A stretch of DNA of 64,000 nt from Geodermatophilus sp. DSM 45219 (GTDB lineage: Bacteria > Actinomycetota > Actinomycetes > Mycobacteriales > Geodermatophilaceae), in contig NZ_FNIQ01000005.1 of the NCBI RefSeq assembly GCF_900104025.1, positions 434,001 to 498,000 on the forward strand, in the 5' to 3' direction. Of the stretch, positions 1 to 64,000 are shown in pieces. The position numbers and the translations under genes are program-made. Every line of letters begins with the position of its first letter. The first letter of the stretch is position 1. Below the pieces are notes generated by a model. It was not told the DNA's origin. It worked only from the letters and a program-made list of their open reading frames with translations, and did not search any database.

Positions 1-2
1 TG

Positions 3-446
3 GCGGCGGCCTGGTCGGTGACCTTCGCGGTGCTCCACCTGTACTGGGGCCTGGGCGGCTCGGTCGGGCTCGCGGAGTCGGCGGGCACGGACCTGGCGGA
101 GCAGCGACCCACCTGGTTCGTCGTCCTCGGGCTGTACGGGGTCGCGCTGACGCTCGGCGTGGCCGCCGTACTGGGCCTCGCCCTGGCCCGGGTCCACAGC
201 GTCAGGAGGTCGGGGCGGCTGCTCACCGTCCTCGGCGCCGGGCTCGCGGCGGTGCTGCTGGCACGGGCGGTCGCCATCGAACTGCTGCTCCTGGCCGACG
301 CCGGGTACGGCGGTGGAGCCATCAGCGAGGCCCAGCGCTCCTGGACCCTGGTGGTGTGGAACCCCTGGTTCCTCGTCGGTGGCACGACGTTCGGCTTGGC
401 TGCACGTGCAGCCCGGCGACGGTGGACCAGCCGCTCCGCGAGGTGA
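3..446 (+). CDS. DUF3995 family membrane protein, 5'-truncated by the window edge
   Basis: The reading frame is open back to base 3 (AAAWSV before the internal GTG at 18), so the true start lies outside the window. The visible ~147 residues contain LHLYWGLGG, the Trp/Tyr-rich opening typical of DUF3995. At least three hydrophobic segments follow, and the protein ends in an Arg-rich cytoplasmic tail. Function is unknown for this family. It converges on rpoC and shares a hairpin terminator with it. An internal start at GTG 18 is possible but would cut into the conserved N-terminus. Confidence 0.7.
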   Translation, partial: AAAWSVTFAVLHLYWGLGGSVGLAESAGTDLAEQRPTWFVVLGLYGVALTLGVAAVLGLALARVHSVRRSGRLLTVLGAGLAAVLLARAVAIELLLLADAGYGGGAISEAQRSWTLVVWNPWFLVGGTTFGLAARAARRRWTSRSAR

Positions 447-490
447 CGATCGAGCCGGCAGACGCCTGCTCCGCGCCGTCGCCGTGGACA

Positions 491-529
491 CCAGAGGGCC
501 CCCAGGTCACCGACCTGGGGGCCCTCTGG
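491..529. terminator. Bidirectional terminator between the DUF3995 gene and rpoC
   Basis: A perfect inverted repeat has arms CCAGAGGGCCCCCAGGT (491-507) and its complement (513-529). With the C508-G512 pair the stem is 18 bp and the loop 3 nt. It lies between two convergent genes. There is no clear T tract, as is usual in high-GC actinobacteria. Confidence 0.85.
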
Positions 530-546
530 TCACTGCCTGACGGTGA

Positions 547-4452
<3,906 letters not shown>

Positions 4453-4512
4453 TGAGTGGACCCCTTTCCCGGGGCTCGGTTACTGCACTTCTTGCTGATG
4501 GTCGTCGGGGGC

Positions 4513-4546
4513 GCCGGCCGGCCCCGGTCAACCGGGGCCGGCCGGC
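4513..4546 (-). promoter_or_regulatory. Intergenic hairpin between rpoB and rpoC
   Basis: A perfect inverted repeat has arms GCCGGCCGGCCCCGGT (4513-4528) and its complement (4531-4546), a 16-bp stem with almost no loop. It lies in the 100-bp gap between the rpoB stop and the rpoC start. It could be an mRNA processing or stabilising hairpin, or a weak attenuator tuning beta to beta' output. It cannot be a full terminator, because rpoC has no other obvious promoter here. Confidence 0.55.
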
Positions 4547-4552
4547 GGCCGA

Positions 4553-8062
<3,510 letters not shown>

Positions 8063-8640
8063 GATGCGTCCTTCCAAGGACCTCACGACGTGCGGGCGGT
8101 GGGTGCTTGTTCGTCCTGGGTCGTCGTCGGTAATGGCGGGGCTGTCCGCGTTCGTCCTGCCTGGACGGTCGACGGGCGTCCGGAGGACGGGTCCCCCGGG
8201 CACCCCAGGCGACCCGTCTCGGCGGGCAGGCAGTCAGGGGGCAGCGCAACAGGGAACCCTACCCCCGCTACGGCAGGCTGTCCACGTCGGGGGTCCGCAC
8301 GCGACGGGGACCACACCCGGGAGGGGCAACCGGCCGGCGGGGGCCGGGTCGGGCCGTCCAGGACGGCACGGCCATGATGCCAGCCGGAGGGGCCCGGTGT
8401 CTCCGCCACGCCGCGCGGGTCGGGGTCCGAAGGTGCGGGTGCGCGCCGCCCGGCCGGTCGTGGGCAGCCTCGACCCGCGGATCTCCCGGGGTTCGCCGGT
8501 GGGGTGGGCCGTGGCGGCGGGCCCGTCCTGTCACGCGCGGGCACGGACGACGCAGGGGCCGCCCTCCGGATCGGAGGACGGCCCCTGCGGGTCGTGCGAG
8601 GTGGTGCGTCACCCGGCGGTCGGGTCCGCCGGGCGAGGGG
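8063..8640 (-). promoter_or_regulatory. rplL-rpoB intergenic region with attenuator/terminator hairpin
   Basis: This 578-bp stretch holds no credible gene. At 8552-8588 an inverted repeat (GCAGGGGCC... / ...GGCCCCTGC, about 17 bp with one mismatch, very short loop) lies 52 bp downstream of the rplL stop. That position matches the partial attenuator that lowers rpoBC relative to rplJL in other bacteria. The remaining ~460 bp before the rpoB start probably contains an rpoB promoter; I could not single out one -35/-10 pair with confidence. Confidence 0.55.
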
Positions 8641-9036
8641 TCACTTGACGGTGACGGTGGCGCCGGCGCCCTCGAGAGCGGCCTTGGCCTTCTCGGCGGC
8701 GTCCTTGTCGACCTTCTCCAGGACCGGCTTCGGCGCGCCGTCGACCAGGTCCTTGGCCTCCTTGAGGCCGAGCGAGGTCAGGCCGCGCACCTCCTTGATG
8801 ACCTGGATCTTCTTGTCACCGGCGCTCTCGAGGATGACGTCGAACTCGTCCTGCTCCTCGGCGGCGGGGGCGCCACCGTCGCCGGCACCACCGGCGGCCG
8901 GGGCGGCCGCGACGGCGACCGGAGCGGCGGCGGTGACCTCGAAGGTCTCCTCGAACTGCTTCACGAAGTCGGAGAGCTCGAGCAGCGTCATCTCCTTGAA
9001 CGCGTCGAGCAGCTCCGTGGTGGACAGCTTGGCCAT
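8641..9036 (-). CDS. rplL: 50S ribosomal protein L7/L12
   Basis: This 131-residue acidic stalk protein recruits translation factors to the ribosome. The N-terminal dimerisation domain ([21 protein letters not shown]) is followed by an Ala/Gly hinge. The C-terminal domain has the factor-binding stretch [15 protein letters not shown]. The ribosome site AGAAGGAGAG precedes ATG 9036. It follows rplJ by 16 bp in the usual rplJ-rplL pair. Confidence 0.98.
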
Positions 9037-9052
9037 GATCTCTCCTTCTGGG

Positions 9053-9664
9053 TCAGTCGGTGCTGGCCGCGGCGTCGGCGGCGGCAGCGTCGGTGGCGGT
9101 GGTGGTGTCAGCAGCAGCGGTGTCGGCAGCAGCAGCGGAGTCGGCGCCCTCGGCGGGCTTCTTCTCCTGCAGCGCGGCGGCCAGCCGGGCGACCTGCGAC
9201 AGCGGGGCCTGGAACAGACCCGCGGCCTTGCTCAGGTTGCCCAGCATCGCGCCGGCCAGCTTGGCCAGCAGGACCTCGCGCGGCTCGACGTCGGCGAGGG
9301 CGGTGACCTCGGCGGCGTTGACCGTGCGGCCCTCGACCACGCCGCCCTTGACGACGAGCAGCGGGTTGGCGCGCGCGAAGTCACGGATGGCCTTGGCCGC
9401 GTTGACCGGGTCGCCCTCGATGAAGGCGATCGCGGTCGGGCCGTTGAGCAGCGGCGCGAGGTCGGCGAAGCCGACCTGCTCCGCGGCCCGCTTCGTCAGG
9501 GTGTTCTTGACGACGGCGTAGCTGCTGCCCTCACCGAGGGAACGGCGCAGCTGGGTCAGCTGGGCCACGGTCAGCCCGCGGTACTCGGTGAGCACCGCCG
9601 CGCTGGACGACTGGAACCGGTCGGTGATCTCGTCGATCACCGCGGCCTTCGCCTGCGTGGGCAT
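9053..9664 (-). CDS. rplJ: 50S ribosomal protein L10
   Basis: This 203-residue base of the L7/L12 stalk starts [20 protein letters not shown] and contains the [12 protein letters not shown] segment. The start ATG 9664 is chosen over an in-frame ATG 42 bp upstream because GAGGAGG sits 5 nt before it. The Ala/Asp-rich C-terminal tail is typical of actinobacterial L10. It is co-transcribed with rplL. Confidence 0.97.
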
Positions 9665-9995
9665 GGGCCTCCTCTCGTCTGTCGGGCGGACCACCGGCCG
9701 GTGCACGACGGCGGGCGATCAGCGGCCCCGGAGACGAGGAACGCCCCGGCGCAGGCGCACGGGGCGAGGACGGGCGCGAGCGCCACGTCGATCGAACCGT
9801 CCTCCTGCGCGGGCCGCCCGGTGCTCCGGGACCTTCGATCGCACGCGGACGTGCGACGACCAGCGGTCGTGGGGGGAACGCCGACCAGCGTACGTCAGCC
9901 CCGGACCCGAGTGCCAACCGCCTCGGTCACACCCGGGAACGGCGAACGGCGCCGCCCCGCGAGGGGGCGACGCCGTCCGTTTGGTGCCGGGGTCC
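9665..9995 (-). promoter_or_regulatory. rplJ leader region and rplA terminator
   Basis: The 331 bp between rplJ and rplA contain no gene. Several GC-rich inverted repeats between ~9720 and 9870 would fold into an extended stem structure just upstream of rplJ, the place where an L10 autoregulatory leader is expected. A leader is inference from position. A stem at 9946-9976 (ACGGCG...CGCCGT arms with GCCCC/GGGGC core) lies 20 bp past the rplA stop and probably terminates the rplK-rplA transcript. Confidence 0.4.
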
Positions 9996-10715
9996 TCAGG
10001 CGGTGGGCTCGTCGACCGTCAGGTTCCGGGTGCGGTTCGGGTCGACCGGGATGCCCGGGCCCATGGTGGTGGAGATGGTGACCTTCTTCAGGTACCGGCC
10101 CTTGGCGGCGGACGGCTTGGCCCGCAGGACCTCGTCCAGCGCCGCGGCGTAGTTCTCCACGAGCTTGGTCTCGTCGAACGAGGCCTTGCCGATCACCAGG
10201 TGCAGGTTCGCCTGCTTGTCGACGCGGAAGTTGATCTTCCCGCCCTTGATGTCGTTGACCGCCTTGGTGACGTCGGGGGTCACCGTGCCGGTCTTCGGGT
10301 TCGGCATCAGGCCGCGCGGGCCGAGGATGCGGGCGATCCGGCCGACCTTGGCCATCTGGTCGGGGGTCGCGATCGCGGCGTCGAAGTCCAGGAAGCCGCC
10401 CTGGATGCGCTCGATCAGGTCGTCGGAGCCGACGACGTCCGCGCCGGCGGCCTCGGCCTCGGCGGCCTTGTCGCCGGTCGCGAAGACGATGACGCGGGCG
10501 GTCTTGCCGGTGCCGTGCGGCAGGTTGACGGTGCCGCGGACCATCTGGTCGGCCTTGCGCGGGTCGACGCCCAGCCGCATGGCCACCTCGACGGTGGCGT
10601 CGTAGGCCGTCGGCGAGGTCTCCTTGGCCAGACCGGCCGCCTGCAGCGGGGTGTAGAGGTTCTCGCGGTCGACCTTCGCGGCCAGCTCGCGGTACTTCTT
10701 GCCGTGCTTCGCCAT
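9996..10715 (-). CDS. rplA: 50S ribosomal protein L1
   Basis: This 239-residue L1-stalk protein of the large subunit is a candidate translational autoregulator. It starts [19 protein letters not shown] at ATG 10715, with GAGAGGAA upstream; longer in-frame starts are not L1-like. The L1 signature region ([16 protein letters not shown]) is present. It follows rplK in the canonical pair, separated by a structured repeat. Confidence 0.97.
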
Positions 10716-10796
10716 GGTGGTTCCTCTCCCCCGGCTCAGCGACCGGGAGTCGTGTGGTGCACGGGCCTGGCGTGGCCCTCCCACTGGTGACGTGCT

Positions 10797-10862
10797 GGAA
10801 CGGCCCCGGTGCAGGGACCCGGCCCGAGCGGAGCGAGGGCTGGGGGCACCGGGGTCCTCCTA
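10797..10862. repeat. Structured intergenic repeat, copy 1 (after rplK)
   Basis: A ~66-bp element reads GGAACGG, an arm CCCCGGTGC (10804-10812), a middle with GAGCGGAGCGAGGGCTGGG, then the complementary arm GCACCGGGG (10846-10854) and TCCTCCTA. The last three bases are the rplK stop codon read on the other strand. A second copy sits at the same place relative to nusG. Confidence 0.8.
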
Positions 10863-11288
10863 CTGGACGGTGATGCCCATCGACCGGGCGGTGCCGGCGA
10901 TGATCTTCTCCGCCTCGTCGAGGGAGTTGGCGTTCAGGTCGGCCATCTTGGTCTGCGCGATCTCGCGGACCTGGTCGCGGGTGACGGTGGCGACCTTGGT
11001 CTTGTGCGGCTCGCCCGAGCCCTTCTCGACGCCCGCGGCCTTGAGCAGCATGCGCGCCGCCGGGGGGGTCTTGGTGACGAAGGTGAACGAACGGTCCTCG
11101 TAGACCGAGATCTCGACCGGGATCACGTTGCCGCGCTGCGACTCCGTGGCGGCGTTGTAGGCCTTGCAGAACTCCATGATGTTGACGCCGTGCTGGCCCA
11201 GCGCCGGACCGACGGGCGGCGCGGGGGTGGCCGCACCGGCGTTGATCTGGAGCTTGATGACCGCGGTCAACCGCTTCCTGGGGGGCAT
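10860..11288 (-). CDS. rplK: 50S ribosomal protein L11
   Basis: This 142-residue protein of the GTPase-associated centre is needed for stringent-response signalling on the ribosome. It has the proline-rich N-terminal domain ([24 protein letters not shown]) and the rRNA-binding C-terminal domain with [21 protein letters not shown]. It starts at ATG 11288 with AGAAGGAAG upstream. Its stop codon forms the edge of the structured repeat. Confidence 0.98.
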
Positions 11289-11311
11289 GTCTTCCTTCTC
11301 AGTGACGGGAT

Positions 11312-11378
11312 GGAACGGCCTCGGTGCAGGGCCCCGGCCCGAGCGGAGCGAGGGCTGGGGGGCACCGAGGTCCTCCTA
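11312..11378. repeat. Structured intergenic repeat, copy 2 (after nusG)
   Basis: This is the same element as at 10797-10862, with arms CCTCGGTGC (11319-11327) and GCACCGAGG (11362-11370) and a shared core GAGCGGAGCGAGGGCTGGG. Relative to copy 1 both arms changed together (C to T on the left, G to A on the right), which preserves pairing. It abuts the nusG stop codon exactly as copy 1 abuts that of rplK. Confidence 0.8.
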
Positions 11379-12278
11379 CAACTTCTGGACCTGGTTGAAC
11401 GACAGCTCGACCGGCGTCTCGCGGCCGAAGATGGAGACCAGCACCTGCAGCTTCTGCTGCTCGGCGTTGATCTCGTTGATCGTGGCCGGGAGCGTCGCGA
11501 ACGGGCCGTCCATGACGGTGACCGACTCGCCGACCTCGAAGTCGACGACGGCGGTGGGGGCGGCAGCGGCGGCGGTGCTCGTCGTCTCCGCCGTCCGGGC
11601 CGCCTGCGGGGTGACCGCGGGTGCGAGGAGGCCGACGACCTCGTCGATGCTCAGCGGCGAGGGCCGGGAGGTGGCGCCGACGAAGCCGGTGACGCCCGGG
11701 GTGTTGCGGACCGCGCCCCAGGACTCGTCGTTGAGGTCCATCCGGACCAGCAGGTAGCCGGGGAGCTTCTTGCGGTTGACCTGGGTGCGCTTGCCGTTCT
11801 TGATCTCGGTGACCTCCTCGGTGGGCACCTCGATCTGGAAGATGTAGTCCTCCATGTCCAGCGACTGGATGCGCGACTCCAGGTTGGTCTTCACCTTGTT
11901 CTCGTAGCCGGCGTACGAGTGGATGACGTACCAGTCGCCGAACTGGCCGCGCAGCACCTTGCGCATCGCCTCGGCCGGGTCGGTCTCCTCGTCGTCCTCG
12001 GCCTGCTCGCCCGCCCCGTCGAGGTCGGAGGCGTCGGCCGGGGCGGCGAGGGGGTCGGTCGCCAGGGTGTCGGGCTCGCCGCTCTCCACGCCGGGCACCT
12101 GGTCGGCCACGCCGGTCAGCGCGTCCTGGTCAGCAGTGTCGACGGAACCCTCGGCGGCGCCGGGCTCACCGGCGCCGGTCTCGACGTCGACGCTGCCGCG
12201 CACGTCGAAGCGGGCGTCGTCGAGGTCGATGCCCTCGACGGCGCTGTCGGTCTCGAAGGGCTCGCGGGGGTCGGTCAC
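11376..12278 (-). CDS. nusG: Transcription termination/antitermination factor NusG
   Basis: This 300-residue protein couples RNA polymerase to Rho or the ribosome. A ~125-residue acidic N-terminal extension (rich in Asp, Glu, Ala) precedes the NGN domain, [19 protein letters not shown] through [18 protein letters not shown]. An Ala/Thr-rich linker then leads to the KOW domain ([21 protein letters not shown]). Long acidic extensions occur in actinobacterial NusG, and this one is at the long end. It starts at GTG 12278 behind GGAAGAG and follows secE by 39 bp. Confidence 0.97.
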
Positions 12279-12317
12279 GGTGTCTCTTCCTTGTCGGTGG
12301 TGCAGGCGCGGGTGGGC

Positions 12318-12851
12318 TCAGCCGAAGACGGCGAGCACGCCCTGGGCGAAGAGGAGGTCCAGGCCGGCCACCAGCGCGACGATGAAGGCCACGAACACGA
12401 TCACCACGAACGTGTAGGTGATCAGCTCGCGGCGGCCGGGCCAGATGACCTTGCGCAGCTCGGCGACGACCTCGCGCAGGAAGCGCCGCAGGCTGCGCTT
12501 CTGGCGGGTCTCGGCGGCCCGGTCACGCTCGGCCGCGGCACGGGAGCGGGTCGGGCTGCTCCCCGCGGGGCGGGCGGGCGTGCGCTCGCGGGCGGCGCGG
12601 CGGGTGCGGGCTGCCGCGTCCTCGTCGTCCTCGTCGTCCCCGGCGGTGATCCGCCCGCCGCGGCGGGCGCCCGTGGGCCGGGCGGCGACGACCTTGTCCT
12701 CGTCGGACTCGGCCTCGGCGGCGATCTCGGCCTCGGCCGCCTCGAGCTCGGTGGCGTCGGAGACGCCCGGCGCCTCGCGGTCGAGCTGCTCGTCGGTCGG
12801 CTCGGCGCCGGAGGCGGCGTCGTCCTCGCGTGCCGGCTTCTCGTCGCTCAC
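12318..12851 (-). CDS. secE: Preprotein translocase subunit SecE
   Basis: This 177-residue SecE is much longer than the ~60-residue core because of a ~115-residue charged Asp/Glu/Arg/Ala extension. The core (FLREVVAELRKVIWPGRREL) and a single membrane segment follow at the C-terminus. The start is GTG 12851 (VSDEKPAREDD). The frame extends further upstream, but that part is Arg-rich and overlaps tRNA-side DNA. The Shine-Dalgarno sequence is weak. secE-nusG order is canonical. Confidence 0.92.
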   Translation of the reverse strand: MSDEKPAREDDAASGAEPTDEQLDREAPGVSDATELEAAEAEIAAEAESDEDKVVAARPTGARRGGRITAGDDEDDEDAAARTRRAARERTPARPAGSSPTRSRAAAERDRAAETRQKRSLRRFLREVVAELRKVIWPGRRELITYTFVVIVFVAFIVALVAGLDLLFAQGVLAVFG

Positions 12852-12959
12852 TGCGCCTCGCTCGCCTCGCTGGTGGTGGCCGTCTGTCCTCCGGCCTGGT
12901 CGGTGGTCCTGCTGTCGTACGGGTGGTGCGCGTCGCCGGCGGGGAACCGGCGGCACGGG

Positions 12960-13032
<73 letters not shown>

Positions 13033-13351
13033 TGGAGGACCCCGTCCTCCCCACCCTTCGCAAGCAAGGGGCGGGGCCCGGGACGAGGCCGCCCGGGACC
13101 GCGTGGCCCGCTCCGTTCGGCACCGTCCCCGGAGGGGTTCCGGGGCACGCCGGTGGCGGGGTCAGTGGCCCCAGGGCAGCCAGTGTACGGGACCGCCGGG
13201 GACGCCAGCCAACGTGCCGGGGAGGCGCCCGTCGCGGTGGCGCCGACGAGTCCGGCCCCCGCCCGCCGTGGCCCACGTGCGACTGCGCCGGGACGCCGGT
13301 CCGCCGGGAACGGGGGCGACCCCGGACCTCGGCCTTTGACACGATGGGGGC
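13033..13351. other. Gene-free interval between tRNA-Trp and the aminotransferase
   Basis: This 319-bp stretch lies between divergent units. No codon-biased frame or strong hairpin stands out. It must hold the promoter of the tRNA-Trp/secE unit (minus) and of the aminotransferase (plus). A TGACACGAT element ends about 14 bp before the aminotransferase ATG and is a plausible -10 region. Confidence 0.5.
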
Positions 13352-14608
13352 ATGACCGCCGTCTCCCCCTCGGAGTCCGCCGCCCCCTCCTCCGCGCCGT
13401 CGCCCGCCGAGCGGCGCATCTCCCGCCGCATCGCCGCCATCGCCGAGTCGGCGACGCTGGCGGTCGACGCGAAGGCCAAGGCGCTCAAGGCCGCGGGGAA
13501 GCCGGTGATCGGCTTCGGCGCCGGCGAGCCGGACTTCCCGACGCCGGACTACATCGTCGAGGCCGCCATCGCCGCCTGCGCGCAGCCGGCGATGCACCGC
13601 TACACCCCCGCGGGCGGGCTGCCGGCGCTCAAGGAGGCAATCGTCGGCAAGACCGCGCGCGACTCGGGGCTGCAGGTCACGCCGGCCCAGGTGCTGGTCA
13701 CCAACGGCGGCAAGCAGGCGGTGTACGAGGCCTTCGCCACGATGCTCGACCCGGGTGACGAGGTGCTGCTGCCGGCGCCGTACTGGACGACCTACCCCGA
13801 GGCGATCGCGCTCGCCGGCGGCGTGCCGGTGCCGGTCGTCGCCGACGAACAGAGCGGCTACCTGGTCTCGGTGGCCCAGCTGGAGGCCGCCCGGACGCCG
13901 CGCACCAAGGTGCTGCTGTTCTGCTCGCCGTCCAACCCGACCGGCGCGGTGTACCCGCCGGAGCTGGTCGAGGAGATCGGCCGCTGGGCCCTGGAGAACG
14001 GGCTGTGGGTGCTCACCGACGAGATCTACGAGCACCTCACCTACGACGGGGCGACGGCGCCGTCCATGCCGGTCGTCGTCCCCGAACTGGCCGACCGCTG
14101 CGTCGTCGTCAACGGGGTGGCCAAGACCTACGCGATGACCGGCTGGCGGGTGGGCTGGGTCGTCGGGCCCACCGACGTCGTCAAGGCCGCGACCAACCTG
14201 CAGTCGCACGCCACCTCGAACGTGGCGAACGTGTCCCAGGCGGCCGCCGTCGCCGCGCTGACCGGCGACCTGTCGGCCGCGGCGGCGATGCGGGAGGCCT
14301 TCGACCGGCGGCGCCGCACGATCGTGTCCATGCTGCGCGAGATCCCGGGCGTGGCCTGTCCCGAGCCGCGCGGCGCCTTCTACGTCTACCCGTCGGTCAA
14401 GGCCCTGCTCGGCCGCGAGATCGCCGGGCGGACGGCGGCCGACAGCGTGCAGCTGGCCGAGATCATCCTCGAGGAGGCCGAGGTCGCCGTCGTCCCCGGC
14501 GAGGCCTTCGGGACACCGGGCTACCTGCGGATGTCCTACGCCCTGGGGGACGACGACCTGGTGGAGGGCGTGAGCCGGATGCAGCGCCTGCTCGGCACCG
14601 CGGGCTGA
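13352..14608 (+). CDS. aspC: Pyridoxal-phosphate aminotransferase (aspartate aminotransferase class I)
   Basis: This 418-residue fold-type I aminotransferase probably interconverts aspartate/oxaloacetate and glutamate/2-oxoglutarate in the cytoplasm. Visible features are [13 protein letters not shown] near the N-terminus, the [10 protein letters not shown] substrate-binding Asn, [12 protein letters not shown], and the Schiff-base lysine K258 in [17 protein letters not shown] Ser/Pro/Ala-rich leader of ~20 residues precedes the fold. It stands alone as a plus-strand unit and converges on hadB. The substrate is inferred from family; arginines at the usual carboxylate positions were not checked individually. 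Confidence 0.9.
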
Positions 14609-14689
14609 AGGAGGGCCGTCAGGCCGGCCCCGTCCAGGGGCTCGCCGCGAGCTCGACGGACGGGCGGAGCTGCGCAGCCGGCAAGGGTC

Positions 14690-14713
14690 GGGGCGGCGCC
14701 GGCCCGCCGCCCC
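14690..14713. terminator. Hairpin between convergent aspC and hadB
   Basis: Arms GGGGCGGC (14690-14697) and GCCGCCCC (14706-14713) with an 8-nt loop end one base before the hadB stop. Placement between convergent genes suggests a shared terminator. The short stem makes this tentative. Confidence 0.45.
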
Positions 14714-14714
14714 G

Positions 14715-15143
14715 TCACGCCAGCTGGACGGTGGCGCGGGCCAGCGAGAGGACCTTCTCGCCGCCACTGGTGACGGTGAGGTCGATCCGCGCGCGGCCGT
14801 CCTCGCCGAGGGCACCGACCTTCCCGCGGACGGTCACCTGCGCCCCGGCGTCGTCGTCGGGGACGACGACCGGCCGGCCGAACCGGACGTGGTACTCGAC
14901 CAGCGCGCCGGGGTCGCCGGCCCAGGTGGTGACCGCGCGGGCGGCCAGCGCCATGGTGAGCATCCCGTGGGCGATCACCCCGGGCAGCCCGACCTCGGTG
15001 GCCACCCGCTCGTTCCAGTGGATGGGGTTGAAGTCGCCGGAGGCGCCTGCGTAGCGGACCAGGTCGGCGCGGGTGACCGGGTAGGTCTGCTCGGGCAGCT
15101 CGGTCCCCACGGCGACGTCGACGGCGCGGACGGTCGCGGTCAT
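14715..15143 (-). CDS. hadB: MaoC-family (3R)-hydroxyacyl-ACP dehydratase subunit HadB
   Basis: This 142-residue single hot-dog domain has the hydratase-2 motif GDFNPIHWNERVATEVGLPGVIAHGM, with catalytic Asp/His in DFNPIH. It pairs with the upstream gene to form a HadAB dehydratase of the fatty-acid elongation (FAS-II type) cycle. The ATG overlaps the hadA stop by 4 nt, so translation is coupled. Location next to rpmG and tRNAs is the same in many actinobacteria. Confidence 0.9.
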   Translation of the reverse strand: MTATVRAVDVAVGTELPEQTYPVTRADLVRYAGASGDFNPIHWNERVATEVGLPGVIAHGMLTMALAARAVTTWAGDPGALVEYHVRFGRPVVVPDDDAGAQVTVRGKVGALGEDGRARIDLTVTSGGEKVLSLARATVQLA

Positions 15144-15586
15144 GCCGTCCCCCGGGCCACGAGCATCGAGATGGCCGAGCAGACCGGTTCGCCGTCCTCG
15201 GTGGCGACGTCCACCCGGGTGGTGAGCAGGTCGTTGCCGCCGACGCTGCGCACGGCCTCGATGGTGGGGGTGGCGACCAGCCGGTCGCCGGCGCGGATGG
15301 GCCGGTGGTGGGTGAAGCGCTGCTCCCCGTGGACGACGCGGCTGTAGTCCAGCGCCACGTCGGGGTCCTCCACCACCACGCCGGCCGCCGACAGCGTCAG
15401 GGCGATGGCGAAGGTGGGCGGCGCGATGACGTCGGGGTGTCCGGCCGCGCGGGCGGCGTCGACGTCCCGGTGCACCGCGTCGGCGGCACCGACGGCGTCC
15501 GCGAACTCGGCGATCTTCTGCCGGCCGACCTCGTGGACGGCGGAGGGCGGGTAGCTGCGCCCGACCAGCGTCGGATCGAGCGCCAT
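15140..15586 (-). CDS. hadA: MaoC-like dehydratase N-terminal domain protein, HadA
   Basis: This 148-residue FAS1-like dehydratase domain is the non-catalytic but structural partner of HadB. LVGRSYPPSAVHEVGRQKIAEFADAVG is typical of the mycobacterial HadA/HadC N-terminal pattern, and EQRFTHHRPIRAGDRLVATP matches the substrate-channel region. It starts at ATG 15586 with AGGGAGGG upstream. It is 31 bp from rpmG and probably co-transcribed. Confidence 0.88.
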   Translation of the reverse strand: MALDPTLVGRSYPPSAVHEVGRQKIAEFADAVGAADAVHRDVDAARAAGHPDVIAPPTFAIALTLSAAGVVVEDPDVALDYSRVVHGEQRFTHHRPIRAGDRLVATPTIEAVRSVGGNDLLTTRVDVATEDGEPVCSAISMLVARGTA

Positions 15587-15616
15587 GCTCCCGCCCTCCC
15601 TACCGCGACCGGAGGG

Positions 15617-15781
15617 TCAGCGGGTCTCGCGGTGGATGGTGTGCCGACGGTCCCTCGGGCAGAACTTCTTCAGCTCGAGCCGGTCGGGGTCGTTGCGCCG
15701 GTTCTTGCGGGTGATGTAGTTCCGGCTCTTGCACTCCTGGCAGGCCAGGGTGATCTTCGGACGGATGTCGGTGGCTGCCAC
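15617..15781 (-). CDS. rpmG: 50S ribosomal protein L33
   Basis: This 54-residue protein contains [36 protein letters not shown]. Only three cysteines remain (CQEC...C), a partly zinc-less form. The start is GTG 15781 ([10 protein letters not shown]) with GAGGAGC upstream; the longer in-frame sequence is not L33-like. Confidence 0.96.
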
Positions 15782-15893
15782 GGGGCGCTCCTCGCCTTGT
15801 CGGTACCGGGCCGGGCCCGGGGACGTGCGGGCGGGCGCCCGCACGGTGCTGCAACGCACCGACGGACCCCGGCTGAACGGGGTCCGTCGCGAG

Positions 15894-15967
15894 TAGCGGT
15901 GACCGGATTTGAACCGGTGACACAGCGATTATGAGCCGCTTGCTCTGCCTGGCTGAGCTACACCGCC
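15894..15967 (-). tRNA. tRNA-Met (anticodon CAT)
   Basis: This 74-nt cloverleaf has anticodon loop CTCATAA, D-arm TAGCTCAGCCAGGCAGAGC and T-arm CGGTTCAAATCCG. The first acceptor pair is G-U with G1 paired normally thereafter. That, and the absence of three G-C pairs flanking the anticodon, suggests elongator rather than initiator Met. Confidence 0.95.
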
Positions 15968-16027
15968 GGACGCGGCCGGGCGATCCGGTCTCGGCGACCG
16001 GGCCGAGCGGCCACTGTGTTGTTCCAG

Positions 16028-16100
16028 AGCCCCTTTACGGAATCGAACCGTAGACCTTCTCCTTACCATGGAGACGCTCTGCCGACTGAGCTAAAGGGGC
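16028..16100 (-). tRNA. tRNA-Thr (anticodon GGT)
   Basis: This 73-nt cloverleaf has acceptor GCCCCTT/AAGGGGC, anticodon stem TCTCC/GGAGA with loop ATGGTAA, and T-arm ACGGTTCGATTCCGT. It forms a small tRNA cluster with tRNA-Met. Confidence 0.96.
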
Positions 16101-16157
16101 GGGCTTCGAGCCGTCGAGAACTCTACCCGACGTCTTCGGGGTCCTGTCGGCGGGGGG

Positions 16158-18707
16158 TCAGGAGCGCACGAACAGCCGCCGGTGCGGCGTGCCGGGGACG
16201 GCGGAGCGGACGCCGGCGCGCGCCAGGATCCAGCTCTCCAGGCGCTCGTCGGGGAGCGGCCGGCTGACCAGGAAGCCCTGCAGTTTGTCGCAGCCCATCT
16301 CGGCGAGCAGGTTGCGGGTCAGCTCGTCCTCCACGCCCTCGGCGACGACCCGCAGACCGAGGTTGTGCGCCAGCTCGATGATCGAGCGGGCGATGAACGA
16401 CTCGCCCTGGCTGGTGGACATCCCCAGCACGAAGGACTTGTCGATCTTCACCTCGTCGATCGGCAGCTGCCGCAGCTGGGACAGCGACGAGTAGCCGGTG
16501 CCGAAGTCGTCCATCGACAGCCGCAGACCCAGGGCGTGCAGGTCGGCCAGCACGGTGCTGCTGCGCACCGAGTCGTCGACCACGCTGCCCTCGGTCAGCT
16601 CGAGGGTCAGCAGCTCACCGGGCACGCCGTGCCGCCGCAGCGCCCGCCGCACGCGGTCCACCAGGTCCGGCTCGGTGAGGCAGCGGGCGGAGAGGTTGAC
16701 GGCGACCGACAGCGCGATGTCCTGGTCCAGCCAGCGGCGGCAGCGGGCCAGCGCCAGGTCGAGCACGTGGTCGGTCAGCGGGCCGATCCGGCCGATCTGC
16801 TCGGCCAGGTGGATGAACTCGTCGGGTGCGACCGAGCCGTAGCGGGGGTGCGCCCAGCGCACCAGCGTCTCCACCGAGACGATGTCGGAGCTCCGCGCGT
16901 CGATGATCGGCTGGAACACGACGCTGATGTCGCCGTCGGCCATCGCCTGCTCCAGCTCCGTGCCCAGCTGCAGGCGGCGCAGGCTCTGCTGGTCCAGCAC
17001 CGGGTGGTAGCTGGCCACCCCGCTCGAGCCGGCACCGGCGAGCAGCGCGACGTCGGCCCGCTGCATGAGCGTGCCCGCGTCGGCGCCGTGCACCGGGGCG
17101 GCCGCCACACCGAGGGTGAGCGTGACCTCCAGGTCCAGCCCGGCGACCCGGGCACGCGTCGAGGTGGCCTCGCGCAGCCGCCGGGCTGCCCGCTCGGTGG
17201 CGCCGAGGGAGAGCCCCGGCAGCAGGACGGCGAACTGCTCGCCCTCCATGCGCGCCACGAGCGCCTGCGGTGGGGCGTGCTCGCGCAGCAGGCCTGCGGT
17301 GACCAGCAGCAGCTCGTCGCTGGCCGCGTGGCCGAGCGTGTCGGTGACCTCGGTGTAGTTGTCCAGCGAGGCGAGGATCAGCCCGGCCCGGCCGGCCACC
17401 GGGTCGGCGGCCAGCAGCTGGTCGATCTCGACGGCCAGGCGCTGCCGGTTGGGCAGCCCGGTGAGCCGGTCGTGGTCGGCGTCGTAACGGATCTGGGTGA
17501 GCAGCTGCTGCTGCCGGATGGCCGCGTTGACATGGGTGAGCATCGACTCGAGCGCCGCCCGGTCGTCGTCGGCGAAGGACACGACGTCACTGCGACGGTC
17601 GCAGATCTCCAGGTAGCCCGGCTCTCCAGCAGCGGTGGCCACGGGCGCGGCGAGGAGGTCGTGCGCGCCGCGGCGAGCGAGCGCCGCGGCCTCGGCCTCG
17701 GTGGCGCGCGCGAGGGTGACCAGCACCGGCCTGTCGTGGGAACCGTCCGTGGCCCGTCGGCGGAGCACGTCGTCGGGGTCGCTGGGCCCCTCGTACCAGC
17801 TGCGTCCGTCGTCCGATGCGACGACCAGACGCGGCTCCTCGTCGAGGTACGGGGGGAGCCACAGGGCAACGCGCTCGGCGTTCAGGAGCTCCTTGACCGC
17901 GTCGACGATCAGGCGGGGGCCGTCCTCGTCGGCGCCCACCTGCTCGACCCGCCGGGCGAACTCGTACACGCGCTGGACACTGTGACCCTCGCGCGCGGTC
18001 GAGGCGAAACGCCGGAACAGCAGCATGACCGCGAGGGCGATGGGGAGCATGAGCACCGACGCCCACATCGACCGCTCGGTGATCAACAGCGCGGTGATGG
18101 CCACCGACACCGCGAACGGCCCGACGACGGCGACGGGGAGTGTCAGCTCCTGCCACATCTGCCGACTCGGGTTGCCGCCACTGAGCCGGATCGCGGCCAT
18201 GACCAGGGGGGTGCCGACGATGTCGGCCGCGAGCACGGCGAGCATCAGCGACAACCAGCTGATCGGCTCGGCGAGATCGCCGAAGGGCAACGCCTCGAGC
18301 ACAGCGACGGCGACGGCCACCTCCACGGTCGCCACGGCCAGGTTGAAGACCGCCTTCGCCGGGGCGTAGCGCTGCACGACGAGACTGAGGCCCAGACCCA
18401 GTGCTCGGGCTGCGGCCGCCCACAGCCCGCCGACCTCCACGAGCGCGATGGCCAGGGCGAACTCGCTGACCGACCACAGCCAGGTCTGGCGGCGGAACTC
18501 CACGTGCAGCGACACCGTCTCGGTGACGAAGAACGCGACCGTGACGAGGAGGAAGGACGCCGGTCCGAAGGTCGTCTCCGCCTCGGGGAAGACGAGGACG
18601 GCCACGACGACCGCGAGCAGCGTTCCGCCTGCCGCGATGATCCACGGGTGCACGGGCGCAGCGGCACGTGACAACGGCGCGCGCGACTCGGGACTGGCCA
18701 ACGTCAC
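16158..18707 (-). CDS. Membrane GGDEF-EAL protein (putative c-di-GMP phosphodiesterase)
   Basis: This is a ~849-residue integral membrane signalling protein. About eight hydrophobic segments occupy residues ~20-250, followed by a GAF-like region (~270-410), a GGDEF domain (DRLTGLPNR near 430) and an EAL domain. The GGDEF signature is degenerate (EGEQF), so cyclase activity is doubtful. The EAL domain keeps ETLVRW, the NLSARCL Asn, DDFGTGYSSL and KIDKSFV, so c-di-GMP hydrolysis is likely. The start is uncertain: GTG 18707 is used because everything upstream reads as low-complexity Pro/Gly/Ala and overlaps the peptide gene at 18829. It lies 121 bp downstream of that peptide gene on the same strand, so the two are probably one transcript. 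Confidence 0.85.
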   Translation of the reverse strand: MTLASPESRAPLSRAAAPVHPWIIAAGGTLLAVVVAVLVFPEAETTFGPASFLLVTVAFFVTETVSLHVEFRRQTWLWSVSEFALAIALVEVGGLWAAAARALGLGLSLVVQRYAPAKAVFNLAVATVEVAVAVAVLEALPFGDLAEPISWLSLMLAVLAADIVGTPLVMAAIRLSGGNPSRQMWQELTLPVAVVGPFAVSVAITALLITERSMWASVLMLPIALAVMLLFRRFASTAREGHSVQRVYEFARRVEQVGADEDGPRLIVDAVKELLNAERVALWLPPYLDEEPRLVVASDDGRSWYEGPSDPDDVLRRRATDGSHDRPVLVTLARATEAEAAALARRGAHDLLAAPVATAAGEPGYLEICDRRSDVVSFADDDRAALESMLTHVNAAIRQQQLLTQIRYDADHDRLTGLPNRQRLAVEIDQLLAADPVAGRAGLILASLDNYTEVTDTLGHAASDELLLVTAGLLREHAPPQALVARMEGEQFAVLLPGLSLGATERAARRLREATSTRARVAGLDLEVTLTLGVAAAPVHGADAGTLMQRADVALLAGAGSSGVASYHPVLDQQSLRRLQLGTELEQAMADGDISVVFQPIIDARSSDIVSVETLVRWAHPRYGSVAPDEFIHLAEQIGRIGPLTDHVLDLALARCRRWLDQDIALSVAVNLSARCLTEPDLVDRVRRALRRHGVPGELLTLELTEGSVVDDSVRSSTVLADLHALGLRLSMDDFGTGYSSLSQLRQLPIDEVKIDKSFVLGMSTSQGESFIARSIIELAHNLGLRVVAEGVEDELTRNLLAEMGCDKLQGFLVSRPLPDERLESWILARAGVRSAVPGTPHRRLFVRS

Positions 18708-18828
18708 CCAACTTCTGGGGGGCAATGAGTGCGCCGAGGCTAACAGCGCAGCAGCCCGTCGAAAGCGCTCCTGACCCGAAGGGGGCAGCCGGCGACCAGG
18801 CCGGCCGCCCCTGGGCGTCAGCGGCGGA

Positions 18829-18918
18829 TCAGCAGCCCCACTTGGACCCGCGACCCCACTTGGAACCCCGGCCCCACTTGGAGCCCCGACCCCACTTCGA
18901 TCCACGCTGCGTGTTCAT
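18829..18918 (-). CDS. 29-residue peptide with four RGSKWG repeats
   Basis: The peptide reads MNTQ, then RGSKWG four times, then Cys and stop TGA. A strong ribosome site, TTGAGGAGG, ends 4 nt before ATG 18918. Across the four units the Arg codons (CGT, CGG, CGG, CGC), first Gly codons (GGA, GGC, GGT, GGG), Ser codons and last Gly codons all differ only synonymously. The peptide sequence, not the DNA repeat, therefore seems to be conserved. Net charge is about +9 with four Trp and one terminal Cys. There is no signal peptide. It lies between a conserved leader (upstream) and the GGDEF-EAL gene (downstream). I do not recognise the family. It could be a signalling or regulatory peptide, a nucleic-acid or c-di-GMP-binding peptide, a precursor for modification, or a translated leader peptide. 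Confidence 0.8.
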   Translation of the reverse strand: MNTQRGSKWGRGSKWGRGSKWGRGSKWGC

Positions 18919-18963
18919 GACGCCTCCTCAAGGCATGAAGGACTGCTTGCTCGTACGGGCAGT

Positions 18964-19080
18964 CGTCCAGGCGCGGGGGCAGAGCGTTGGGTACGGACCG
19001 CGCCGGTGAGATTGCTGCCCGTCACCCGTTCAGGGCAAGCACCGCTGATCGATCCATAGAAAATCGACGCCATGCCGTTA
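18964..19080 (-). promoter_or_regulatory. Conserved structured leader, copy A (upstream of the RGSKWG peptide)
   Basis: About 117 nt, read on the minus strand, recur at 21132-21252. Two foldable units are visible: GGTGCTTGCCC...GGGCAGC...CACC, and GGCGCGG...CCGCGCC, followed by TGGACG. A 17-19 nt stretch just inside the distal end differs between copies while its length is kept, and the outer TAACGGCATGGCG is shared. The position fits a promoter plus 5' UTR for the peptide gene. I could not match it to a known riboswitch class by eye. Confidence 0.6.
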
Positions 19081-19192
19081 CTTTCAGTCAACATTCGTGA
19101 CGCTCTGTCCCTCGATCGGGCTGTTCATGCGACATGAGTGACAGCAGGTGACAGTGCGTCACGAGGGAGACGTCCGATCGGCGTGTTGGCCG

Positions 19193-19278
19193 TCGTCCAC
19201 AGGCGTACGCCCGGCCGGCCTCGGTTCCCCCGATCGGGTCCACAGTCGTCCACAACGCCGTCCACAGCTCGTGGACAC
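19193..19278. promoter_or_regulatory. Cluster of DnaA-box-like GTCCACA motifs
   Basis: TCGTCCACA (19193-19201, 19246-19254), GGGTCCACA (19236-19244), CCGTCCACA (19258-19266) and an inverted CGTGGACAC (19270-19278) crowd into 86 bp. The actinobacterial DnaA box is TTGTCCACA, so each copy differs at one to three bases. The cluster lies directly upstream of the TadE-like gene. Binding is inference. Confidence 0.4.
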
Positions 19279-19305
19279 ACCCGGCCGCGACCTACGCTGC
19301 GCCGC

Positions 19306-19737
19306 GTGCCACGGGACGGGGACGACGCCGAGCGGGGGTCGATGCTGCCGCTCGTCCTGGTGTGCTGGCTCGTGGCCGCCCTCATGGCCTTCGGCGCGAT
19401 CGCCGCGTCCGACGCCTTCCTGGAGCAGCAGCAGGTGCAGTCGGTGTGCGACGGCGCCGCGCTCGCCGCGGCGAACGCCACCGACGAGGCGGCGGTCTAC
19501 GCCGGCGGTGTCGGGACGACGCTGCCGCTGACCCGGGCCAGCGCGCAGGCGGCGGTGGCCGACCAGCTGGCCGACGGCGGGACCGCCCTGCACTCGTGGT
19601 CGACCGAGACCGACGGGGTGGAGGTGACGGTGCGGTGCACCCGCCACGTCGAGATCGCGTTCGGCTGGCTCTTCCTCGGCGGCCAGCCGCTCGAGCGCAC
19701 CGCCGTCGCCGGGGCGCGCGCGCCGACCACCCCGTGA
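19306..19737 (+). CDS. TadE-like (Rv3654c-type) pilus-associated membrane protein
   Basis: This 143-residue protein begins VPRDGDDAERGSMLPLVLVCW and has one membrane segment at residues ~15-35. The extracytoplasmic domain shows AFLEQQQVQSVCDGAALAAANATDEA, the pattern of TadE-like proteins in the helicase/secretion neighbourhood family. Start GTG 19306 is 7 nt after a TACGCT -10-like element with no ribosome site, so the mRNA is probably leaderless. It is orphaned here: no tad/flp assembly genes adjoin it. A damaged second copy lies at 21404-21763. Confidence 0.8.
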   Translation: MPRDGDDAERGSMLPLVLVCWLVAALMAFGAIAASDAFLEQQQVQSVCDGAALAAANATDEAAVYAGGVGTTLPLTRASAQAAVADQLADGGTALHSWSTETDGVEVTVRCTRHVEIAFGWLFLGGQPLERTAVAGARAPTTP

Positions 19738-19761
19738 GACGCGCCCTCCCCACCAACCGCA

Positions 19762-19795
19762 GCGGCCCCCGACCTCGGCGGAGGTCGGGGGCCGC
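19762..19795 (+). terminator. Terminator after the TadE-like gene
   Basis: Perfect 15-bp arms GCGGCCCCCGACCTC (19762-19776) and complement (19781-19795) with a 4-nt loop lie 25 bp past the stop. It can also serve tRNA-Tyr, which converges from the right. Confidence 0.8.
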
Positions 19796-19807
19796 GTGTA
19801 CCGGTTG

Positions 19808-19889
19808 TGGCGGGTGAAGGATTCGAACCTTCGTAGGCTAAGCCGACGGATTTACAGTCCGCTCCCATTGGCCACTCGGGCAACCCGCC
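19808..19889 (-). tRNA. tRNA-Tyr (anticodon GTA)
   Basis: This 82-nt class II tRNA has acceptor GGCGGGT/ACCCGCC, anticodon loop CTGTAAA, a long variable arm (CGTCGGCTTAGCCTACG) and T-arm AGGTTCGAATCCT. Its 3'-terminal 23 bases recur at 21834-21856 beside the integrase gene. Confidence 0.97.
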
Positions 19890-19989
19890 GTGGTGGTACG
19901 CGGGAGAGCGTACAAGACACCGGAGACCGGCCTCGGTGGTGGCCCCAGGGCACACCCGGCCGGTGGACGGCAGAGGACAAGGAGCACAC

Positions 19990-20481
19990 ATGGCCGACTC
20001 GTCGTTCGACGTGGTGAGCAAGGTCGACCGCCAGGAGGTCGACAACGCCCTGAACCAGGCCGCCAAGGAGCTGTCGCAGCGCTTCGACTTCCGCGGCACC
20101 AACGCCACGATCGCCTGGGCCGGCGAGGAGGGCGTGACCCTGAGCGCCGACACCGAGGAGCGCGTCTCGGCCGCGCTCGAGGTGTTCAAGGAGAAGCTGA
20201 TCAAGCGGAACATCTCGCTGAAGTCGCTGGACGCCGGTGAGCCGCAGTCCTCCGGGAAGTCGTACAAGATCTCCGGGCGCATCAAGCAGGGCATCGAGTC
20301 CGACACCGCCAAGAAGATCGCCAAGATCATCCGGGACGAGGGCCCCAAGGGCGTCCAGGCCCAGATCCAGGGTGACCAGCTGCGGGTCAGCGGCAAGAAG
20401 CGCGACGACCTGCAGGCGGTCCAGCAACTGCTGCGCGGCAAGGACCTCGACGTCGCCCTGCAGTTCGACAACTACCGCTGA
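19990..20481 (+). CDS. yajQ: YajQ family cyclic-di-GMP/nucleotide-binding protein
   Basis: This 163-residue protein begins [28 protein letters not shown] and ends [10 protein letters not shown], the canonical ends of the family. YajQ proteins bind RNA, and in some species c-di-GMP. It starts at ATG 19990 with AAGGAG upstream. Its last ~21 coding bases form the left attachment repeat of the integrated element, so insertion preserved the protein exactly. Confidence 0.95.
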
Positions 20482-20483
20482 CC
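20461..20483. repeat. Left attachment site (attL) in the yajQ 3' end
   Basis: These 23 bp begin CAGTTCGACAAC and end CCGCTGACC, cover the last codons and stop of yajQ, and are identical to 62229-62251. Identity stops abruptly on both sides (G versus T before; A versus C after). Confidence 0.85.
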
Positions 20484-20523
20484 AGGGGCGTATTTGCAGG
20501 TCAACGCGCCGTCATAGCGTCTC

Positions 20524-20542
20524 GGTCCGCAGGGAGTCCGCA
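20524..20542. promoter_or_regulatory. Left arm-type integrase sites
   Basis: GGTCCGCA (20524-20531) and AGTCCGCA (20535-20542) repeat at an 11-bp period, matching the four-copy array near the right end. Arm-type binding by the integrase N-terminal domain is inferred. Confidence 0.6.
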
Positions 20543-20608
20543 CGTGCGCCCCGTGCGGGGGCCATCAGGTCGCCGGCTGCGGCGCGCGTGCGGGCCTCGG
20601 CTGTGGGC
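20532..20608 (-). pseudogene. Integrase 3'-end remnant
   Basis: Bases 20563-20608 match 21963-22008, the C-terminal coding end of the intact integrase, at 43 of 46 positions. The flanking GGGAGTCCGCA also aligns (20532 versus 21931) with a one-base spacing change. Only the last ~25 codons survive. The two copies bracket about 1.3 kb of duplicated chromosome-derived DNA. Confidence 0.7.
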
Positions 20609-20815
20609 GCCTTGCCGCTCGAGAAGAGAACCTCAGCGCCGCTCACGACAACCGGTCGACCTCCCGCCCAAGGGCGGATCGGCCATTGGTTTGGAATCCA
20701 GCAGGTCGGTGCGACAAGAGCGCTCTGAGTACTGACGGAGTTCTGAGCTGACCTGATCAGGAGACACAGCGAGGTCGGAGGCGCCCCAGTGAGCGCCTCC
20801 GACCCGCTGACTCCG

Positions 20816-20959
20816 CTACCCTGCCAGGTGCGTCACCACCTGCAGGACCGCGATCAAGGCCGCTGCAACGGCCAGGATCACGCAGAGTCGGGCGGCTTCG
20901 GGCCAGCCGCGCATGGCTGCCCGGACCGTCCGGCCGACTTCTTTGGCCAGGTTTTTCAT
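20816..20959 (-). CDS. 47-residue single-span membrane peptide
   Basis: The frame reads MKNLAKEVGRTVRAAM, then RGWPEAARLC, then a hydrophobic segment VILAVAAALIAVLQVV (residues ~27-42) and a short THLAG tail. A strong site GGGAGGTGAGAG precedes ATG 20959. The basic N-terminus suggests an N-in orientation. It lies downstream, on the same strand, of leader copy B, the position held by the RGSKWG peptide gene downstream of leader copy A. I recognise no family. It resembles small regulatory or toxin-like membrane peptides in shape only. Confidence 0.6.
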   Translation of the reverse strand: MKNLAKEVGRTVRAAMRGWPEAARLCVILAVAAALIAVLQVVTHLAG

Positions 20960-21131
20960 CTCTCACCTCCCGTCAATCGTGCCGCTGGGTCCCTCCCTGC
21001 GCTCCCGTTGCTTATTCGGCTCGCGCAAGAACCCGTAGTTCATGCATGGGCTATCCATGGAAGGTCAAGCCCGCGGAACCTTGGGCCCAGCCCAGTAGCC
21101 CTGCCGATCAAGCAGCGGGACAGCTCGAGGC

Positions 21132-21252
21132 GGTCGTCCAAGCGCGGGGGCAGAGCGTTGGGTACGGACCGCGCCGGTGAGAGTGCTGCCCGTCACCCGT
21201 CCAGGGCAAGCACCGTTGACCGCAGCACCGCAGTTAGCGCCATGCCGTTACA
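21132..21252 (-). promoter_or_regulatory. Conserved structured leader, copy B
   Basis: This is a second copy of the 18964-19080 leader. GCTTGCCC...GGGCAGC and the GCGCGG...CCGCGC stem are kept, with scattered substitutions mostly outside stems. About 170 nt separate it from the membrane peptide ATG at 20959. The ~150 bp on that side (20960-21131) has no gene. Confidence 0.55.
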
Positions 21253-21403
21253 CGGAGTTGCGACGCGTCACCATCTGCACCGCGATCGGGCTACACACGG
21301 CCTTGAGTGCACCGATGGTGACAAAGCGTGACCTGGGCTCCCCCGCGCGGCGTGTCGGCCTGTCATCCACAGGCATGGGCGTGGCCGGCCTCGGTCGTGG
21401 CCC

Positions 21404-21763
21404 GCCCTCATGGCCTTCGGTGCCATTGCAGTGTCCGACGCCTTCCTGGAGCAGCAGCAGGTGCAGTCGGTGTGCGACGGCGCTGCGCTCGCCGCCGCGA
21501 ACGCCACCGACGAGGCGGCGGTCTACGCCGGCGGCGTCGGGACGGCGCTGCCGCTGACCCGGGCCAGTACGCAGGCGGCGGTGGCCGACCAGCTGGCCGA
21601 CGGCGGGAGCGCACTGCACTCCTGGTCGACGGAGACCGACGGGGTGGAGGTGACGGTGCGCTGCACCCGCCACGTCGAGATCGCGTTCGGCTGGCTCTTC
21701 CTCGGCGGTCAGCCGCTCGAGCGCACCGCCGTCGCGGGGGCGCGCGCACCGACCACCCCCTGA
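21404..21763 (+). pseudogene. Truncated second copy of the TadE-like gene
   Basis: From CCGCCCTCATGGCC onward the DNA is nearly identical to 19377-19737. The start codon, promoter and first ~25 codons, including most of the membrane segment, are deleted. The deletion joins a GGCCGGCCTCGGT block directly to the coding body. A 117-codon frame remains open from ATG 21410 but has no credible ribosome site. Confidence 0.75.
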
Positions 21764-21787
21764 GACGCGCCCTCTCCACCAACGGCA

Positions 21788-21821
21788 GCGGCCCCCGACC
21801 TCGGAGGAGGTCGGGGGCCGC
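21788..21821 (+). terminator. Terminator copy after the TadE remnant
   Basis: It has the same 15-bp arms GCGGCCCCCGACCTC and complement as at 19762-19795; only the loop differs. It was carried along in the segmental duplication. Confidence 0.75.
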
Positions 21822-21833
21822 GTGTACCGGGTG

Positions 21834-21856
21834 TGGCGGGTGAAGGATTCAAACCT
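21834..21856 (-). pseudogene. tRNA-Tyr 3'-end fragment
   Basis: These 23 bases match 19808-19830, the 3' acceptor and T-arm of tRNA-Tyr, with one mismatch (a T-loop base). They then diverge completely. The fragment lies 43 bp from the integrase stop codon. Such fragments are typical of attachment sites in tRNA genes, but here it also marks the end of the duplicated leader/TadE segment. Confidence 0.7.
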
Positions 21857-21899
21857 CGTCGACCCCTCTTGAGCGCCGCCCCAGAGGAGCGGGTGCACA

Positions 21900-23030
21900 T
21901 CAGCGCGGGGCCACAGCCTCTCTTCTGGTGGGGAGTCCGCAGAAACCGCCCAGCGAGGCAGACATCAGGTCCCCGGCTGCGGCGCGCGTGCGGTCCTCGG
22001 CCGTGGGCCACAGATGCGAGTAGACGCCGAGGGTGATCGTGGCCGAGGAGTGCCCGAGCGCCCGCTGCACCGTCACCACGTCGCACCCCGACGCGATCAG
22101 CCCGCTGGCGTAGAAGTGCCTCAGGTCGTGCAGCGTGTACCCGTCGAGGCCGGCCGCCTTGCGGACCTGCCGCCACTGGTGGCCCGCCGAGTTGCGGTTG
22201 AGTGGCACCCCGGCGGTGGAGAACAACCACTCCCCCGGCCGGACGCCGGTGGTCCGCACGTGCTGCGCGAGCAGGGCGATGAGTTCGGCCGGGACGTAGA
22301 CGATCCGCTCGGACCCGAACTTCGGTGCCACCGGCTCGGTCGTCGCGCTGCTCTCGCCCTGCAGCTGGCGACGGACGGAGATCGTGCGGCGCAGGAAGTC
22401 GACGTCCTCTATGCATAGCCCTGCCGCCTCCCCCAGGCGCAGCCCGGCGAAGGCGCACACCGCCACGAACGGCCGGAACCAGTCCGGGGTGACGCCGAGG
22501 GCGCGCCCCACCTCCTCGACGGTGGGGATGGTCATGGCCGCCGCGGCCTTGCGTCCCCTCGGCAGTGGGACGCCGGCCGACGGGTCCGCCTTGATGACCC
22601 GGTCGACGACGGCGGCCCGCAAGGCCATGTGGATGTAGTTGTAGCGGGTGCGGATGGTGCTGGGCGCGAGCCCGGTCCGACGCGTACCCGTCGGCTGGGA
22701 CATGGCCTTGACCCACTGCTGCACGTGGGAGGTCCGGATCTGGCGCATCGGCACGTCGGCGAAGGTCACCGAGTCGGCCGCCTGGCGCGCCGCGAGCGTC
22801 GTGCCGCGTTCCCACACCTGCCGGCCGGACCACTCCATGAACCATGTTCGGAAGGTGATCCTCCCCGCCGCGGGGTCGACGTAGTCGCCGGTGATGATCG
22901 CCGCGGTGACCTCGTCCAGCCACCGCTGCGCGTCGACCTTCCGCTTGAAGTGCCGGGCGTGCTCCTTGCCGTTCTCGTCGCGATACCGCGGCCGGTAGGT
23001 GCCGTCAGGTCGTCGTGCGATCGATGCCAC
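21900..23030 (-). CDS. int: Tyrosine recombinase/integrase
   Basis: This 376-residue phage-type integrase performs site-specific insertion and excision. The N-terminal arm-binding domain (DGTYRPRYRDENGKEHARHF, residues 9-28) is followed by a core-binding domain (~80-145). The catalytic domain has all key residues: R198 (GLRLGE), a probable Lys near 237, H301 and R304 (HDLRH), H327 (LGHSS) and nucleophile Y337 (YSHLW). It starts at GTG 23030 with AGGAGG upstream. Its 3' end points at the element's left end, and a remnant of its C-terminus is duplicated at 20532-20608. It probably acts on the yajQ site; an ancestral tRNA-Tyr specificity cannot be excluded. Confidence 0.93.
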   Translation of the reverse strand: MASIARRPDGTYRPRYRDENGKEHARHFKRKVDAQRWLDEVTAAIITGDYVDPAAGRITFRTWFMEWSGRQVWERGTTLAARQAADSVTFADVPMRQIRTSHVQQWVKAMSQPTGTRRTGLAPSTIRTRYNYIHMALRAAVVDRVIKADPSAGVPLPRGRKAAAAMTIPTVEEVGRALGVTPDWFRPFVAVCAFAGLRLGEAAGLCIEDVDFLRRTISVRRQLQGESSATTEPVAPKFGSERIVYVPAELIALLAQHVRTTGVRPGEWLFSTAGVPLNRNSAGHQWRQVRKAAGLDGYTLHDLRHFYASGLIASGCDVVTVQRALGHSSATITLGVYSHLWPTAEDRTRAAAGDLMSASLGGFCGLPTRREAVAPR

Positions 23031-23274
23031 CGCTCAGTGCCTCCTTGGCCGCGGACCTGTCCGTGAGCTGCGCATTCTGACCTGCGCCAACGACACGAAG
23101 GCCGTCAGCGCTCGCGCCGACCCGGGTCACCCTGGCCCCGGCCGACCGGTTGGCGAGCGACGACGGCGGCAGGGATGCGCTCGAGGAGGTGGCCGCACGA
23201 CGAACACCCGCGTCTCGCGGTGAGCAAGCCGTCGGTCGGTGGTCCTTGGACGCAGATGCACCGCGTTCTGCCGA

Positions 23275-23523
23275 TCACTGAGGAAGCCGTGGATCGAGCG
23301 GGCCGCTGGAGACGCCCGAGCCGGAGGCGGCTTGTCCGTCGATCCAGGCGTGCAGGTCGTCGCGGCGGTAGACGACGCGGCGGCCGAGCCGGAAGGAGTG
23401 CGGGCCGGTGCCCAGGTGCCGCCAGTACCGCAGAGTGGCGACCGGGGCGCGCAGCAGCTGGGCGGCTTCGCCGATGGTGAGCAGCTCGGCGGGGTGATCG
23501 GGGCCGGGGGTCGGGTCGGTCAT
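23275..23523 (-). CDS. xis: Excisionase-like MerR/helix-turn-helix protein (Xis), copy 1
   Basis: This 82-residue protein has an HTH_17 domain: LLTIGEAAQLLRAPVATLRYW (residues ~14-34), then GRRVVYRRDDLHAWIDGQ. Such proteins bend attachment-site DNA and favour excision. It starts at ATG 23523 with a GGAGA site. The gene lies between traA and int on the same strand. A close paralogue is at 57945-58139, sharing upstream sequence as well. Confidence 0.85.
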   Translation of the reverse strand: MTDPTPGPDHPAELLTIGEAAQLLRAPVATLRYWRHLGTGPHSFRLGRRVVYRRDDLHAWIDGQAASGSGVSSGPLDPRLPQ

Positions 23524-23844
23524 GGCTGTCTCCGAAGGCTCAACGGGTCGGGGCGGCTGTCCACCCTTAGAAGGCGCCGTTTCGGGGCCGTTGCTGACAG
23601 CCCACAGCCAACTTCTTCGGTCGACCTCCTGTTTTCCTCCCGTCCCAGCTCCTGGGCGCCGTCGGAGCCGGGGGCGGGAGCGCTTGAGGCCACCGCCCGG
23701 CGCCTGGACCGGCGGTGATGGCGTCCAGGAGGCTGGCCGAGGCGATGACCTGCCCGAGGTCGACGGGTCCTGCAGTGGTCCTTCAGTTCTCCTGCAGTGC
23801 CCGCTCACCCGGCCGGCCGCGGCCCGGGTGGCGACCAACCCCGC
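23524..23844 (-). promoter_or_regulatory. traA-xis intergenic region with conserved upstream block
   Basis: No gene is seen in these 321 bp. Bases 23595-23613 (TGACAGCCCACAGCCAACT) are identical to 58208-58226 upstream of the second xis gene, and AAGGCGCC is shared 12-25 bp away on the gene-proximal side. Conservation where the rest has drifted suggests an operator or promoter element for xis. Confidence 0.55.
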
Positions 23845-26800
23845 TTACCGCCCCAGGCTCGGGGCGACATCGCGTGCCGGCCGTGGCCCGTCGCGCTCAG
23901 GCTCGGGCCGCAAGGCGCCCACTGGGGAGCCGGCCGGGTTCGGCGTCCCGGCCGAGCGCTGCTGGTGCTGCTCGGCGGCGTAGCGGGCGCGCCAGGCGTC
24001 GCGGGCAGCGGTGAGCCGGTCGGGCGATCGACCGAGCAGGGCGGGATCGGCCCGCAGGTCGGCGATACGCGCCCGGGCGTCGGCCAGCTCGTCTCGGGCG
24101 TTGGTGACGTGGCCCTGGAAGTGGGCCAGCGACCCGGCCGGATCGGGTGCGAAGGCGATCGGTCCGAGCGGGGCCAGCCGCTCTCTGTGCCGGCGGTGGG
24201 CGTCGGTCAGGGCGGCCTGGGCCTGTTCGCCGGCCTGGACGGCGGCCTTGGCGGCGGCGTGCAGCCCGGCGTGCTCGGGGTGGGCGGCTTCGGCGGCGCG
24301 GTGGGCGGTGGCATCGAATACCCGCCACAGCGCCGGCCGGTCGTCGAACCGGTTGGCCACCCGCGCGAGCTGCTCCGGCTCGGTGGGCAGGTGGGGCAGG
24401 TGCGGGCGCCACCGGTCGGCCCAGCCGGTCAGCTGCTCTTCGGCGCGGGCGACGGGGGCGCGCTTGAGTCCCCACCAGCCCGGGCCCTCGAGCACTACCC
24501 GGGCCGCGGTGCGGGCGGCGCCGCGCTCGTCGTCCCACGCGGCGAGGAGGCCCTCGCGGATCCGGTCGGCGTCCTCGGTGAACGCGGCGCCGGTGGCCTG
24601 CACCCGCTGCGTGGCCTGCTGGGCGGCCAAGGCCGCCTGCCGGTGCTCGGCTTCCAGCCGGGCCAGCTCGCCGGCGTGGGGGGCCTGCAGCGCCACGGCC
24701 TGGCGCAGGTCCTCACACCAGGGCTCAAGGACGGCCAGCCGGTCGAGGCTGCGCTGCTCGAGCGTCCAGGCCTGCTGCAGCTCGGCCAGCACCAGCTCGA
24801 GCGGGCGGGGTGTGGCGTAGCGGGCGGCCTCGGCGGCGGCCTGCGTAGCGGCGTGGGCGGGTCCGAGGTCAGCGCGGTCCCGGGCGAACACGGCGATCCA
24901 CTGCTCGCGCGCCTGATCCAAGTCGGTGGCGGCCAGGTGGGCGGTGTTGGCGGTGCGCCCGCGGGTCATCCCGACATAGGCCGCCGCTGCGCCGGTGTGC
25001 TCGCCGACCACCAGGTGCGCCGCGGTGACGGTGTCACCCTGCACCCCGTGCGCGGTGCTGGCGTAGGCCAGCTCGACGTGCGAGGTGACGTAGCCGGCGG
25101 GCAGCAGCCGCTGCCCCGTCCCCGCCGGGGTGACACCGGCAGAGACGGCCTCTCTTGGGGTGACCTCGGCCGGAATGACAGCCAGACTCCCGTGCCGGTC
25201 GACAGCGACGGCGGTCCAGGTGTCGCGGTTGGCCACGCCGAGGTTGCGGTCGTTGCGGCGGGTGGCGATCCGGTCTCCGACCCCGATCCGCTGCCCAGCC
25301 CCGGTGACCGCGACCCGGGTGTCGTCGACGCGACCGTCGACGACCAGCCGCTCGCGGATGGCGTCGCTCAGCTCAGTGGCCTGCTCGCGGGTGTCGACCA
25401 CCACGGCCACCGGCTCGCCGCCGCCGTGGTGTGCGGCGGCGGTTGCGGCCAGCGCCTCCTGCAGCGCCGCCGGGTCGGGATGCAGACGGATCTGGCCGCG
25501 GGCGACCAGGGTGTCGAAGACCGCGCCCGGGTCATCTCCGGTGCGCATGGCCAAGGTCAGCTCGGCGTACTCGGTGTCCCGGGTCGTGCGGCCGGCGTCG
25601 TCCGTGCGGGTGAAGCGGTGCACCATGTCCAGGGTCAGGTGGCCGGCCGGGTCGATCTGCCCGGCGGCCAGATCCAGCACGCCGCCGCGGCCGACTGCGG
25701 CCAGCTGGTGCCGGTCACCGAGCAGCGCCAGCCGGGCTCCGGCCTCGTCGACGACGGTCAGCAGCGCGCGGGCGGTGTCCTGGTCGAGCATCCCGACCTC
25801 GTCCACCACCAGCAGGTCACCTGCGCCCAGGCGCGCCGCCTCCCGCGGGCCGGCGAAGGGCACGCCGGTGACCGGATCGGCCTCGCCGAAGGCCAGTCGG
25901 GTCCAGGTGCCGTGGTCGCTCCAGCGCCAGCCGTGCTGATAGGCCAGCCCCGCGGCCGACCCGGTGTGCGCGCCGACCTCGAGGAAGGCGACCTTGGCCG
26001 CCTTGAGGGTGGGGGTGACGACCAGCAGGCCGCGGCCGTTCGCGTGCAGCAGCGCCCGGGTGGCGGCCAGGGTGGTGGTCTTGCCCGCCCCGGCCGCACC
26101 CTCGAGCACCACCAGCGGCCGGTCACCGGCCAGTGCGGTGACCGCCGCCGCCTGCCCGGCATCCAGCCGTCCGCGCACCGCGTCCGGCAGCTCCGGCTCC
26201 GGGTCTCGCCGCTGGTCGGCATGTGCCGGGGTGCTGCGGGCGGCCAACCGGTCGGTCAGGTCGGCCTCGACGTCGAGCACCGGCTGGGAGGTCCACGCCC
26301 GGATGTGCTCGGGCACCGCAGCATGCCCGCCGTCGCGGTTCAGCAGCGGCACGCACCGGACCACGGCCCGGGCGGTGAGGTCCTCGGCCAGCTCGATGCG
26401 CACGCCGGCGTCGACGACCATGCCCGCGGCGGCGAGCAGCTGCTCGACCTCGCCGCGGACGTCGGCGGCGTTCCACGCCGAGCGGGCGGCGGCCAACCGG
26501 GCCAGCACGCGCTCGACCGCGTCATTCCGGTCCAGCCCGCCAACCGGAGCCGGGGTCAGGTCGACCGGTCGCCCCGGGTCGCGGTAGCCCAGGGCGGCCA
26601 GCTCGCCCACCCAGCGGGCAGTCAGATCGGTGCCCGGTCGTGGGGTGACCTTGTCCGGGCGGCCCTCGGCCCACGCCCGGGCATCCCACGCTCGCCGCAG
26701 CCCCGGCCCCGGCGTCTGACCGGGGTGCGCGGCCATCCACTGCCGCTCGTAACGGTCGATATTGCGGCCGATCTGGGCCGCGCGGGCGCTGAACGCAGCA

Positions 26801-27501
26801 GCGTAAGCGGCCAGCTCCGGTACATCTCCGGTCGCGTCCATCGTGTAGCCGTGCGCGGCCAGCGCCGCCCGGAACTGCGGATCGGTAGCCACCGCCGCGT
26901 GCCCGATGCCGTTGATCGCAGCGAGGAAGTCGCGCACCCCGACGGTGTGCAGCCCCCGCCACCGCCCGGCGGCGAACACCCGGGCGTTGATCTGCAGGTG
27001 CAGGTGCCGGTGCGGATCCCCGGCCCGGGAGGTGTGGTGCCGCACCGTCACCGCCTCCAGGCGCTCGACCGGCACCTGCACCTGCCCGCCGCGCGGGCCC
27101 ACCCGGGTGGTGGCGTGCTGCGCGAGCCAGCCGATGATCTGAACCGCGGCGCGGTCCTGGGCGGCGTCGTACGCGGCGGCGATGTCCGGGTGCAGGGCGG
27201 CGGCAAGCGACCAAGACTTCGGCCCGTTGACGATCACCTCGATGAAGCGCACCGCCCGGTCGTCGGTCCGCAGCCGACCGCGTGGCTCACCGGTGTTGGG
27301 GTCGGTGCCGGCCACCCACGCCTGGTAGCCGTCCCCGGCCAGCGGCGCCAGTTCCTGTACCCGGCCGCCGCTAATGGTGTAGCGGCGAGCGATCCCGGCG
27401 CCCTCGGTCAGGTAGTAGTCATCAGGCCGGCCCCGGTCGAACTCCACGTACTGGCGGGCCGCCGCCGGCGCGCCGGCGTAGACCTTCATTCCGCCGTGCA
27501 T
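23845..27501 (-). CDS. traA: MobF-type conjugative relaxase with helicase domain (TraA/TrwC-like)
   Basis: This ~1218-residue protein would nick DNA at an oriT, stay attached through a tyrosine, and unwind the strand for transfer. The N-terminal relaxase domain has the paired Tyr29-Tyr30 (DDYYLTEG) and the metal-binding histidines in HHTSRAGDPHRHLHLQINARV (H156, H164, H166, H168). The helicase domain has Walker A GAAGAGKT (residues 468-475) and Walker B LLVVDEVGML (~535-545). A ~300-residue coiled-coil-rich tail follows. Start ATG 27501 is preferred because GGGTGG lies 8 nt upstream; ATG 27489 is the alternative. No coupling protein or secretion system is visible nearby. Confidence 0.9.
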   Translation of the reverse strand: MHGGMKVYAGAPAAARQYVEFDRGRPDDYYLTEGAGIARRYTISGGRVQELAPLAGDGYQAWVAGTDPNTGEPRGRLRTDDRAVRFIEVIVNGPKSWSLAAALHPDIAAAYDAAQDRAAVQIIGWLAQHATTRVGPRGGQVQVPVERLEAVTVRHHTSRAGDPHRHLHLQINARVFAAGRWRGLHTVGVRDFLAAINGIGHAAVATDPQFRAALAAHGYTMDATGDVPELAAYAAAFSARAAQIGRNIDRYERQWMAAHPGQTPGPGLRRAWDARAWAEGRPDKVTPRPGTDLTARWVGELAALGYRDPGRPVDLTPAPVGGLDRNDAVERVLARLAAARSAWNAADVRGEVEQLLAAAGMVVDAGVRIELAEDLTARAVVRCVPLLNRDGGHAAVPEHIRAWTSQPVLDVEADLTDRLAARSTPAHADQRRDPEPELPDAVRGRLDAGQAAAVTALAGDRPLVVLEGAAGAGKTTTLAATRALLHANGRGLLVVTPTLKAAKVAFLEVGAHTGSAAGLAYQHGWRWSDHGTWTRLAFGEADPVTGVPFAGPREAARLGAGDLLVVDEVGMLDQDTARALLTVVDEAGARLALLGDRHQLAAVGRGGVLDLAAGQIDPAGHLTLDMVHRFTRTDDAGRTTRDTEYAELTLAMRTGDDPGAVFDTLVARGQIRLHPDPAALQEALAATAAAHHGGGEPVAVVVDTREQATELSDAIRERLVVDGRVDDTRVAVTGAGQRIGVGDRIATRRNDRNLGVANRDTWTAVAVDRHGSLAVIPAEVTPREAVSAGVTPAGTGQRLLPAGYVTSHVELAYASTAHGVQGDTVTAAHLVVGEHTGAAAAYVGMTRGRTANTAHLAATDLDQAREQWIAVFARDRADLGPAHAATQAAAEAARYATPRPLELVLAELQQAWTLEQRSLDRLAVLEPWCEDLRQAVALQAPHAGELARLEAEHRQAALAAQQATQRVQATGAAFTEDADRIREGLLAAWDDERGAARTAARVVLEGPGWWGLKRAPVARAEEQLTGWADRWRPHLPHLPTEPEQLARVANRFDDRPALWRVFDATAHRAAEAAHPEHAGLHAAAKAAVQAGEQAQAALTDAHRRHRERLAPLGPIAFAPDPAGSLAHFQGHVTNARDELADARARIADLRADPALLGRSPDRLTAARDAWRARYAAEQHQQRSAGTPNPAGSPVGALRPEPERDGPRPARDVAPSLGR

Positions 27502-27812
27502 TTCAACGCCACCCAAAAACGGCCAACACGTCACCCCTAGAAATGCTGATGGGCCCCGCGAAGCGAGGCCCGGACTACCTCTATGGGTAGCATGCGTGCC
27601 GTTCTTCAGTAAAGACTTGGTGGGCGTTTCCAGCCGAGGGCAATTGCTGGGTGATTGGCGCTCGCCGATTGCTTGCTTGGTCGATGTTGGCGATGTGCGG
27701 TCGCAGGCAGAGTTCGTCTTGGGCAAGCGTCTGGGCGAGGACTCGTCTCCCATCCGGCAGACCAGGATCGGTCCGCTTCCGCGATGCGCCGAGGACTGCG
27801 CCACGATGAGCT
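27502..27812. other. Gene-free interval upstream of traA, candidate oriT region
   Basis: These 311 bp have lower GC than the surroundings and contain GGGCC-CCGCGAAGCGA-GGCCC (27553-27573) and short inverted repeats. An oriT next to the relaxase gene is usual for MobF systems, but I see no diagnostic nic sequence. Confidence 0.3.
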
Positions 27813-28140
27813 CGTGAAGGTCGCGCTGCTCTACCTCGACGGGTGCCCCAACTGGACGGTGGCCGACGAGCGCCTGCGCGCGGCGCTCGATCAGACCGGA
27901 AACCCGGACGTCGACGTGACCTACCGAAAGGTCTCGACGCCCCCGGGAGGCCGAGTCCGTCGAGTTCCGCGGCTCGCCGACGATCCTGATCGAGGGTTGC
28001 GACCCCTTCCTCGATCGAGAGGCTCTCGTTGGGCTGTCCTGCCGGGTCTACCGCACCGTCGACCAGTTCACCCCGGCGCACCTGCGCCCGGGCTGGCTGG
28101 TGCCCCGACGGTGGAGCAGCTGGTACAGGTCCTGCGGTGA
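27813..28140 (+). pseudogene. Frameshifted thioredoxin-fold family protein
   Basis: The frame starts VKVALLYLDGCPNWTVADERLRAAL, a known start for small actinobacterial thioredoxin-like proteins with a CPNW motif. After VTYRKVSTP the expected continuation (REAESVEFRGSPTILIEGCDPF, LVGLSCRVYRT) is in another frame because of an extra C near 27945. A second shift near 28075 restores the first frame for the ending APTVEQLVQVLR. Two shifts argue for decay, though base-calling error in the C run is possible. Confidence 0.65.
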
Positions 28141-28184
28141 GGCTGCCGAGGCGTCGTCGGACGACCCCGACCGAGGAGTCGGTG

Positions 28185-28307
28185 ATGTGCGGCTGCTGCG
28201 GCCGGGATCTGCCGCGCACCGCGGTGCACGAGCTAGGCGGCACGCCGGGGGTCTACGTCTGCCGGCGCTGCGCCCTATGGATGGCCGCGCGGATAGGACG
28301 GCGGTAG
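28185..28307 (+). CDS. 40-residue zinc-ribbon-like protein
   Basis: The peptide starts MCGCCGRDLPRTAVHE and contains CRRCALWM, a C-x-C-C / C-x2-C arrangement that could bind one metal ion. GAGGAG precedes ATG 28185. It ends two bases before the next start, so the two are probably co-translated. I recognise no family. Confidence 0.6.
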   Translation: MCGCCGRDLPRTAVHELGGTPGVYVCRRCALWMAARIGRR

Positions 28308-28309
28308 CT

Positions 28310-28699
28310 GTGAGCGTCGAGGACAACAAGCGGCTGGTGGCCCACGCGGTCACCGAAGTCATCAATGGCGGGAACCTCGCCGCGGTCGAGGAGCTGTACG
28401 CGTCGGAGATCGCAGCAGCGGCGCGCGAGTGGGTGGCGCCCTTCCGGACGGCGTTTCCGGACGTGCGGATGGAGACCGTCGCCCTGGTCGGCGAGGGCGA
28501 CACCGTGGTTGGCCACTTCCGCTGCTCGGGTACCCACACCGGGCCGTGGATGGGCCGGCCCGGCACCGGTCGGGCGTTCCGCGATGTACCGGAGGTGTAC
28601 TGGTTCACCGTTCGCGGCGGCCGCAGCGTCGACTGGTGGGGACTGGAGGACGACGACGACCGGCGCCGCCAGCTACGCGCCGGTGGCGCACCGGCCTGA
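28310..28699 (+). CDS. SnoaL-like ester cyclase family protein
   Basis: This 129-residue protein starts VSVEDNKRLVAHAVTEVINGGNL and has the alpha+beta barrel pattern of SnoaL-like polyketide-cyclase homologues: FPDVRMETVALVGEGDTVVGHFRCSGTH and PEVYWFTVRGGRSVDWWGLED. The substrate is unknown. The GTG start lies 2 nt after the preceding stop. A decayed C-terminal relative is at 56166-56311. Confidence 0.75.
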   Translation: MSVEDNKRLVAHAVTEVINGGNLAAVEELYASEIAAAAREWVAPFRTAFPDVRMETVALVGEGDTVVGHFRCSGTHTGPWMGRPGTGRAFRDVPEVYWFTVRGGRSVDWWGLEDDDDRRRQLRAGGAPA

Positions 28700-28738
28700 C
28701 GGGCACCGGGCGACGCGACAGTCACATCTGCACTGATC

Positions 28739-28773
28739 TTGACGGAAATCTGACCCATGGCGATAACATCGCC
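28739..28773 (+). promoter_or_regulatory. Promoter and operator of the arsR-like operon
   Basis: TTGACG (28739-28744) and GATAAC (28762-28767) are separated by exactly 17 bp. An inverted repeat GGCGAT-AAC-ATCGCC (28759-28773) covers the -10 and ends 2 bp before the ATG, so repressor binding would block polymerase. The start codon is at or near +1, so the mRNA is likely leaderless. Confidence 0.75.
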
Positions 28774-28775
28774 AC

Positions 28776-29171
28776 ATGTCGATGAAAGAGCCGAAGCGTG
28801 ACGGCAGCGCCGAGGTTCCCCTGCTGGAAACCTCCGGGCTCTCGCCGGCGGCGTCTCTGTTCCACAGCCTGTCGGACCCGACGCGCCTGGCGATCCTGCG
28901 CCACCTGTCCCTGGGCGAGCACCGGGTCGTCGACCTGACCAAGCACCTGGGCCTCGCGCAGTCGACGGTCTCCAAGCACCTGGCCTGCCTGCGCGACTGC
29001 AGCCTTGTCGAGTCCCGGCCACAGGGGCGCGCGTCGATGTTCTCGCTGACCACTCGCGACGAGCTGCTCGAGCTGCTCGCTGCCGCCGAGCGGCTGCTGG
29101 CTCTCACCGGCGACGCCGTTGAGCTCTGCCCCACCTACGGCGCTGCAGCTCGCGCGGGGGCCGAGTCATGA
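28776..29171 (+). CDS. ArsR/SmtB family metal-sensing repressor, CmtR-like
   Basis: This 131-residue winged-helix repressor has LSDPTRLAILRHLSLGEHRVVDLTKHLGLAQSTVSKHLACLRD at residues 32-74. Cys71 and Cys75 (CLRDC) in the recognition-helix region plus Cys118 in the C-terminus reproduce the C-x3-C plus distal Cys set of CmtR (Cd/Pb sensor). It probably represses itself and the following exporter through the operator overlapping its -10. It overlaps the next gene by ATGA. Confidence 0.88.
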   Translation: MSMKEPKRDGSAEVPLLETSGLSPAASLFHSLSDPTRLAILRHLSLGEHRVVDLTKHLGLAQSTVSKHLACLRDCSLVESRPQGRASMFSLTTRDELLELLAAAERLLALTGDAVELCPTYGAAARAGAES

Positions 29172-29878
29172 CGACCGCGGCGCTGAGTGCCGACCGTCGA
29201 GAGATGCTCTACCGGCGCATCCGCTTCCTGGTCGCAGCGACCATCAGCTACAACCTGATCGAAGCCGTCGTCGCCCTCACCGCCGGCACCGCTGCCTCAT
29301 CGTCGGCGCTCATCGGTTTCGGGCTCGACTCGGTGATCGAGGTGTCCTCAGCGCTGGCCGTCGCGTGGCAGTTCACCGGTAGCGACCCCGAAGCGCGCGA
29401 GAAGGTGGCCCTCAAGGTCATCGCCGTCTCGTTCTTCGCCCTGGCTGCCTTCGTCACCTTCGACGCGCTGCGGTCCCTTCTCGGCTCCGGCGAAGCCGAG
29501 CACTCGACGGTGGGCCTGGTGCTCGCCGCGGTGAGCTTGGCGGTCATGCCCTTTCTCTCCTACGCCCAGCGCCGAGCAGGCCGCGAGCTGGGTTCGGCTT
29601 CGGCGGTCGCCGACTCCAAGCAGACCCTGTTGTGCACCTACCTCTCCGGCGTTCTGCTCGTCGGTCTGGCGCTCAACAGCCTCTTCGGCTGGTCCTGGGC
29701 CGACCCGATCTCTGCCCTCGTCATCGCCGGCGTCGCCCTCAAGGAGGGCCGCGAGGCCTGGCGCGGTGACAGCTGCTGCTCGCCGGCCGAGGCGCTCGTC
29801 GCTCATGCCGACGGCGCCCCCGACGACTGCGCCTGCTCCCCCGGCTGCGCCTGCTGCTACTCCAGCCGGGACGCCTGA
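29168..29878 (+). CDS. CDF-like cation efflux membrane protein with Cys-rich tail
   Basis: This 236-residue protein has about six membrane segments. TM2 (GFGLDSVIEVSSALAV) and TM5 (SAVADSKQTLLCTYLSG) correspond to the CDF metal-binding helices, but carry D and DS in place of the classical HxxxD pairs. The C-terminus has CCSPAE and CACSPGCACC, seven cysteines that could bind soft metals. Coupling to a CmtR-like sensor suggests Cd, Pb or Zn export. It lacks a long cytoplasmic CDF domain. Confidence 0.8.
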   Translation: MTTAALSADRREMLYRRIRFLVAATISYNLIEAVVALTAGTAASSSALIGFGLDSVIEVSSALAVAWQFTGSDPEAREKVALKVIAVSFFALAAFVTFDALRSLLGSGEAEHSTVGLVLAAVSLAVMPFLSYAQRRAGRELGSASAVADSKQTLLCTYLSGVLLVGLALNSLFGWSWADPISALVIAGVALKEGREAWRGDSCCSPAEALVAHADGAPDDCACSPGCACCYSSRDA

Positions 29879-30505
29879 GTGGCCATCACTGCGCTGCTGA
29901 TCTACCTCGTGGGATTGGCGGTCGCCTTCGGCCTGCGGACCTGGCTGCAGCTTCGACGCACCGGCTCGTCGGGCTTTCACGGCATCTCCGGCGAGCCCGG
30001 CTCGCTGCGGTGGTGGGCCGGCATTTCCTTCGTCGCCGCCCTGGTGCTCGGCCTCACCGCGCTGGCTCTCGCCGCCGTCGACGTCGCGGCTCGCCCGAGC
30101 GGATCGACGGTCGACGCCGCCGGCCTCGTCGGCCTGGTGCTCGCTCTCGTCGGCTTCGCCGGTGTGCTCGCCGCTCAGACCGGGATGGGCTCGTCGTGGC
30201 GCATCGGGGTAAAGGAGACCGAGCGAACCGAGCTGGTGACCGGTGGCCTCTTTGCGTTGGTACGCAATCCGATCTTCACGGCGATGGTGGTCGCCCAGCT
30301 GGGTCTGACCTTGATGGTGCCGACGTGGTTGTCGGTGGCCGCCCTCGTGTACCTGGCGGCCGCTGTCGAGATGCAGGTGCGTCTCATCGAAGAGCCCTAC
30401 CTGCTCGCCACCCACGGCGGCAGCTACGCGGGTTACGCCGCGGTGACCGGCCGCTTCATCCCCGGCGTAGGCCGCCGGGATGAAGCTACCCTCCGGGCGG
30501 GCTGA
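29879..30505 (+). CDS. Isoprenylcysteine carboxyl methyltransferase family membrane protein
   Basis: This 208-residue ICMT/PEMT-like protein has five hydrophobic segments. The conserved C-terminal block (ELVTGGLFALVRNPIF, then EEPYLLATHGGSYAGYAAVTGRFIPG) binds S-adenosylmethionine in this family. It starts at GTG directly after the CDF stop, forming a three-gene operon with the ArsR-like regulator. The substrate is unknown; such genes often accompany metal exporters. Confidence 0.8.
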   Translation: MAITALLIYLVGLAVAFGLRTWLQLRRTGSSGFHGISGEPGSLRWWAGISFVAALVLGLTALALAAVDVAARPSGSTVDAAGLVGLVLALVGFAGVLAAQTGMGSSWRIGVKETERTELVTGGLFALVRNPIFTAMVVAQLGLTLMVPTWLSVAALVYLAAAVEMQVRLIEEPYLLATHGGSYAGYAAVTGRFIPGVGRRDEATLRAG

Positions 30506-30527
30506 CCGCGCGGTCCAGCTAAGGGGC

Positions 30528-31880
30528 TCACCGGGCGGCGGAGCTTGCTGCGGCGGCGCCCTCCTCATTCCGTGCCGCCATGGGGGTCGGCGGTAGGAGG
30601 AGGGTAAACACGGGCGGTGCCGCTTGCGTCAGGTCCAGGCGGCCCTGTCCGGACTCGGCGAGGCGGCGGGCCAGGGCCAAGCCGACGCCGTGCCCGTCGT
30701 GCCGGTCGGCCTGTTGCGTGAACAGCAGTCCTGAGGCTTCCCGCAGGCCGGGTCCCTCGTCGGAGACGTCGACCGCCACCGCACCGCTGGCCTCCCGCGT
30801 GGCGACGGTGACAGTGCCCCGGCCGTGCACGGTGGCGTTGTCCACGAGGACGGCGAGGACCTGCCGGACTGCGGCAGCCGACGCGTAGGGCTCCGGCGCC
30901 CCCGGGTCGATCCGCACCGCGAGATCGCGACCCGTGAGCGCCAGCCGTGCGGCCCATTCGGACGCCAGCTCCCCGAGCAGCGCCTCGAGGTCGATCCGGT
31001 CGGCCTGTCCGGCCTGACCGGCGCGGGCCAGGGTGAGCAGTTCGCCGATGATGGCCTCCAGGCGGTCCGCATCGACCAGGCTGGCAGCGATCGCGGACCT
31101 GGGATCTGCGTCGGTCTGCTCCAGCGCCGCCTCCAGGCGCAGGCGCAGGCCGGCCAGTGGGGTCCGCAGTTGGTGCGAGGCGTCGGCGGAGAAGGCGCGT
31201 TCGCGGGCGAGCAGGTCGTCCAGGCGGATGGCGGTGGCGTCGAGTGCTGCCCCGACCGCGTCGATCTCGGGGATGCCGCCCCGGCGGCTGCGGACGCTGA
31301 AGTCGCCCTCCCCGAGCCGGCGGGCGCTCTCCTCCAGGTCCTCCAGGGGCTGCGCCAGACGACGAGCCTGCCGGCGCCCCACCAGCCAGGCGACGGTCAC
31401 CGCCGCGACCGCCAGCCCAGCCATCGCAGCCCAGATGAGGGCTACCTCTCCCAGCACGTCGGCGCGGTCCTCGGTGACCAGAACGGCACCGATCACCTCC
31501 TCGCCATGCGTGACCGGCACGGCCGCGATCAGGAGGTCACCGTCGCTCCCGGAGCGCACCGCGCCGTCCAGCGCCTGCTCCAGGACGTCGAGGTCGTGAT
31601 CGGGTGCGGTTCCGGCCAGCCGGTCACCGGTCTCGTCGAACACGGCCGCGGTGACGTGCTCGCCGTCGTCCCCCACGTCGGTGAGTTCGTCCGGGTCGAT
31701 CGGTGAGTCGGTCTCCATCTCGTCCGCGACGTCGATGGCGACCTCGCTGGCCACCCGCACGAGATGGCCGCGCTCTTTTCCCAGCAGGCGATCCAGCACC
31801 GCGGCGCCGAGCGGCACCGCGAACAAGGAGGTGGCCAGCACGGAGACCAGGACGGCGAGGGCGATGATCCGAGTGCGCAC
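30528..31880 (-). CDS. Two-component sensor histidine kinase
   Basis: This ~450-residue kinase has TM1 at residues ~5-28, an extracytoplasmic sensor of ~120 residues, TM2 around 150-172, HAMP (RRQARRLAQPLEDLEESARRL) and HisKA with phospho-acceptor His in FSADASHQLRTPLAGLRLRLE. HATPase motifs are N (VDNATVHG), G1 (DEGPGL) and G2 (GHGVGLALARRL). The start is GTG 31880 because GGAGG lies 8 nt upstream. No response regulator gene adjoins it on either side; its partner must be elsewhere or lost. Confidence 0.88.
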   Translation of the reverse strand: MRTRIIALAVLVSVLATSLFAVPLGAAVLDRLLGKERGHLVRVASEVAIDVADEMETDSPIDPDELTDVGDDGEHVTAAVFDETGDRLAGTAPDHDLDVLEQALDGAVRSGSDGDLLIAAVPVTHGEEVIGAVLVTEDRADVLGEVALIWAAMAGLAVAAVTVAWLVGRRQARRLAQPLEDLEESARRLGEGDFSVRSRRGGIPEIDAVGAALDATAIRLDDLLARERAFSADASHQLRTPLAGLRLRLEAALEQTDADPRSAIAASLVDADRLEAIIGELLTLARAGQAGQADRIDLEALLGELASEWAARLALTGRDLAVRIDPGAPEPYASAAAVRQVLAVLVDNATVHGRGTVTVATREASGAVAVDVSDEGPGLREASGLLFTQQADRHDGHGVGLALARRLAESGQGRLDLTQAAPPVFTLLLPPTPMAARNEEGAAAASSAAR

Positions 31881-32116
31881 GAGCGCCACCTCCGCTCCCG
31901 CGGTCTTCCTGCGAGGGCCAGAATGCAGCGCCCCGCTGGGCGCTGTCACCGCGTGCGTGCGCGGTCCACCGCGCGACTGCGCACCAGATGATCTCGCATC
32001 AGGGTGTGCGGCGGCGGACGCGCATCGCAAGAAGTCGGTAAAGCGACGCAAGAACTGGGCAAACGAGCGCAACGAGCGTTCCGGGCCAACACCGGCGATT
32101 CCTAGCGTGCCCGGCC

Positions 32117-33370
32117 ATGACGACGGTTGCGAGCACGGTGCGGAACCACCTGCCTGTCGCGCGGCACGCGACGCAGGTGCTCCAAGGCCCGGACGGGAAG
32201 GCTCGCATCCACGGCCTGGACCTCGCGCGCGGCCTGGCCGTCATCGGGATGATCGGCGCGCACGTCGATACCCCTCAGGACCTGTCCTGGTCGCCGTCGA
32301 CCTGGCAGGCACTGGTCTACGGCCGATCCGCAGCCCTGTTCGGCGTCCTGGCGGGAGTCTCGATCGCGCTGCTGTCCGGCGGTACGCGCCCGGCCGCAGG
32401 GGACGACCTGATCCGCGCACGGATGCGGATCATGGTCCGAGGAGCCTGCGTGTTCGTCATCGGGGGCCTGCTGGAACTGCTCGGCACGCACATCGCGGTC
32501 ATCCTCACCGTCTACGCAATTCTGTTCTTCCTTGCCCTGCCGTTCCTGCAGTGGTCGCCAGGCCGCCTGCTGCTGCTGGCGGGCGGCCTGGCGCTGTTCG
32601 CCCCACCCGTGTCCCTGTTGCTTTCCCAGATCCTGCTCGTGGCCGACGGAGAGCAGGGATTCCACGCGTTGATGCTCACCGGCGCGCACCCAGCCCTGTG
32701 GTGGTGGGTGTTCGTCCTGGTAGGCCTGGCGATCGGCCGGCTCGACCTCTCCGCCCTCCAGGTCCGGCGGCTCCTGCTTGTCGCCGGCGGAGCGACGGCG
32801 GTCGCCGGCTACGCACTGGGCTGGCTGAGCACCCAACTGGTCGCCAACGGCGTCGCCTACCCCGAGCCGATCGACGCGTACGAGCGCATGCCGGGGTGGA
32901 ACGAGGAGAGCGTCGGCCAGTGGGACTGGACCTGGCTGACCGGAGCCCAGCCGCACAGCGGCACGCCGCTGTGGTTGCTGGCCTCCGCCGGTTTCGCGGC
33001 CGCCGTCATCGCTGTCTGCCTGGTGGTCGCCGACGCCTTCCCACGATTGAGCTACCCCATCGCCTCGGTGGGTGCGATGGCCCTGACGGTGTACAGCCTC
33101 CACGTGGTGGCCTTCTGGGTGTTCCCGACCGCTTCTGACGCCGACTGGACCATGTGGATTGCCTTCACGGCCGGTGCCGCCGTCTTCGCGGTCGGCTGGC
33201 GGCTGCTGGCCGGCCGAGGCCCACTCGAGCGCGTCGTGGCCTGGAGTGCCAACCGGGCGGCCGGCCTGACCGATCGCCCTGCCGCGCTGGAACTCGACCT
33301 CCGAACTGCGGCGAGTGAGTCGGCTATCGCTTCCAGCGGAAGGCATGCACAGACCTATGACACTGACTGA
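32117..33370 (+). CDS. Acyltransferase-like multi-pass membrane protein (DUF1624/DUF418 type)
   Basis: This 417-residue protein has ~10 membrane segments. RIHGLDLARGLAVIGMIGAHV near residue 30 is the family opening (heparan-alpha-glucosaminide N-acetyltransferase catalytic-domain-like). A C-terminal MALTVYSLHVVAFWVF resembles DUF418. It may modify a surface glycan or lipid; the substrate is unknown. It is divergent from the histidine kinase across a 236-bp gap and overlaps a small membrane gene at its 3' end. Confidence 0.72.
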   Translation: MTTVASTVRNHLPVARHATQVLQGPDGKARIHGLDLARGLAVIGMIGAHVDTPQDLSWSPSTWQALVYGRSAALFGVLAGVSIALLSGGTRPAAGDDLIRARMRIMVRGACVFVIGGLLELLGTHIAVILTVYAILFFLALPFLQWSPGRLLLLAGGLALFAPPVSLLLSQILLVADGEQGFHALMLTGAHPALWWWVFVLVGLAIGRLDLSALQVRRLLLVAGGATAVAGYALGWLSTQLVANGVAYPEPIDAYERMPGWNEESVGQWDWTWLTGAQPHSGTPLWLLASAGFAAAVIAVCLVVADAFPRLSYPIASVGAMALTVYSLHVVAFWVFPTASDADWTMWIAFTAGAAVFAVGWRLLAGRGPLERVVAWSANRAAGLTDRPAALELDLRTAASESAIASSGRHAQTYDTD

Positions 33371-33449
33371 CGTCGTGATCTTGACCGTCATCACGGTCCT
33401 CATCGTGATCCTCGGATGCGCGCTCTGGCTCAGCGGCAGACGGAAGTAG
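33357..33449 (+). CDS. 30-residue membrane peptide
   Basis: The frame reads MTLTDVV, then a hydrophobic run ILTVITVLIVILGCALWL, then SGRRK and stop. It overlaps the previous gene by 14 bp in another frame, which suggests translational coupling. The ribosome site is weak (AAGG 12 nt upstream). The shape (one span, basic C-tail) resembles small accessory subunits; no family is recognised. Confidence 0.5.
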   Translation: MTLTDVVILTVITVLIVILGCALWLSGRRK

Positions 33450-33792
33450 GCCACCGCAGCGGCTGGCCGGTAGAAGCTGACGGGCTCGGACGAGGCACCT
33501 GCACTGGCCGGGACTCCCGATGCCCGGCCCGGCACAGCGGTGGTCAGGCAGTCGACAGCCGCGCCGGTGCTGTCGCTCACGCGACCGTTACGACGACGGA
33601 TGCGACGTTCACCTCTGGCGGACGATCGGTTCCGGCTGACGGACGCAGTGTGCATCCCCCGATTCCCTCGGCCCACCGCAGCGTGCGCCGGCATCGGCGG
33701 CTGACCGAGGTGGGTGGTCCGGTGGCCCGCTGCTCGCTCCTGTCACGTTTCCCGTCGAGGCCACGGACCTGCCGCACGGGCCTCGGCGACTG
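33450..33792. other. Gene-free interval
   Basis: No frame here has convincing start, codon bias or conserved motif, and no strong hairpin is visible. It separates the small membrane gene (plus) from a convergent hypothetical gene (minus). Confidence 0.5.
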
Positions 33793-34293
33793 TCAGTTCA
33801 GGCTGAGGGCACCGACGCCCGGGACGAGGAGACCGGCCCCGTCGGGCCCGCCCCCCACCGACCACGGCACGAGCTCGATCGGGGCCGCACGCCTCGGCTC
33901 CGTCGGCACAGGAGCGATCGCCCACGTGCTGGTCGTGACGAGCGTGCCGAAGCGGCTGTCCGCGCTCGTTACCGACGTCGTCAGGCACCGGGTGGTGATG
34001 CACGGGTTCGGACCGGTGACGGTCAGGGCTGCACGTAGCCGCTGCAGGACGGCGTCGAGACGCGCGGGGGACGACGAGTCGTAAGGGGACACGTGCACCT
34101 GGACGGTCAACAACTGGGACCCCACAGGGGCGGAGGCACGCTCGTCGCGCGTCCACCCCAGGGAGACGAAGCAGGGCTCCGGCCGGTCTTCCGGGGGACC
34201 CTCCGCCTGCAGGAGCCGGGCGTACCTGGCGAGCATCGGCCTGAGCGTGGCGTCTCGGGCGATGAGGTCGAAGGCGACGAAGCGAAGGTCCAC
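33793..34293 (-). CDS. Hypothetical protein, 166 residues
   Basis: It starts VDLRFVAFDLIARDATLRPMLARYARLLQ at GTG 34293 behind a strong GAGGGAGG. There are no membrane segments. It is a mixed alpha/beta protein with several Thr/Ser-rich strands. Codon use is GC3-rich like its neighbours, so it is probably real. I recognise no domain. It precedes the nuo-like cluster on the same strand only by orientation; nuoA transcription starts 8 kb upstream and reads towards it. Confidence 0.6.
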   Translation of the reverse strand: MDLRFVAFDLIARDATLRPMLARYARLLQAEGPPEDRPEPCFVSLGWTRDERASAPVGSQLLTVQVHVSPYDSSSPARLDAVLQRLRAALTVTGPNPCITTRCLTTSVTSADSRFGTLVTTSTWAIAPVPTEPRRAAPIELVPWSVGGGPDGAGLLVPGVGALSLN

Positions 34294-34475
34294 CGGAGCC
34301 CTCCCTCGGTGCTGACTGTGTCGACGAGAACTCGGAGCGCGGAGTCAGTCCCTGCCATCTCGACGGTATGCCGACGATGGCGATCAACCGGCCATGAGAA
34401 GGCAATCCTCTGGTTAACCCTGCGACAGGGCCGAACCCACCAGTCCCGTCGGTCCTCAGCGATGCATCCGATCGG

Positions 34476-35939
34476 TCACGCAGGGAGCGCGACGGCGAGC
34501 CACAGTCCCGCTCCGATGCCCAGGACCAGTGACGCCACGGCCGCGGAGTGCAGGACCGCGGTTGGGAGCAGCGCCGTGCGCTGGACGACTCCGACTGTGG
34601 GCCCCGGACCGGCCGGCGCGCCGTCGCCAGCCGCCGGTGGGGCCGCGGACACACCGACGGCCCCGGCGGTGATCCAGCGCAGGTAGTAGAAGAGACTGGC
34701 CACGGTGTTCACCGCCGCCAGCACCACCAGCCAGATCATCGCTCCGTCCCAGGCAGCCGAGAAGACGGCGAGCTTGCCGACGAACACGGCCGTGGGCGGC
34801 GTCCCCACCAGGCCCAGCAGGATGACGACAAGGCTCACCACCAGCCACGGCCGGCGGCCCACCGCCGCGGTCCAGTCGCTGATCGTCCGGGCTGCCGGTG
34901 CCGCGGCGACCGCGGCGAAGGCGCCGATGTTGGTGACGGCGTAGCCGGCGAGGTAGATCGTCAGCGCCGGGACGGCGAGTTCGGTGCGCGCGGCGACGGC
35001 GACGACCATGAACAGGTAGCCGACCTGGCTGACGGTCGAGTACGCCAGCAGCCGGAGCACCTCGGTCTGGCTGAACGCGGCGAGGTTGCCCAGCGTCATG
35101 CTGGCGGCCGCCAGCACCGCGACGAGGAGGGACGCGTCCACGGAGGCGGCGGCGAACGGCTCGGCGAGCAGGCGGAAGGCCGCGGCGACGGCCCCGAGCT
35201 TGGGGACGGTCGTGATGAAGGCGGCCATGGCCGGCGTCGTCCCTGCGGTGACGTCGGGGACCCAGAAGTGCACCGGTACCGCCCCGGCCTTGAAGGCGAC
35301 TCCGGCCAGCACACCGAGGACGCCGACCGCGGCGAGCGGTGCCGCCGCACCGGGAAGGGCCACGGCGAGGGTGGGATAGCCGGTCGTGCCCGTCGCGAGC
35401 ACCAGCGCGGTGACCCCGAGCATCAGTAGCACGCCGCTGAAGGCGCCCATCAGGTAGTACTTCAGCGCCGCCTCGGTCCCGCGGGCGTCCTTGGCGAAGC
35501 CGGCGAGGGCGTACAGCGGGAAGCTGGCGAGCAGGAACGCGGCCACGAGCAGCAGCAGGTCGCCGGCCGCGGCGAGCGCGACCGTCCCGAGGGCGGCCAG
35601 CAGCATGAGGACGTACGCCTCGGTCTCCCGCGGGTGACCGGCCACCGACGCCGAGGCGAGCAGGACGGCGACGGCGGTGGCCAGCGCCACGGTGATCCGG
35701 ACGACGCCCGTGGTGGTGTCGATCGTCCAGGTGCCCTCGAACACCGCCATGGCCGGGTCGGGCAGCGCGGTGGCCGCAGCGACCGCGCTGCCCAGACAGG
35801 CCAGGACAGCGACGGCGCGGACCCTGCCCTGGCGGCGCTGCGGCGTCCACAGCCCGAGGAGCAGGCCACCGACCGCACCCGCCAGGAGGATGAGCTCGGG
35901 CAACAGCGCCAGTGCCTCGGCGCCCTGGTCCTCGTTCAC
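34476..35939 (-). CDS. nuoN: Complex-I-like membrane subunit NuoN
   Basis: This 487-residue antiporter-like subunit has ~14 membrane segments. The family helices are present: AALKYYLMGAFSG, AFKAGAVPVHFWVPDVTAGTTPAMAAFI with its Lys, TEVLRLLAYSTVSQVGYLFM, and PPTAVFVGKLAVF with the TM12 Lys. The glutamate normally in TM5 (ELLSLPLY in typical NuoN) is absent: the helix reads FLLASFPLY around residues 135-143. It overlaps nuoM by 4 nt (GTGA). It is the last gene of the cluster. Confidence 0.88.
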   Translation of the reverse strand: MNEDQGAEALALLPELILLAGAVGGLLLGLWTPQRRQGRVRAVAVLACLGSAVAAATALPDPAMAVFEGTWTIDTTTGVVRITVALATAVAVLLASASVAGHPRETEAYVLMLLAALGTVALAAAGDLLLLVAAFLLASFPLYALAGFAKDARGTEAALKYYLMGAFSGVLLMLGVTALVLATGTTGYPTLAVALPGAAAPLAAVGVLGVLAGVAFKAGAVPVHFWVPDVTAGTTPAMAAFITTVPKLGAVAAAFRLLAEPFAAASVDASLLVAVLAAASMTLGNLAAFSQTEVLRLLAYSTVSQVGYLFMVVAVAARTELAVPALTIYLAGYAVTNIGAFAAVAAAPAARTISDWTAAVGRRPWLVVSLVVILLGLVGTPPTAVFVGKLAVFSAAWDGAMIWLVVLAAVNTVASLFYYLRWITAGAVGVSAAPPAAGDGAPAGPGPTVGVVQRTALLPTAVLHSAAVASLVLGIGAGLWLAVALPA

Positions 35940-37525
35940 CGGGCCACCAGCTGCACGACCGCGGCCGCGGCCGGCTCGACGACGTCGAGCAGGACGCGCG
36001 GGAAGAGCCCCAGCACCACCGCGAGCACCAGCAGCGGGACGATCGAGGCCAGCTCGTGTCCGCGCAGATCGCGCATCACGGTCGCCGTCCGCGGCCGGGT
36101 TGCCGTCGCCGTGCCGCCGCCCTCCGGCCGGGTGGACAGGCGATCTGCCCCGTCTTCGTCCAGCGGGACAACGGTGTCCCCCGTCAGCAGCCGCTGCAGG
36201 GCCAGGAGGAACAGCCCGGCGGTGACCAGGATCCCGACCACGGCGAGCACCGTGGCGACCGGCGCCGCCTGCAGGGCACCGGTGAAGACCTGGAACTCGG
36301 CGATGAAGCCGGAGAGCCCCGGCAGGCCCAGCGAGCCGAAGGCGGCGACGGCCAGGCTCGCCGCGAAGACCGGTGCCGGCCGGGCCAGGCCGCCCCAGCG
36401 GTCGAGGGTGTAGGTGTGACCGCGCGACCAGAGGACGCCGCTGAGCAGGAACAACGCGCCGGTCAGCAGGCCGTGGCTGACCATCTGGTAGACCGCCCCT
36501 ACCGTGGCGATGGTGCGCGCGCCGTCGTCGGCCGGGGTGACCAGGCCGGCCGCGCCGAGGCCGAGCAGCACGTAGCCCATGTGGTTGACCGAGGTGTAGG
36601 CGATCATCCGTTTGACGTCGGTCTGGGCCAGCGCGACGAAGGCCCCCCAGAGCACGCTGACCACCCCAGCGACGACGGCGACCATCGCCCAGCGCTGCCA
36701 GGCGTCCGGGAGGATCGGCATGGCGATCCGGACGAACCCGTAGGTGCCCAGCTTCAGCAGGATCCCGGCCAGCACGGCCGACCCGGCGGCCGGTGCGTCG
36801 GTGTGCGCGTCGGGCAGCCAGGTGTGGAACGGGAACAGCGGCGTCTTCACCGCCAACCCGAGGCCGATCGCCACCAGGACCAGCCCGCCGGCGACCGGGG
36901 AATTGGCGAGCGGCGGGTCGGCGGCCAGCGCCACCATGTCGAAGGTCCGCTGCTCGCCGCCGAGGAACAAGCCGATGAAGCCGACGAGCAGCGCCAGCGA
37001 CCCGACGAAGGTATAGAGGAAGAACTTCAGCGCGCTGCGGCGGGCGTTGCCGTGGCCCCAGCCGGCGATCACGAAGTACATCCCGACGATCGTCAGGTCG
37101 AAGAAGACGAAGAACAGGATCAGGTCGAGGGCGGCGAAGGTCCCCAGGGAGGCCGTCTGGAGGAACAGGAACAGCGCGGCGTAACTGCGCGGGCGGTGCG
37201 ACTCGCGCAGCGAGTAGACCGCGCAGGCGAGGAAGACCACCCCGGTCAGGGCGAGCAGCGGCAGCGAGAGGCCGTCGACCCCGATGTGGTAACCCGCGTC
37301 GACGGTCGGGATCCATTGCAGGTCGACCTCGTACGCCGGGCCGCCGACGACCCCGGCGGGGCTCGGCCCCGGGTCGAAGCGCCACCACATCCAGGCGACG
37401 AGCGCGAGGTCCACGGCGGAAGCCGCCACCCAGAGCACGATGGCCGCCCGGCCGCCGAGCCGGGGCGCGGCGAGCAGCACACCGGCGGCCACCAGCGGCA
37501 GAAAGATCACGACGGTCAGCAGCAC
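35936..37525 (-). CDS. nuoM: Complex-I-like membrane subunit NuoM
   Basis: This 529-residue antiporter-like subunit has VKTPLFPFHTWLPDAHTDAP (TM7 Lys), ILLKLGTYGFVRI (TM8 Lys), KRMIAYTSVNHMGY, and FIAEFQVF (TM12 Glu). The TM5 position that is Glu144 in Escherichia coli is Asp143 here (FFDLTIVGMYF). The start is GTG 37525. It lies 2 nt after nuoL. It probably forms a proton (or Na+) half-channel of the membrane arm. Confidence 0.9.
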   Translation of the reverse strand: MLLTVVIFLPLVAAGVLLAAPRLGGRAAIVLWVAASAVDLALVAWMWWRFDPGPSPAGVVGGPAYEVDLQWIPTVDAGYHIGVDGLSLPLLALTGVVFLACAVYSLRESHRPRSYAALFLFLQTASLGTFAALDLILFFVFFDLTIVGMYFVIAGWGHGNARRSALKFFLYTFVGSLALLVGFIGLFLGGEQRTFDMVALAADPPLANSPVAGGLVLVAIGLGLAVKTPLFPFHTWLPDAHTDAPAAGSAVLAGILLKLGTYGFVRIAMPILPDAWQRWAMVAVVAGVVSVLWGAFVALAQTDVKRMIAYTSVNHMGYVLLGLGAAGLVTPADDGARTIATVGAVYQMVSHGLLTGALFLLSGVLWSRGHTYTLDRWGGLARPAPVFAASLAVAAFGSLGLPGLSGFIAEFQVFTGALQAAPVATVLAVVGILVTAGLFLLALQRLLTGDTVVPLDEDGADRLSTRPEGGGTATATRPRTATVMRDLRGHELASIVPLLVLAVVLGLFPRVLLDVVEPAAAAVVQLVAR

Positions 37526-37527
37526 GG

Positions 37528-39411
37528 CTACCTCACCACGAGCAGCAGGACGAGCAGGACACCCAGGCCGGCCGCGGCCTGGGCGTAGTACTGGTGCAGC
37601 AGCCCGGTCTGCGGGCGACGAGCGGCCGCACCGGCACGGCGCAGGGCCTCCGCCGTGGCACGGACGGCGCCGTCCACCACGCTCCCGTCGACGCGCGCGG
37701 CCGCGGCTGCCGTCCGCCGGGCTGCAGCGCCGACGCCCTCGACCGCCCGGTCCAGAACCCGGTCGTCCAGCGTCGCGAGCACCCGGGCCAGCGCCATCGC
37801 CGGTCGCGGGGACAGCAGCCGCCCGAGGCCCACCCAGCCCGCCAGCGGGCTGCGCTCCAGCGCACCGGCGACCTCCGGCAGGCGGTGCAGGAGAGCCACG
37901 GTCCCGGTCAGGGCCCCCGCGGCGAGCCCGCCGGAGAGCACCAGCTCCCCCACGGTCGGGGACGACTCCCCCACCACCCCGAGCAGCGCCTTCAGCGGTT
38001 CGGCCACCGCCGGCACGGCGAGGACGCCGAGGCCGGCCGCGAACACCGCCAGCACCGCGGCCACCCCGGTGCTCGCCGGTGGGATGCGGCGAGTGCCCCG
38101 CTCCTCCTCGTCGAAGAACTCCTCCCCCGCCGGACGGGCGAGGACGACGGCCAGCACCCGGCCCGCGTAGACGGCGGAGAGCACCGCGGCCGCCAGCCCG
38201 ACGACCCGCAGCGCGGCCCCGTCGACGCCGGCCAGGACCTCGTCCTTGGTCGCCCACAGCGACAACGGCGGGACCCCGGCCAGGGCCAGGGCGGCGACGG
38301 TCGCCGCCGCGCCCAGGCCACGGTGGCGCCGCGCGGCGCCACGCAGCCCGGCCAGCTGCTTGGTCCCGTAGGCGGTCAGCCAGGCACCGGCCGCCACGAA
38401 CAGCGCGGCCTTCACCGCGGCGTGCGCCACCAGCTGGGCGGTGCCACCGGAGACCGCGCCCACCCCCGCGGCCAGCACGACGAAACCGATCTGCGCGGCG
38501 GTGCTGGCGGCCAGCAGCTGCTTGAGGTCCCGCTGGGCGACGGCCACCGCACCCAGCACGAGGGCGGTCAGGGCACCGGCCCAGGCCGCCGCCGCAGCCG
38601 CCCACCCGGTCGCCGCCAGCAGCGGCTGGACCCGCAGCAGGAGGTAGCCGCCGGCCGCGACCATGGTGGCGGAGTGCAGCAGCGCGCTGACCGGGCTGGG
38701 CCCCTGCATCGCCCCGGAGAGCCAGGCCGACAACGGCAGCTGGGCCGACTTGCCCAGCGCCGCGACGAGCAGGCCCGCCGCGGCCAGGTCGCGCCAGCCA
38801 CCGTCGGCCGCCGGCAGGTCGGCGAGGACGAGGCCTCCGGTTCCGGCGAGCGCGGCCCCGGCGGCGACGTAGAGGCCCAGGTCGGCGGCGCGGGTGGTGA
38901 GGAAGGCCGTGGTGCCCGCAGACAGCCTGCCCGGTTCCTGCCAGCGGTACCCGATCAGCGCGTAGGAGGTCGCCCCCATCAGCTCCCAGGCGACCAGGAG
39001 AACCGGCATCGTCGCGGCGGTGACCGTCGTCAGCATGGCTGCAATGAACAGCAGGAAGTAGCCGAAGAACCGGGCGCGCGCGGCGTCGGCGGGCAGGTCC
39101 GCGGCGGCGAAGACCGTGGTCAGCAGGCCGACGGCCGCGACGAGCACCACGAGGACCGCGGACAGCCCGTCCACCGACAACCGCAGGTCCCCGCCCGGCA
39201 CGACGCCGAGGAATGGCACGGACAGCTGCGGGCGGTCCCCGGCGGCGACCGCGGCCAGCGCGAAGGCGGCCGTGGTGGTGAGCACGGCGAGCGGTCCGGC
39301 GATCCGGTCGGCGCGCCGTCCGGTGAGCAGCAGCGCCACACCTGCCAGGGCCGGCAGGCCGACCAGCACGGCCAGGACCGCGGCTCCCCCGGCCGTCGAT
39401 GTGCCGCTCAT
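37528..39411 (-). CDS. nuoL: Complex-I-like membrane subunit NuoL
   Basis: This 627-residue distal antiporter-like subunit has the key ionisable residues: VAWELMGATSYALIGYRW (TM5 Glu), LGKSAQLPLSAWLSGAMQGPSPVSALLHSATMV (TM7 Lys and His), AHAAVKAALFVAAG, and PPLSLWATKDEVL (TM12 Lys). The C-terminal region (residues ~530-600) is amphipathic, as expected of the lateral helix. It overlaps nuoK by 4 nt. Confidence 0.92.
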   Translation of the reverse strand: MSGTSTAGGAAVLAVLVGLPALAGVALLLTGRRADRIAGPLAVLTTTAAFALAAVAAGDRPQLSVPFLGVVPGGDLRLSVDGLSAVLVVLVAAVGLLTTVFAAADLPADAARARFFGYFLLFIAAMLTTVTAATMPVLLVAWELMGATSYALIGYRWQEPGRLSAGTTAFLTTRAADLGLYVAAGAALAGTGGLVLADLPAADGGWRDLAAAGLLVAALGKSAQLPLSAWLSGAMQGPSPVSALLHSATMVAAGGYLLLRVQPLLAATGWAAAAAAWAGALTALVLGAVAVAQRDLKQLLAASTAAQIGFVVLAAGVGAVSGGTAQLVAHAAVKAALFVAAGAWLTAYGTKQLAGLRGAARRHRGLGAAATVAALALAGVPPLSLWATKDEVLAGVDGAALRVVGLAAAVLSAVYAGRVLAVVLARPAGEEFFDEEERGTRRIPPASTGVAAVLAVFAAGLGVLAVPAVAEPLKALLGVVGESSPTVGELVLSGGLAAGALTGTVALLHRLPEVAGALERSPLAGWVGLGRLLSPRPAMALARVLATLDDRVLDRAVEGVGAAARRTAAAAARVDGSVVDGAVRATAEALRRAGAAARRPQTGLLHQYYAQAAAGLGVLLVLLLVVR

Positions 39412-39725
39412 CCCTGCAGCTCCGTGGCCATGTCGACCATGTCCACCTGCCGCGCCCGGTAGATCGCGATGGTCGCCGCGAAGCCCATCGCCATCTCCAC
39501 CGCCATCACGACCAGCGCCACGACGACGACCATCTGTGCGTCGGGCGCCTGGGGAGCGAGGAAGTACCAGGCGGCGGCCCCGCCGAGCAGCACCCCGTTG
39601 AGGGCGAGCTCGAAGCCCATCATGATCATCACGATCGACTGCTGGGACAGGGCGCCGAACACCCCCACGCCGACCAGGGCGGCGGCGACGGTCAGCACGA
39701 TCTGCAGGACCAGTTCGGCGGTCAT
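39408..39725 (-). CDS. nuoK: Complex-I-like membrane subunit NuoK
   Basis: This 105-residue three-helix subunit includes GALSQQSIVMIMMGFELALNGVLL (the TM2 Glu) and VVVVALVVMAVEMAMGFA (the TM3 Glu), so both conserved glutamates of the proton path are kept. The ATG 39725 start overlaps the nuoJ stop. Confidence 0.93.
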   Translation of the reverse strand: MTAELVLQIVLTVAAALVGVGVFGALSQQSIVMIMMGFELALNGVLLGGAAAWYFLAPQAPDAQMVVVVALVVMAVEMAMGFAATIAIYRARQVDMVDMATELQG

Positions 39726-40303
39726 CGCGGCAGCCCTCCGGGAACGGGGTCGTCCGGGCGGGCGGCGTCCAGCTCGGCACCGAACCGGTCGTAGCGCCCC
39801 CGGGCGGTGGCCAGGACGGTGCCGGCGATGATGGTCGCGAACAGCGCGACGCCGATCACCAGCATCACGAGCATGTGGCTGCCCATGATCGCCTCGCCCA
39901 GCTGACGCGTGCTGTCGGCGGGCACCGCGCCGTTCCGGGTCGGCCAGTCCATCGTCCAGATCCCCACGGTCAGCAGGACGAAGGCCCCGGCACCCAGGAC
40001 GGCCGATCCCCGCGCGTTGTGCACCATCGTCATCGGCATCAGACCGGCCGGGTTCATCATGAACATGATCATGAAGACGGCCATCAGGGCCATCTCGATG
40101 GTCATCATCAGCGCCGTCACGAACGCCAGGTACGGCAGCTGCAGCGCCACCAGGATCCCGGCGACGGCCAGGAACGACGTCAGCAGCGCGAACGTGGCCC
40201 GGGCCATCGAGTCGACGACGAACACCGCGATCCCGGCGGCCACCGAGAGCCCGCCGAGGGCGATCACCGCCGCGACGGCCCACGCAGGCAGGTCGGTCAG
40301 CAC
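39722..40303 (-). CDS. nuoJ: Complex-I-like membrane subunit NuoJ
   Basis: This 193-residue protein has five membrane helices. Helix 3 reads LAFVTALMMTIEMALMAVFMIMFM. Typical NuoJ has VYVGAVMVLFLFVVMML in this place, so this version is Met-rich and divergent. It starts at GTG 40303 with GGAGGGAG upstream. Confidence 0.82.
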   Translation of the reverse strand: MLTDLPAWAVAAVIALGGLSVAAGIAVFVVDSMARATFALLTSFLAVAGILVALQLPYLAFVTALMMTIEMALMAVFMIMFMMNPAGLMPMTMVHNARGSAVLGAGAFVLLTVGIWTMDWPTRNGAVPADSTRQLGEAIMGSHMLVMLVIGVALFATIIAGTVLATARGRYDRFGAELDAARPDDPVPGGLPR

Positions 40304-40334
40304 AGTTCTCCCTCCATGGGTGGGGCGTCGTCCG

Positions 40335-41291
40335 TCAGCCGTAGAAGCCGGACAGCACGAGGACCGAGACCAGCAGGGCCTGGAGCAGCGTCGCCGGGAT
40401 GAGCACCATCCAGCCGATCTCGACGAAGCGGTCGGGCCGGATCACCGGCACCCGGTGCCCCACCACGACGAGCAGGACGACCACCCCGACGGTCTTGACC
40501 AGCTGCCAGAGCGGGCCCGGCAGCCACGGGCCGGCGTCCCCGCCGAGGAACAGCGCGGTCGCCATGGCCGCCGCCGCGCCCAGGAAGACCGCCCGGCCGG
40601 CGTCCACGAGCAGCCGGTCGACGCCGGACAGCTCCGAGGTGACGCCGCCGGCGATGTCGGCTCCGGCGGGCGAGGCGAAGGGGCCCCAGAAGGCGAACGC
40701 AGCGGCGCTGGCGAGGAACACGACGAAGGCGACCGGCATGGTGACGACGAACCAGAGGTCGGCCTGCGCGGCCACGACGTTCGTCGTCCGCAGCGACTGT
40801 GCGCCCACCCCCACGGTGATGAGCGCGAACATGAGCGGGAGCTCGTAGGACAGTCCCTGGATGAGAAAGCGGTAGCCGCCGGTCAGCGCGTGGACCGCGT
40901 TGGGCCCCCATCCGACCAGCCACACCGCCGCCCACAGGACGGCCTCCATGGCGTTGAACCAGACGAGGTCCGCGCTGCTGGAGAGGAGGGTGCGCCCGCC
41001 GATCGGCACGACGGCCAGGGAGAGCAACGCCAGGACGGGGACCGCCGCACAGCCGAGCCGCCACAGGAGGGAGTCCGGCGCCAGCGTGGTCCGCCGCTGC
41101 TCGAGCAGCAGCCGGGTCCCGGACTGCAGCGTGCCGACGGCGGCCCGCGCGCCGCTCCCGGTGAGGACTGCTCGGTCCGTCGCGGCGACGAGGAAGCCGA
41201 GGAGGAGGCCGACGGCGGTGACGGTCAGGACGGCGGACCAGGTGCCCCAGGCCGCGGCCGACGTCCCCACGGGGATCTCCATCTCAGACAC
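40335..41291 (-). CDS. nuoH: Complex-I-like membrane subunit NuoH, divergent
   Basis: This ~318-residue protein has eight membrane helices. GLSYELPLMFALITVGVGAQSL matches the NuoH SYE helix, and RVPVIRPDRFVEIGWMVLIP matches the C-terminal RYDQLMxLGWK region. The quinone-facing segments are changed: the usual FAExNRxPFDLxEAExELV block reads SPAGADIAGGVTSELSGV. This suits a protein whose peripheral partner is altered. GTG 41291 overlaps the preceding gene by 8 nt; ATG 41282 is the alternative start. Confidence 0.8.
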   Translation of the reverse strand: MSEMEIPVGTSAAAWGTWSAVLTVTAVGLLLGFLVAATDRAVLTGSGARAAVGTLQSGTRLLLEQRRTTLAPDSLLWRLGCAAVPVLALLSLAVVPIGGRTLLSSSADLVWFNAMEAVLWAAVWLVGWGPNAVHALTGGYRFLIQGLSYELPLMFALITVGVGAQSLRTTNVVAAQADLWFVVTMPVAFVVFLASAAAFAFWGPFASPAGADIAGGVTSELSGVDRLLVDAGRAVFLGAAAAMATALFLGGDAGPWLPGPLWQLVKTVGVVVLLVVVGHRVPVIRPDRFVEIGWMVLIPATLLQALLVSVLVLSGFYG

Positions 41292-42477
41292 GGGCGCTCA
41301 GCGGCATCCGACGAGCCGCCGGGTGGGACAGCGGCAGGCTGGCCACGACGAGCCGAGCTGCGGCGAGCTCCGCGCCGTCGAGCGCTCCGGCCACGCGCTC
41401 CAAGGACAGGCCGGGCGGCACGTCGGCCGGTGGCTCCGGGGCGGAGGCCAGCTCGCACCACCACCGGACCCGGTCGAACACATCGCCGCGGAAGGGGCCT
41501 GCCTCGGCGTCCCCGACGACGCCGATCCCGCGGAGGGACCAGGCGAGCGTCCGTGAGCGGCGGACCCGACGCGCAAGTCGTGCGGCGCGCCGGTGCCCCG
41601 CCTCGACGTCAGCCGGGTCGGCCGCACAGAGTCGGTCGCGTGCGCGGCGAGCGTCCCGCGCAGCGGTCGGCCAGCCGGCTACCTCGAGAGACCGGCTGAG
41701 GTGGTCGAGCGCCAGGAGCCGGGCATCACCGCTGTCCGACGCGGGCCTCTCATCCCCGGTGTCGGCATCGACCCAGGTGAGTCGCACGCGGCTGAGGACG
41801 TCGCCCTGCAGTTGACCGTGCAGGAGGAGGCCGGGGGGCCAGCCCGCGAGCACCGGTCCCAGCGAGACCTGCAGCGCGTCCAGCCGGAGTCCGTCCCGGT
41901 CAGGAGTCGTGCCGGCCATCGGCAACCCGGCGACGTCCATGCCCCCGTGACCGCTGTGGTCCATCTCGCCATGACCGCCGTGGCCCATCGCCCCGTGATC
42001 CATGCCCGCGTGATCCATGGCGTGGCCATCGGCATGAGGGACGCCTTCACCGTGGCCGTCGGCGTCCGTTCCCCCGTGTTCCATGGCCATGTGGTCCCCG
42101 CCTCCGCGCTGTTCGAGGAGGTCGCCGGGACTGGGGCGCTCGTCGTCGCCGGGCTGACCTCGCCCGGCTGCCTCTCCCAGGGCCTCGACCGCCGCATCGA
42201 GCGCCGAGGACACCTCGTCGCCCGTGCTGATGCTGGCCCTGTGCCGCGGTCCAGGGACCTGTGACCAGACGACGTCGACAGCCTGCGCGAGGTCCTCGCC
42301 GGGCGTCCCGACGACCAGGAGCAGGTCAGCCCCAGCCGGGGACAGGGCCAGCGGCCACCCGCGGCGGTCGAGTTCGGCCTCGACCGTCCATCGGAGCGCG
42401 GTGGATCCGGGCACATCCACCACCAGAACGCACGGCCGGGCGACCGCCCAGCGCCGCACCCGCTCGATCAGGTCCAC
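41284..42477 (-). CDS. Degenerate NuoB/NuoD-like fusion with His/Met-rich linker
   Basis: This ~397-residue soluble protein takes the place of nuoB-nuoC-nuoD. Residues ~45-80 (LSPAGADLLLVVGTPGEDL, then AQAVDVVWSQVPGPR) resemble the NuoB segment SPRQADLMIVAGT...QMPEP, but the four Fe-S cysteines are absent. Residues ~198-230 (LDALQVSLGPVLAGWPPGLLL) resemble the NuoD opening. Between them, residues 129-190 are packed with His, Met and Gly (MDHAGMDHGAMGHGGHGEMD), a likely metal-binding linker. It starts at GTG 42477, overlapping nuoA by 10 nt. Homology is by eye and needs profile confirmation; another scaffold role is possible. Confidence 0.6.
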   Translation of the reverse strand: MDLIERVRRWAVARPCVLVVDVPGSTALRWTVEAELDRRGWPLALSPAGADLLLVVGTPGEDLAQAVDVVWSQVPGPRHRASISTGDEVSSALDAAVEALGEAAGRGQPGDDERPSPGDLLEQRGGGDHMAMEHGGTDADGHGEGVPHADGHAMDHAGMDHGAMGHGGHGEMDHSGHGGMDVAGLPMAGTTPDRDGLRLDALQVSLGPVLAGWPPGLLLHGQLQGDVLSRVRLTWVDADTGDERPASDSGDARLLALDHLSRSLEVAGWPTAARDARRARDRLCAADPADVEAGHRRAARLARRVRRSRTLAWSLRGIGVVGDAEAGPFRGDVFDRVRWWCELASAPEPPADVPPGLSLERVAGALDGAELAAARLVVASLPLSHPAARRMPLSARV

Positions 42478-42809
42478 CGCAGCGCTCCCTCGCGCCAGAC
42501 GTAGACGACCCCGACCAGGAGGACGGCGAGGAAGCCGAACATCTCCACGACGGCACTGGGCCCCATCTCCGCGACGACGACCGCCCACGGGTACATGAAG
42601 ATCATCTCCATGTCGAAGGCGAGGAAGAGGATCGTCACGGCATACCAGCGGGCGTGGTAGCGCGAGACCGCGTGCTGCTGCGGGAGCATGCCGGACTCGA
42701 AGGGCAGAACCTGCGCCGGCTGCCAGAGCCCGCCCATGAGCCGGGAAGCGCCGTAGACGGTCCCCACGATCGCGCAGACAAGCGCCAGCAGAGCCAGGAC
42801 AGCGGTCAC
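42468..42809 (-). CDS. nuoA: Complex-I-like membrane subunit NuoA
   Basis: This 113-residue three-helix protein has LPFESGMLPQQHAVSRYHARWYAV, the NuoA loop in which the usual ECG is ESG. FLAFDMEMIFMYPWAV follows, with the conserved Asp/Glu pair. It is the first gene of the A-X-H-J-K-L-M-N run and starts at GTG 42809. It is divergent from the gene at 42848, with only 38 bp between starts. Confidence 0.9.
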   Translation of the reverse strand: MTAVLALLALVCAIVGTVYGASRLMGGLWQPAQVLPFESGMLPQQHAVSRYHARWYAVTILFLAFDMEMIFMYPWAVVVAEMGPSAVVEMFGFLAVLLVGVVYVWREGALRWT

Positions 42810-42835
42810 TGGGTTCCCCCGGTCGACGTCGTCGT

Positions 42836-42841
42836 TAGCTT
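42836..42841 (+). promoter_or_regulatory. -10 element for leaderless gene at 42848
   Basis: TTAGCT/TAGCTT lies 6 nt before the ATG with no ribosome site between. This is the spacing of leaderless actinobacterial promoters. Confidence 0.45.
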
Positions 42842-42847
42842 CCCGGC

Positions 42848-43312
42848 ATGGAGATGGGCGAGACGCACAGCGTGGAGCTGTCGACCGCCGACCTGATGAC
42901 CATCCGGGCTGGCCTCAACGCCTACCTCAGGGCCTTCGCCCGGCACCGGGAGCTCGATGGCGGCGCCACGCATCCCGATGAGGAGTGGCAGCAGGCGCAG
43001 CGGCAGGTCGGTGAGTTGATCTGGCGGCTGGAGGAGGCGGGAGTCTCGCCCGACACGATGATCGTGCACAGCGAGGAAGCCGTGGAGCCCCGGCATCAGG
43101 ACCCCTGGACCCCGGCGCCGACCGACTGCCCGGACTCCCGGCGCCGGTCGACCGCGGGACCCCCATCGGCCCGGTCGGAGGCCAGCGGCCTGAAGGAGCG
43201 CAACCGCAGGCTGTTGGACACGACGAACACCGAGGAGACCGCCATCGCCGCGCCGGCGAGCATCGGGTTGAGCAGCCCGGCAGCGGCGATCGGCAGGGCG
43301 GCCACGTTGTAG
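42848..43312 (+). CDS. Small hypothetical helical protein (3' part antisense to copA)
   Basis: The first ~85 residues ([30 protein letters not shown], then a Trp/Gln helix and [16 protein letters not shown]) look like a genuine alpha-helical protein. The frame then runs 217 bp antisense into the copA 3' end, where composition becomes Ser/Arg/Pro-rich. Either the protein really extends or a stop was lost. No domain is recognised. It stands alone between the nuo-like and copper operons. Confidence 0.5.
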
Positions 43313-45453
43313 GCGAAGGCCCAGAACAGGTTGCCCTTGATCGTGCCGAGCGTCCTCCGTGACAGGCGGATGGCGTCGGCGGCCGCCCGCAGGTCGCCAC
43401 GGACCAAGGTGAGGTCGCTGGCCTCGATCGCCACGTCGGTGCCGGTGCCCATGGCCAGGCCCAGGTCCGCCTGAGCGAGGGCGGCGGCGTCGTTCACCCC
43501 GTCGCCGACCATGGCCACGACCTTGCCCTGGGCCTGCAGCCGCTTGACCACGTCGACCTTGTCGGCCGGCAGCACCTCGGCGATCACCTCGTCGATGCCC
43601 ACCTGGGCGGCCACCGAGTGGGCGACGGTCTCGTTGTCGCCGGTGAGCAGGACCGGGGTGAGCCCGAGGTCGCGCAGCTGACGGACGGCTTCCGCGGAGG
43701 TCTCCTTGACGGCGTCGGCCACGACCAGGACGCCGCGGGCGGCGCCGTCCCAGCCGACGGCCACGGCCGTCCGGCCGTCGGCCTCGGCGGCGGTCTTGGC
43801 CTGCGTGAGGTCGGCCGGCAGGTGCTGCGCCCAGTCGGCCAGCAGCCGGGTGCGCCCGACCAGCACCGCGTGCCCGTCGACGACGCCCTGCACGCCGAGG
43901 CCCTCGACGTTGGTGAACCCCTCCACGGCCGGCAGGTCGCCGACCTGCTCGGCGGCGCCGGTCGCGATCGCCCGGGCGATCGGGTGCTCGGAGGCGTCCT
44001 CCAGGGCGCCGGCCAACCGCAGCACCTGCTCGCGGTCCTCGCCGGCAGCGGGGACGACGTCGAGCAGGGTCATGCGGCCGGTGGTGACGGTGCCGGTCTT
44101 GTCGAGGACGACGGTGTCCACGCGGCGGGTGTTCTCCAGCACCTCGGGGCCCTTGATCAGGATGCCGAGCTGGGCGCCGCGGCCGGTCCCGACCAGGAGC
44201 GCGGTCGGCGTGGCCAGGCCCAGCGCGCAGGGGCAGGCGATGATCAGGACAGCGACCGCGGCCGTGAACGCCGCGCCGGCGCCCGCACCGTTGCCCAGCC
44301 AGAAGCCCAGGGTGGCGGCGGCCAGGGCGATCACGATCGGGACGAAGACGCCCGAGACGCGGTCCGCGAGGCGCTGGACCTCGGCCTTGCCGTTCTGGGC
44401 GTCCTCGACCAGCCGCGCCATCTGCGCCAGCTGGGTGTCCGAACCGATGCGGGTCGCGCGCACGACCAGCCGGCCACCGGCGTTGACGGTGGCGCCGACG
44501 ACGGCGTCCTCCGGCCCGACCTCCACCGGCACCGACTCGCCGGTGAGCATCGACGCGTCGACCGCCGAGGAGCCCTCGACGATCACGCCGTCGGTGGCGA
44601 TCTTCTCCCCCGGCCGGACGACGAACAGGTCACCGACGGCCAACTGCTCGACCGGAACCCGCTGCTCGCGGCCCTCGCGCAGCACCGACACCTCCTTGGC
44701 GCCCAGCTCCAGCAGGGCGCGCAGCGCCGCACCGGCCCGCCGCTTGGCGCGGACCTCGAAGTAGCGGCCGGCCAGGATGAAGGTGGTGATGACGACGGCG
44801 GCCTCGAGGTAGATGTTCCCGCTGCCGTCGGTTCGGGAGATGGTGAGCTCGAACGGGTGGGTCATCCCCGGGACCCCGGCTGTGCCGAGGAACAGCGCGT
44901 ACAGCGACCAGCCGAAGGCGGCCAGCGTGCCCATCGAGATGAGCGTGTCCATCGTGGCGGCGCCGTGCCGCAGGTTGGTCCAGGCCGCCTTGTGGAAGGG
45001 GAACGCCGCCCAGACCACGACCGGTGCGGCGAGGGTGAGCGAGAGCCACTGCCAGTAGGTGAACTGCAGCGACGAGACCATGGCCAGCAGCACCACCGGC
45101 GCGCTGAGCAACGCGGAGACGATCACCCGCTGGCGCAGGCTGCGGACGGCGGCGTCCTCGTCGGAGGAAACCGACGGGTCCGCCGCGTCGGCCTTCGCCG
45201 GCTCGGGCAGCCGAGCGGTGTAGCCGGCCTTCTCCACCGCCGCCACCAGGTCGTCGGGGGCGGTGTCGCCGATGTAGGTGACCCTGGCCTTCTCGGTGGC
45301 GTAGTTGACCGTCGCGGTGACGCCGTCGAGCTTGTTGAGCCGCTTCTCGATCCGTGCCGCGCAGGACGCGCAGGTCATGCCTCCGATGGTCAGCTCGATG
45401 TGCTCGGCGCCGGCCGGAGCCGGTGTGGTCGTGCTCTTCGGTGCGGAGCTCAT
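43096..45453 (-). CDS. copA: Copper-exporting P1B-type ATPase
   Basis: This 785-residue heavy-metal ATPase pumps Cu(I) out of the cytosol. The N-terminal HMA domain ([14 protein letters not shown], residues ~24-37) is followed by eight membrane segments. It has the CPC motif ([13 protein letters not shown]), TGES, phosphorylation site [16 protein letters not shown] and [10 protein letters not shown]. Start ATG 45453 has GAGGAGGAG upstream. It is the last gene of csoR-copZ-secreted protein-copA. A ~35-residue polar tail follows the last helix. Confidence 0.96.
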
Positions 45454-45525
45454 CTCTCCTCCTCGGAGGGTGCTCGAGGGTGCGGGCCGGAGCCGGGCGC
45501 CGGCCTGGGGCAAGCCGTGGGGGTG

Positions 45526-46491
45526 TCAGCCGTGGCCGTGCCCGTCGTCGGCGTGCCCGTCGGCCTGGTCGGTGGGGGCGGTCGCCGCCGTACCTGCCGG
45601 GAGCTCCCCGGCGCGGGCGGTGAACTCCGCGGTGCGCACGACGCCGTCGTGCTGGAAGTCCAGGAACAGCCGATAGTCCCCGGCCGAGGGTGCAGTGGCG
45701 TAGAAGGTGACGTCCGGCCCGGGCTCGGTGGTGCCGTCGCCGGGCTCCCCTGCCGGGTGGACGTGCAGGTAGGCCAGGTCGCCGTCCCGGAGGGCCACCA
45801 GGTGCCCGTAGGCGGCGAGGTAGGGCTGCAGGTCGGTGACCGGCTCTCCGTTCCGGCTGACCGAGAGGGTCAGCTCGGACTCACTGCCTGGGACCAGCTC
45901 TCCGTCGAGGGTGACGGTGTAGCCGTCGACCTCGGCGGTGCGGGAGGGCTCGGGCAGCGGCTGCGGCGTGTACTGGCCGGCCACGGGGACGTCGGCGCCG
46001 AGGGTGAGTGCCTCGCCGGCACCTGCGGGGTCGAAGTCGGCGAAGAGCCGCCAGGCGCCCGGCGTCAGCTCCAGCGGGGTGGTCCAGGTCTCGTCGGGGC
46101 CGAGTTCCGGGTGGACGTGCTGGAAGCCGGTCAGGTCGCGGCGGACGGCGATGAGGTGCAGGTCCTCGTCGTGCGAGGTGTCGTAGTCGGTGAGCGCCTG
46201 GCCGTCCGGGCCGAGGACGCGGAAGGCCACCGGGGTGGCCGGACCGGCCGGCAGTTCGGCGTCGTCGAGGTCCAGCGTGTAACCGTCCTGGGAGATCATC
46301 AGGCCGCCCGGCAGCTCCTCGGCCGTGGCGCTGTCCGCGGTCGCGCTCGCGCTCGTGTGGGCACCACCGTCGTGGGGTGCGTCGTCACCGGTGGGGCCGA
46401 TCGGCCCGATGGCGTTGCCGATCTCGGCTGCGGCGCCGAACACGGCGAGCAGGCCGAGGGTGAAGCCGCCCAGCTTGGTGGCGGTGTTCAT
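45526..46491 (-). CDS. Secreted/membrane-anchored protein with duplicated domain and His tail
   Basis: This 321-residue protein has an N-terminal hydrophobic segment (LGGFTLGLLAVFGAAAEIG) acting as a signal or anchor. Two related beta-rich domains (~65-185 and ~190-300) each end near a HVHP motif (GFQHVHPELG, AYLHVHPAGE) and a YRLF/WRLF-DF strand. The C-terminus is DGHADDGHGHG, a likely copper-binding tail. Operon position between copZ and copA suggests extracytoplasmic copper handling. No enzymatic motif was seen. Confidence 0.75.
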   Translation of the reverse strand: MNTATKLGGFTLGLLAVFGAAAEIGNAIGPIGPTGDDAPHDGGAHTSASATADSATAEELPGGLMISQDGYTLDLDDAELPAGPATPVAFRVLGPDGQALTDYDTSHDEDLHLIAVRRDLTGFQHVHPELGPDETWTTPLELTPGAWRLFADFDPAGAGEALTLGADVPVAGQYTPQPLPEPSRTAEVDGYTVTLDGELVPGSESELTLSVSRNGEPVTDLQPYLAAYGHLVALRDGDLAYLHVHPAGEPGDGTTEPGPDVTFYATAPSAGDYRLFLDFQHDGVVRTAEFTARAGELPAGTAATAPTDQADGHADDGHGHG

Positions 46492-46539
46492 GTCCCGTCC
46501 TCCCTGCAGATGGCGCCTGGCCGGCGCCGGTGGGGCCGC

Positions 46540-46749
46540 CTATCGGCCGGCCACCTGGTAGCCGGCCTCCTCGACGGCGGCCTGGATGGCGCCCTCGTCG
46601 ACCGGCTCGGCGCTGGTCACGGTCAGGCCGCCGGAGGCCAGGTCGACGTCGACGTCGGTGACGCCGGGCACCTGGCTGACCTCCTCGGTCACCGAGTTCA
46701 CGCAGTGGCCGCAGGTCATGCCGACGACGGTGTAGGTGGCGGTGCTCAT
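46540..46749 (-). CDS. copZ: Copper chaperone CopZ (HMA domain)
   Basis: This 69-residue single HMA domain has VVGMTCGHCVNSVTEEVSQVPGV (metal-binding CGHC at residues 13-16) and the GYQVAGR ending. It delivers Cu(I) to CopA. Start ATG 46749 has GAGGGAG upstream. It sits between csoR and the secreted protein. Confidence 0.95.
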   Translation of the reverse strand: MSTATYTVVGMTCGHCVNSVTEEVSQVPGVTDVDVDLASGGLTVTSAEPVDEGAIQAAVEEAGYQVAGR

Positions 46750-46844
46750 CGGGTCTCCCTCTCTCATCCGGGTGTTGTCCGGGCTGTTCGGTGTCCAGGA
46801 CGGTCCGTCCTGGGCGTCTCTGTGCCGTGCGGGGACGGCGGCTC

Positions 46845-47150
46845 TCACGAGCGGACGAGCCGGGCGATCGCCTCGGAGGCCTCGCGGACCTTCTCGTCGG
46901 CCTCCGGACCGCCGGCGGCGGCAGCCTGGACGACGCAGTGGCTCATGTGCTCCTCGAGCAGCCCCAGCGCCACCGACTGCAGCGCCTTCGTCATGGCCGA
47001 GACCTGCGTGAGGATGTCGATGCAGTACTGCTCCTCCTCGACCATCCGCTGCAGTCCGCGGGCCTGGCCCTCGATGCGGCGCAGCCGCTTGAGGTAGTCG
47101 TCCTTGCGGTGGATGTAGCCGTGCTGGCCGGATCCCTGGGTGCTCTCCAC
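46845..47150 (-). CDS. csoR: Copper-sensing transcriptional repressor CsoR
   Basis: This 101-residue four-helix repressor has YLKRLRRIEGQARGLQRMVEEEQYCIDILTQVSA with the sensing Cys, then HMSHC providing the His and second Cys of the Cu(I) site. It releases DNA when copper binds. Start GTG 47150 has GGAGCGGG upstream. Two candidate operators lie 36-75 bp upstream. Confidence 0.95.
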   Translation of the reverse strand: MESTQGSGQHGYIHRKDDYLKRLRRIEGQARGLQRMVEEEQYCIDILTQVSAMTKALQSVALGLLEEHMSHCVVQAAAAGGPEADEKVREASEAIARLVRS

Positions 47151-47185
47151 GTCGCCCGCTCCTCACCTCAACCAAGAGGAACCCT

Positions 47186-47225
47186 ACCCCCCCTGGGTAC
47201 AGCCTTGGCAGTGAGGGTATACCCC
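47186..47225. promoter_or_regulatory. Candidate CsoR operators
   Basis: TACCC-CCCCT-GGGTA (47186-47200) and GGGTA-TACCC (47216-47225) are G/C-tract palindromes of the kind bound by CsoR (pseudo-palindromic TACCC/GGGTA). They lie just upstream of csoR. Confidence 0.7.
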
Positions 47226-47332
47226 CCGCCCGTACGACGCAAGCGCGGATCGACGGCCTCGCGACCGCAAGTCGCTCTCGCGTGCGGACTACTGACGCCG
47301 CCGGGGGCTGGGGCACGAGACGGTCCGGCACT

Positions 47333-47351
47333 CCACTATGACGATTAGTTG
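47333..47351. promoter_or_regulatory. BlaI-type operator, site 1
   Basis: CCACTA-N7-TAGTTG shares arm sequence, 7-bp spacer and an internal GAT with the sites at 50420 and 52132. It lies between csoR and the copper-storage gene, so the latter is the likely target. Confidence 0.55.
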
Positions 47352-47543
47352 ACGGAGGCGCGATGGCGGTTGGTCGTCGGAGGCGTCGGGTAGCGCCGGG
47401 TGGGTCCGAGGAGCCCCGAGCCCGCCGACCGGCGGCCAGGAGCACCGCTGGCGCGGTGTGCGCACTCCCGCATGCGCAGGGCTCCCGCGATACACCGGGC
47501 TACGCCTCCTCATGGGGTCGTCGCAGCCCGCCGACGGACGGCT

Positions 47544-47555
47544 ACCCGTACGGGT
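47544..47555. promoter_or_regulatory. 12-bp perfect palindrome upstream of csp
   Basis: ACCCGTACGGGT lies 72 bp before the csp start codon. It is a candidate metalloregulator site, but a chance palindrome of this size is possible. Confidence 0.3.
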
Positions 47556-47627
47556 GGACGGACGAGGACGACACACCGGCGCCGACGGCGGCACCAGATC
47601 GCCGCGCCGGGCACAGAGAGGAAGATC

Positions 47628-48035
47628 ATGAGCGTTGCTGGTCAGATGCTGGAGACGTACCCGAAGGACCTCGGCGGGGTCGACCGCCAGAAGCTGCAGG
47701 AGTGCCTCGAGGCCTGCTTTGAGTGCGCCCAGGCGTGTACCGCGTGCGCGGACGCCTGCCTGAGCGAGGACATGGTCGCCGAGCTGACCAAGTGCATCAG
47801 GACCAACCTCGATTGTGCCGACGTCTGTGACACGACCGGGCGGGTGCTCTCCCGGCACACCGGCTACGACGCGAACCTGACCCGCGCGGTCCTGGAGGCG
47901 TGCGCCGCCGCGTGCAAGGCCTGCGGGGACGAGTGCAGCCAGCACGCCGAGATGCACGAGCACTGCCGCGTCTGCGCCGAGGCCTGCCGGCGGTGTGAGA
48001 CCGCCTGCCGCGACCTCATCGCCTCCCTGAGCTGA
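47628..48035 (+). CDS. csp: Cys-rich copper storage protein (Csp3-like, DUF326)
   Basis: This 135-residue four-helix bundle has 18 cysteines arranged mostly as C-x3-C and C-x2-C along the helices (CLEACFECAQACTACADAC near residue 25). That matches the count and spacing of cytosolic Csp3 proteins, which store many Cu(I) ions. No signal peptide is present, so it is cytosolic. Start ATG 47628 has AGAGAGGAAG upstream. It is a single-gene unit next to the csoR operon. Confidence 0.9.
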   Translation: MSVAGQMLETYPKDLGGVDRQKLQECLEACFECAQACTACADACLSEDMVAELTKCIRTNLDCADVCDTTGRVLSRHTGYDANLTRAVLEACAAACKACGDECSQHAEMHEHCRVCAEACRRCETACRDLIASLS

Positions 48036-48112
48036 GGGAGGACGGCCAGCCGTCCGGCGTCGTGGGTCCTGGCGCCGGGCGGCTGCCCCCCCCCCCGGCG
48101 CCCGACCCGTGG

Positions 48113-49000
48113 TCACAGGCCGGTCAGCGCCTCGAAGGTCTGCCCGTCGTCCTCCGAGAGGAGGACGGCTTCGGTGGTGACGACCGCGATCCGCACGGCA
48201 CCGTCGTCGGCAGAGCCGACGGCCACCGCTTGCACGGGTGCGCCGGTCTCAGGTCCCCGCTGCCACGTGGCGGCTCCGTCAGCACTCACCCAGACCGTCC
48301 CGGAAGGCTCCACCCCCGCGACCGTCGCTCCGTCCTCCCCCCAGGCGACCACCTGGAGCAGTGGAGCGCCGTCCACCTCCGACCACGTGGCTCCGCCGTC
48401 AGCCGAGCGGAGGAGCCCCTGCGACGTCGTGGCGAGGACCTCGGGCCCGGTCGGCGACGCCGCCAGCGCGGCCGGCGGGGCGGGGATGTCCGCCGGCTCC
48501 CAGGCCACACCGTCCGTGCTGCGGCGCAGCTCGCCGTCGTAGCCGAGGATGCCTGCGTCCCCTGTGGCGAGGGCGTGGAAATCGGACTCGCCCTGACGCG
48601 ACACCGGATCCCACGACCGGCCTCCGTCGGTGGACTCGATGAGCCCCACTGGTTCCGGCAGGTCGACGTCCGGCCCCGGGTGCCCCGACGCGAGCAGCCG
48701 CTCGGGTCCGGCCACCACGAACCCCATCAGATCGATCACCGGTCCGACCCGGTTCGCGTCCCCCGCCTCGTCGACCACGAACAGACCGTCGTGCGTCGCC
48801 ACCAGCAGGGCGCCGTCCCCCGGGTCGAAACCGACGCCGTGGACGTGCGAGAACGGCAAGGTCTCGGCGCCAGAGGCAGCAGGGGTCGACACAGCCTGAG
48901 AGGGCGTGCACCCGACCACGCCGAGCAGGACGGCAGCCGACGCGGCGACCACCCCGCTCCTCGGCCGGTGTCCTGTCGTCGTCCACACAGACCTAGTCAC
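48113..49000 (-). CDS. Lipoprotein with BNR/sialidase-like beta-propeller (F510_1955 type)
   Basis: This ~295-residue protein has a lipobox (AAVLLGVVGC, lipid Cys near residue 32). The beta-propeller repeats have Asp-box motifs STDGGRSW, STDGVAWE, SADGGATW, SADGAATW and SEDDGQTF. It opens FSHVHGVGFDPGDGALLVATHDGLF, which is characteristic of the family. It is probably anchored outside the membrane and binds a ligand or metal; no catalytic set is evident. The start is GTG 49000 with GGGGAG upstream; an earlier in-frame start adds non-signal sequence. It often accompanies DUF305/copper genes. Confidence 0.78.
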   Translation of the reverse strand: MTRSVWTTTGHRPRSGVVAASAAVLLGVVGCTPSQAVSTPAASGAETLPFSHVHGVGFDPGDGALLVATHDGLFVVDEAGDANRVGPVIDLMGFVVAGPERLLASGHPGPDVDLPEPVGLIESTDGGRSWDPVSRQGESDFHALATGDAGILGYDGELRRSTDGVAWEPADIPAPPAALAASPTGPEVLATTSQGLLRSADGGATWSEVDGAPLLQVVAWGEDGATVAGVEPSGTVWVSADGAATWQRGPETGAPVQAVAVGSADDGAVRIAVVTTEAVLLSEDDGQTFEALTGL

Positions 49001-49222
49001 AGCAACGAACTCCCCAAGCAAGCGGTCGCGAGCCAGGCTCGCGGCCAGATCGTCGATCCCTTCCAGAGCCCGGAGAGCATCAGCACACCGGGCAGGACGA
49101 GCAGCCCACCCTCGAACCGCGTCACCCAGCGGGCATGACGCCTCGTCCACCGCGGGGGCAGTCGTCCCAGAGGAGGGTGACGCCGCCGGTGAGCCGACGC
49201 CGGCGGCGTCACGGCACGGACG

Positions 49223-49891
49223 TCAGCCGCCGAGCTCGGCGAGCAGCGTCTCCATCTCCTCGATCTCCGCAGCCTGCGAGTCAGCGATCTCCTCGGCCAG
49301 TGCGACGGCGTCCGCGTTGCTGCCCTCGGCGATCTCCGTCTGGGCCATCTCCACGGCACCGCGGTGGTGCACGATCATCATCTCGAGCCACATCCGGTCG
49401 AACTCGGCTCCGGAGGCGGCCTCCAGGGCGGCCATGTCCTCCTCGGACATGCCCTCCATGTCCATGCCGCCCATGTCCATGGACCCGTGGTCCATGGAGC
49501 CCATGCTGTCGCTGCCCTCCTCGGGCAGCGGCTCGCCCCACTCCTGCAGCCAGCCGGTCATCGTCTCGATCTCCGGCTGCTGCGCGGCTTCGATCCGGTT
49601 CGCCAGATCGAGGACGCGAGGGTCCTCGGCGCGGCCATCGGCCATCCGCGCCATCTCGAGGGCGCCACGGTGGTGCGGGATCATGCCCTGGACGAAGGTG
49701 ACGTCGGCGTTGTTGAACTGTGCCGACTCGTCGGAGCTCTCGGCGCCGGCGCTGCTCTCGGCACTGGTGCTGCTGTCCATCCCCTCCATGCCGGCCATGT
49801 CGTCGCTCCCGTCGGAACAGCCGGCCAGGACGATGGTGCCGGCGATGATGCCGCCGGTCAGACGGGCGAGTCGAACGTTGGTGCGGGTCAC
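49223..49891 (-). CDS. DUF305 lipoprotein with Met/His-rich linker
   Basis: This 222-residue protein has lipobox TIVLAGC and two DUF305 halves with FVQGMIPHHRGALEMAR (~67-83) and MWLEMMIVHHRGAVEMAQ (~167-184). Between them lies a linker dense in Met, Asp and His (GSMDHGSMDMGGMDMEGM). Paired HH plus Met residues suggest copper binding outside the cell. It starts at GTG 49891 and lies 84 bp after the DUF6153 gene on the same strand. Confidence 0.85.
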   Translation of the reverse strand: MTRTNVRLARLTGGIIAGTIVLAGCSDGSDDMAGMEGMDSSTSAESSAGAESSDESAQFNNADVTFVQGMIPHHRGALEMARMADGRAEDPRVLDLANRIEAAQQPEIETMTGWLQEWGEPLPEEGSDSMGSMDHGSMDMGGMDMEGMSEEDMAALEAASGAEFDRMWLEMMIVHHRGAVEMAQTEIAEGSNADAVALAEEIADSQAAEIEEMETLLAELGG

Positions 49892-49975
49892 TGTCTCTCT
49901 CCTCGTGCTCAGTGGTGTTCAGGCGTACCGGACCGGCCCAGGTCAGCGCGGTGCTGTCCGGGCGCTCTGGGCCGT

Positions 49976-50398
49976 CTAGGTCCTGAGCAGACAGAGAGCA
50001 GCGAGGTCCGGAGGGCGAGGAGGGCGCAGCCAGCCGACCGACCCACGTACGCGTGGTACGAGGGTGCGGCTCTCGAGGGAGGACAGCCTCCGGACCGCGG
50101 CCGCCACGAGCAGCGCCATCCCCATGAGCAGCACGGCGAGGCAGGCGTTCCAGGCATGGGACGCCCCCGAGTGGGACGTACTGCCGTGGTTCGTCCGCTC
50201 CTCGTCGTGCGCCGTGACCTGGTCTGCCGATGACACCGCACCGGCCAGGAGGAGGTCCATCCCGCCTTCGAGGGTCGACGTCCCGACGTGGGACGCCGGG
50301 GCCGCACCCTGCTCCGTCGCCATCGACGGGACCCCGTGCATGAGGAAGACGGCGGCCAGCAAGACCGTAATGCACGTTTGTCGCACCGGAACGGCCAC
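49976..50398 (-). CDS. DUF6153-like membrane protein
   Basis: This 140-residue protein has a hydrophobic N-terminus (ITVLLAAVFLMHGVPSMA), a central His/Ser-rich outward loop (NHGSTSHSGASHAWNACL), a second membrane helix and a basic tail. The MHG...His-loop...CLAVL pattern resembles DUF6153. A BlaI-type operator lies 22 bp upstream. It heads the unit with the DUF305 lipoprotein. Confidence 0.65.
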   Translation of the reverse strand: MAVPVRQTCITVLLAAVFLMHGVPSMATEQGAAPASHVGTSTLEGGMDLLLAGAVSSADQVTAHDEERTNHGSTSHSGASHAWNACLAVLLMGMALLVAAAVRRLSSLESRTLVPRVRGSVGWLRPPRPPDLAALCLLRT

Positions 50399-50419
50399 CC
50401 CCCTACTCCCCGGGCCACG

Positions 50420-50438
50420 GTACTACGCCGTGTAGTAG
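50420..50438 (-). promoter_or_regulatory. BlaI-type operator, site 2
   Basis: GTACTA-N7-TAGTAG lies immediately upstream of the DUF6153-DUF305 unit. It is close to the TACTAC...GTAGTA sites bound by mycobacterial BlaI. Confidence 0.75.
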
Positions 50439-50472
50439 AGCCGTCCGCGCCGGAGGTGGAGCGTCCACGCGG

Positions 50473-51174
50473 TCACGCCGGAGCCGAGCCCGCCAGCGAC
50501 GCGTAGACGATGACGTTCTCCAGATAGCTGCGGGAGCGCTCGTCGAAGGCGCCGCCGCAGGTGACCAGACGCAGCGCAGCGTGGTCGGTGTCGCCGTAGA
50601 CCTCGTCGGTCGGGAACTGCGCCTTGGGGTGGCTGACGACCCGGTCCACGGCAAAGACAGCGGTGGTGCCGTCGGCACGGGTGACGTCGATGGTGTCCCC
50701 CGGCACGAGAGCCCCGAGCTCGAAGAACACGCCTGGTCCGTACTCGGCGGAGTCGACGTGGCCGAGGATCACGGAGGGGCCGAGCTCTCCTGGCGTCGGC
50801 GAGTGGCGGTACCAGCCGGCGGGAGCGTCCTCGCTCAGCGGCGGGACCTCGACCGTGTCGTCGGGGTTGAGCCCGAGCTGCAGCAGGTCGGAGGTGACGC
50901 CGATGGCCGGGATGTGCATCCGGACGGGGTTGGCAGCAGGTAGCGGGTGGATGGCGTCCGCGGCCGGCTGCGGCCGGTTCCGCGGTCCACCCGCTGCCCC
51001 CGGGGGGTCGGGTACCGCCGGGGCCGTCGCCGCTGCGGCGGGCGCCGGCGGCTGCGGCGCGTACACCGGCGTCCCCACACCGAGGAGGACGAGGCCGACG
51101 CCGGCCAGCACGAGCAGCGCGGCCAGCCCGACCGCCAGGTGCCGGACCGGACCGCGCTGCTCGTCCCTGGACAC
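50473..51174 (-). CDS. srtF: Class F sortase
   Basis: This 233-residue membrane-anchored transpeptidase has one N-terminal helix (residues ~12-34), a Pro/Ala linker, then the sortase barrel. The catalytic set is visible: His in VILGHVDS, Cys in LRLVTCGGAFD and Arg in the following SRSYLENVIVYA strand. It would join a sorting-signal protein to the wall; the DUF305 protein 18 bp upstream is the obvious substrate. It starts at GTG 51174. Confidence 0.88.
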   Translation of the reverse strand: MSRDEQRGPVRHLAVGLAALLVLAGVGLVLLGVGTPVYAPQPPAPAAAATAPAVPDPPGAAGGPRNRPQPAADAIHPLPAANPVRMHIPAIGVTSDLLQLGLNPDDTVEVPPLSEDAPAGWYRHSPTPGELGPSVILGHVDSAEYGPGVFFELGALVPGDTIDVTRADGTTAVFAVDRVVSHPKAQFPTDEVYGDTDHAALRLVTCGGAFDERSRSYLENVIVYASLAGSAPA

Positions 51175-51192
51175 GTGCTGTTCGACCTGCGA

Positions 51193-51972
51193 TCAGCGTC
51201 CGGCGGAGCTGCGGCGGCGGAGCGCGAGGGCACCGCCAGCAGCACCGGCGACGACCAGGCCGGCGCCGGTGGCGATCAGGCCACCGTTTTGGGGATCAGC
51301 GGTGCTGCCACCGCCGGTCTCAGCCGCACCCGTGGGCACCAGGGACACCTGGCCGCTCAGCTGCTCGCGCAGCTGGTTCATGGTCGCCAGCTGCTGCAGC
51401 TGGCCGTCGTGGATCTCCTGCTCGATCGCCCGGGCCTGGTCGCTGGTGGCACCGGGCAGCGCGGTGTCGGCCATCATGATCGCCGACATGTGGTGGCTGC
51501 TGAAGGTGTCGAGCCACTTCTTGTCGAACGCCTCACCGGTCAGCGACCGCAACTCGGCCATCTCCTGCTCGTTGAAGGTCATCAGCGGCTCCTCCATCTC
51601 GTGAGGAGCTGATCCCGAAGCCGCAATGGCCTCCAGCACCGGGAGCTGCGACTGCTGCGACTGCTGTGCGGCCTGCGCGACGTCGCGGACCCCCGGGGTG
51701 GTCGCCTTCTCGATCGCCATCTGGGTCATCTCGATACCCGTCCGGTGGTGCGGGACCATCATCGTGGCGAACCGGACGTCGGTGGAGCTGGCGTTCTCGA
51801 CCTGCGGCGCTGGCGTGGACGTCGGCGCCGGCGTCTCGTGGCTGTCGGCTGCCGCGTGCGGAAGAGCCCCGCCGCCGACCAGCAAGCCCGTCCAGGCGGC
51901 GGCGCCAATGGTCGCGACAGCCAGCCGGCTGCCTCGACGCGACGGGATCGATCGGGTGGGGTACGAGTTCAT
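51193..51972 (-). CDS. DUF305 surface protein with C-terminal sorting signal
   Basis: This 259-residue protein has a signal peptide (RLAVATIGAAAWTGLLVGGG, cleavage after AAA). The DUF305 domain has FATMMVPHHRTGIEMTQMA and WLDTFSSHHMSAIMMADTA. The C-terminus has LVPTGAAETGG, a hydrophobic span (GLIATGAGLVVAGAAGGALAL) and RRRSS, a wall-sorting layout though not a strict LPXTG. ATG 51972 has GGAGGAG upstream; longer in-frame starts are rejected. It is co-transcribed with the sortase. Divergent from blaI, with BlaI operator site 3 between. Confidence 0.85.
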   Translation of the reverse strand: MNSYPTRSIPSRRGSRLAVATIGAAAWTGLLVGGGALPHAAADSHETPAPTSTPAPQVENASSTDVRFATMMVPHHRTGIEMTQMAIEKATTPGVRDVAQAAQQSQQSQLPVLEAIAASGSAPHEMEEPLMTFNEQEMAELRSLTGEAFDKKWLDTFSSHHMSAIMMADTALPGATSDQARAIEQEIHDGQLQQLATMNQLREQLSGQVSLVPTGAAETGGGSTADPQNGGLIATGAGLVVAGAAGGALALRRRSSAGR

Positions 51973-52317
51973 GCTGCTCCTCCGTGTTGTGCTGCGGCCC
52001 TGTGGCGGGCGGCCGCGTGCATGGCGGCCGCCAGATCGGCCGCCGCGCCCGCATACCCGCCACTCGACCGCCGAGCGGTCGGAAGACGTCTGACTGCCTC
52101 GGCGGCGGCGGGCCACCACTCCCTGCGGTTGCTACTACGCTGATTAGTAGTGACGGGGCGCGGTTGCGCCCCGGCCGTTGCTCACGGCGGACAGCGGTCA
52201 CCAGTGTGTTGTCGCCGGTCGGTGGACCCGACCCGTGGCAGTACCGTGATCGACTCAGCGCACGGATCCGCGGGACCTCGCGGGTCCATCCCGGCACAGC
52301 GTCACGGAGGAGCGTCC
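51973..52317. promoter_or_regulatory. Divergent control region between DUF305-sortase and blaI-M56 units, with operator site 3
   Basis: CTACTA-N7-TAGTAG at 52132-52150 is a near-perfect dyad 160 bp from the DUF305 start and 168 bp from the blaI start. It probably controls both directions. The remaining ~300 bp has no gene and no other clear element. Confidence 0.75.
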
Positions 52318-52680
52318 ATGCCACGCCTGGGTCCACTCGAGGCCGCCATCATGGACGTCCTCTGGTCCTCCGACGGGCCGCTCACCGTGCGCGAGGTCAT
52401 CGACCGGATGCACGGCCGGCGTGCGCTGGCGTACACCACCGTCATGACGGTGCTGACCAACCTGTACCGGAAGGACATGGTGGAGCGCGAACCAGCCGGA
52501 CGGGCCTACAGGTACCGGCCGTCGGTGTCCCGCGAGGAGGCCGCTGCCGCTTCCCTGCGAGAGGTCCTCGATGCGTCGAGCGACCCGCGGTCGGTCCTCA
52601 TGCACTTCGCCGAGACCGCCTCCGACGAGGAGTCGACGATCCTGCGGGACGGCCTGGCTCGGCGTTCGCAGCAGCCATGA
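52318..52680 (+). CDS. blaI: BlaI/MecI/CopY family repressor
   Basis: This 120-residue winged-helix protein begins LGPLEAAIMDVLWSSDGPLTVREVIDRM. YTTVMTVLTNLYRKDMVERE is the recognition helix and wing, and the C-terminal half is a dimerisation helix. It is the likely owner of the three TACTA-N7-TAGTA sites in this window. In beta-lactamase systems BlaI is cleaved on signal; CopY members respond to copper. The metal-gene targets here make a copper link plausible. ATG 52318 has GGAGGAG upstream and overlaps the next gene by ATGA. Confidence 0.9.
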   Translation: MPRLGPLEAAIMDVLWSSDGPLTVREVIDRMHGRRALAYTTVMTVLTNLYRKDMVEREPAGRAYRYRPSVSREEAAAASLREVLDASSDPRSVLMHFAETASDEESTILRDGLARRSQQP

Positions 52681-53615
52681 CCTCGCTGATCACCCTCCTG
52701 GTCGCCAGCGTGGTCGTCGGTCTCCTCGGCCACCGCCCTCTGCGGTGGATGGCTGACCGGCGCGTCGACCCCACCGTCCTGCTGATCGGCTGGACGCTGT
52801 CCGGCATCGGCCTGGTGGTCACGGTGGTGGCCTCGGCCACACTCCTGGTCGCCCCACCGCACGAGCACCGCTCGCCCGGGTTGTTCCGGCTGGCCGGAGA
52901 CTGCCTGGCCGCGATCTCCGCCGGCGCAGTTCCGGGTGGACGGGAAGCGCTGGCCGCGCTGGGCATCGCCATTGCGACCGGCGTTCTGGCCAGACTCGCC
53001 TGGGTCACACGGACGCGGGTCCGGGCCCGGCGGGAGCGGGCACCGCACCTCGAGCAACTTCGGCTCCTCGCCGGCCAGGCACCGCCTGACCAGCCGCTGT
53101 GGATCCGGGACGACCGCCCCGTAGCGATGTCCGTGGGTGGCCGTTCGGGGGTCATCATCATGAGCGACACGCTGCGCCGGCAGCTGACGCCCGCGGCCGT
53201 CGCCGCCACGCTGGAACACGAGCGCGCCCACCTCCGCGGCCGCCACCACCAGCTGCTGGCGATCGCGCAGACGCTCGCCTCTGCGTTCCCCGTCTGCCCG
53301 TTGCTGCGCCACGCCCCGTCGGCGGTCGAAGACCTGGTGGAGCTCGCCGCCGACGCCAGGGCCGCGCGTCGCTGCGGTCCCGCCGCCGTGCAGGAAGCCC
53401 TCTGCCGACTCACCGGCCAGGCGCCACCGGCCATGGGCCTGGCGATGGCCAGCCGCCTGGTCTACGTACGTCTGGCGCGATTGAGCGCCGAACCCGCCGG
53501 TGGCCGACGCCTGTCCCGCGCGGTCGGCTGCGCAGCCGTGGCCACGGGAGCACTGTTGCTACCGGTCGCAGCGGGCCTGTCGGCACTGGACGTCATCGGC
53601 TGCGTGGTGGCCTGA
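52677..53615 (+). CDS. M56 (BlaR1-like) membrane metalloprotease
   Basis: This 312-residue protein has four membrane helices and a cytoplasmic zinc protease domain. The HExxH site is TLEHERAHLRGRHH, with a downstream ELAADARAA providing the third ligand (E/D). No extracellular beta-lactam sensor domain is present. The signal must be sensed by the membrane part or a partner. It is translationally coupled to blaI and presumably inactivates it. Confidence 0.87.
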   Translation: MTSLITLLVASVVVGLLGHRPLRWMADRRVDPTVLLIGWTLSGIGLVVTVVASATLLVAPPHEHRSPGLFRLAGDCLAAISAGAVPGGREALAALGIAIATGVLARLAWVTRTRVRARRERAPHLEQLRLLAGQAPPDQPLWIRDDRPVAMSVGGRSGVIIMSDTLRRQLTPAAVAATLEHERAHLRGRHHQLLAIAQTLASAFPVCPLLRHAPSAVEDLVELAADARAARRCGPAAVQEALCRLTGQAPPAMGLAMASRLVYVRLARLSAEPAGGRRLSRAVGCAAVATGALLLPVAAGLSALDVIGCVVA

Positions 53616-53625
53616 CGCCATTGGT

Positions 53626-54159
53626 TCACCCGATGGCCGACGCCTGGGACCGGCCCGGCGGCCGGGCCGCCGCCCTGCGGCCGAACCGGGTCAGACCGCG
53701 GGGCTTGACCACCCCGAGCAGCGTCGCGGCCAGCAGCAGTACCAGGGCCAGCACCGCGTGCAGCAGCGGCGAGGGATTGCGGATCTCACCGAGCCCGGCG
53801 GCCGGGTCTGCCGCCGTGTCCGCCATCGCGGCGAAGGTCCGCAGGTAGAGCAGCAGGACCGCGGAGGCGAGGACGGTGATCAGCAGCTTGAGCATCACCC
53901 AGTAGTGCCGTAGCAGGCCCCACGGGGTGCCCAGCGACTGGACGACGCCGGTCACCAGGGACAGCAGGGCGAGCGGCACGAGCATGAACCGGGCGGCCGG
54001 TTCCATCACCAGGTAGGCGCCGCGGACCGTCGTCACGTCGTCGCTGACCAGGCCCACGGTGGCGAGCGCGATGAACGTGACGACGGCGCCCACCCAGCCG
54101 ACGGACGTCGTGACGTGGGCGGTCAGCGCTGCCTTCCGGATGCGCGGCGACAGAGTCAT
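53626..54159 (-). CDS. Four-helix membrane protein (DUF2269/CopD-like)
   Basis: This ~177-residue protein has four membrane helices: AHVTTSVGWVGAVVTFIALATVG, then MEPAARFMLVPLALLSLVTG, LLRHYWVMLKLLITVLASAVLLL and LLHAVLALVLLLAATLLGV. His residues (AHV, RHYW, LHAV) sit within helices as in DUF2269 or CopD-like proteins, so haem or copper binding is possible. Start ATG 54159 overlaps the upstream small gene stop by 4 nt. Confidence 0.65.
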   Translation of the reverse strand: MTLSPRIRKAALTAHVTTSVGWVGAVVTFIALATVGLVSDDVTTVRGAYLVMEPAARFMLVPLALLSLVTGVVQSLGTPWGLLRHYWVMLKLLITVLASAVLLLYLRTFAAMADTAADPAAGLGEIRNPSPLLHAVLALVLLLAATLLGVVKPRGLTRFGRRAAARPPGRSQASAIG

Positions 54160-54353
54160 GCACCCGCCGTCGCAGCAGCGGCGCCCAGCAGCAACGCTTC
54201 CGACCCTCCGGCGGATGACATGTGCCGGGCGGGTCCGTGCGAGCCACCCACCGCCCACAGGACGACGAGCAGCAGGACCAGGACGACCGCGGTGATGACC
54301 ACCACTGTCACCCAGCGGGGTCTGCGGTGACCGGGGTCTGCATCGAGGGACAT
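54156..54353 (-). CDS. 65-residue small membrane protein
   Basis: It starts MSLDADPGHRRPRW with one membrane helix (VTVVVITAVVLVLLLVVLWAVGG) and an outward tail containing His/Met (SHGPARHMSS). The start ATG 54353 is chosen because GAGGAG ends 5 nt upstream. It is the first gene of a two-gene unit with the four-helix protein, facing the TetR operators. The family is unknown. Confidence 0.65.
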   Translation of the reverse strand: MSLDADPGHRRPRWVTVVVITAVVLVLLLVVLWAVGGSHGPARHMSSAGGSEALLLGAAAATAGA

Positions 54354-54390
54354 GAACACTCCTCAGGACGGCGACATCCGCACTGTACGA

Positions 54391-54421
54391 GACACGTGTC
54401 TAACCTCAATACAGTCTGTAT
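54391..54421. promoter_or_regulatory. Divergent operator region with two palindromes
   Basis: GACACGTGTC (54391-54400) and ATACAG-T-CTGTAT (54409-54421) are both perfect dyads between the divergent small membrane gene and tetR gene. The second has the size of a TetR-family half-site pair. A TACGAT element (54436-54441) follows it. Confidence 0.65.
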
Positions 54422-54448
54422 GGCGCGTCGACTCCTACGATGCACGCC

Positions 54449-55051
54449 GTGCCGAAACTGTGGACCGACACCGTCGAGGCCCACCGTCGCGAGGTGCGGG
54501 ACGCCGTCCTGGACACCACCGCCGCCCTCGTCGCACGGCACGGCCTGCGTTCGGTGACCATGTCGCGCGTCGCCGAGGAGGTCGGGATCGGGCGAGCGAC
54601 GCTCTACAAGTACTTCTCCGACCTCGAGTCCATACTGCTGGCCTGGCACGAACGCCAGATCGCCTCACACCTCTCCGAACTCGCGGAGTTGCGGGACAGC
54701 GCTGACCCCGCCAGCCACCGCCTCTCGGCCGTGCTCGCCCGCTATGCGCGGCTGTCGAGGCCCTCCGCAGGACACCGCGGGAGTGATCTTGCCGCCCGTC
54801 TGCACGGCAGCGAGGACGTCGTCCGCGCGGCCGGGCAGCTCCACGGCATGCTCGTAGAGCTCATCGAAGCCGGGGCCCGGGACGGCGAGCTCCGCAGCGA
54901 CGTCCCGGCGGTGGAACTGGCGACCTACTGCCTCCATGCGCTCGTCGCCGCCGACGACCTGGAGTCCGACGATGCGGTGGAGCGGCTGGTCGGCGTGGTC
55001 CTCACCGGGCTGCACCCGGAGAACGTCGGGAGTTCGTCGGCTCCCGATTGA
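54449..55051 (+). CDS. TetR/AcrR family transcriptional regulator
   Basis: This ~200-residue regulator has the TetR helix-turn-helix VTMSRVAEEVGIGRATLYKYFSDLESIL at residues ~35-62 and a C-terminal ligand domain. Start GTG 54449 is 7 nt after TACGAT, which fits a leaderless mRNA; ATG 54440 is the alternative. It probably represses itself and the divergent membrane-protein unit. The ligand is unknown. Confidence 0.85.
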   Translation: MPKLWTDTVEAHRREVRDAVLDTTAALVARHGLRSVTMSRVAEEVGIGRATLYKYFSDLESILLAWHERQIASHLSELAELRDSADPASHRLSAVLARYARLSRPSAGHRGSDLAARLHGSEDVVRAAGQLHGMLVELIEAGARDGELRSDVPAVELATYCLHALVAADDLESDDAVERLVGVVLTGLHPENVGSSSAPD

Positions 55052-55370
55052 CCTCGATCGCGCCTCCCCGCATCGCCGCCGACGCCGATCGCCCCCCGGG
55101 CTGGCGGATACGGCGCTCCGTGCGCTGAGCACGACCTCCTGGCCGTTCCTGTGCGTGCTGTGGCCCGGCCCACTCGGCCCGCCCAGAGCTCGAAGGGTGA
55201 ACACGTCCAGGCGGCTGGGAAGAGGCACGGGAGCGGACTGATGCCCGCCCGGTCGATGCACGGCCGCCTGCAGGGTCACAGCGATGCGGACTCGACGTGC
55301 GCGCTGCCCCCAACAGCGCACTCCATCGCTACGCTTGCCCGCAGGCCGCCGTTCGGCGGAAGGGGTAGCC
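55052..55370. other. Gene-free interval
   Basis: These 319 bp follow tetR. No coding frame or strong repeat was found. A promoter for the next gene is expected but not identified. Confidence 0.5.
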
Positions 55371-56084
55371 ATGACGTCGGCAACCGGCACCCACGTGAAC
55401 CGTCAGCTCCTGCGGTGGAGCGGTGCGTTGCTTCTCGGCGGGCTCGTCCTCACCACGGCCGTGACCATGCTGTTCCACCCGTCCGGTGACGAGGACGTCC
55501 ACGAGTCGATCTTCGCTCAGTACGCCGCGAGTGACTCCTGGGAGTGGGTTCACTTCGCCCAGTTCGTCGGGGTCCTGCTGGCCCTCGGCGGGCTCATCGT
55601 CCTCCATCGAGTACTGCGGGCCCGAACGCCGACATTGTCGGCGGTCGCCGCCGGGCTGACCGTGGCCACGGCCGCGGTCTGGGCCGGGCTGCAGGCCATC
55701 GACGGGATCACCCTGAAGCAGGCCGTCGATGCCTGGGCCGTCGCTGATGGGTTCGACGAGGCCGTCCGCTCCGCCGACGCGGAGATCGTGCGGTGGACGG
55801 AGTGGGGCGCGCAGAGCTACTTCCGGGTGCTGCTGGGCGCCACGATGTTGCTGTTCGGCGTCGCGATCCTCGTCACGCGCCTGTTGGCCGGCTGGACGGG
55901 CTGGGTCGCGATGGTCGCCGCGATCCTGTCGCTCGGCATCGGGGTCGACGTGGGGTACAGCGGTCTCGACAGCGGGTTCCAGCAGATCGCCTCCCCGGCC
56001 TTCCAGGTCCTCATGCTGGCCTTCGCGGTCGGCGTCATCGTCGCCGCAGCCCGCGGACGCGTGAGCACCTCCGCGCACGACTGA
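55371..56084 (+). CDS. Hypothetical membrane protein (DUF4386-like)
   Basis: This 237-residue protein has six membrane helices, for example LLLGGLVLTTAVTMLF and FVGVLLALGGLIVLH. It has an acidic outward loop after TM1 (HPSGDEDVHESIFAQYAASDSWEWVHFAQ), a pattern of DUF4386-type integral membrane proteins. Start ATG 55371 has GGAAGGGG upstream. The function is unknown. Confidence 0.65.
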   Translation: MTSATGTHVNRQLLRWSGALLLGGLVLTTAVTMLFHPSGDEDVHESIFAQYAASDSWEWVHFAQFVGVLLALGGLIVLHRVLRARTPTLSAVAAGLTVATAAVWAGLQAIDGITLKQAVDAWAVADGFDEAVRSADAEIVRWTEWGAQSYFRVLLGATMLLFGVAILVTRLLAGWTGWVAMVAAILSLGIGVDVGYSGLDSGFQQIASPAFQVLMLAFAVGVIVAAARGRVSTSAHD

Positions 56085-56462
56085 CAGCTCACAGGGGCCC
56101 TCGGCCACCACCCGCTGAGCTGCACGTCAGCGAGCGTCACGCGGTCCGCTGGTCACTGCAGGCCCGTGAGCGGTCCCGGCACCGGCCGGCCCTTCCACGA
56201 GATGTGCGAGGTCTGCTGGCCACCGTCCGCGACGGCCGGATCGTCGACTGGGCGGAACTGGAGGACAACGACGACCGCCGCCGGCAGGTGCGCGCCGCTG
56301 ACGTCGTCTGAGCGGTGTGCGGGACCGGACCCACCAGCTCTACTGGAGGCAGGCCGACCCGGGCATGAGGGCCGAGGCCGTCACTGGGACCCAAGCGGTC
56401 ATCGACGAGACTGCACCTCGGCGCCTCCTCCGTCGCCGCCACGCGGTAGGCAGACTGGCACC
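56085..56462. other. Interval with ester-cyclase remnant and a shared 70-bp repeat
   Basis: Bases ~56097-56167 (CGCTGAGCTGCACGTCAGCGAGCG, partial, then CCGCTGGTCACTGC) resemble 59185-59250. The SnoaL remnant follows. From 56312 to 56462 there is no gene signal. The long similarity suggests duplicated or shuffled cassette ends. Confidence 0.5.
56166..56311 (+). pseudogene. Decayed SnoaL-like ester cyclase fragment
   Basis: GPGTGRPFHEM and, after a one-base deletion near 56218, VRDGRIVDWAELEDNDDRRRQVRA align with GRPGTGRAFRDV and VRGGRSVDWWGLEDDDDRRRQLRA of the intact gene at 28310. Only the C-terminal third survives. Confidence 0.7.
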
Positions 56463-57206
56463 ATGGGCGAGCTGCTTCTCGGCGGCCTGATCGGCTTCCT
56501 CATCGGCGCTCCTTTAGGAGCTCTGTTTCGGCCACCACTAGCGAGACTGGAGAAGACTGCTCGTCGCGTGTGGCGTCAGCCGGCGGTGAAGGTGCATGTC
56601 GAACGCGACCCGACGGTCATCTGGGCCGACGCTCCTGACTGGGTTGGCTTCTCCTTGTACTTCCGGCACCCCTTGACTCTTCCCGCAGCGCCCGCGCAAC
56701 GTGACAGCTGGCTGGCCTGGGGTCGTCAGGCGGGCGGCCTAGACGCCTACACGACGATGCTGTCCGTGACACTGCAGGCCGACGCGCAGACGTCCGTGGT
56801 CATCGAAGAGCTCCGAGTCCTCCACAGTGCGCGTCCGGTCACGGACGGTCTCGTGCTGATCAGAGGCGTCGGGGGAGCCGATCTGACCCCGCGTCGAGTC
56901 CATGTTGACCTTGATTCCCCGGACGGCCCCGGCGTGACCTTCCACGGCCCCGGGGGCGCTCCGGAGCCTGCTCCGAAGTTCGTCCTGGGACCGGGAGACA
57001 TCGAGCGCTTCCACATCTGGGCCGAGGCTCGAACGGGCTGGCACGAGTGGACGGTCGACCTCCTGCTGCTCGTCGACGGCCGGCGCGAGGTCGTGACGAT
57101 CGACGACTTCGGGGGTCCCTTCGTGACCGTCGGAGGGGACGGTCTACCGCAGAGGATGAACCTGGCAGGCACCAGCGAGTGGACTGTTTGGCCAGACGGC
57201 GCCTGA
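56463..57206 (+). CDS. Hypothetical protein with N-terminal membrane anchor, 247 residues
   Basis: It starts MGELLLGGLIGFLIGAPLGALF (one membrane segment or signal). A basic stretch and a beta-rich body follow, with FSLYFRHPLTLP, IEELRVLHSARPVTDGLVLIRG and a Trp-rich end (TGWHEWTVDLLLLVDG). It resembles a small immunoglobulin-like or carbohydrate-interacting fold only in general. GC3 is lower than its neighbours, suggesting separate acquisition. No family is recognised. Confidence 0.55.
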   Translation: MGELLLGGLIGFLIGAPLGALFRPPLARLEKTARRVWRQPAVKVHVERDPTVIWADAPDWVGFSLYFRHPLTLPAAPAQRDSWLAWGRQAGGLDAYTTMLSVTLQADAQTSVVIEELRVLHSARPVTDGLVLIRGVGGADLTPRRVHVDLDSPDGPGVTFHGPGGAPEPAPKFVLGPGDIERFHIWAEARTGWHEWTVDLLLLVDGRREVVTIDDFGGPFVTVGGDGLPQRMNLAGTSEWTVWPDGA

Positions 57207-57653
57207 GCAAGCTTGCGACACTGCCACTGCGACCGGCTGATACGCGCGATCGTGGAACCGGCAACCTTGAGCAGGCCCCGCCTCCTTGCAATCGTGTGGA
57301 CGACCGTGGATGCCCACGGGTGCGGGCGGCTTCACCCCGACCCCGTACACCCGGACTGGAGGACCACTGGAGGTCCGCGGTTGACCTCCCGGGGCCCGCC
57401 GCCTACGGACAGGCGTCCTGCCCGGCGAGCCTGGGGCCGCACGGTTCAGCAGCTCCCGGCGGCGCCCCGCCCTGGATGCACGGCGGGCTGCGGGTCACCG
57501 ATGCTGCCGGTGCGGATCTCAAGTGGATCGTGCAGTGGTGCGCAAGTGGTCCGGTGGGCGCTCGTGCAGTGGCCTGCCGCGCGCTGGGGACGTCGGAGCC
57601 AACGGTGTTGGCGCCCGTCGCGCTCCTGGCCGCTCCCGCACAACCGGCTCCCC

Positions 57654-57741
57654 CCGGCTGCAGCGGGCCGGGGGAAGGGTGGGCCGCAGGCCCATCCCGG
57701 AGGGACGCGTCAGCGCCCTTCCCGCGGCCCGCTGCAGCCGG
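57654..57741. repeat. Large imperfect inverted repeat, copy 1
   Basis: Arms 57654-57679 and 57716-57741 pair at 25 of 26 positions (outer CCGGCTGCAGCGGGCC and complement). A nested hairpin TGGGCC-GCA-GGCCCA lies at 57680-57694. A second, more diverged copy is at 61923-62009 near the right end. Confidence 0.75.
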
Positions 57742-57798
57742 CATCCTCGGCCGGGTGTGGGGGCGGCGCCGCCGGTCACCAGTGCGGTCTTCCGGCTG

Positions 57799-57825
57799 CG
57801 TCGATCACCGGACCGGTGATCGACG
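57799..57825. promoter_or_regulatory. 27-bp perfect palindrome
   Basis: The 13-bp half-site CGTCGATCACCGG is followed by a single A and the exact complement. The absence of a loop argues against a terminator and for a dimeric DNA-binding protein or recombinase site. Confidence 0.55.
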
Positions 57826-57944
57826 ATCCTGGTCCGGTCACGGCCGTCCCGCACCGCGCTGTCCAGGAGGCACACCGCGCCATCTCCGACAGCATGGGCC
57901 ACCCGCGCGGAGTGCGACGGTGCACACGGCTACAGCGAGTCAGC

Positions 57945-58139
57945 CTAACCGCGTCTGGCGTCGACCCACGCGTCGAGGTCGTCACGGCGGTAGACGACGC
58001 GGCGGCCGACGCGGAAGCTGTGCGGTCCGGTGCCGAGGTGGCGCCAGTACCGGAGGGTGGCAACCGGAGCACGCAGCACTTCGGCGGCCTCACCGATGGT
58101 GAGCAGGTCGGGGTTGTGGCCGGCGGCGTGGTGGGGCAT
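57945..58139 (-). CDS. Excisionase-like helix-turn-helix protein, copy 2
   Basis: This 64-residue protein has LLTIGEAAEVLRAPVATLRYW and GRRVVYRRDDLDAWVDARRG, nearly identical to the xis at 23275. ATG 58139 has GGAG 7 nt upstream; GTC/ATG codons further up lack a site. No integrase adjoins it. It may be a relic of a second element or a directionality factor acting at the right end. Confidence 0.82.
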   Translation of the reverse strand: MPHHAAGHNPDLLTIGEAAEVLRAPVATLRYWRHLGTGPHSFRVGRRVVYRRDDLDAWVDARRG

Positions 58140-58207
58140 GGCGGACTCCAAGCTGGTCGGGGATCACGGGTGCACGCCTCTAAAAGGCGCCATTTCACGG
58201 CTCCTGG

Positions 58208-58226
58208 TGACAGCCCACAGCCAACT
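58208..58226 (-). promoter_or_regulatory. Conserved 19-mer upstream of xis copy 2
   Basis: TGACAGCCCACAGCCAACT is identical to 23595-23613, at a similar distance from each xis start (~70-90 bp). Flanking AAGGCGCC is also shared. Confidence 0.55.
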
Positions 58227-58389
58227 CCTTCCAATTTTCTGCGGTCCTCCTCCAGTCCTGTTCCGCGACTCCCGACCGGCAACGTCCACAGGCCAGCAGC
58301 AGAGGGCAGAACGGCGCTAATCAGCGCGCGGTGCCTGTGCGACCGGCCCTTGTGGCGGTGCTATCGGGTCCGGCCGCCACAATCGTGAC

Positions 58390-58974
58390 GTGACAGGCCC
58401 CGACGGTGAGGCGACGCCGACCCCTCGCGGGGAGGCGTTCGCACTGCACGCCTGGGTCGACGAGCGCATGGACGTCGACCTCGACCAGGACAGAGGCCGT
58501 TACATCCTGGCCAGCGTGGTGTGCGACCCGTCCGGCTGTGACCCGGTGCGTCAGGCAGTGCGCGGACTGCTGCAGGGGCGCCAACGGCGGCTGCACTGGC
58601 GGGACGAGATCGGCCCATGGCGGACGAAGATCGCTGCGACGATCGGTGCGCTGGACATGACCGCGGTAGTCGTCGTCGAAGTCTCCATGGCCAACCGGCG
58701 GCAGGAGCGGGCCCGACGTCTCTGCATGGAGGCCCTGTTGCCGTCGTTGGAGCGGGACTACGGAGTCTCCCTGGAAGCGCGCACCCAGACGCTGACAAGC
58801 AAGGACCGTGAGCACGTCGCCAACCTGGTCGGCAAGAGGCTGATCATCCCCGCACTGCGGGCGGACAGCGCCCGACCCCCGGAGGAGCCGATGCCCGATG
58901 CCGTCGCCGGGGCGGTCGGCGCCGACCGCCTGGGCGATCCCGAGTGGCTCGACATCATCGGGCAGAAGGTGTGA
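58390..58974 (+). CDS. DUF3800-like protein
   Basis: This 194-residue protein starts VTGPDGEATPTPRGEAFALHAWVDERMDVDLDQDRGRYILASVV. The Asp-Glu near the start, RLHWRDE in the middle and a C-terminal MPDAVAGAVGADRLGDPEWL resemble DUF3800 proteins, an RNase H-like fold seen in defence and mobile contexts. Catalytic acids are plausible but unproven. It begins GTG 58390 with weak ribosome binding. It is a single gene between xis copy 2 and the MFS gene. Confidence 0.55.
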   Translation: MTGPDGEATPTPRGEAFALHAWVDERMDVDLDQDRGRYILASVVCDPSGCDPVRQAVRGLLQGRQRRLHWRDEIGPWRTKIAATIGALDMTAVVVVEVSMANRRQERARRLCMEALLPSLERDYGVSLEARTQTLTSKDREHVANLVGKRLIIPALRADSARPPEEPMPDAVAGAVGADRLGDPEWLDIIGQKV

Positions 58975-59231
58975 CCGAGATGGCGATCGAACTCCGCTGA
59001 GCGCCCCATGAACTGCGGCGTCGTGGCAACCGCGCCCTGGAAAGCGCGAACGCCGGGTCCCGTCGTCCGGCGGGGATCCCGGCGTCACTTCCCGCGACCC
59101 ATAGGAGGTGGACCACGTCTTCATCCTGCTAGGAATCGAGAACCGCATCCGCGGCCTGCTAGACGAGCTGGAGGTGCCCTCGGCACCCAGCCGCTGAGCC
59201 GCACGTCGGCGAGCGCGGCAGGGCCCGCTGG

Positions 59232-60470
59232 TCACTGCGGGCCCGTGGTCACCTCATGCGGTGGGGCCGGTGTGCGGCTGGCAGCGAAACCGACCGCGGC
59301 GGCCAGCAGCAGGAGGGCCCCGCCGAGGTAGAAGACGGCCCGGATGCCGACGACGTCGGCGAGCAGGCCACCGACGCCTAGGCTGACCAGCCGCCCGGCC
59401 TGCCAGAGCAGGTCCATGAGGGCGAAGACGCGGCCGCGGGTGCGATCGGTGACCTGCGACTGCAGCAGGCTGTTGAAGGTCACCGCACCCGTGGACGTCC
59501 CGACGCCGTACACGGCGAGGGCCCCGGCGGCCACCGGCAGCGAGCGGACCGAGGCGAGCACCAGGTCGACCAGGCCGCGGAGCACGTAAGGGCCGAAGAC
59601 GTACAGCGGACGGCGCGGATCGGGGATCCACCGCAGCAGCAGGGTGGGGCCGAGTGCGGCGCCCACGCCGATCGCGGCGACCAGCAACCCGTAGGCGTCC
59701 GCCGGTGCGCCGAGGTGCTCGGCGGCCAGCACGACCAGCAGCGCGCTGGTGGCACCGGCCGACACCGCGGCCAGCAGCTGCCCGATCGCCAGGGCACGCA
59801 GCAGACGGTCGCGGCCGACGAGGGCAACTCCCTCGCGGGCCTCGGCGAGCAGCCGGCGGCGGCCGACGGCACGTGGCGGCTCGGTCAGACGCAGGCCACG
59901 CAGGACCAGCGCCGAAGCGACGAAGCTGACGGCGTTGACGCCGAACGCCCAACCTGGGCCGACCAAGGCGACCAGGCCGCCGGCCAGCGGCGCCAACACG
60001 ATCTGCGACAGCACCGCCGCGGTCCACGTCGCGCTGTTGGCCGCGACGATCTCCCGGTCGGTGACCACCGAGGGCAGCACGCTGTTGGCGGCCGGGTTGA
60101 AGAACACCGCCCCGGCCGACAGACCGAAGGCGACCGCGTAGACGACGACCGGGTCGTCCTGCCAGACGGCGAGCACACCGGCCAGAACGGCTCGGACCAG
60201 ATCGGCAGCGACCATGACGCGGATGCGCGGCAGCCGGTCGACGACGACTCCGGCCAGCGGCGCGAGGAGCAGCACCGGGATGATCTCGGCGACGACGACA
60301 CCGGCCACGCCCAGCCCCGAGCCGGTCAGCCGATAGATCAGGATCGCCAGCGCGACGAAGCTAAAGACGTCCCCCCACTGACTGACCGTGCGCGCCGCCC
60401 ACAGCCGCCGGAAGGCCGGCTGGGCCAGCACCGTCCGCATGCTGGGCCGTCGTTCCTGGTGATCTGCCAC
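59232..60470 (-). CDS. Major facilitator superfamily exporter
   Basis: This 412-residue protein has 12 membrane helices. It begins FRRLWAARTVSQWGDVFSFVALAILIYRLTGSGLGVAGVVVAE, with the motif-A-like loop GVVVDRLPRIRVMVAADL between helices 2 and 3. A second-half counterpart is SQVTDRTRGRVFALMDLLWQ. This is the pattern of drug or siderophore exporters of the EntS/enterobactin type. It starts at GTG 60470. The substrate is unknown. Confidence 0.85.
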   Translation of the reverse strand: MADHQERRPSMRTVLAQPAFRRLWAARTVSQWGDVFSFVALAILIYRLTGSGLGVAGVVVAEIIPVLLLAPLAGVVVDRLPRIRVMVAADLVRAVLAGVLAVWQDDPVVVYAVAFGLSAGAVFFNPAANSVLPSVVTDREIVAANSATWTAAVLSQIVLAPLAGGLVALVGPGWAFGVNAVSFVASALVLRGLRLTEPPRAVGRRRLLAEAREGVALVGRDRLLRALAIGQLLAAVSAGATSALLVVLAAEHLGAPADAYGLLVAAIGVGAALGPTLLLRWIPDPRRPLYVFGPYVLRGLVDLVLASVRSLPVAAGALAVYGVGTSTGAVTFNSLLQSQVTDRTRGRVFALMDLLWQAGRLVSLGVGGLLADVVGIRAVFYLGGALLLLAAAVGFAASRTPAPPHEVTTGPQ

Positions 60471-60761
60471 TTTCCGCCCGTCCGACGCCGTGCGTCATCG
60501 CCAGTGCGCTCCGACCGGCCGGCGCGCCCACCCGGGTCGTATCCCGGCACACGACCGGTGCACCCGGCCGGGGTGCGGCCGGCCGTGTACTGCTCAGGAG
60601 TCCGCAGACAGGGTGGAGCTGCCGCCGGGGGTGCTCGAAGTGCCGGGTGGCATACCGGTAGACCTCGGCGAGGTGTCCACGCACGGGCCTGCAAAGCTAC
60701 TGGAGACCTACTGCCAACCCTCCCCCGAGGCCGGCCTTCAGGCCAGACGACCTGGGGGCCT

Positions 60762-61136
60762 CTACTCGAGGCGGTCAAGCAGCCAGAGAGCGGCGCCCTC
60801 GACCGTGAGGACGCCGCTCTCCACATCGAGCACGAACTGACCCGACTCCCCGGCCGCCATGTCGTGGACGCGGAGCCCACTGTGGTCGAGGAAGACCACG
60901 CAGGCGATCCACGCCGTGCGCTTGTTGCCGTCCATGAAGGCGTGTGCCGCCACCACGCCGCGCAGCAGCACGGCCGCCTTGTGAACAACCGTCGGATAGA
61001 GGTCCACACCGTCGAACGTCTGGAGAGGCTGTCCCAGCGCGGACTCCAGCGCCCCGCGCTGCAGGACGGACGTCCTTCCTGCCGTGACAGTGCGGTTGAT
61101 CTCCACGACCGCCTCGATCTCGAGGCAGTAGCTCAC
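60762..61136 (-). CDS. doc: Doc/Fic-family toxin (death-on-curing type)
   Basis: This 124-residue protein has the Fic-core HAFMDGNKRTAW (HxFxDGNKR), which in Doc proteins phosphorylates EF-Tu and stops translation. The GTG start overlaps the stop of the upstream Panacea gene by 4 nt, so the pair is coupled. A C-terminal helix completes the family length. It probably helps retain the element. Confidence 0.9.
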   Translation of the reverse strand: MSYCLEIEAVVEINRTVTAGRTSVLQRGALESALGQPLQTFDGVDLYPTVVHKAAVLLRGVVAAHAFMDGNKRTAWIACVVFLDHSGLRVHDMAAGESGQFVLDVESGVLTVEGAALWLLDRLE

Positions 61137-61696
61137 CTAACGGCCAGCCAGTCCAAGGTGTGGTGCCAACGCTCGATCTCGGACTGGGCGTGCTGGATCG
61201 TCTGCTCCGGGTCCGCCGTGTGCATGGAGGGTCGCCGTGTCGGCACAGGAGCGCCGGTCAGCGTCGCACGCGTGTAGAACCCGCGCATGCTGCGCTGGCT
61301 GATCTCCGCGTCGCTCCAAGCGCCCTCGGACAGCCCGCGACGAGCCTCCTGCCAGGGCCCCTCGTCGTGCGTCATCTTGCTCAGGGTGTCCCCGTCACAG
61401 CTCCCGTAGAAGTCGAGCACGGCCTCGACGACGTCGACCTGCTCGGGTGTGAGGCGGTCCGGATGCGCGCCGGGCAGCCGGGTGACCCAGCGCTGCTTGC
61501 GGTGGGCGTTCCAAATCGACGGGGTCACCGGACCGTTGGTCCACGCCTCGATCCGGTCGTCGAAGACCGGCTGCCCCTCCCAGGCCAGAGCCCAAGCCTG
61601 CGTGTAGTAGGTCAGCTTCTGGACCTTCCACGACTCCATCGGACCCAGGCGGTCGAGGATGTAGCCAGCAACGTCACGAGCCGTCGAGGCACCCAT
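61133..61696 (-). CDS. Panacea-domain (DUF4065) antitoxin
   Basis: This 187-residue protein begins MGASTARDVAGYILDRLG. The Panacea signature follows: SWKVQKLTYYTQAWALAWEGQPVFDDRIEAWTNGPVTPSIWNAHR. Panacea proteins neutralise diverse toxins encoded next to them. ATG 61696 has a G-rich site upstream; a longer in-frame start lies 84 bp before it. With the Doc gene it forms a PanAT-type toxin-antitoxin module near the right end. Confidence 0.88.
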   Translation of the reverse strand: MGASTARDVAGYILDRLGPMESWKVQKLTYYTQAWALAWEGQPVFDDRIEAWTNGPVTPSIWNAHRKQRWVTRLPGAHPDRLTPEQVDVVEAVLDFYGSCDGDTLSKMTHDEGPWQEARRGLSEGAWSDAEISQRSMRGFYTRATLTGAPVPTRRPSMHTADPEQTIQHAQSEIERWHHTLDWLAVR

Positions 61697-61922
61697 CTCA
61701 ACCCCCCTCGCCTGTGGCCAACGCGTGCACAGTCCTGTGGATACTCCGGTGACACCGATGGTAGCCGTGTCCTCCCACATTCGGCCGCGCGCTCAGCGCT
61801 CTGAACCTGAAGTCGCCAGATCGGGGGAGGCCGTGACCACCTCGGCCTGGAGAGTCGACTGACGAACTCCTCACAGGCGACTCACCACACCCCCGGCCGC
61901 TTCTCGCAACCGGACCCTCCAG

Positions 61923-62009
61923 CCGGCTGCAGGGGGTCGAGGGAATGGTGGGCCGAAGGCCCATCCCGAAGGAACGCGCAGCGCCCTTCCGGCGGCCCGC
62001 TGCAGCCGG
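61923..62009. repeat. Large imperfect inverted repeat, copy 2
   Basis: The outer arms CCGGCTGCAG (61923-61932) and CTGCAGCCGG (62000-62009) and nested TGGGCC-GAA-GGCCCA (61949-61963) match copy 1 in layout and size (87 versus 88 bp). The nested loop differs while the stem is kept. Confidence 0.7.
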
Positions 62010-62084
62010 CACCCTCGGCCGGCCGTGGAGCGGTCTCGACGCCCTCCAGGACGGCTCAGATACGACCGTGGATCAGGCCATCTC

Positions 62085-62125
62085 AGTCCGCACACAGTCC
62101 GCACACAGTCCGCAGAAAGTCCGCA
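62085..62125. repeat. Right arm-type integrase sites, four AGTCCGCA repeats
   Basis: AGTCCGCA occurs at 62085, 62096, 62107 and 62118, an exact 11-bp period, about 104 bp from attR. The same octamer with the same spacing lies 41-59 bp inside attL. Confidence 0.75.
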
Positions 62126-62228
62126 GATCGACCAACCTCGACCGTCGTTGGCTCGCAGCACCCAACGACAAACATGCAGCTCAGAGCCGTGTATCAACGA
62201 TCACCGGAGACAGCCAGAGGCCGCGGAT

Positions 62229-62251
62229 CAGTTCGACAACTACCGCTGACC
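62229..62251. repeat. Right attachment site (attR)
   Basis: This is an exact copy of the 23-bp yajQ 3'-end sequence, here without the rest of yajQ. It is followed within 20 bp by the terminator that probably once served yajQ. Confidence 0.85.
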
Positions 62252-62269
62252 CAGCGGCCACCGGGCCGG

Positions 62270-62313
62270 CGGCGAGGGCGGGCAGGCGGGGTCCCGCCTG
62301 CCCGCCCTCGCCG
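62270..62313. terminator. Bidirectional terminator at the restored core boundary
   Basis: Perfect 21-bp arms (62270-62290 and 62293-62313, outer CGGCGAGGGCGGG) with minimal loop lie 6 bp from the DUF3352 stop. Before insertion this hairpin would have separated convergent yajQ and the DUF3352 gene. Confidence 0.85.
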
Positions 62314-62318
62314 CTGGG

Positions 62319-63836
62319 TCACCGGGTGGTGACCCGCAGGACGAAGCGGCCGCCGTCGTCCGTGGCGGTGGCGCTGAAGCCGAGCGCGTCCAGCGCGGCG
62401 AACCTCGCCGCCTCCGCGCCGGCGTCGCCCCCCTGCTCGCCGACCTGGTCGACCAGCGCGCCGAGGTCGACGAAGCCGATGACCCCGGCGGACCCCGGGT
62501 CCGCGACGGCGTCCCGGAAGGCCTCGGTGTCGCCGAGCCCGCCGTCCTCCGCGAGCGCGTCGGCCACCGCCTGGTCGGTGGACAGGACGTAGCCGTCCTC
62601 CAGGGGCGTGGCGGACACCGGCAGGCCGATGTCGGGGCTCCCGAGCACCTCGCCGAGGACCTGGACGGCCCGCTGCGGGTCGCCGGTGACGGCTCGGACG
62701 CCGAACTGGGGAGCCGTCAGGTCCCCGAGGACCGCCAGGGCGACGTCGCTGCCCAGGACGGCGCGCAGGTCGTCGGGCAGGTCGAGCCCCAGGGCGGTGA
62801 GCTGCTCCTGGATCTCCGGCGGCACCCCGGCGCCCTCGGTGGAGGTCCAGGCCTCCGCGGCGGCGTCCCCGAGCCCGCTGATCGACAGCGCGGCGACGGT
62901 GTCCTCGGGCAGGTCCAGCACGAGCCGGGTGGGCTCGGTGGCGGCCACGGGCCCGGCGGGTGCCGTGGCGCCGCGGGTCAGGCCCTCCACCTCGAGCGCA
63001 TCGGACTCGGCGTGCACGCCGAGGACCATGCGACCGGTGAGCGGCTGCCCGCCGAAGCCGGCGCCGGCCGTCGCCATGGTCTCGCCGAGGACGTCCTGCA
63101 GCCCGGCGAGGTCGGCCCACGCGACGGCGACCTGGTCGCCGTCGAGCGCCGCCAGGTCACCGCTGTACTCCTCGTCCTCGGCAAGGGTGGACTCCGCGGC
63201 GGCCAGGCGGTCGACGGTCTCCTGGGTCTCGCTGATGAGGACGTAGTCCTCGCGGACGGCGTAGGCGAACCCGGTGCCGTCCACCGCGCCGAGCCGGTCG
63301 GCCATCGCCTCCTGGTCGGTCACCGCCAGGACGACGACGGGAGCGACCCCGGACTCGGAGCCGGGGTCGGGGACCGCGGCCACGGCCATCCGGTCGCCCA
63401 GCCACGGCTCGACGTCGCTGTCGTAGGAGAGACCCCAGGGGTTGCCCTCGAGCAGCGGCGTGACGACCGTGCTCCTCAGGTCGCCGTCGTCCCCACCAGT
63501 CTGCAGGTCCGGGAACCTGCCCAGGAGGGAGGCCACCGCGGCCTTCTGGCCGGCCGCGGGGTCCAGGTCGAGCTTGGCCAGGGCGAGGGTGTCGGCAGGG
63601 AGCACCTCCTCCGGCTGAGGGCCGCCGCCGGAGAGGAACGAGGCGACGGCGTAGCCGGTGCCCCCGAGCACGAGGGCGCCGGTGGCGGCGCCGGTGAGCA
63701 GGAGTGCCCGGCGGGCGCGGCGCGGGCCCTCGGCCGGCTCCGGCGGGGCGGGCGGCAGCCCGTCGTGGATCTCGTCGGCGCCCGACCGACCGGAGTCGGA
63801 GGGCGGGGGCGGGCCGGGGTGCGGGGGCTGGGTCAC
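62319..63836 (-). CDS. DUF3352 domain protein, membrane-anchored
   Basis: This 505-residue protein has a Pro/Ser-rich N-terminal cytoplasmic stretch, one membrane helix (ALLLTGAATGALVLGGTGYAVASFL, residues ~45-69) and a ~430-residue extracytoplasmic body. VLPADTLALAKLDLDPAAGQKAAVASLLGRFPD is the usual DUF3352 opening. Two repeated halves contain GFAYAVREDYVLISET- and GYVLSTDQAVADAL-type strands. The function is unknown. Start GTG 63836 has GGAGA upstream. It is a core gene and the original neighbour of yajQ. Confidence 0.82.
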   Translation of the reverse strand: MTQPPHPGPPPPSDSGRSGADEIHDGLPPAPPEPAEGPRRARRALLLTGAATGALVLGGTGYAVASFLSGGGPQPEEVLPADTLALAKLDLDPAAGQKAAVASLLGRFPDLQTGGDDGDLRSTVVTPLLEGNPWGLSYDSDVEPWLGDRMAVAAVPDPGSESGVAPVVVLAVTDQEAMADRLGAVDGTGFAYAVREDYVLISETQETVDRLAAAESTLAEDEEYSGDLAALDGDQVAVAWADLAGLQDVLGETMATAGAGFGGQPLTGRMVLGVHAESDALEVEGLTRGATAPAGPVAATEPTRLVLDLPEDTVAALSISGLGDAAAEAWTSTEGAGVPPEIQEQLTALGLDLPDDLRAVLGSDVALAVLGDLTAPQFGVRAVTGDPQRAVQVLGEVLGSPDIGLPVSATPLEDGYVLSTDQAVADALAEDGGLGDTEAFRDAVADPGSAGVIGFVDLGALVDQVGEQGGDAGAEAARFAALDALGFSATATDDGGRFVLRVTTR

Positions 63837-64000
63837 GGTGAGGTCTCCACGGGCTCGGGTACGCAGTCGTCCCTGCAGTGGTCGGCCGCGACGCCGGTGG
63901 GGTGCAGCCCAGCCGATGGCCCGGTGATCGTGCAAGGAGCGCGGTTGTAGTACGACCGAGACCGGGCGTGGCCGGAAGTGGCGGCCGAGCCGTGGATCAC

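Follow-up and report, generated by a model that had tools for sequence, protein, structure and literature searches.

How chemistry is coupled to distant pumping in respiratory complex I (NDH-1; NuoA-N) is a long-standing question. The membrane modules of complex I are reused for other chemistry by energy-converting hydrogenases, MBS, Mrp and DabAB, the last of which links the flow of ions to a step without redox chemistry. Cu(I) transport in CusA and CTR1 proceeds by methionine ladders, in which methionines are spaced across the membrane. Operons described as partial nuoAHJKLMN, in which nuoA is followed by a hypothetical gene, are known from earlier work (PMC6676996, PMC3314556). In the passages concerned with Salinispora, Streptomyces and Kocuria they are read as a marine or osmotic proton pump, inferred to be horizontally acquired, with salt adaptation as the published role (PMC3314556, PMC8622039, PMC6676996, PMC6002675). 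Copies also occur in non-marine strains, one of them from copper-rich mine fluid (PMC6676996).

Here we describe such a locus in a 64,000-nucleotide stretch of Geodermatophilus sp. DSM 45219 (the window). Eight genes, every frame open, occupy the minus strand at 34476-42809 in the order nuoA-X-nuoHJKLMN (Table 1). Pfam matches to NuoA, H, J, K, L, M and N follow one another and make up the complete complex I membrane set; gene X, between nuoA and nuoH, has no Pfam match. The A/X pair overlaps by 10 bases and J/K and M/N by 4, with gaps of 1 base at X/H and 31 bases at H/J. NuoC, E, F, G and I are absent from the window cluster, where eight contiguous genes leave no room for them. This anatomy, which Pfam matches and packing bear out as the first-pass annotation described it, is well supported. 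The order was identical in relatives wherever genes could be placed (nuoL was not located in L059, and L075 is fragmented) and is fixed across two phyla; no NADH or donor module (NuoE, F, G) lay between cluster genes in relatives or in annotated plasmid regions.

Table 1. Features of the cluster and its surroundings in the window
Feature	Coordinates	Strand	Evidence and residues
Tyrosine integrase of carrying element	21900..23030	-	Pfam PF00589
TrwC relaxase of carrying element	23845..27489	-	Pfam PF08751
nuoN-like antiporter subunit	34476..35939	-	TIGR01770 1e-85, below its cut-off; E107, K217, K247, K389 kept
nuoM-like antiporter subunit	35936..37525	-	TIGR01972 above cut-off; K227, K258, E410 kept; D143 replaces Glu
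nuoL-like antiporter subunit (start codon picked by composition)	37528..39369	-	Pfam PF00361 4e-45 on longer frame; E129, K207, H232, K320, K375 kept
nuoK-like subunit	39408..39725	-	Pfam PF00420; E39, E77 kept; M33, M35, M74, M78 new
nuoJ-like subunit	39722..40303	-	Pfam PF00499; invariant methionines
nuoH-like subunit	40335..41282	-	Pfam PF00146 2e-38
X: NuoB relic (~1-100), His/Met-rich linker (~110-180), NuoD relic (~182-397)	41284..42477	-	
nuoA-like subunit	42468..42809	-	Pfam PF00507 6e-28; D66, E68 kept; M69, M72, H52 invariant within cluster
P1B ATPase, putatively copper-type, directly upstream of cluster	43096..45378	-	Pfam E1-E2_ATPase + HMA
HMA copper-chaperone-like protein	46540..46749	-	Pfam PF00403
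CsoR-type metal-sensitive repressor	46845..47150	-	Pfam PF02583
Cys-rich DUF326 protein, recurrent companion	47646..48035	+	Pfam PF03860
DUF305, recurrent companion	49223..49891	-	Pfam PF03713

The order nuoA, X, nuoHJKLMN agrees with the nuoA, hypothetical, nuoHJKLMN of the published operons (PMC6676996), which probably belong to the same family, matched here by gene order. The set had been called striking; with the order already in print it is not without precedent (PMC6676996, PMC3314556). The published passages concern a marine or osmotic pump; X, methionines and a copper linkage are not analysed in them. Among the literature matches listed, no paper concerned the nature of X, methionines or copper for this cluster, and the main text of PMC4921485 does not contain 'nuo'. 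The gene order was thus already known; apparently new, as we found no paper on them, are the nature of X, the methionines and the copper link.

The single Pfam NuoD match of the same genome belongs to a second, canonical operon (L010) at a distance of about 30 kb, with 14 genes in nuoA-N order, of which nuoN is clipped by the stretch end, nuoD was named by Pfam and the remainder by position, size and BLAST. Cluster and canonical subunits share 26-38% identity where BLAST aligns them, and the cluster NuoJ had no BLAST match in the canonical operon; the cluster is therefore no fragment of it. NuoM of the cluster formed one clade (support 100/99) apart from complex I, and together with the low identity this tree rejects an origin as a remnant of the neighbouring operon. 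The first-pass annotation would have been refuted had homologous clusters always adjoined an intact nuo operon, and they need not: the two are more than 0.6 Mb apart in all 8 genomes, of 14, that carry both on one contig.

Judged from profile comparisons, X is a fused relic of NuoB and NuoD. Its N-terminal part resembles NuoB without the cluster cysteines. In an hmmsearch of the PDB its best E was 2e-7, and NuoB-type chains made up 42 of the 43 matches up to E 10 (two of the 42 assigned by inference because of unhelpful names, the 43rd match being a de novo design); hhalign against NuoB gave 95.2% probability (E 2.7e-8), with cross-controls at 0.1-0.3%. The C-terminal part was linked to NuoD by a bridge. 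The window-type C-part aligned with the Rubrobacter-type C-part at 98.8% probability (1e-16), and the latter with NuoD at 99.4% (5e-22) along its length; alone, the window-type part reached NuoD with a probability of only 5.5%. When X proteins of deep relatives were scanned, 7 of 8 matched Pfam PF00346 (NuoD), the best at 1e-18, and it was matched, with the window-type C-part alone, in 2 of 23 members at a best E of 0.18, which is not usable; a PDB search with the latter part returned XPA and other chance matches, nothing usable. The best Foldseek match had E 4e-3, and matches include MBH, MBS and FHL. An X unrelated to NuoB and NuoD is rejected by the PDB hmmsearch, PF00346 in deep X and the profile bridge. 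The earlier view that one odd protein replaces nuoB and nuoD holds in that a single gene stands in their place, and fails in that X itself descends from both.

No conserved Cys was found at the N2 [4Fe-4S] ligand positions in 53 X N-parts. The quinone-binding loop of NuoD, GPQHPSTHG, has become GPxxPxxPAG in X (GPVLPxWPAG-like or GPLFPGLPAG-like), with the loop histidines missing, and the MDYLSP Tyr is Pro or Leu in the five Rubrobacter-type X. Between the NuoB and NuoD parts there is usually a His-rich linker. At least three His occur in this linker in 43 of 47 X proteins; four have none (L055, and also L062, L065 and L066, which nearly lack a linker), so the linker is not essential. In Rubrobacter-type relatives the linker carries HMBD, the Pfam heavy-metal-binding domain, which was matched in 5 of 8 deep X scanned (E 1e-13 to 2e-27) and occurs also beside Cu transport proteins. 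Window-type X, with only a His-containing linker, may likewise bind metal.

NuoJ, NuoK and NuoA carry methionines that reference complex I lacks and that are conserved in both Actinomycetota and Alphaproteobacteria. Columns with at least 90% Met numbered 14 in NuoJ of the cluster versus 1 in 18 reference operons, 5 versus 2 in NuoK and 3 versus 1 in NuoA, with no excess in NuoH, L, M and N; at 95%, the counts were 19 of 74 in A/J/K versus 5 of 323 in H/L/M/N. Invariant in NuoJ are M66, M67, M71, M74, M78, M82 and M83, within a modelled helix (57-83) on which M67, M71, M74, M78 and M82 share one face, followed by M91, M93 and H95. These methionines may act as metal ligands along a transmembrane path; conserved Met can also be structural. 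Spaced membrane methionines recall CusA and CTR1, from which the cluster differs in fold and energy system, its own Cu(I) transport being a proposal.

The first-pass annotation had placed the cluster on a mobile element with a metal-resistance setting. The former is borne out by the tyrosine integrase and TrwC relaxase, and the ends of the element could not be resolved. The latter setting proved meaningful: copper-island genes lay within 10 kb of 10 of 14 Geodermatophilaceae X loci (core copper genes in 8) and of none of 14 canonical nuo loci, counts that are confounded, like the others given here, by shared islands and close kinship. Within 10 kb in either direction, four of these X loci lacked any copper-set gene and a further two had DUF/BNR companions alone. 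Copper-island genes were near the cluster in 6 of 6 Rubrobacter-type loci; the same held for 5 of 6 plasmid regions examined from actinobacteria and for all 3 full ones from alphaproteobacteria. For copies without copper genes, no neighbour common to more than 4 of the groups compared accounts for them.

Compared with respiratory complex I and its partial forms without NuoEFG, the cluster shares the seven membrane subunits, their order and the ion-path residues, and derives X from NuoB and NuoD. It differs in lacking NuoC, E, F, G and I and, in X, the conserved cluster cysteines and quinone-loop histidine, in adding a putatively metal-binding linker and the A/J/K methionines, and in forming a separate clade. 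Energy-converting hydrogenases, MBS, Mrp and DabAB differ again, the cluster having no NiFe or sulfur site, a full seven-subunit arm and the NuoBD relic. The lost electron parts, linker, line of methionines and company of copper genes suggest that a respiratory machine may have been converted to move copper. Our leading reading, held tentatively and at somewhat less than even confidence, is that the products of the eight genes form a membrane complex of complex I ancestry, with redox function lost, in which ion-motive force most likely moves Cu(I) or another soft metal. X would gather cytosolic metal through its His/Met linker, or HMBD in deep relatives, and would occupy the place of NuoB and NuoD on NuoH and NuoA without N2 cluster or quinone ligands. 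The metal could then travel along the NuoA/J/K methionines, which flank the kept E-channel carboxylates, and transport would be coupled, in the reverse of complex I, to H+ (or Na+) movement via NuoL, M and N. Export (resistance) is preferred to import because resistance genes keep the cluster company. An earlier suggestion that ion flux may drive another process is the direction we also favour. Extended to a whole complex I branch on plasmids and islands of two phyla, in which electron transfer was abandoned for an ion-driven Cu(I)/soft-metal pump with a methionine ladder in the former E-channel and a Cu-binding NuoB-NuoD relic replacing the quinone module, the proposal is possible and more doubtful. 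The cluster offers a direct test: it is a natural relative in which the coupling and pumping parts remain, redox chemistry is lost and new putative ligands lie precisely where coupling occurs. It should tell whether a process other than electron transfer can power ion flow or be powered by it. If true, the proposal would add a copper-handling route on mobile DNA and give a new assignment to genes that now carry the NADH dehydrogenase label and are interpreted as marine proton pumps.

The ion-path Lys, Glu and His of NuoL, M and N and the Glu of NuoK, which we take to be counterparts of the E. coli residues, are conserved, the NuoM helix-5 Glu being Asp. The ionisable residues noted earlier in NuoL are therefore matched in NuoM and NuoN, and ion translocation without the usual electron input is, as had been proposed, plausible. 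Their retention would also suit an H+ or Na+ pump or antiporter for osmotic, marine or pH homeostasis, with no metal and X as structural cap or regulator, the published reading for Salinispora, Streptomyces and Kocuria (PMC3314556, PMC8622039, PMC6676996, PMC6002675). Most copies outside Geodermatophilaceae lack copper neighbours in the stretch covered, which extends about 8.6 kb upstream from nuoA but just about 2 kb downstream from nuoN: of 18 named loci, 15 lack copper-set genes altogether and 2 carry no more than a DUF305. The copy in G023 adjoins an operon that looks Mrp-like, judged by eye on size and order. We nevertheless consider this explanation unlikely: an energy source for a pump is not visible, the methionines confined to A/J/K, the HMBD or His-rich linkers of X and the copper islands are left unexplained, and some published copies are non-marine, including that from mine fluid (PMC6676996).

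Less probable still is a metal-gated proton channel, in which copper on X switches ion flow on or off, acting as sensor or pmf valve under copper stress, with no copper transport. The putatively metal-binding linker and the retained proton path would fit, but a methionine ladder through NuoJ, K and A is superfluous for a gate and an uncontrolled leak would presumably cost much. Improbable to a slightly greater degree is an enzyme that is redox-active still, with copper or another donor reducing or oxidising quinone at the old site and pumping ions. The NuoH/A/J/K frame is retained and a copper redox couple could conceivably stand in for N2, but X has neither conserved Fe-S cysteines nor the quinone-loop histidine, so the docking of a donor raised by the first-pass annotation is not supported, and the MDYLSP Tyr is replaced as described. 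A decayed, functionless complex I duplicate, to which the short, fast-evolving X and a few fragmented-looking plasmid copies (L075, L137) might point, is barely credible and was rejected, since all eight window genes are open, gene order is fixed over two phyla, and selection on the window family is purifying (median dN/dS 0.18-0.36) and not relaxed towards 1.

An estimate of the prevalence of X, 191 of 396 phylum genomes, was dropped: most of the matches listed span only residues ~43-82 and are probably canonical NuoB, which makes the figure unusable. Around the start of window nuoA there was no promoter- or terminator-like site, and upstream of it no palindrome with 8-base arms. A palindrome near ATCCGTNNGATNGTNCGGAT (16 fixed bases) is not present in the window; with at most 3 mismatches, 19 of 25 Geodermatophilaceae carried it upstream of nuoA and none of 24 others did, in a count that includes some of the loci from which it was derived.

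The cluster consists of eight genes, nuoA, X, nuoH, nuoJ, nuoK, nuoL, nuoM and nuoN, all with intact open reading frames, of which X encodes a 397-aa protein and is the only one without a Pfam name. The first-pass annotation had described a complex-I-like membrane arm without the other modules; this was borne out, as was the absence of nuoC, nuoE, nuoF, nuoG and nuoI, since there is no space for any of them among the eight genes. The subunits show 26-38% identity to those of the ordinary (canonical) nuo operon of the same contig where BLAST aligned them, and no BLAST match was found between the two NuoJ proteins. The whole genome contains one PF00346 match.

Residues 1 to approximately 100 of X match NuoB (profile of 23 X proteins against the PDB, best E 2e-7). 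At E up to 10 the profile retrieved 43 sequences, 42 of NuoB/PSST/NdhK/MbhJ/HycG type (two assigned from their names) and one de novo design. The match is strongest between cluster cysteines two and three of NuoB. Aligned on what we take to be the positions of the NuoB cluster-ligand cysteines, 53 X N-terminal parts have no conserved ligand cysteine; their single Cys column (25/53) is in a V-V-C-G stretch aligned to I-V-A-G of NuoB. The last approximately 215 residues match NuoD via intermediates, the distant (deep) relatives of X, including those of Rubrobacter type. Nine deep actinobacterial loci among L119-L134 hit canonical NuoD by BLAST (24-36% locally), and PF00346 was found in 7 of 8 deep X scanned, the eighth having a weak NuoB match. 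With hhalign, five Rubrobacter-type C-terminal parts matched NuoD at 99.4% (5e-22) over nearly the full length, and the C-terminal part of the close, window-type X matched the Rubrobacter-type ones at 98.8% (1e-16) and NuoD directly only weakly, at 5.5% (cross-controls 0.1-0.3%). In complex I, residues of the NuoD motifs GPQHPSTHG and MDYLSP hold the quinone head group. In the hhalign alignment the first reads GPLFPGLPAG in deep X and GPVLPxWPAG in window-type X, and the Tyr of the second is Pro or Leu in five Rubrobacter-type X, so that the residues holding the quinone head group are gone from X. The AlphaFold model of X is confident outside the linker between the two parts (mean pLDDT 80.3). 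The Foldseek matches listed for it (50 of 504) are all complex I, NDH-1, MBH, MBS or FHL entries, none at E 0.001 or better. Because the donor module, the N2 cysteines and the quinone histidine were all missing on test, we class the cluster as a complex I variant and not complex I itself.

The X linker is 0-255 residues long and in most X has many His, Asp and Glu residues, often Met as well, with repeats such as MDHGGM. At least three His were present in 43 of 47 linkers measured and none in four: L055 (27 residues) and L062, L065 and L066 (0-1 residues). Of the eight deep X scanned, five carry in their linker the Pfam domain HMBD (heavy metal binding; 1e-13 to 2e-27), two of them in two copies. 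In the alphaproteobacterial plasmid relatives opened, the gene between nuoA and nuoH is annotated 'heavy metal-binding domain-containing protein'. Among draft genomes the tandem His/Met repeats differ greatly in length, and several contigs break off within them (L017/L018, L034/L044, L037/L048), so linker length is probably in rapid change.

The ion path is kept. NuoL E129, K207, H232, K320 and K375, NuoM K227, K258 and E410, NuoN K247 and K389, and NuoK E39 and E77 are present in 52/52 cluster rows, NuoN K217 and E107 in 47/52 each, and the NuoM helix-5 Glu is Asp in 48/52. Median pairwise dN/dS was 0.23 (A), 0.36 (X), 0.20 (H), 0.19 (J), 0.18 (K), 0.22 (L), 0.21 (M) and 0.21 (N), from 52-55 non-independent pairs a gene among 11 Geodermatophilaceae loci. 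In the NuoM tree a branch (100/99) separates the 52 cluster rows from 18 references, some of whose long branches were flagged by the program.

For the membrane subunits, 47-52 cluster members, taken from Geodermatophilaceae and other Actinomycetes together with four deep Actinomycetota and two copies on alphaproteobacterial plasmids, were aligned with 18 reference operons, 14 with nuoE, F and G and four without. Columns with 90% or more Met numbered 14 against 1 in the references for NuoJ, 5 against 2 for NuoK and 3 against 1 for NuoA, whereas H, L, M and N showed no such excess (1 vs 1, 2 vs 6, 3 vs 2 and 1 vs 2). Twelve of the 14 NuoJ columns have Met in 0/18 references, one in 1/18 and one in 18/18. 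NuoJ Met content is 9.9% (6.9-12.9) in the cluster versus 2.2% (1.4-2.8) in references. Among columns conserved at 95% or more, Met accounts for 19/74 in cluster A/J/K versus 5/323 in H/L/M/N (Fisher 3e-11, an effect size and not a probability, columns and rows being non-independent) and for 2/48 in reference A/J/K. NuoJ M66, M67, M71, M74, M78, M82 and M83 lie in a modelled helix, 57-83 (model confidence modest, mean pLDDT 69.9, about 80 within the helix), five of the seven within an arc of about 80 degrees in a helical-wheel projection, near E70. New Met flank NuoA D66 and E68 and NuoK E39 and E77, which we take to be E-channel carboxylates of complex I. NuoM H241 and M316 occur in 52/52 cluster rows. 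The NuoJ pattern is also found at three loci that lack the linker and, within the stretch seen, any copper neighbour (L062, L065 and L066).

In complex I, pumping is powered from the quinone site (NuoB/NuoD/NuoH), whose chemistry sends charge down the E-channel of NuoH, A, J and K as far as NuoN, M and L. As read from sequence, the cluster has lost the redox chemistry and kept the ion side, with a predicted metal-binding element in place of the former and candidate soft-metal ligands in the E-channel. We propose an ion-driven machine in which ion flow would push a soft metal, with Cu(I) the likeliest, by way of the A/H/J/K part, because this is the simplest one needing all four features. The analysis shows the sequences, their order, the residues, the selection and the neighbours; from these we infer the identity of the metal, its binding, the direction and the coupling. 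Export fits the company of resistance genes; import of metal, or gating, may be the function instead.

PMC6676996 describes nuoA, a hypothetical protein and nuoH-J-K-L-M-N in Streptomyces, Salinispora and Kocuria, which we liken to the cluster by gene order only; it proposes osmoadaptation and mentions a strain from copper-rich mine fluid. PMC6002675 and PMC8622039 give a marine reading of a partial nuo cluster, likewise matched to ours by gene order, and PMC12361115, a survey of Nuo sets including plasmid ones, has no 'metal' in the main text. In the open-licence literature we found no account of what the hypothetical protein is, nor of methionines or copper in the cluster, though work elsewhere is possible.

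Read along the minus strand of the window, CsoR comes first, followed by the HMA chaperone, a 321-aa gene without Pfam or NCBIfam match, the Cu-ATPase and the cluster. A copper-island set (Cu-ATPase, HMA chaperone, CsoR, multicopper oxidase, DUF305, DUF326, BNR, CopY, M56 and a few others) was represented by at least one gene within 10 kb of 10/14 X loci versus 0/14 canonical nuo loci from those genomes, the set being drawn from window and plasmid neighbours, the genomes being kin and one nuo flank only 7.8 kb. Cu-ATPase, HMA, CsoR or multicopper oxidase lay within 10 kb at 8/14 X loci. In a view reaching approximately 8.6 kb upstream of nuoA but no more than about 2 kb past nuoN, members of the set were found at 14/15 further Geodermatophilaceae loci and 3/18 other named loci (Jiangella; two Streptomyces, DUF305 alone). 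Members were also found at 6/6 Rubrobacter-type loci (L128-L133) and 5/8 other deep 20-kb loci (L119-L124, L126, L127). Among plasmid regions opened (6 of 16 window-type and 3 of 12 long Rubrobacter-type hits), Cu-ATPase, multicopper oxidase, CopB or CusA occurred in 5/6 actinobacterial regions (exception L073) and 3/3 with full alphaproteobacterial clusters. DUF326, BNR-repeat, DUF305 (two), DUF6153 and CopY/M56 genes recur partly together at copper islands.

Coordinates of features in the window (C10:434001-498000) and at related loci
Feature	Position	Strand	Remark
nuoA-X-nuoHJKLMN cluster	34476-42809	-	
321-aa gene	45526-46491	-	between Cu-ATPase and HMA chaperone
DUF326 gene	47646-48035		
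BNR-repeat gene	48113-48859		
DUF305 gene, first	49223-49891		
DUF305 gene, second	49976-50362		
DUF6153 gene	51193-51885		
CopY/M56 genes	52351-53615		
tRNA-Tyr 3'-end stretch	19807-19889		
Its repeat	about 21796-21856		beside integrase gene
Direct repeats	23337-23618 / 57959-58231		77-82%, 34.6 kb apart
Canonical nuo operon	nuoD at C10:520045		same contig, ~30 kb beyond cluster
Apparent Mrp operon beside cluster, genome G023	L016:3100-9009		
nuoA and X start, pXAUT01	L137:11615-12306		

Upstream of nuoA, a conserved palindrome near ATCCGTNNGATNGTNCGGAT is present in 19/25 Geodermatophilaceae (L014, L015, L026, L032, L046 and others) and absent in the window; an ArsR-like gene, called by eye, lies immediately upstream of nuoA in G091, G103 and G105. 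In G023 the cluster is divergent to an apparent complete Mrp antiporter operon, judged on size and order.

X was found in 7/26 genomes of the genus and 47/112 of the family (E up to 0.001), the latter including G071 and G072, whose matches span only about 43 residues (E about 4e-4) and probably represent NuoB. A contig search gave X at 48 named loci, four on MAG contigs and one labelled Bacillus by record label alone, in Geodermatophilus, Blastococcus, Modestobacter, Jiangella, Cryobacterium, Leifsonia, Streptomyces, Actinomadura, Nocardiopsis, Actinopolyspora and Nonomuraea. The order A-X-H-J-K-L-M-N was constant wherever genes could be placed; those that could not be placed were nuoL of L059, nuoL and X of the L131 gene call and several genes of L075. 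A separate NuoD gene was present in 44/45 X-bearing family genomes and 18/18 X-bearing outside-family genomes tested, so the cluster is not expected to be needed for respiration.

Window-type X occurs on 16 of 72,556 plasmid records (Mycobacterium, Rhodococcus, Gordonia, Arthrobacter, Curtobacterium, Pseudonocardia, Streptomyces, Ornithinimicrobium and Pseudarthrobacter). Among the best 20 of 164 records matching a Rubrobacter-type X query, eight of them short matches, at least six match over 80% or more (Rubrobacter, two Sulfitobacter, two Paracoccus, Roseovarius) and at least six further ones over 63-64% (Rubrobacter, Sulfitobacter, Thioclava, Nitratireductor, Paracoccus). On the Xanthobacter plasmid pXAUT01 only nuoA and a 110-aa X start are annotated, the adjoining gene being called bilirubin oxidase; this is a relic.

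Of 151 bases searched, the first 61, from the stretch with the tRNA-Tyr 3' end, recur at 95% next to the integrase gene, which suggests an attachment site; the genome gave no third copy. The relaxase, the copper genes and the nuo-like cluster all lie between a pair of direct repeats.
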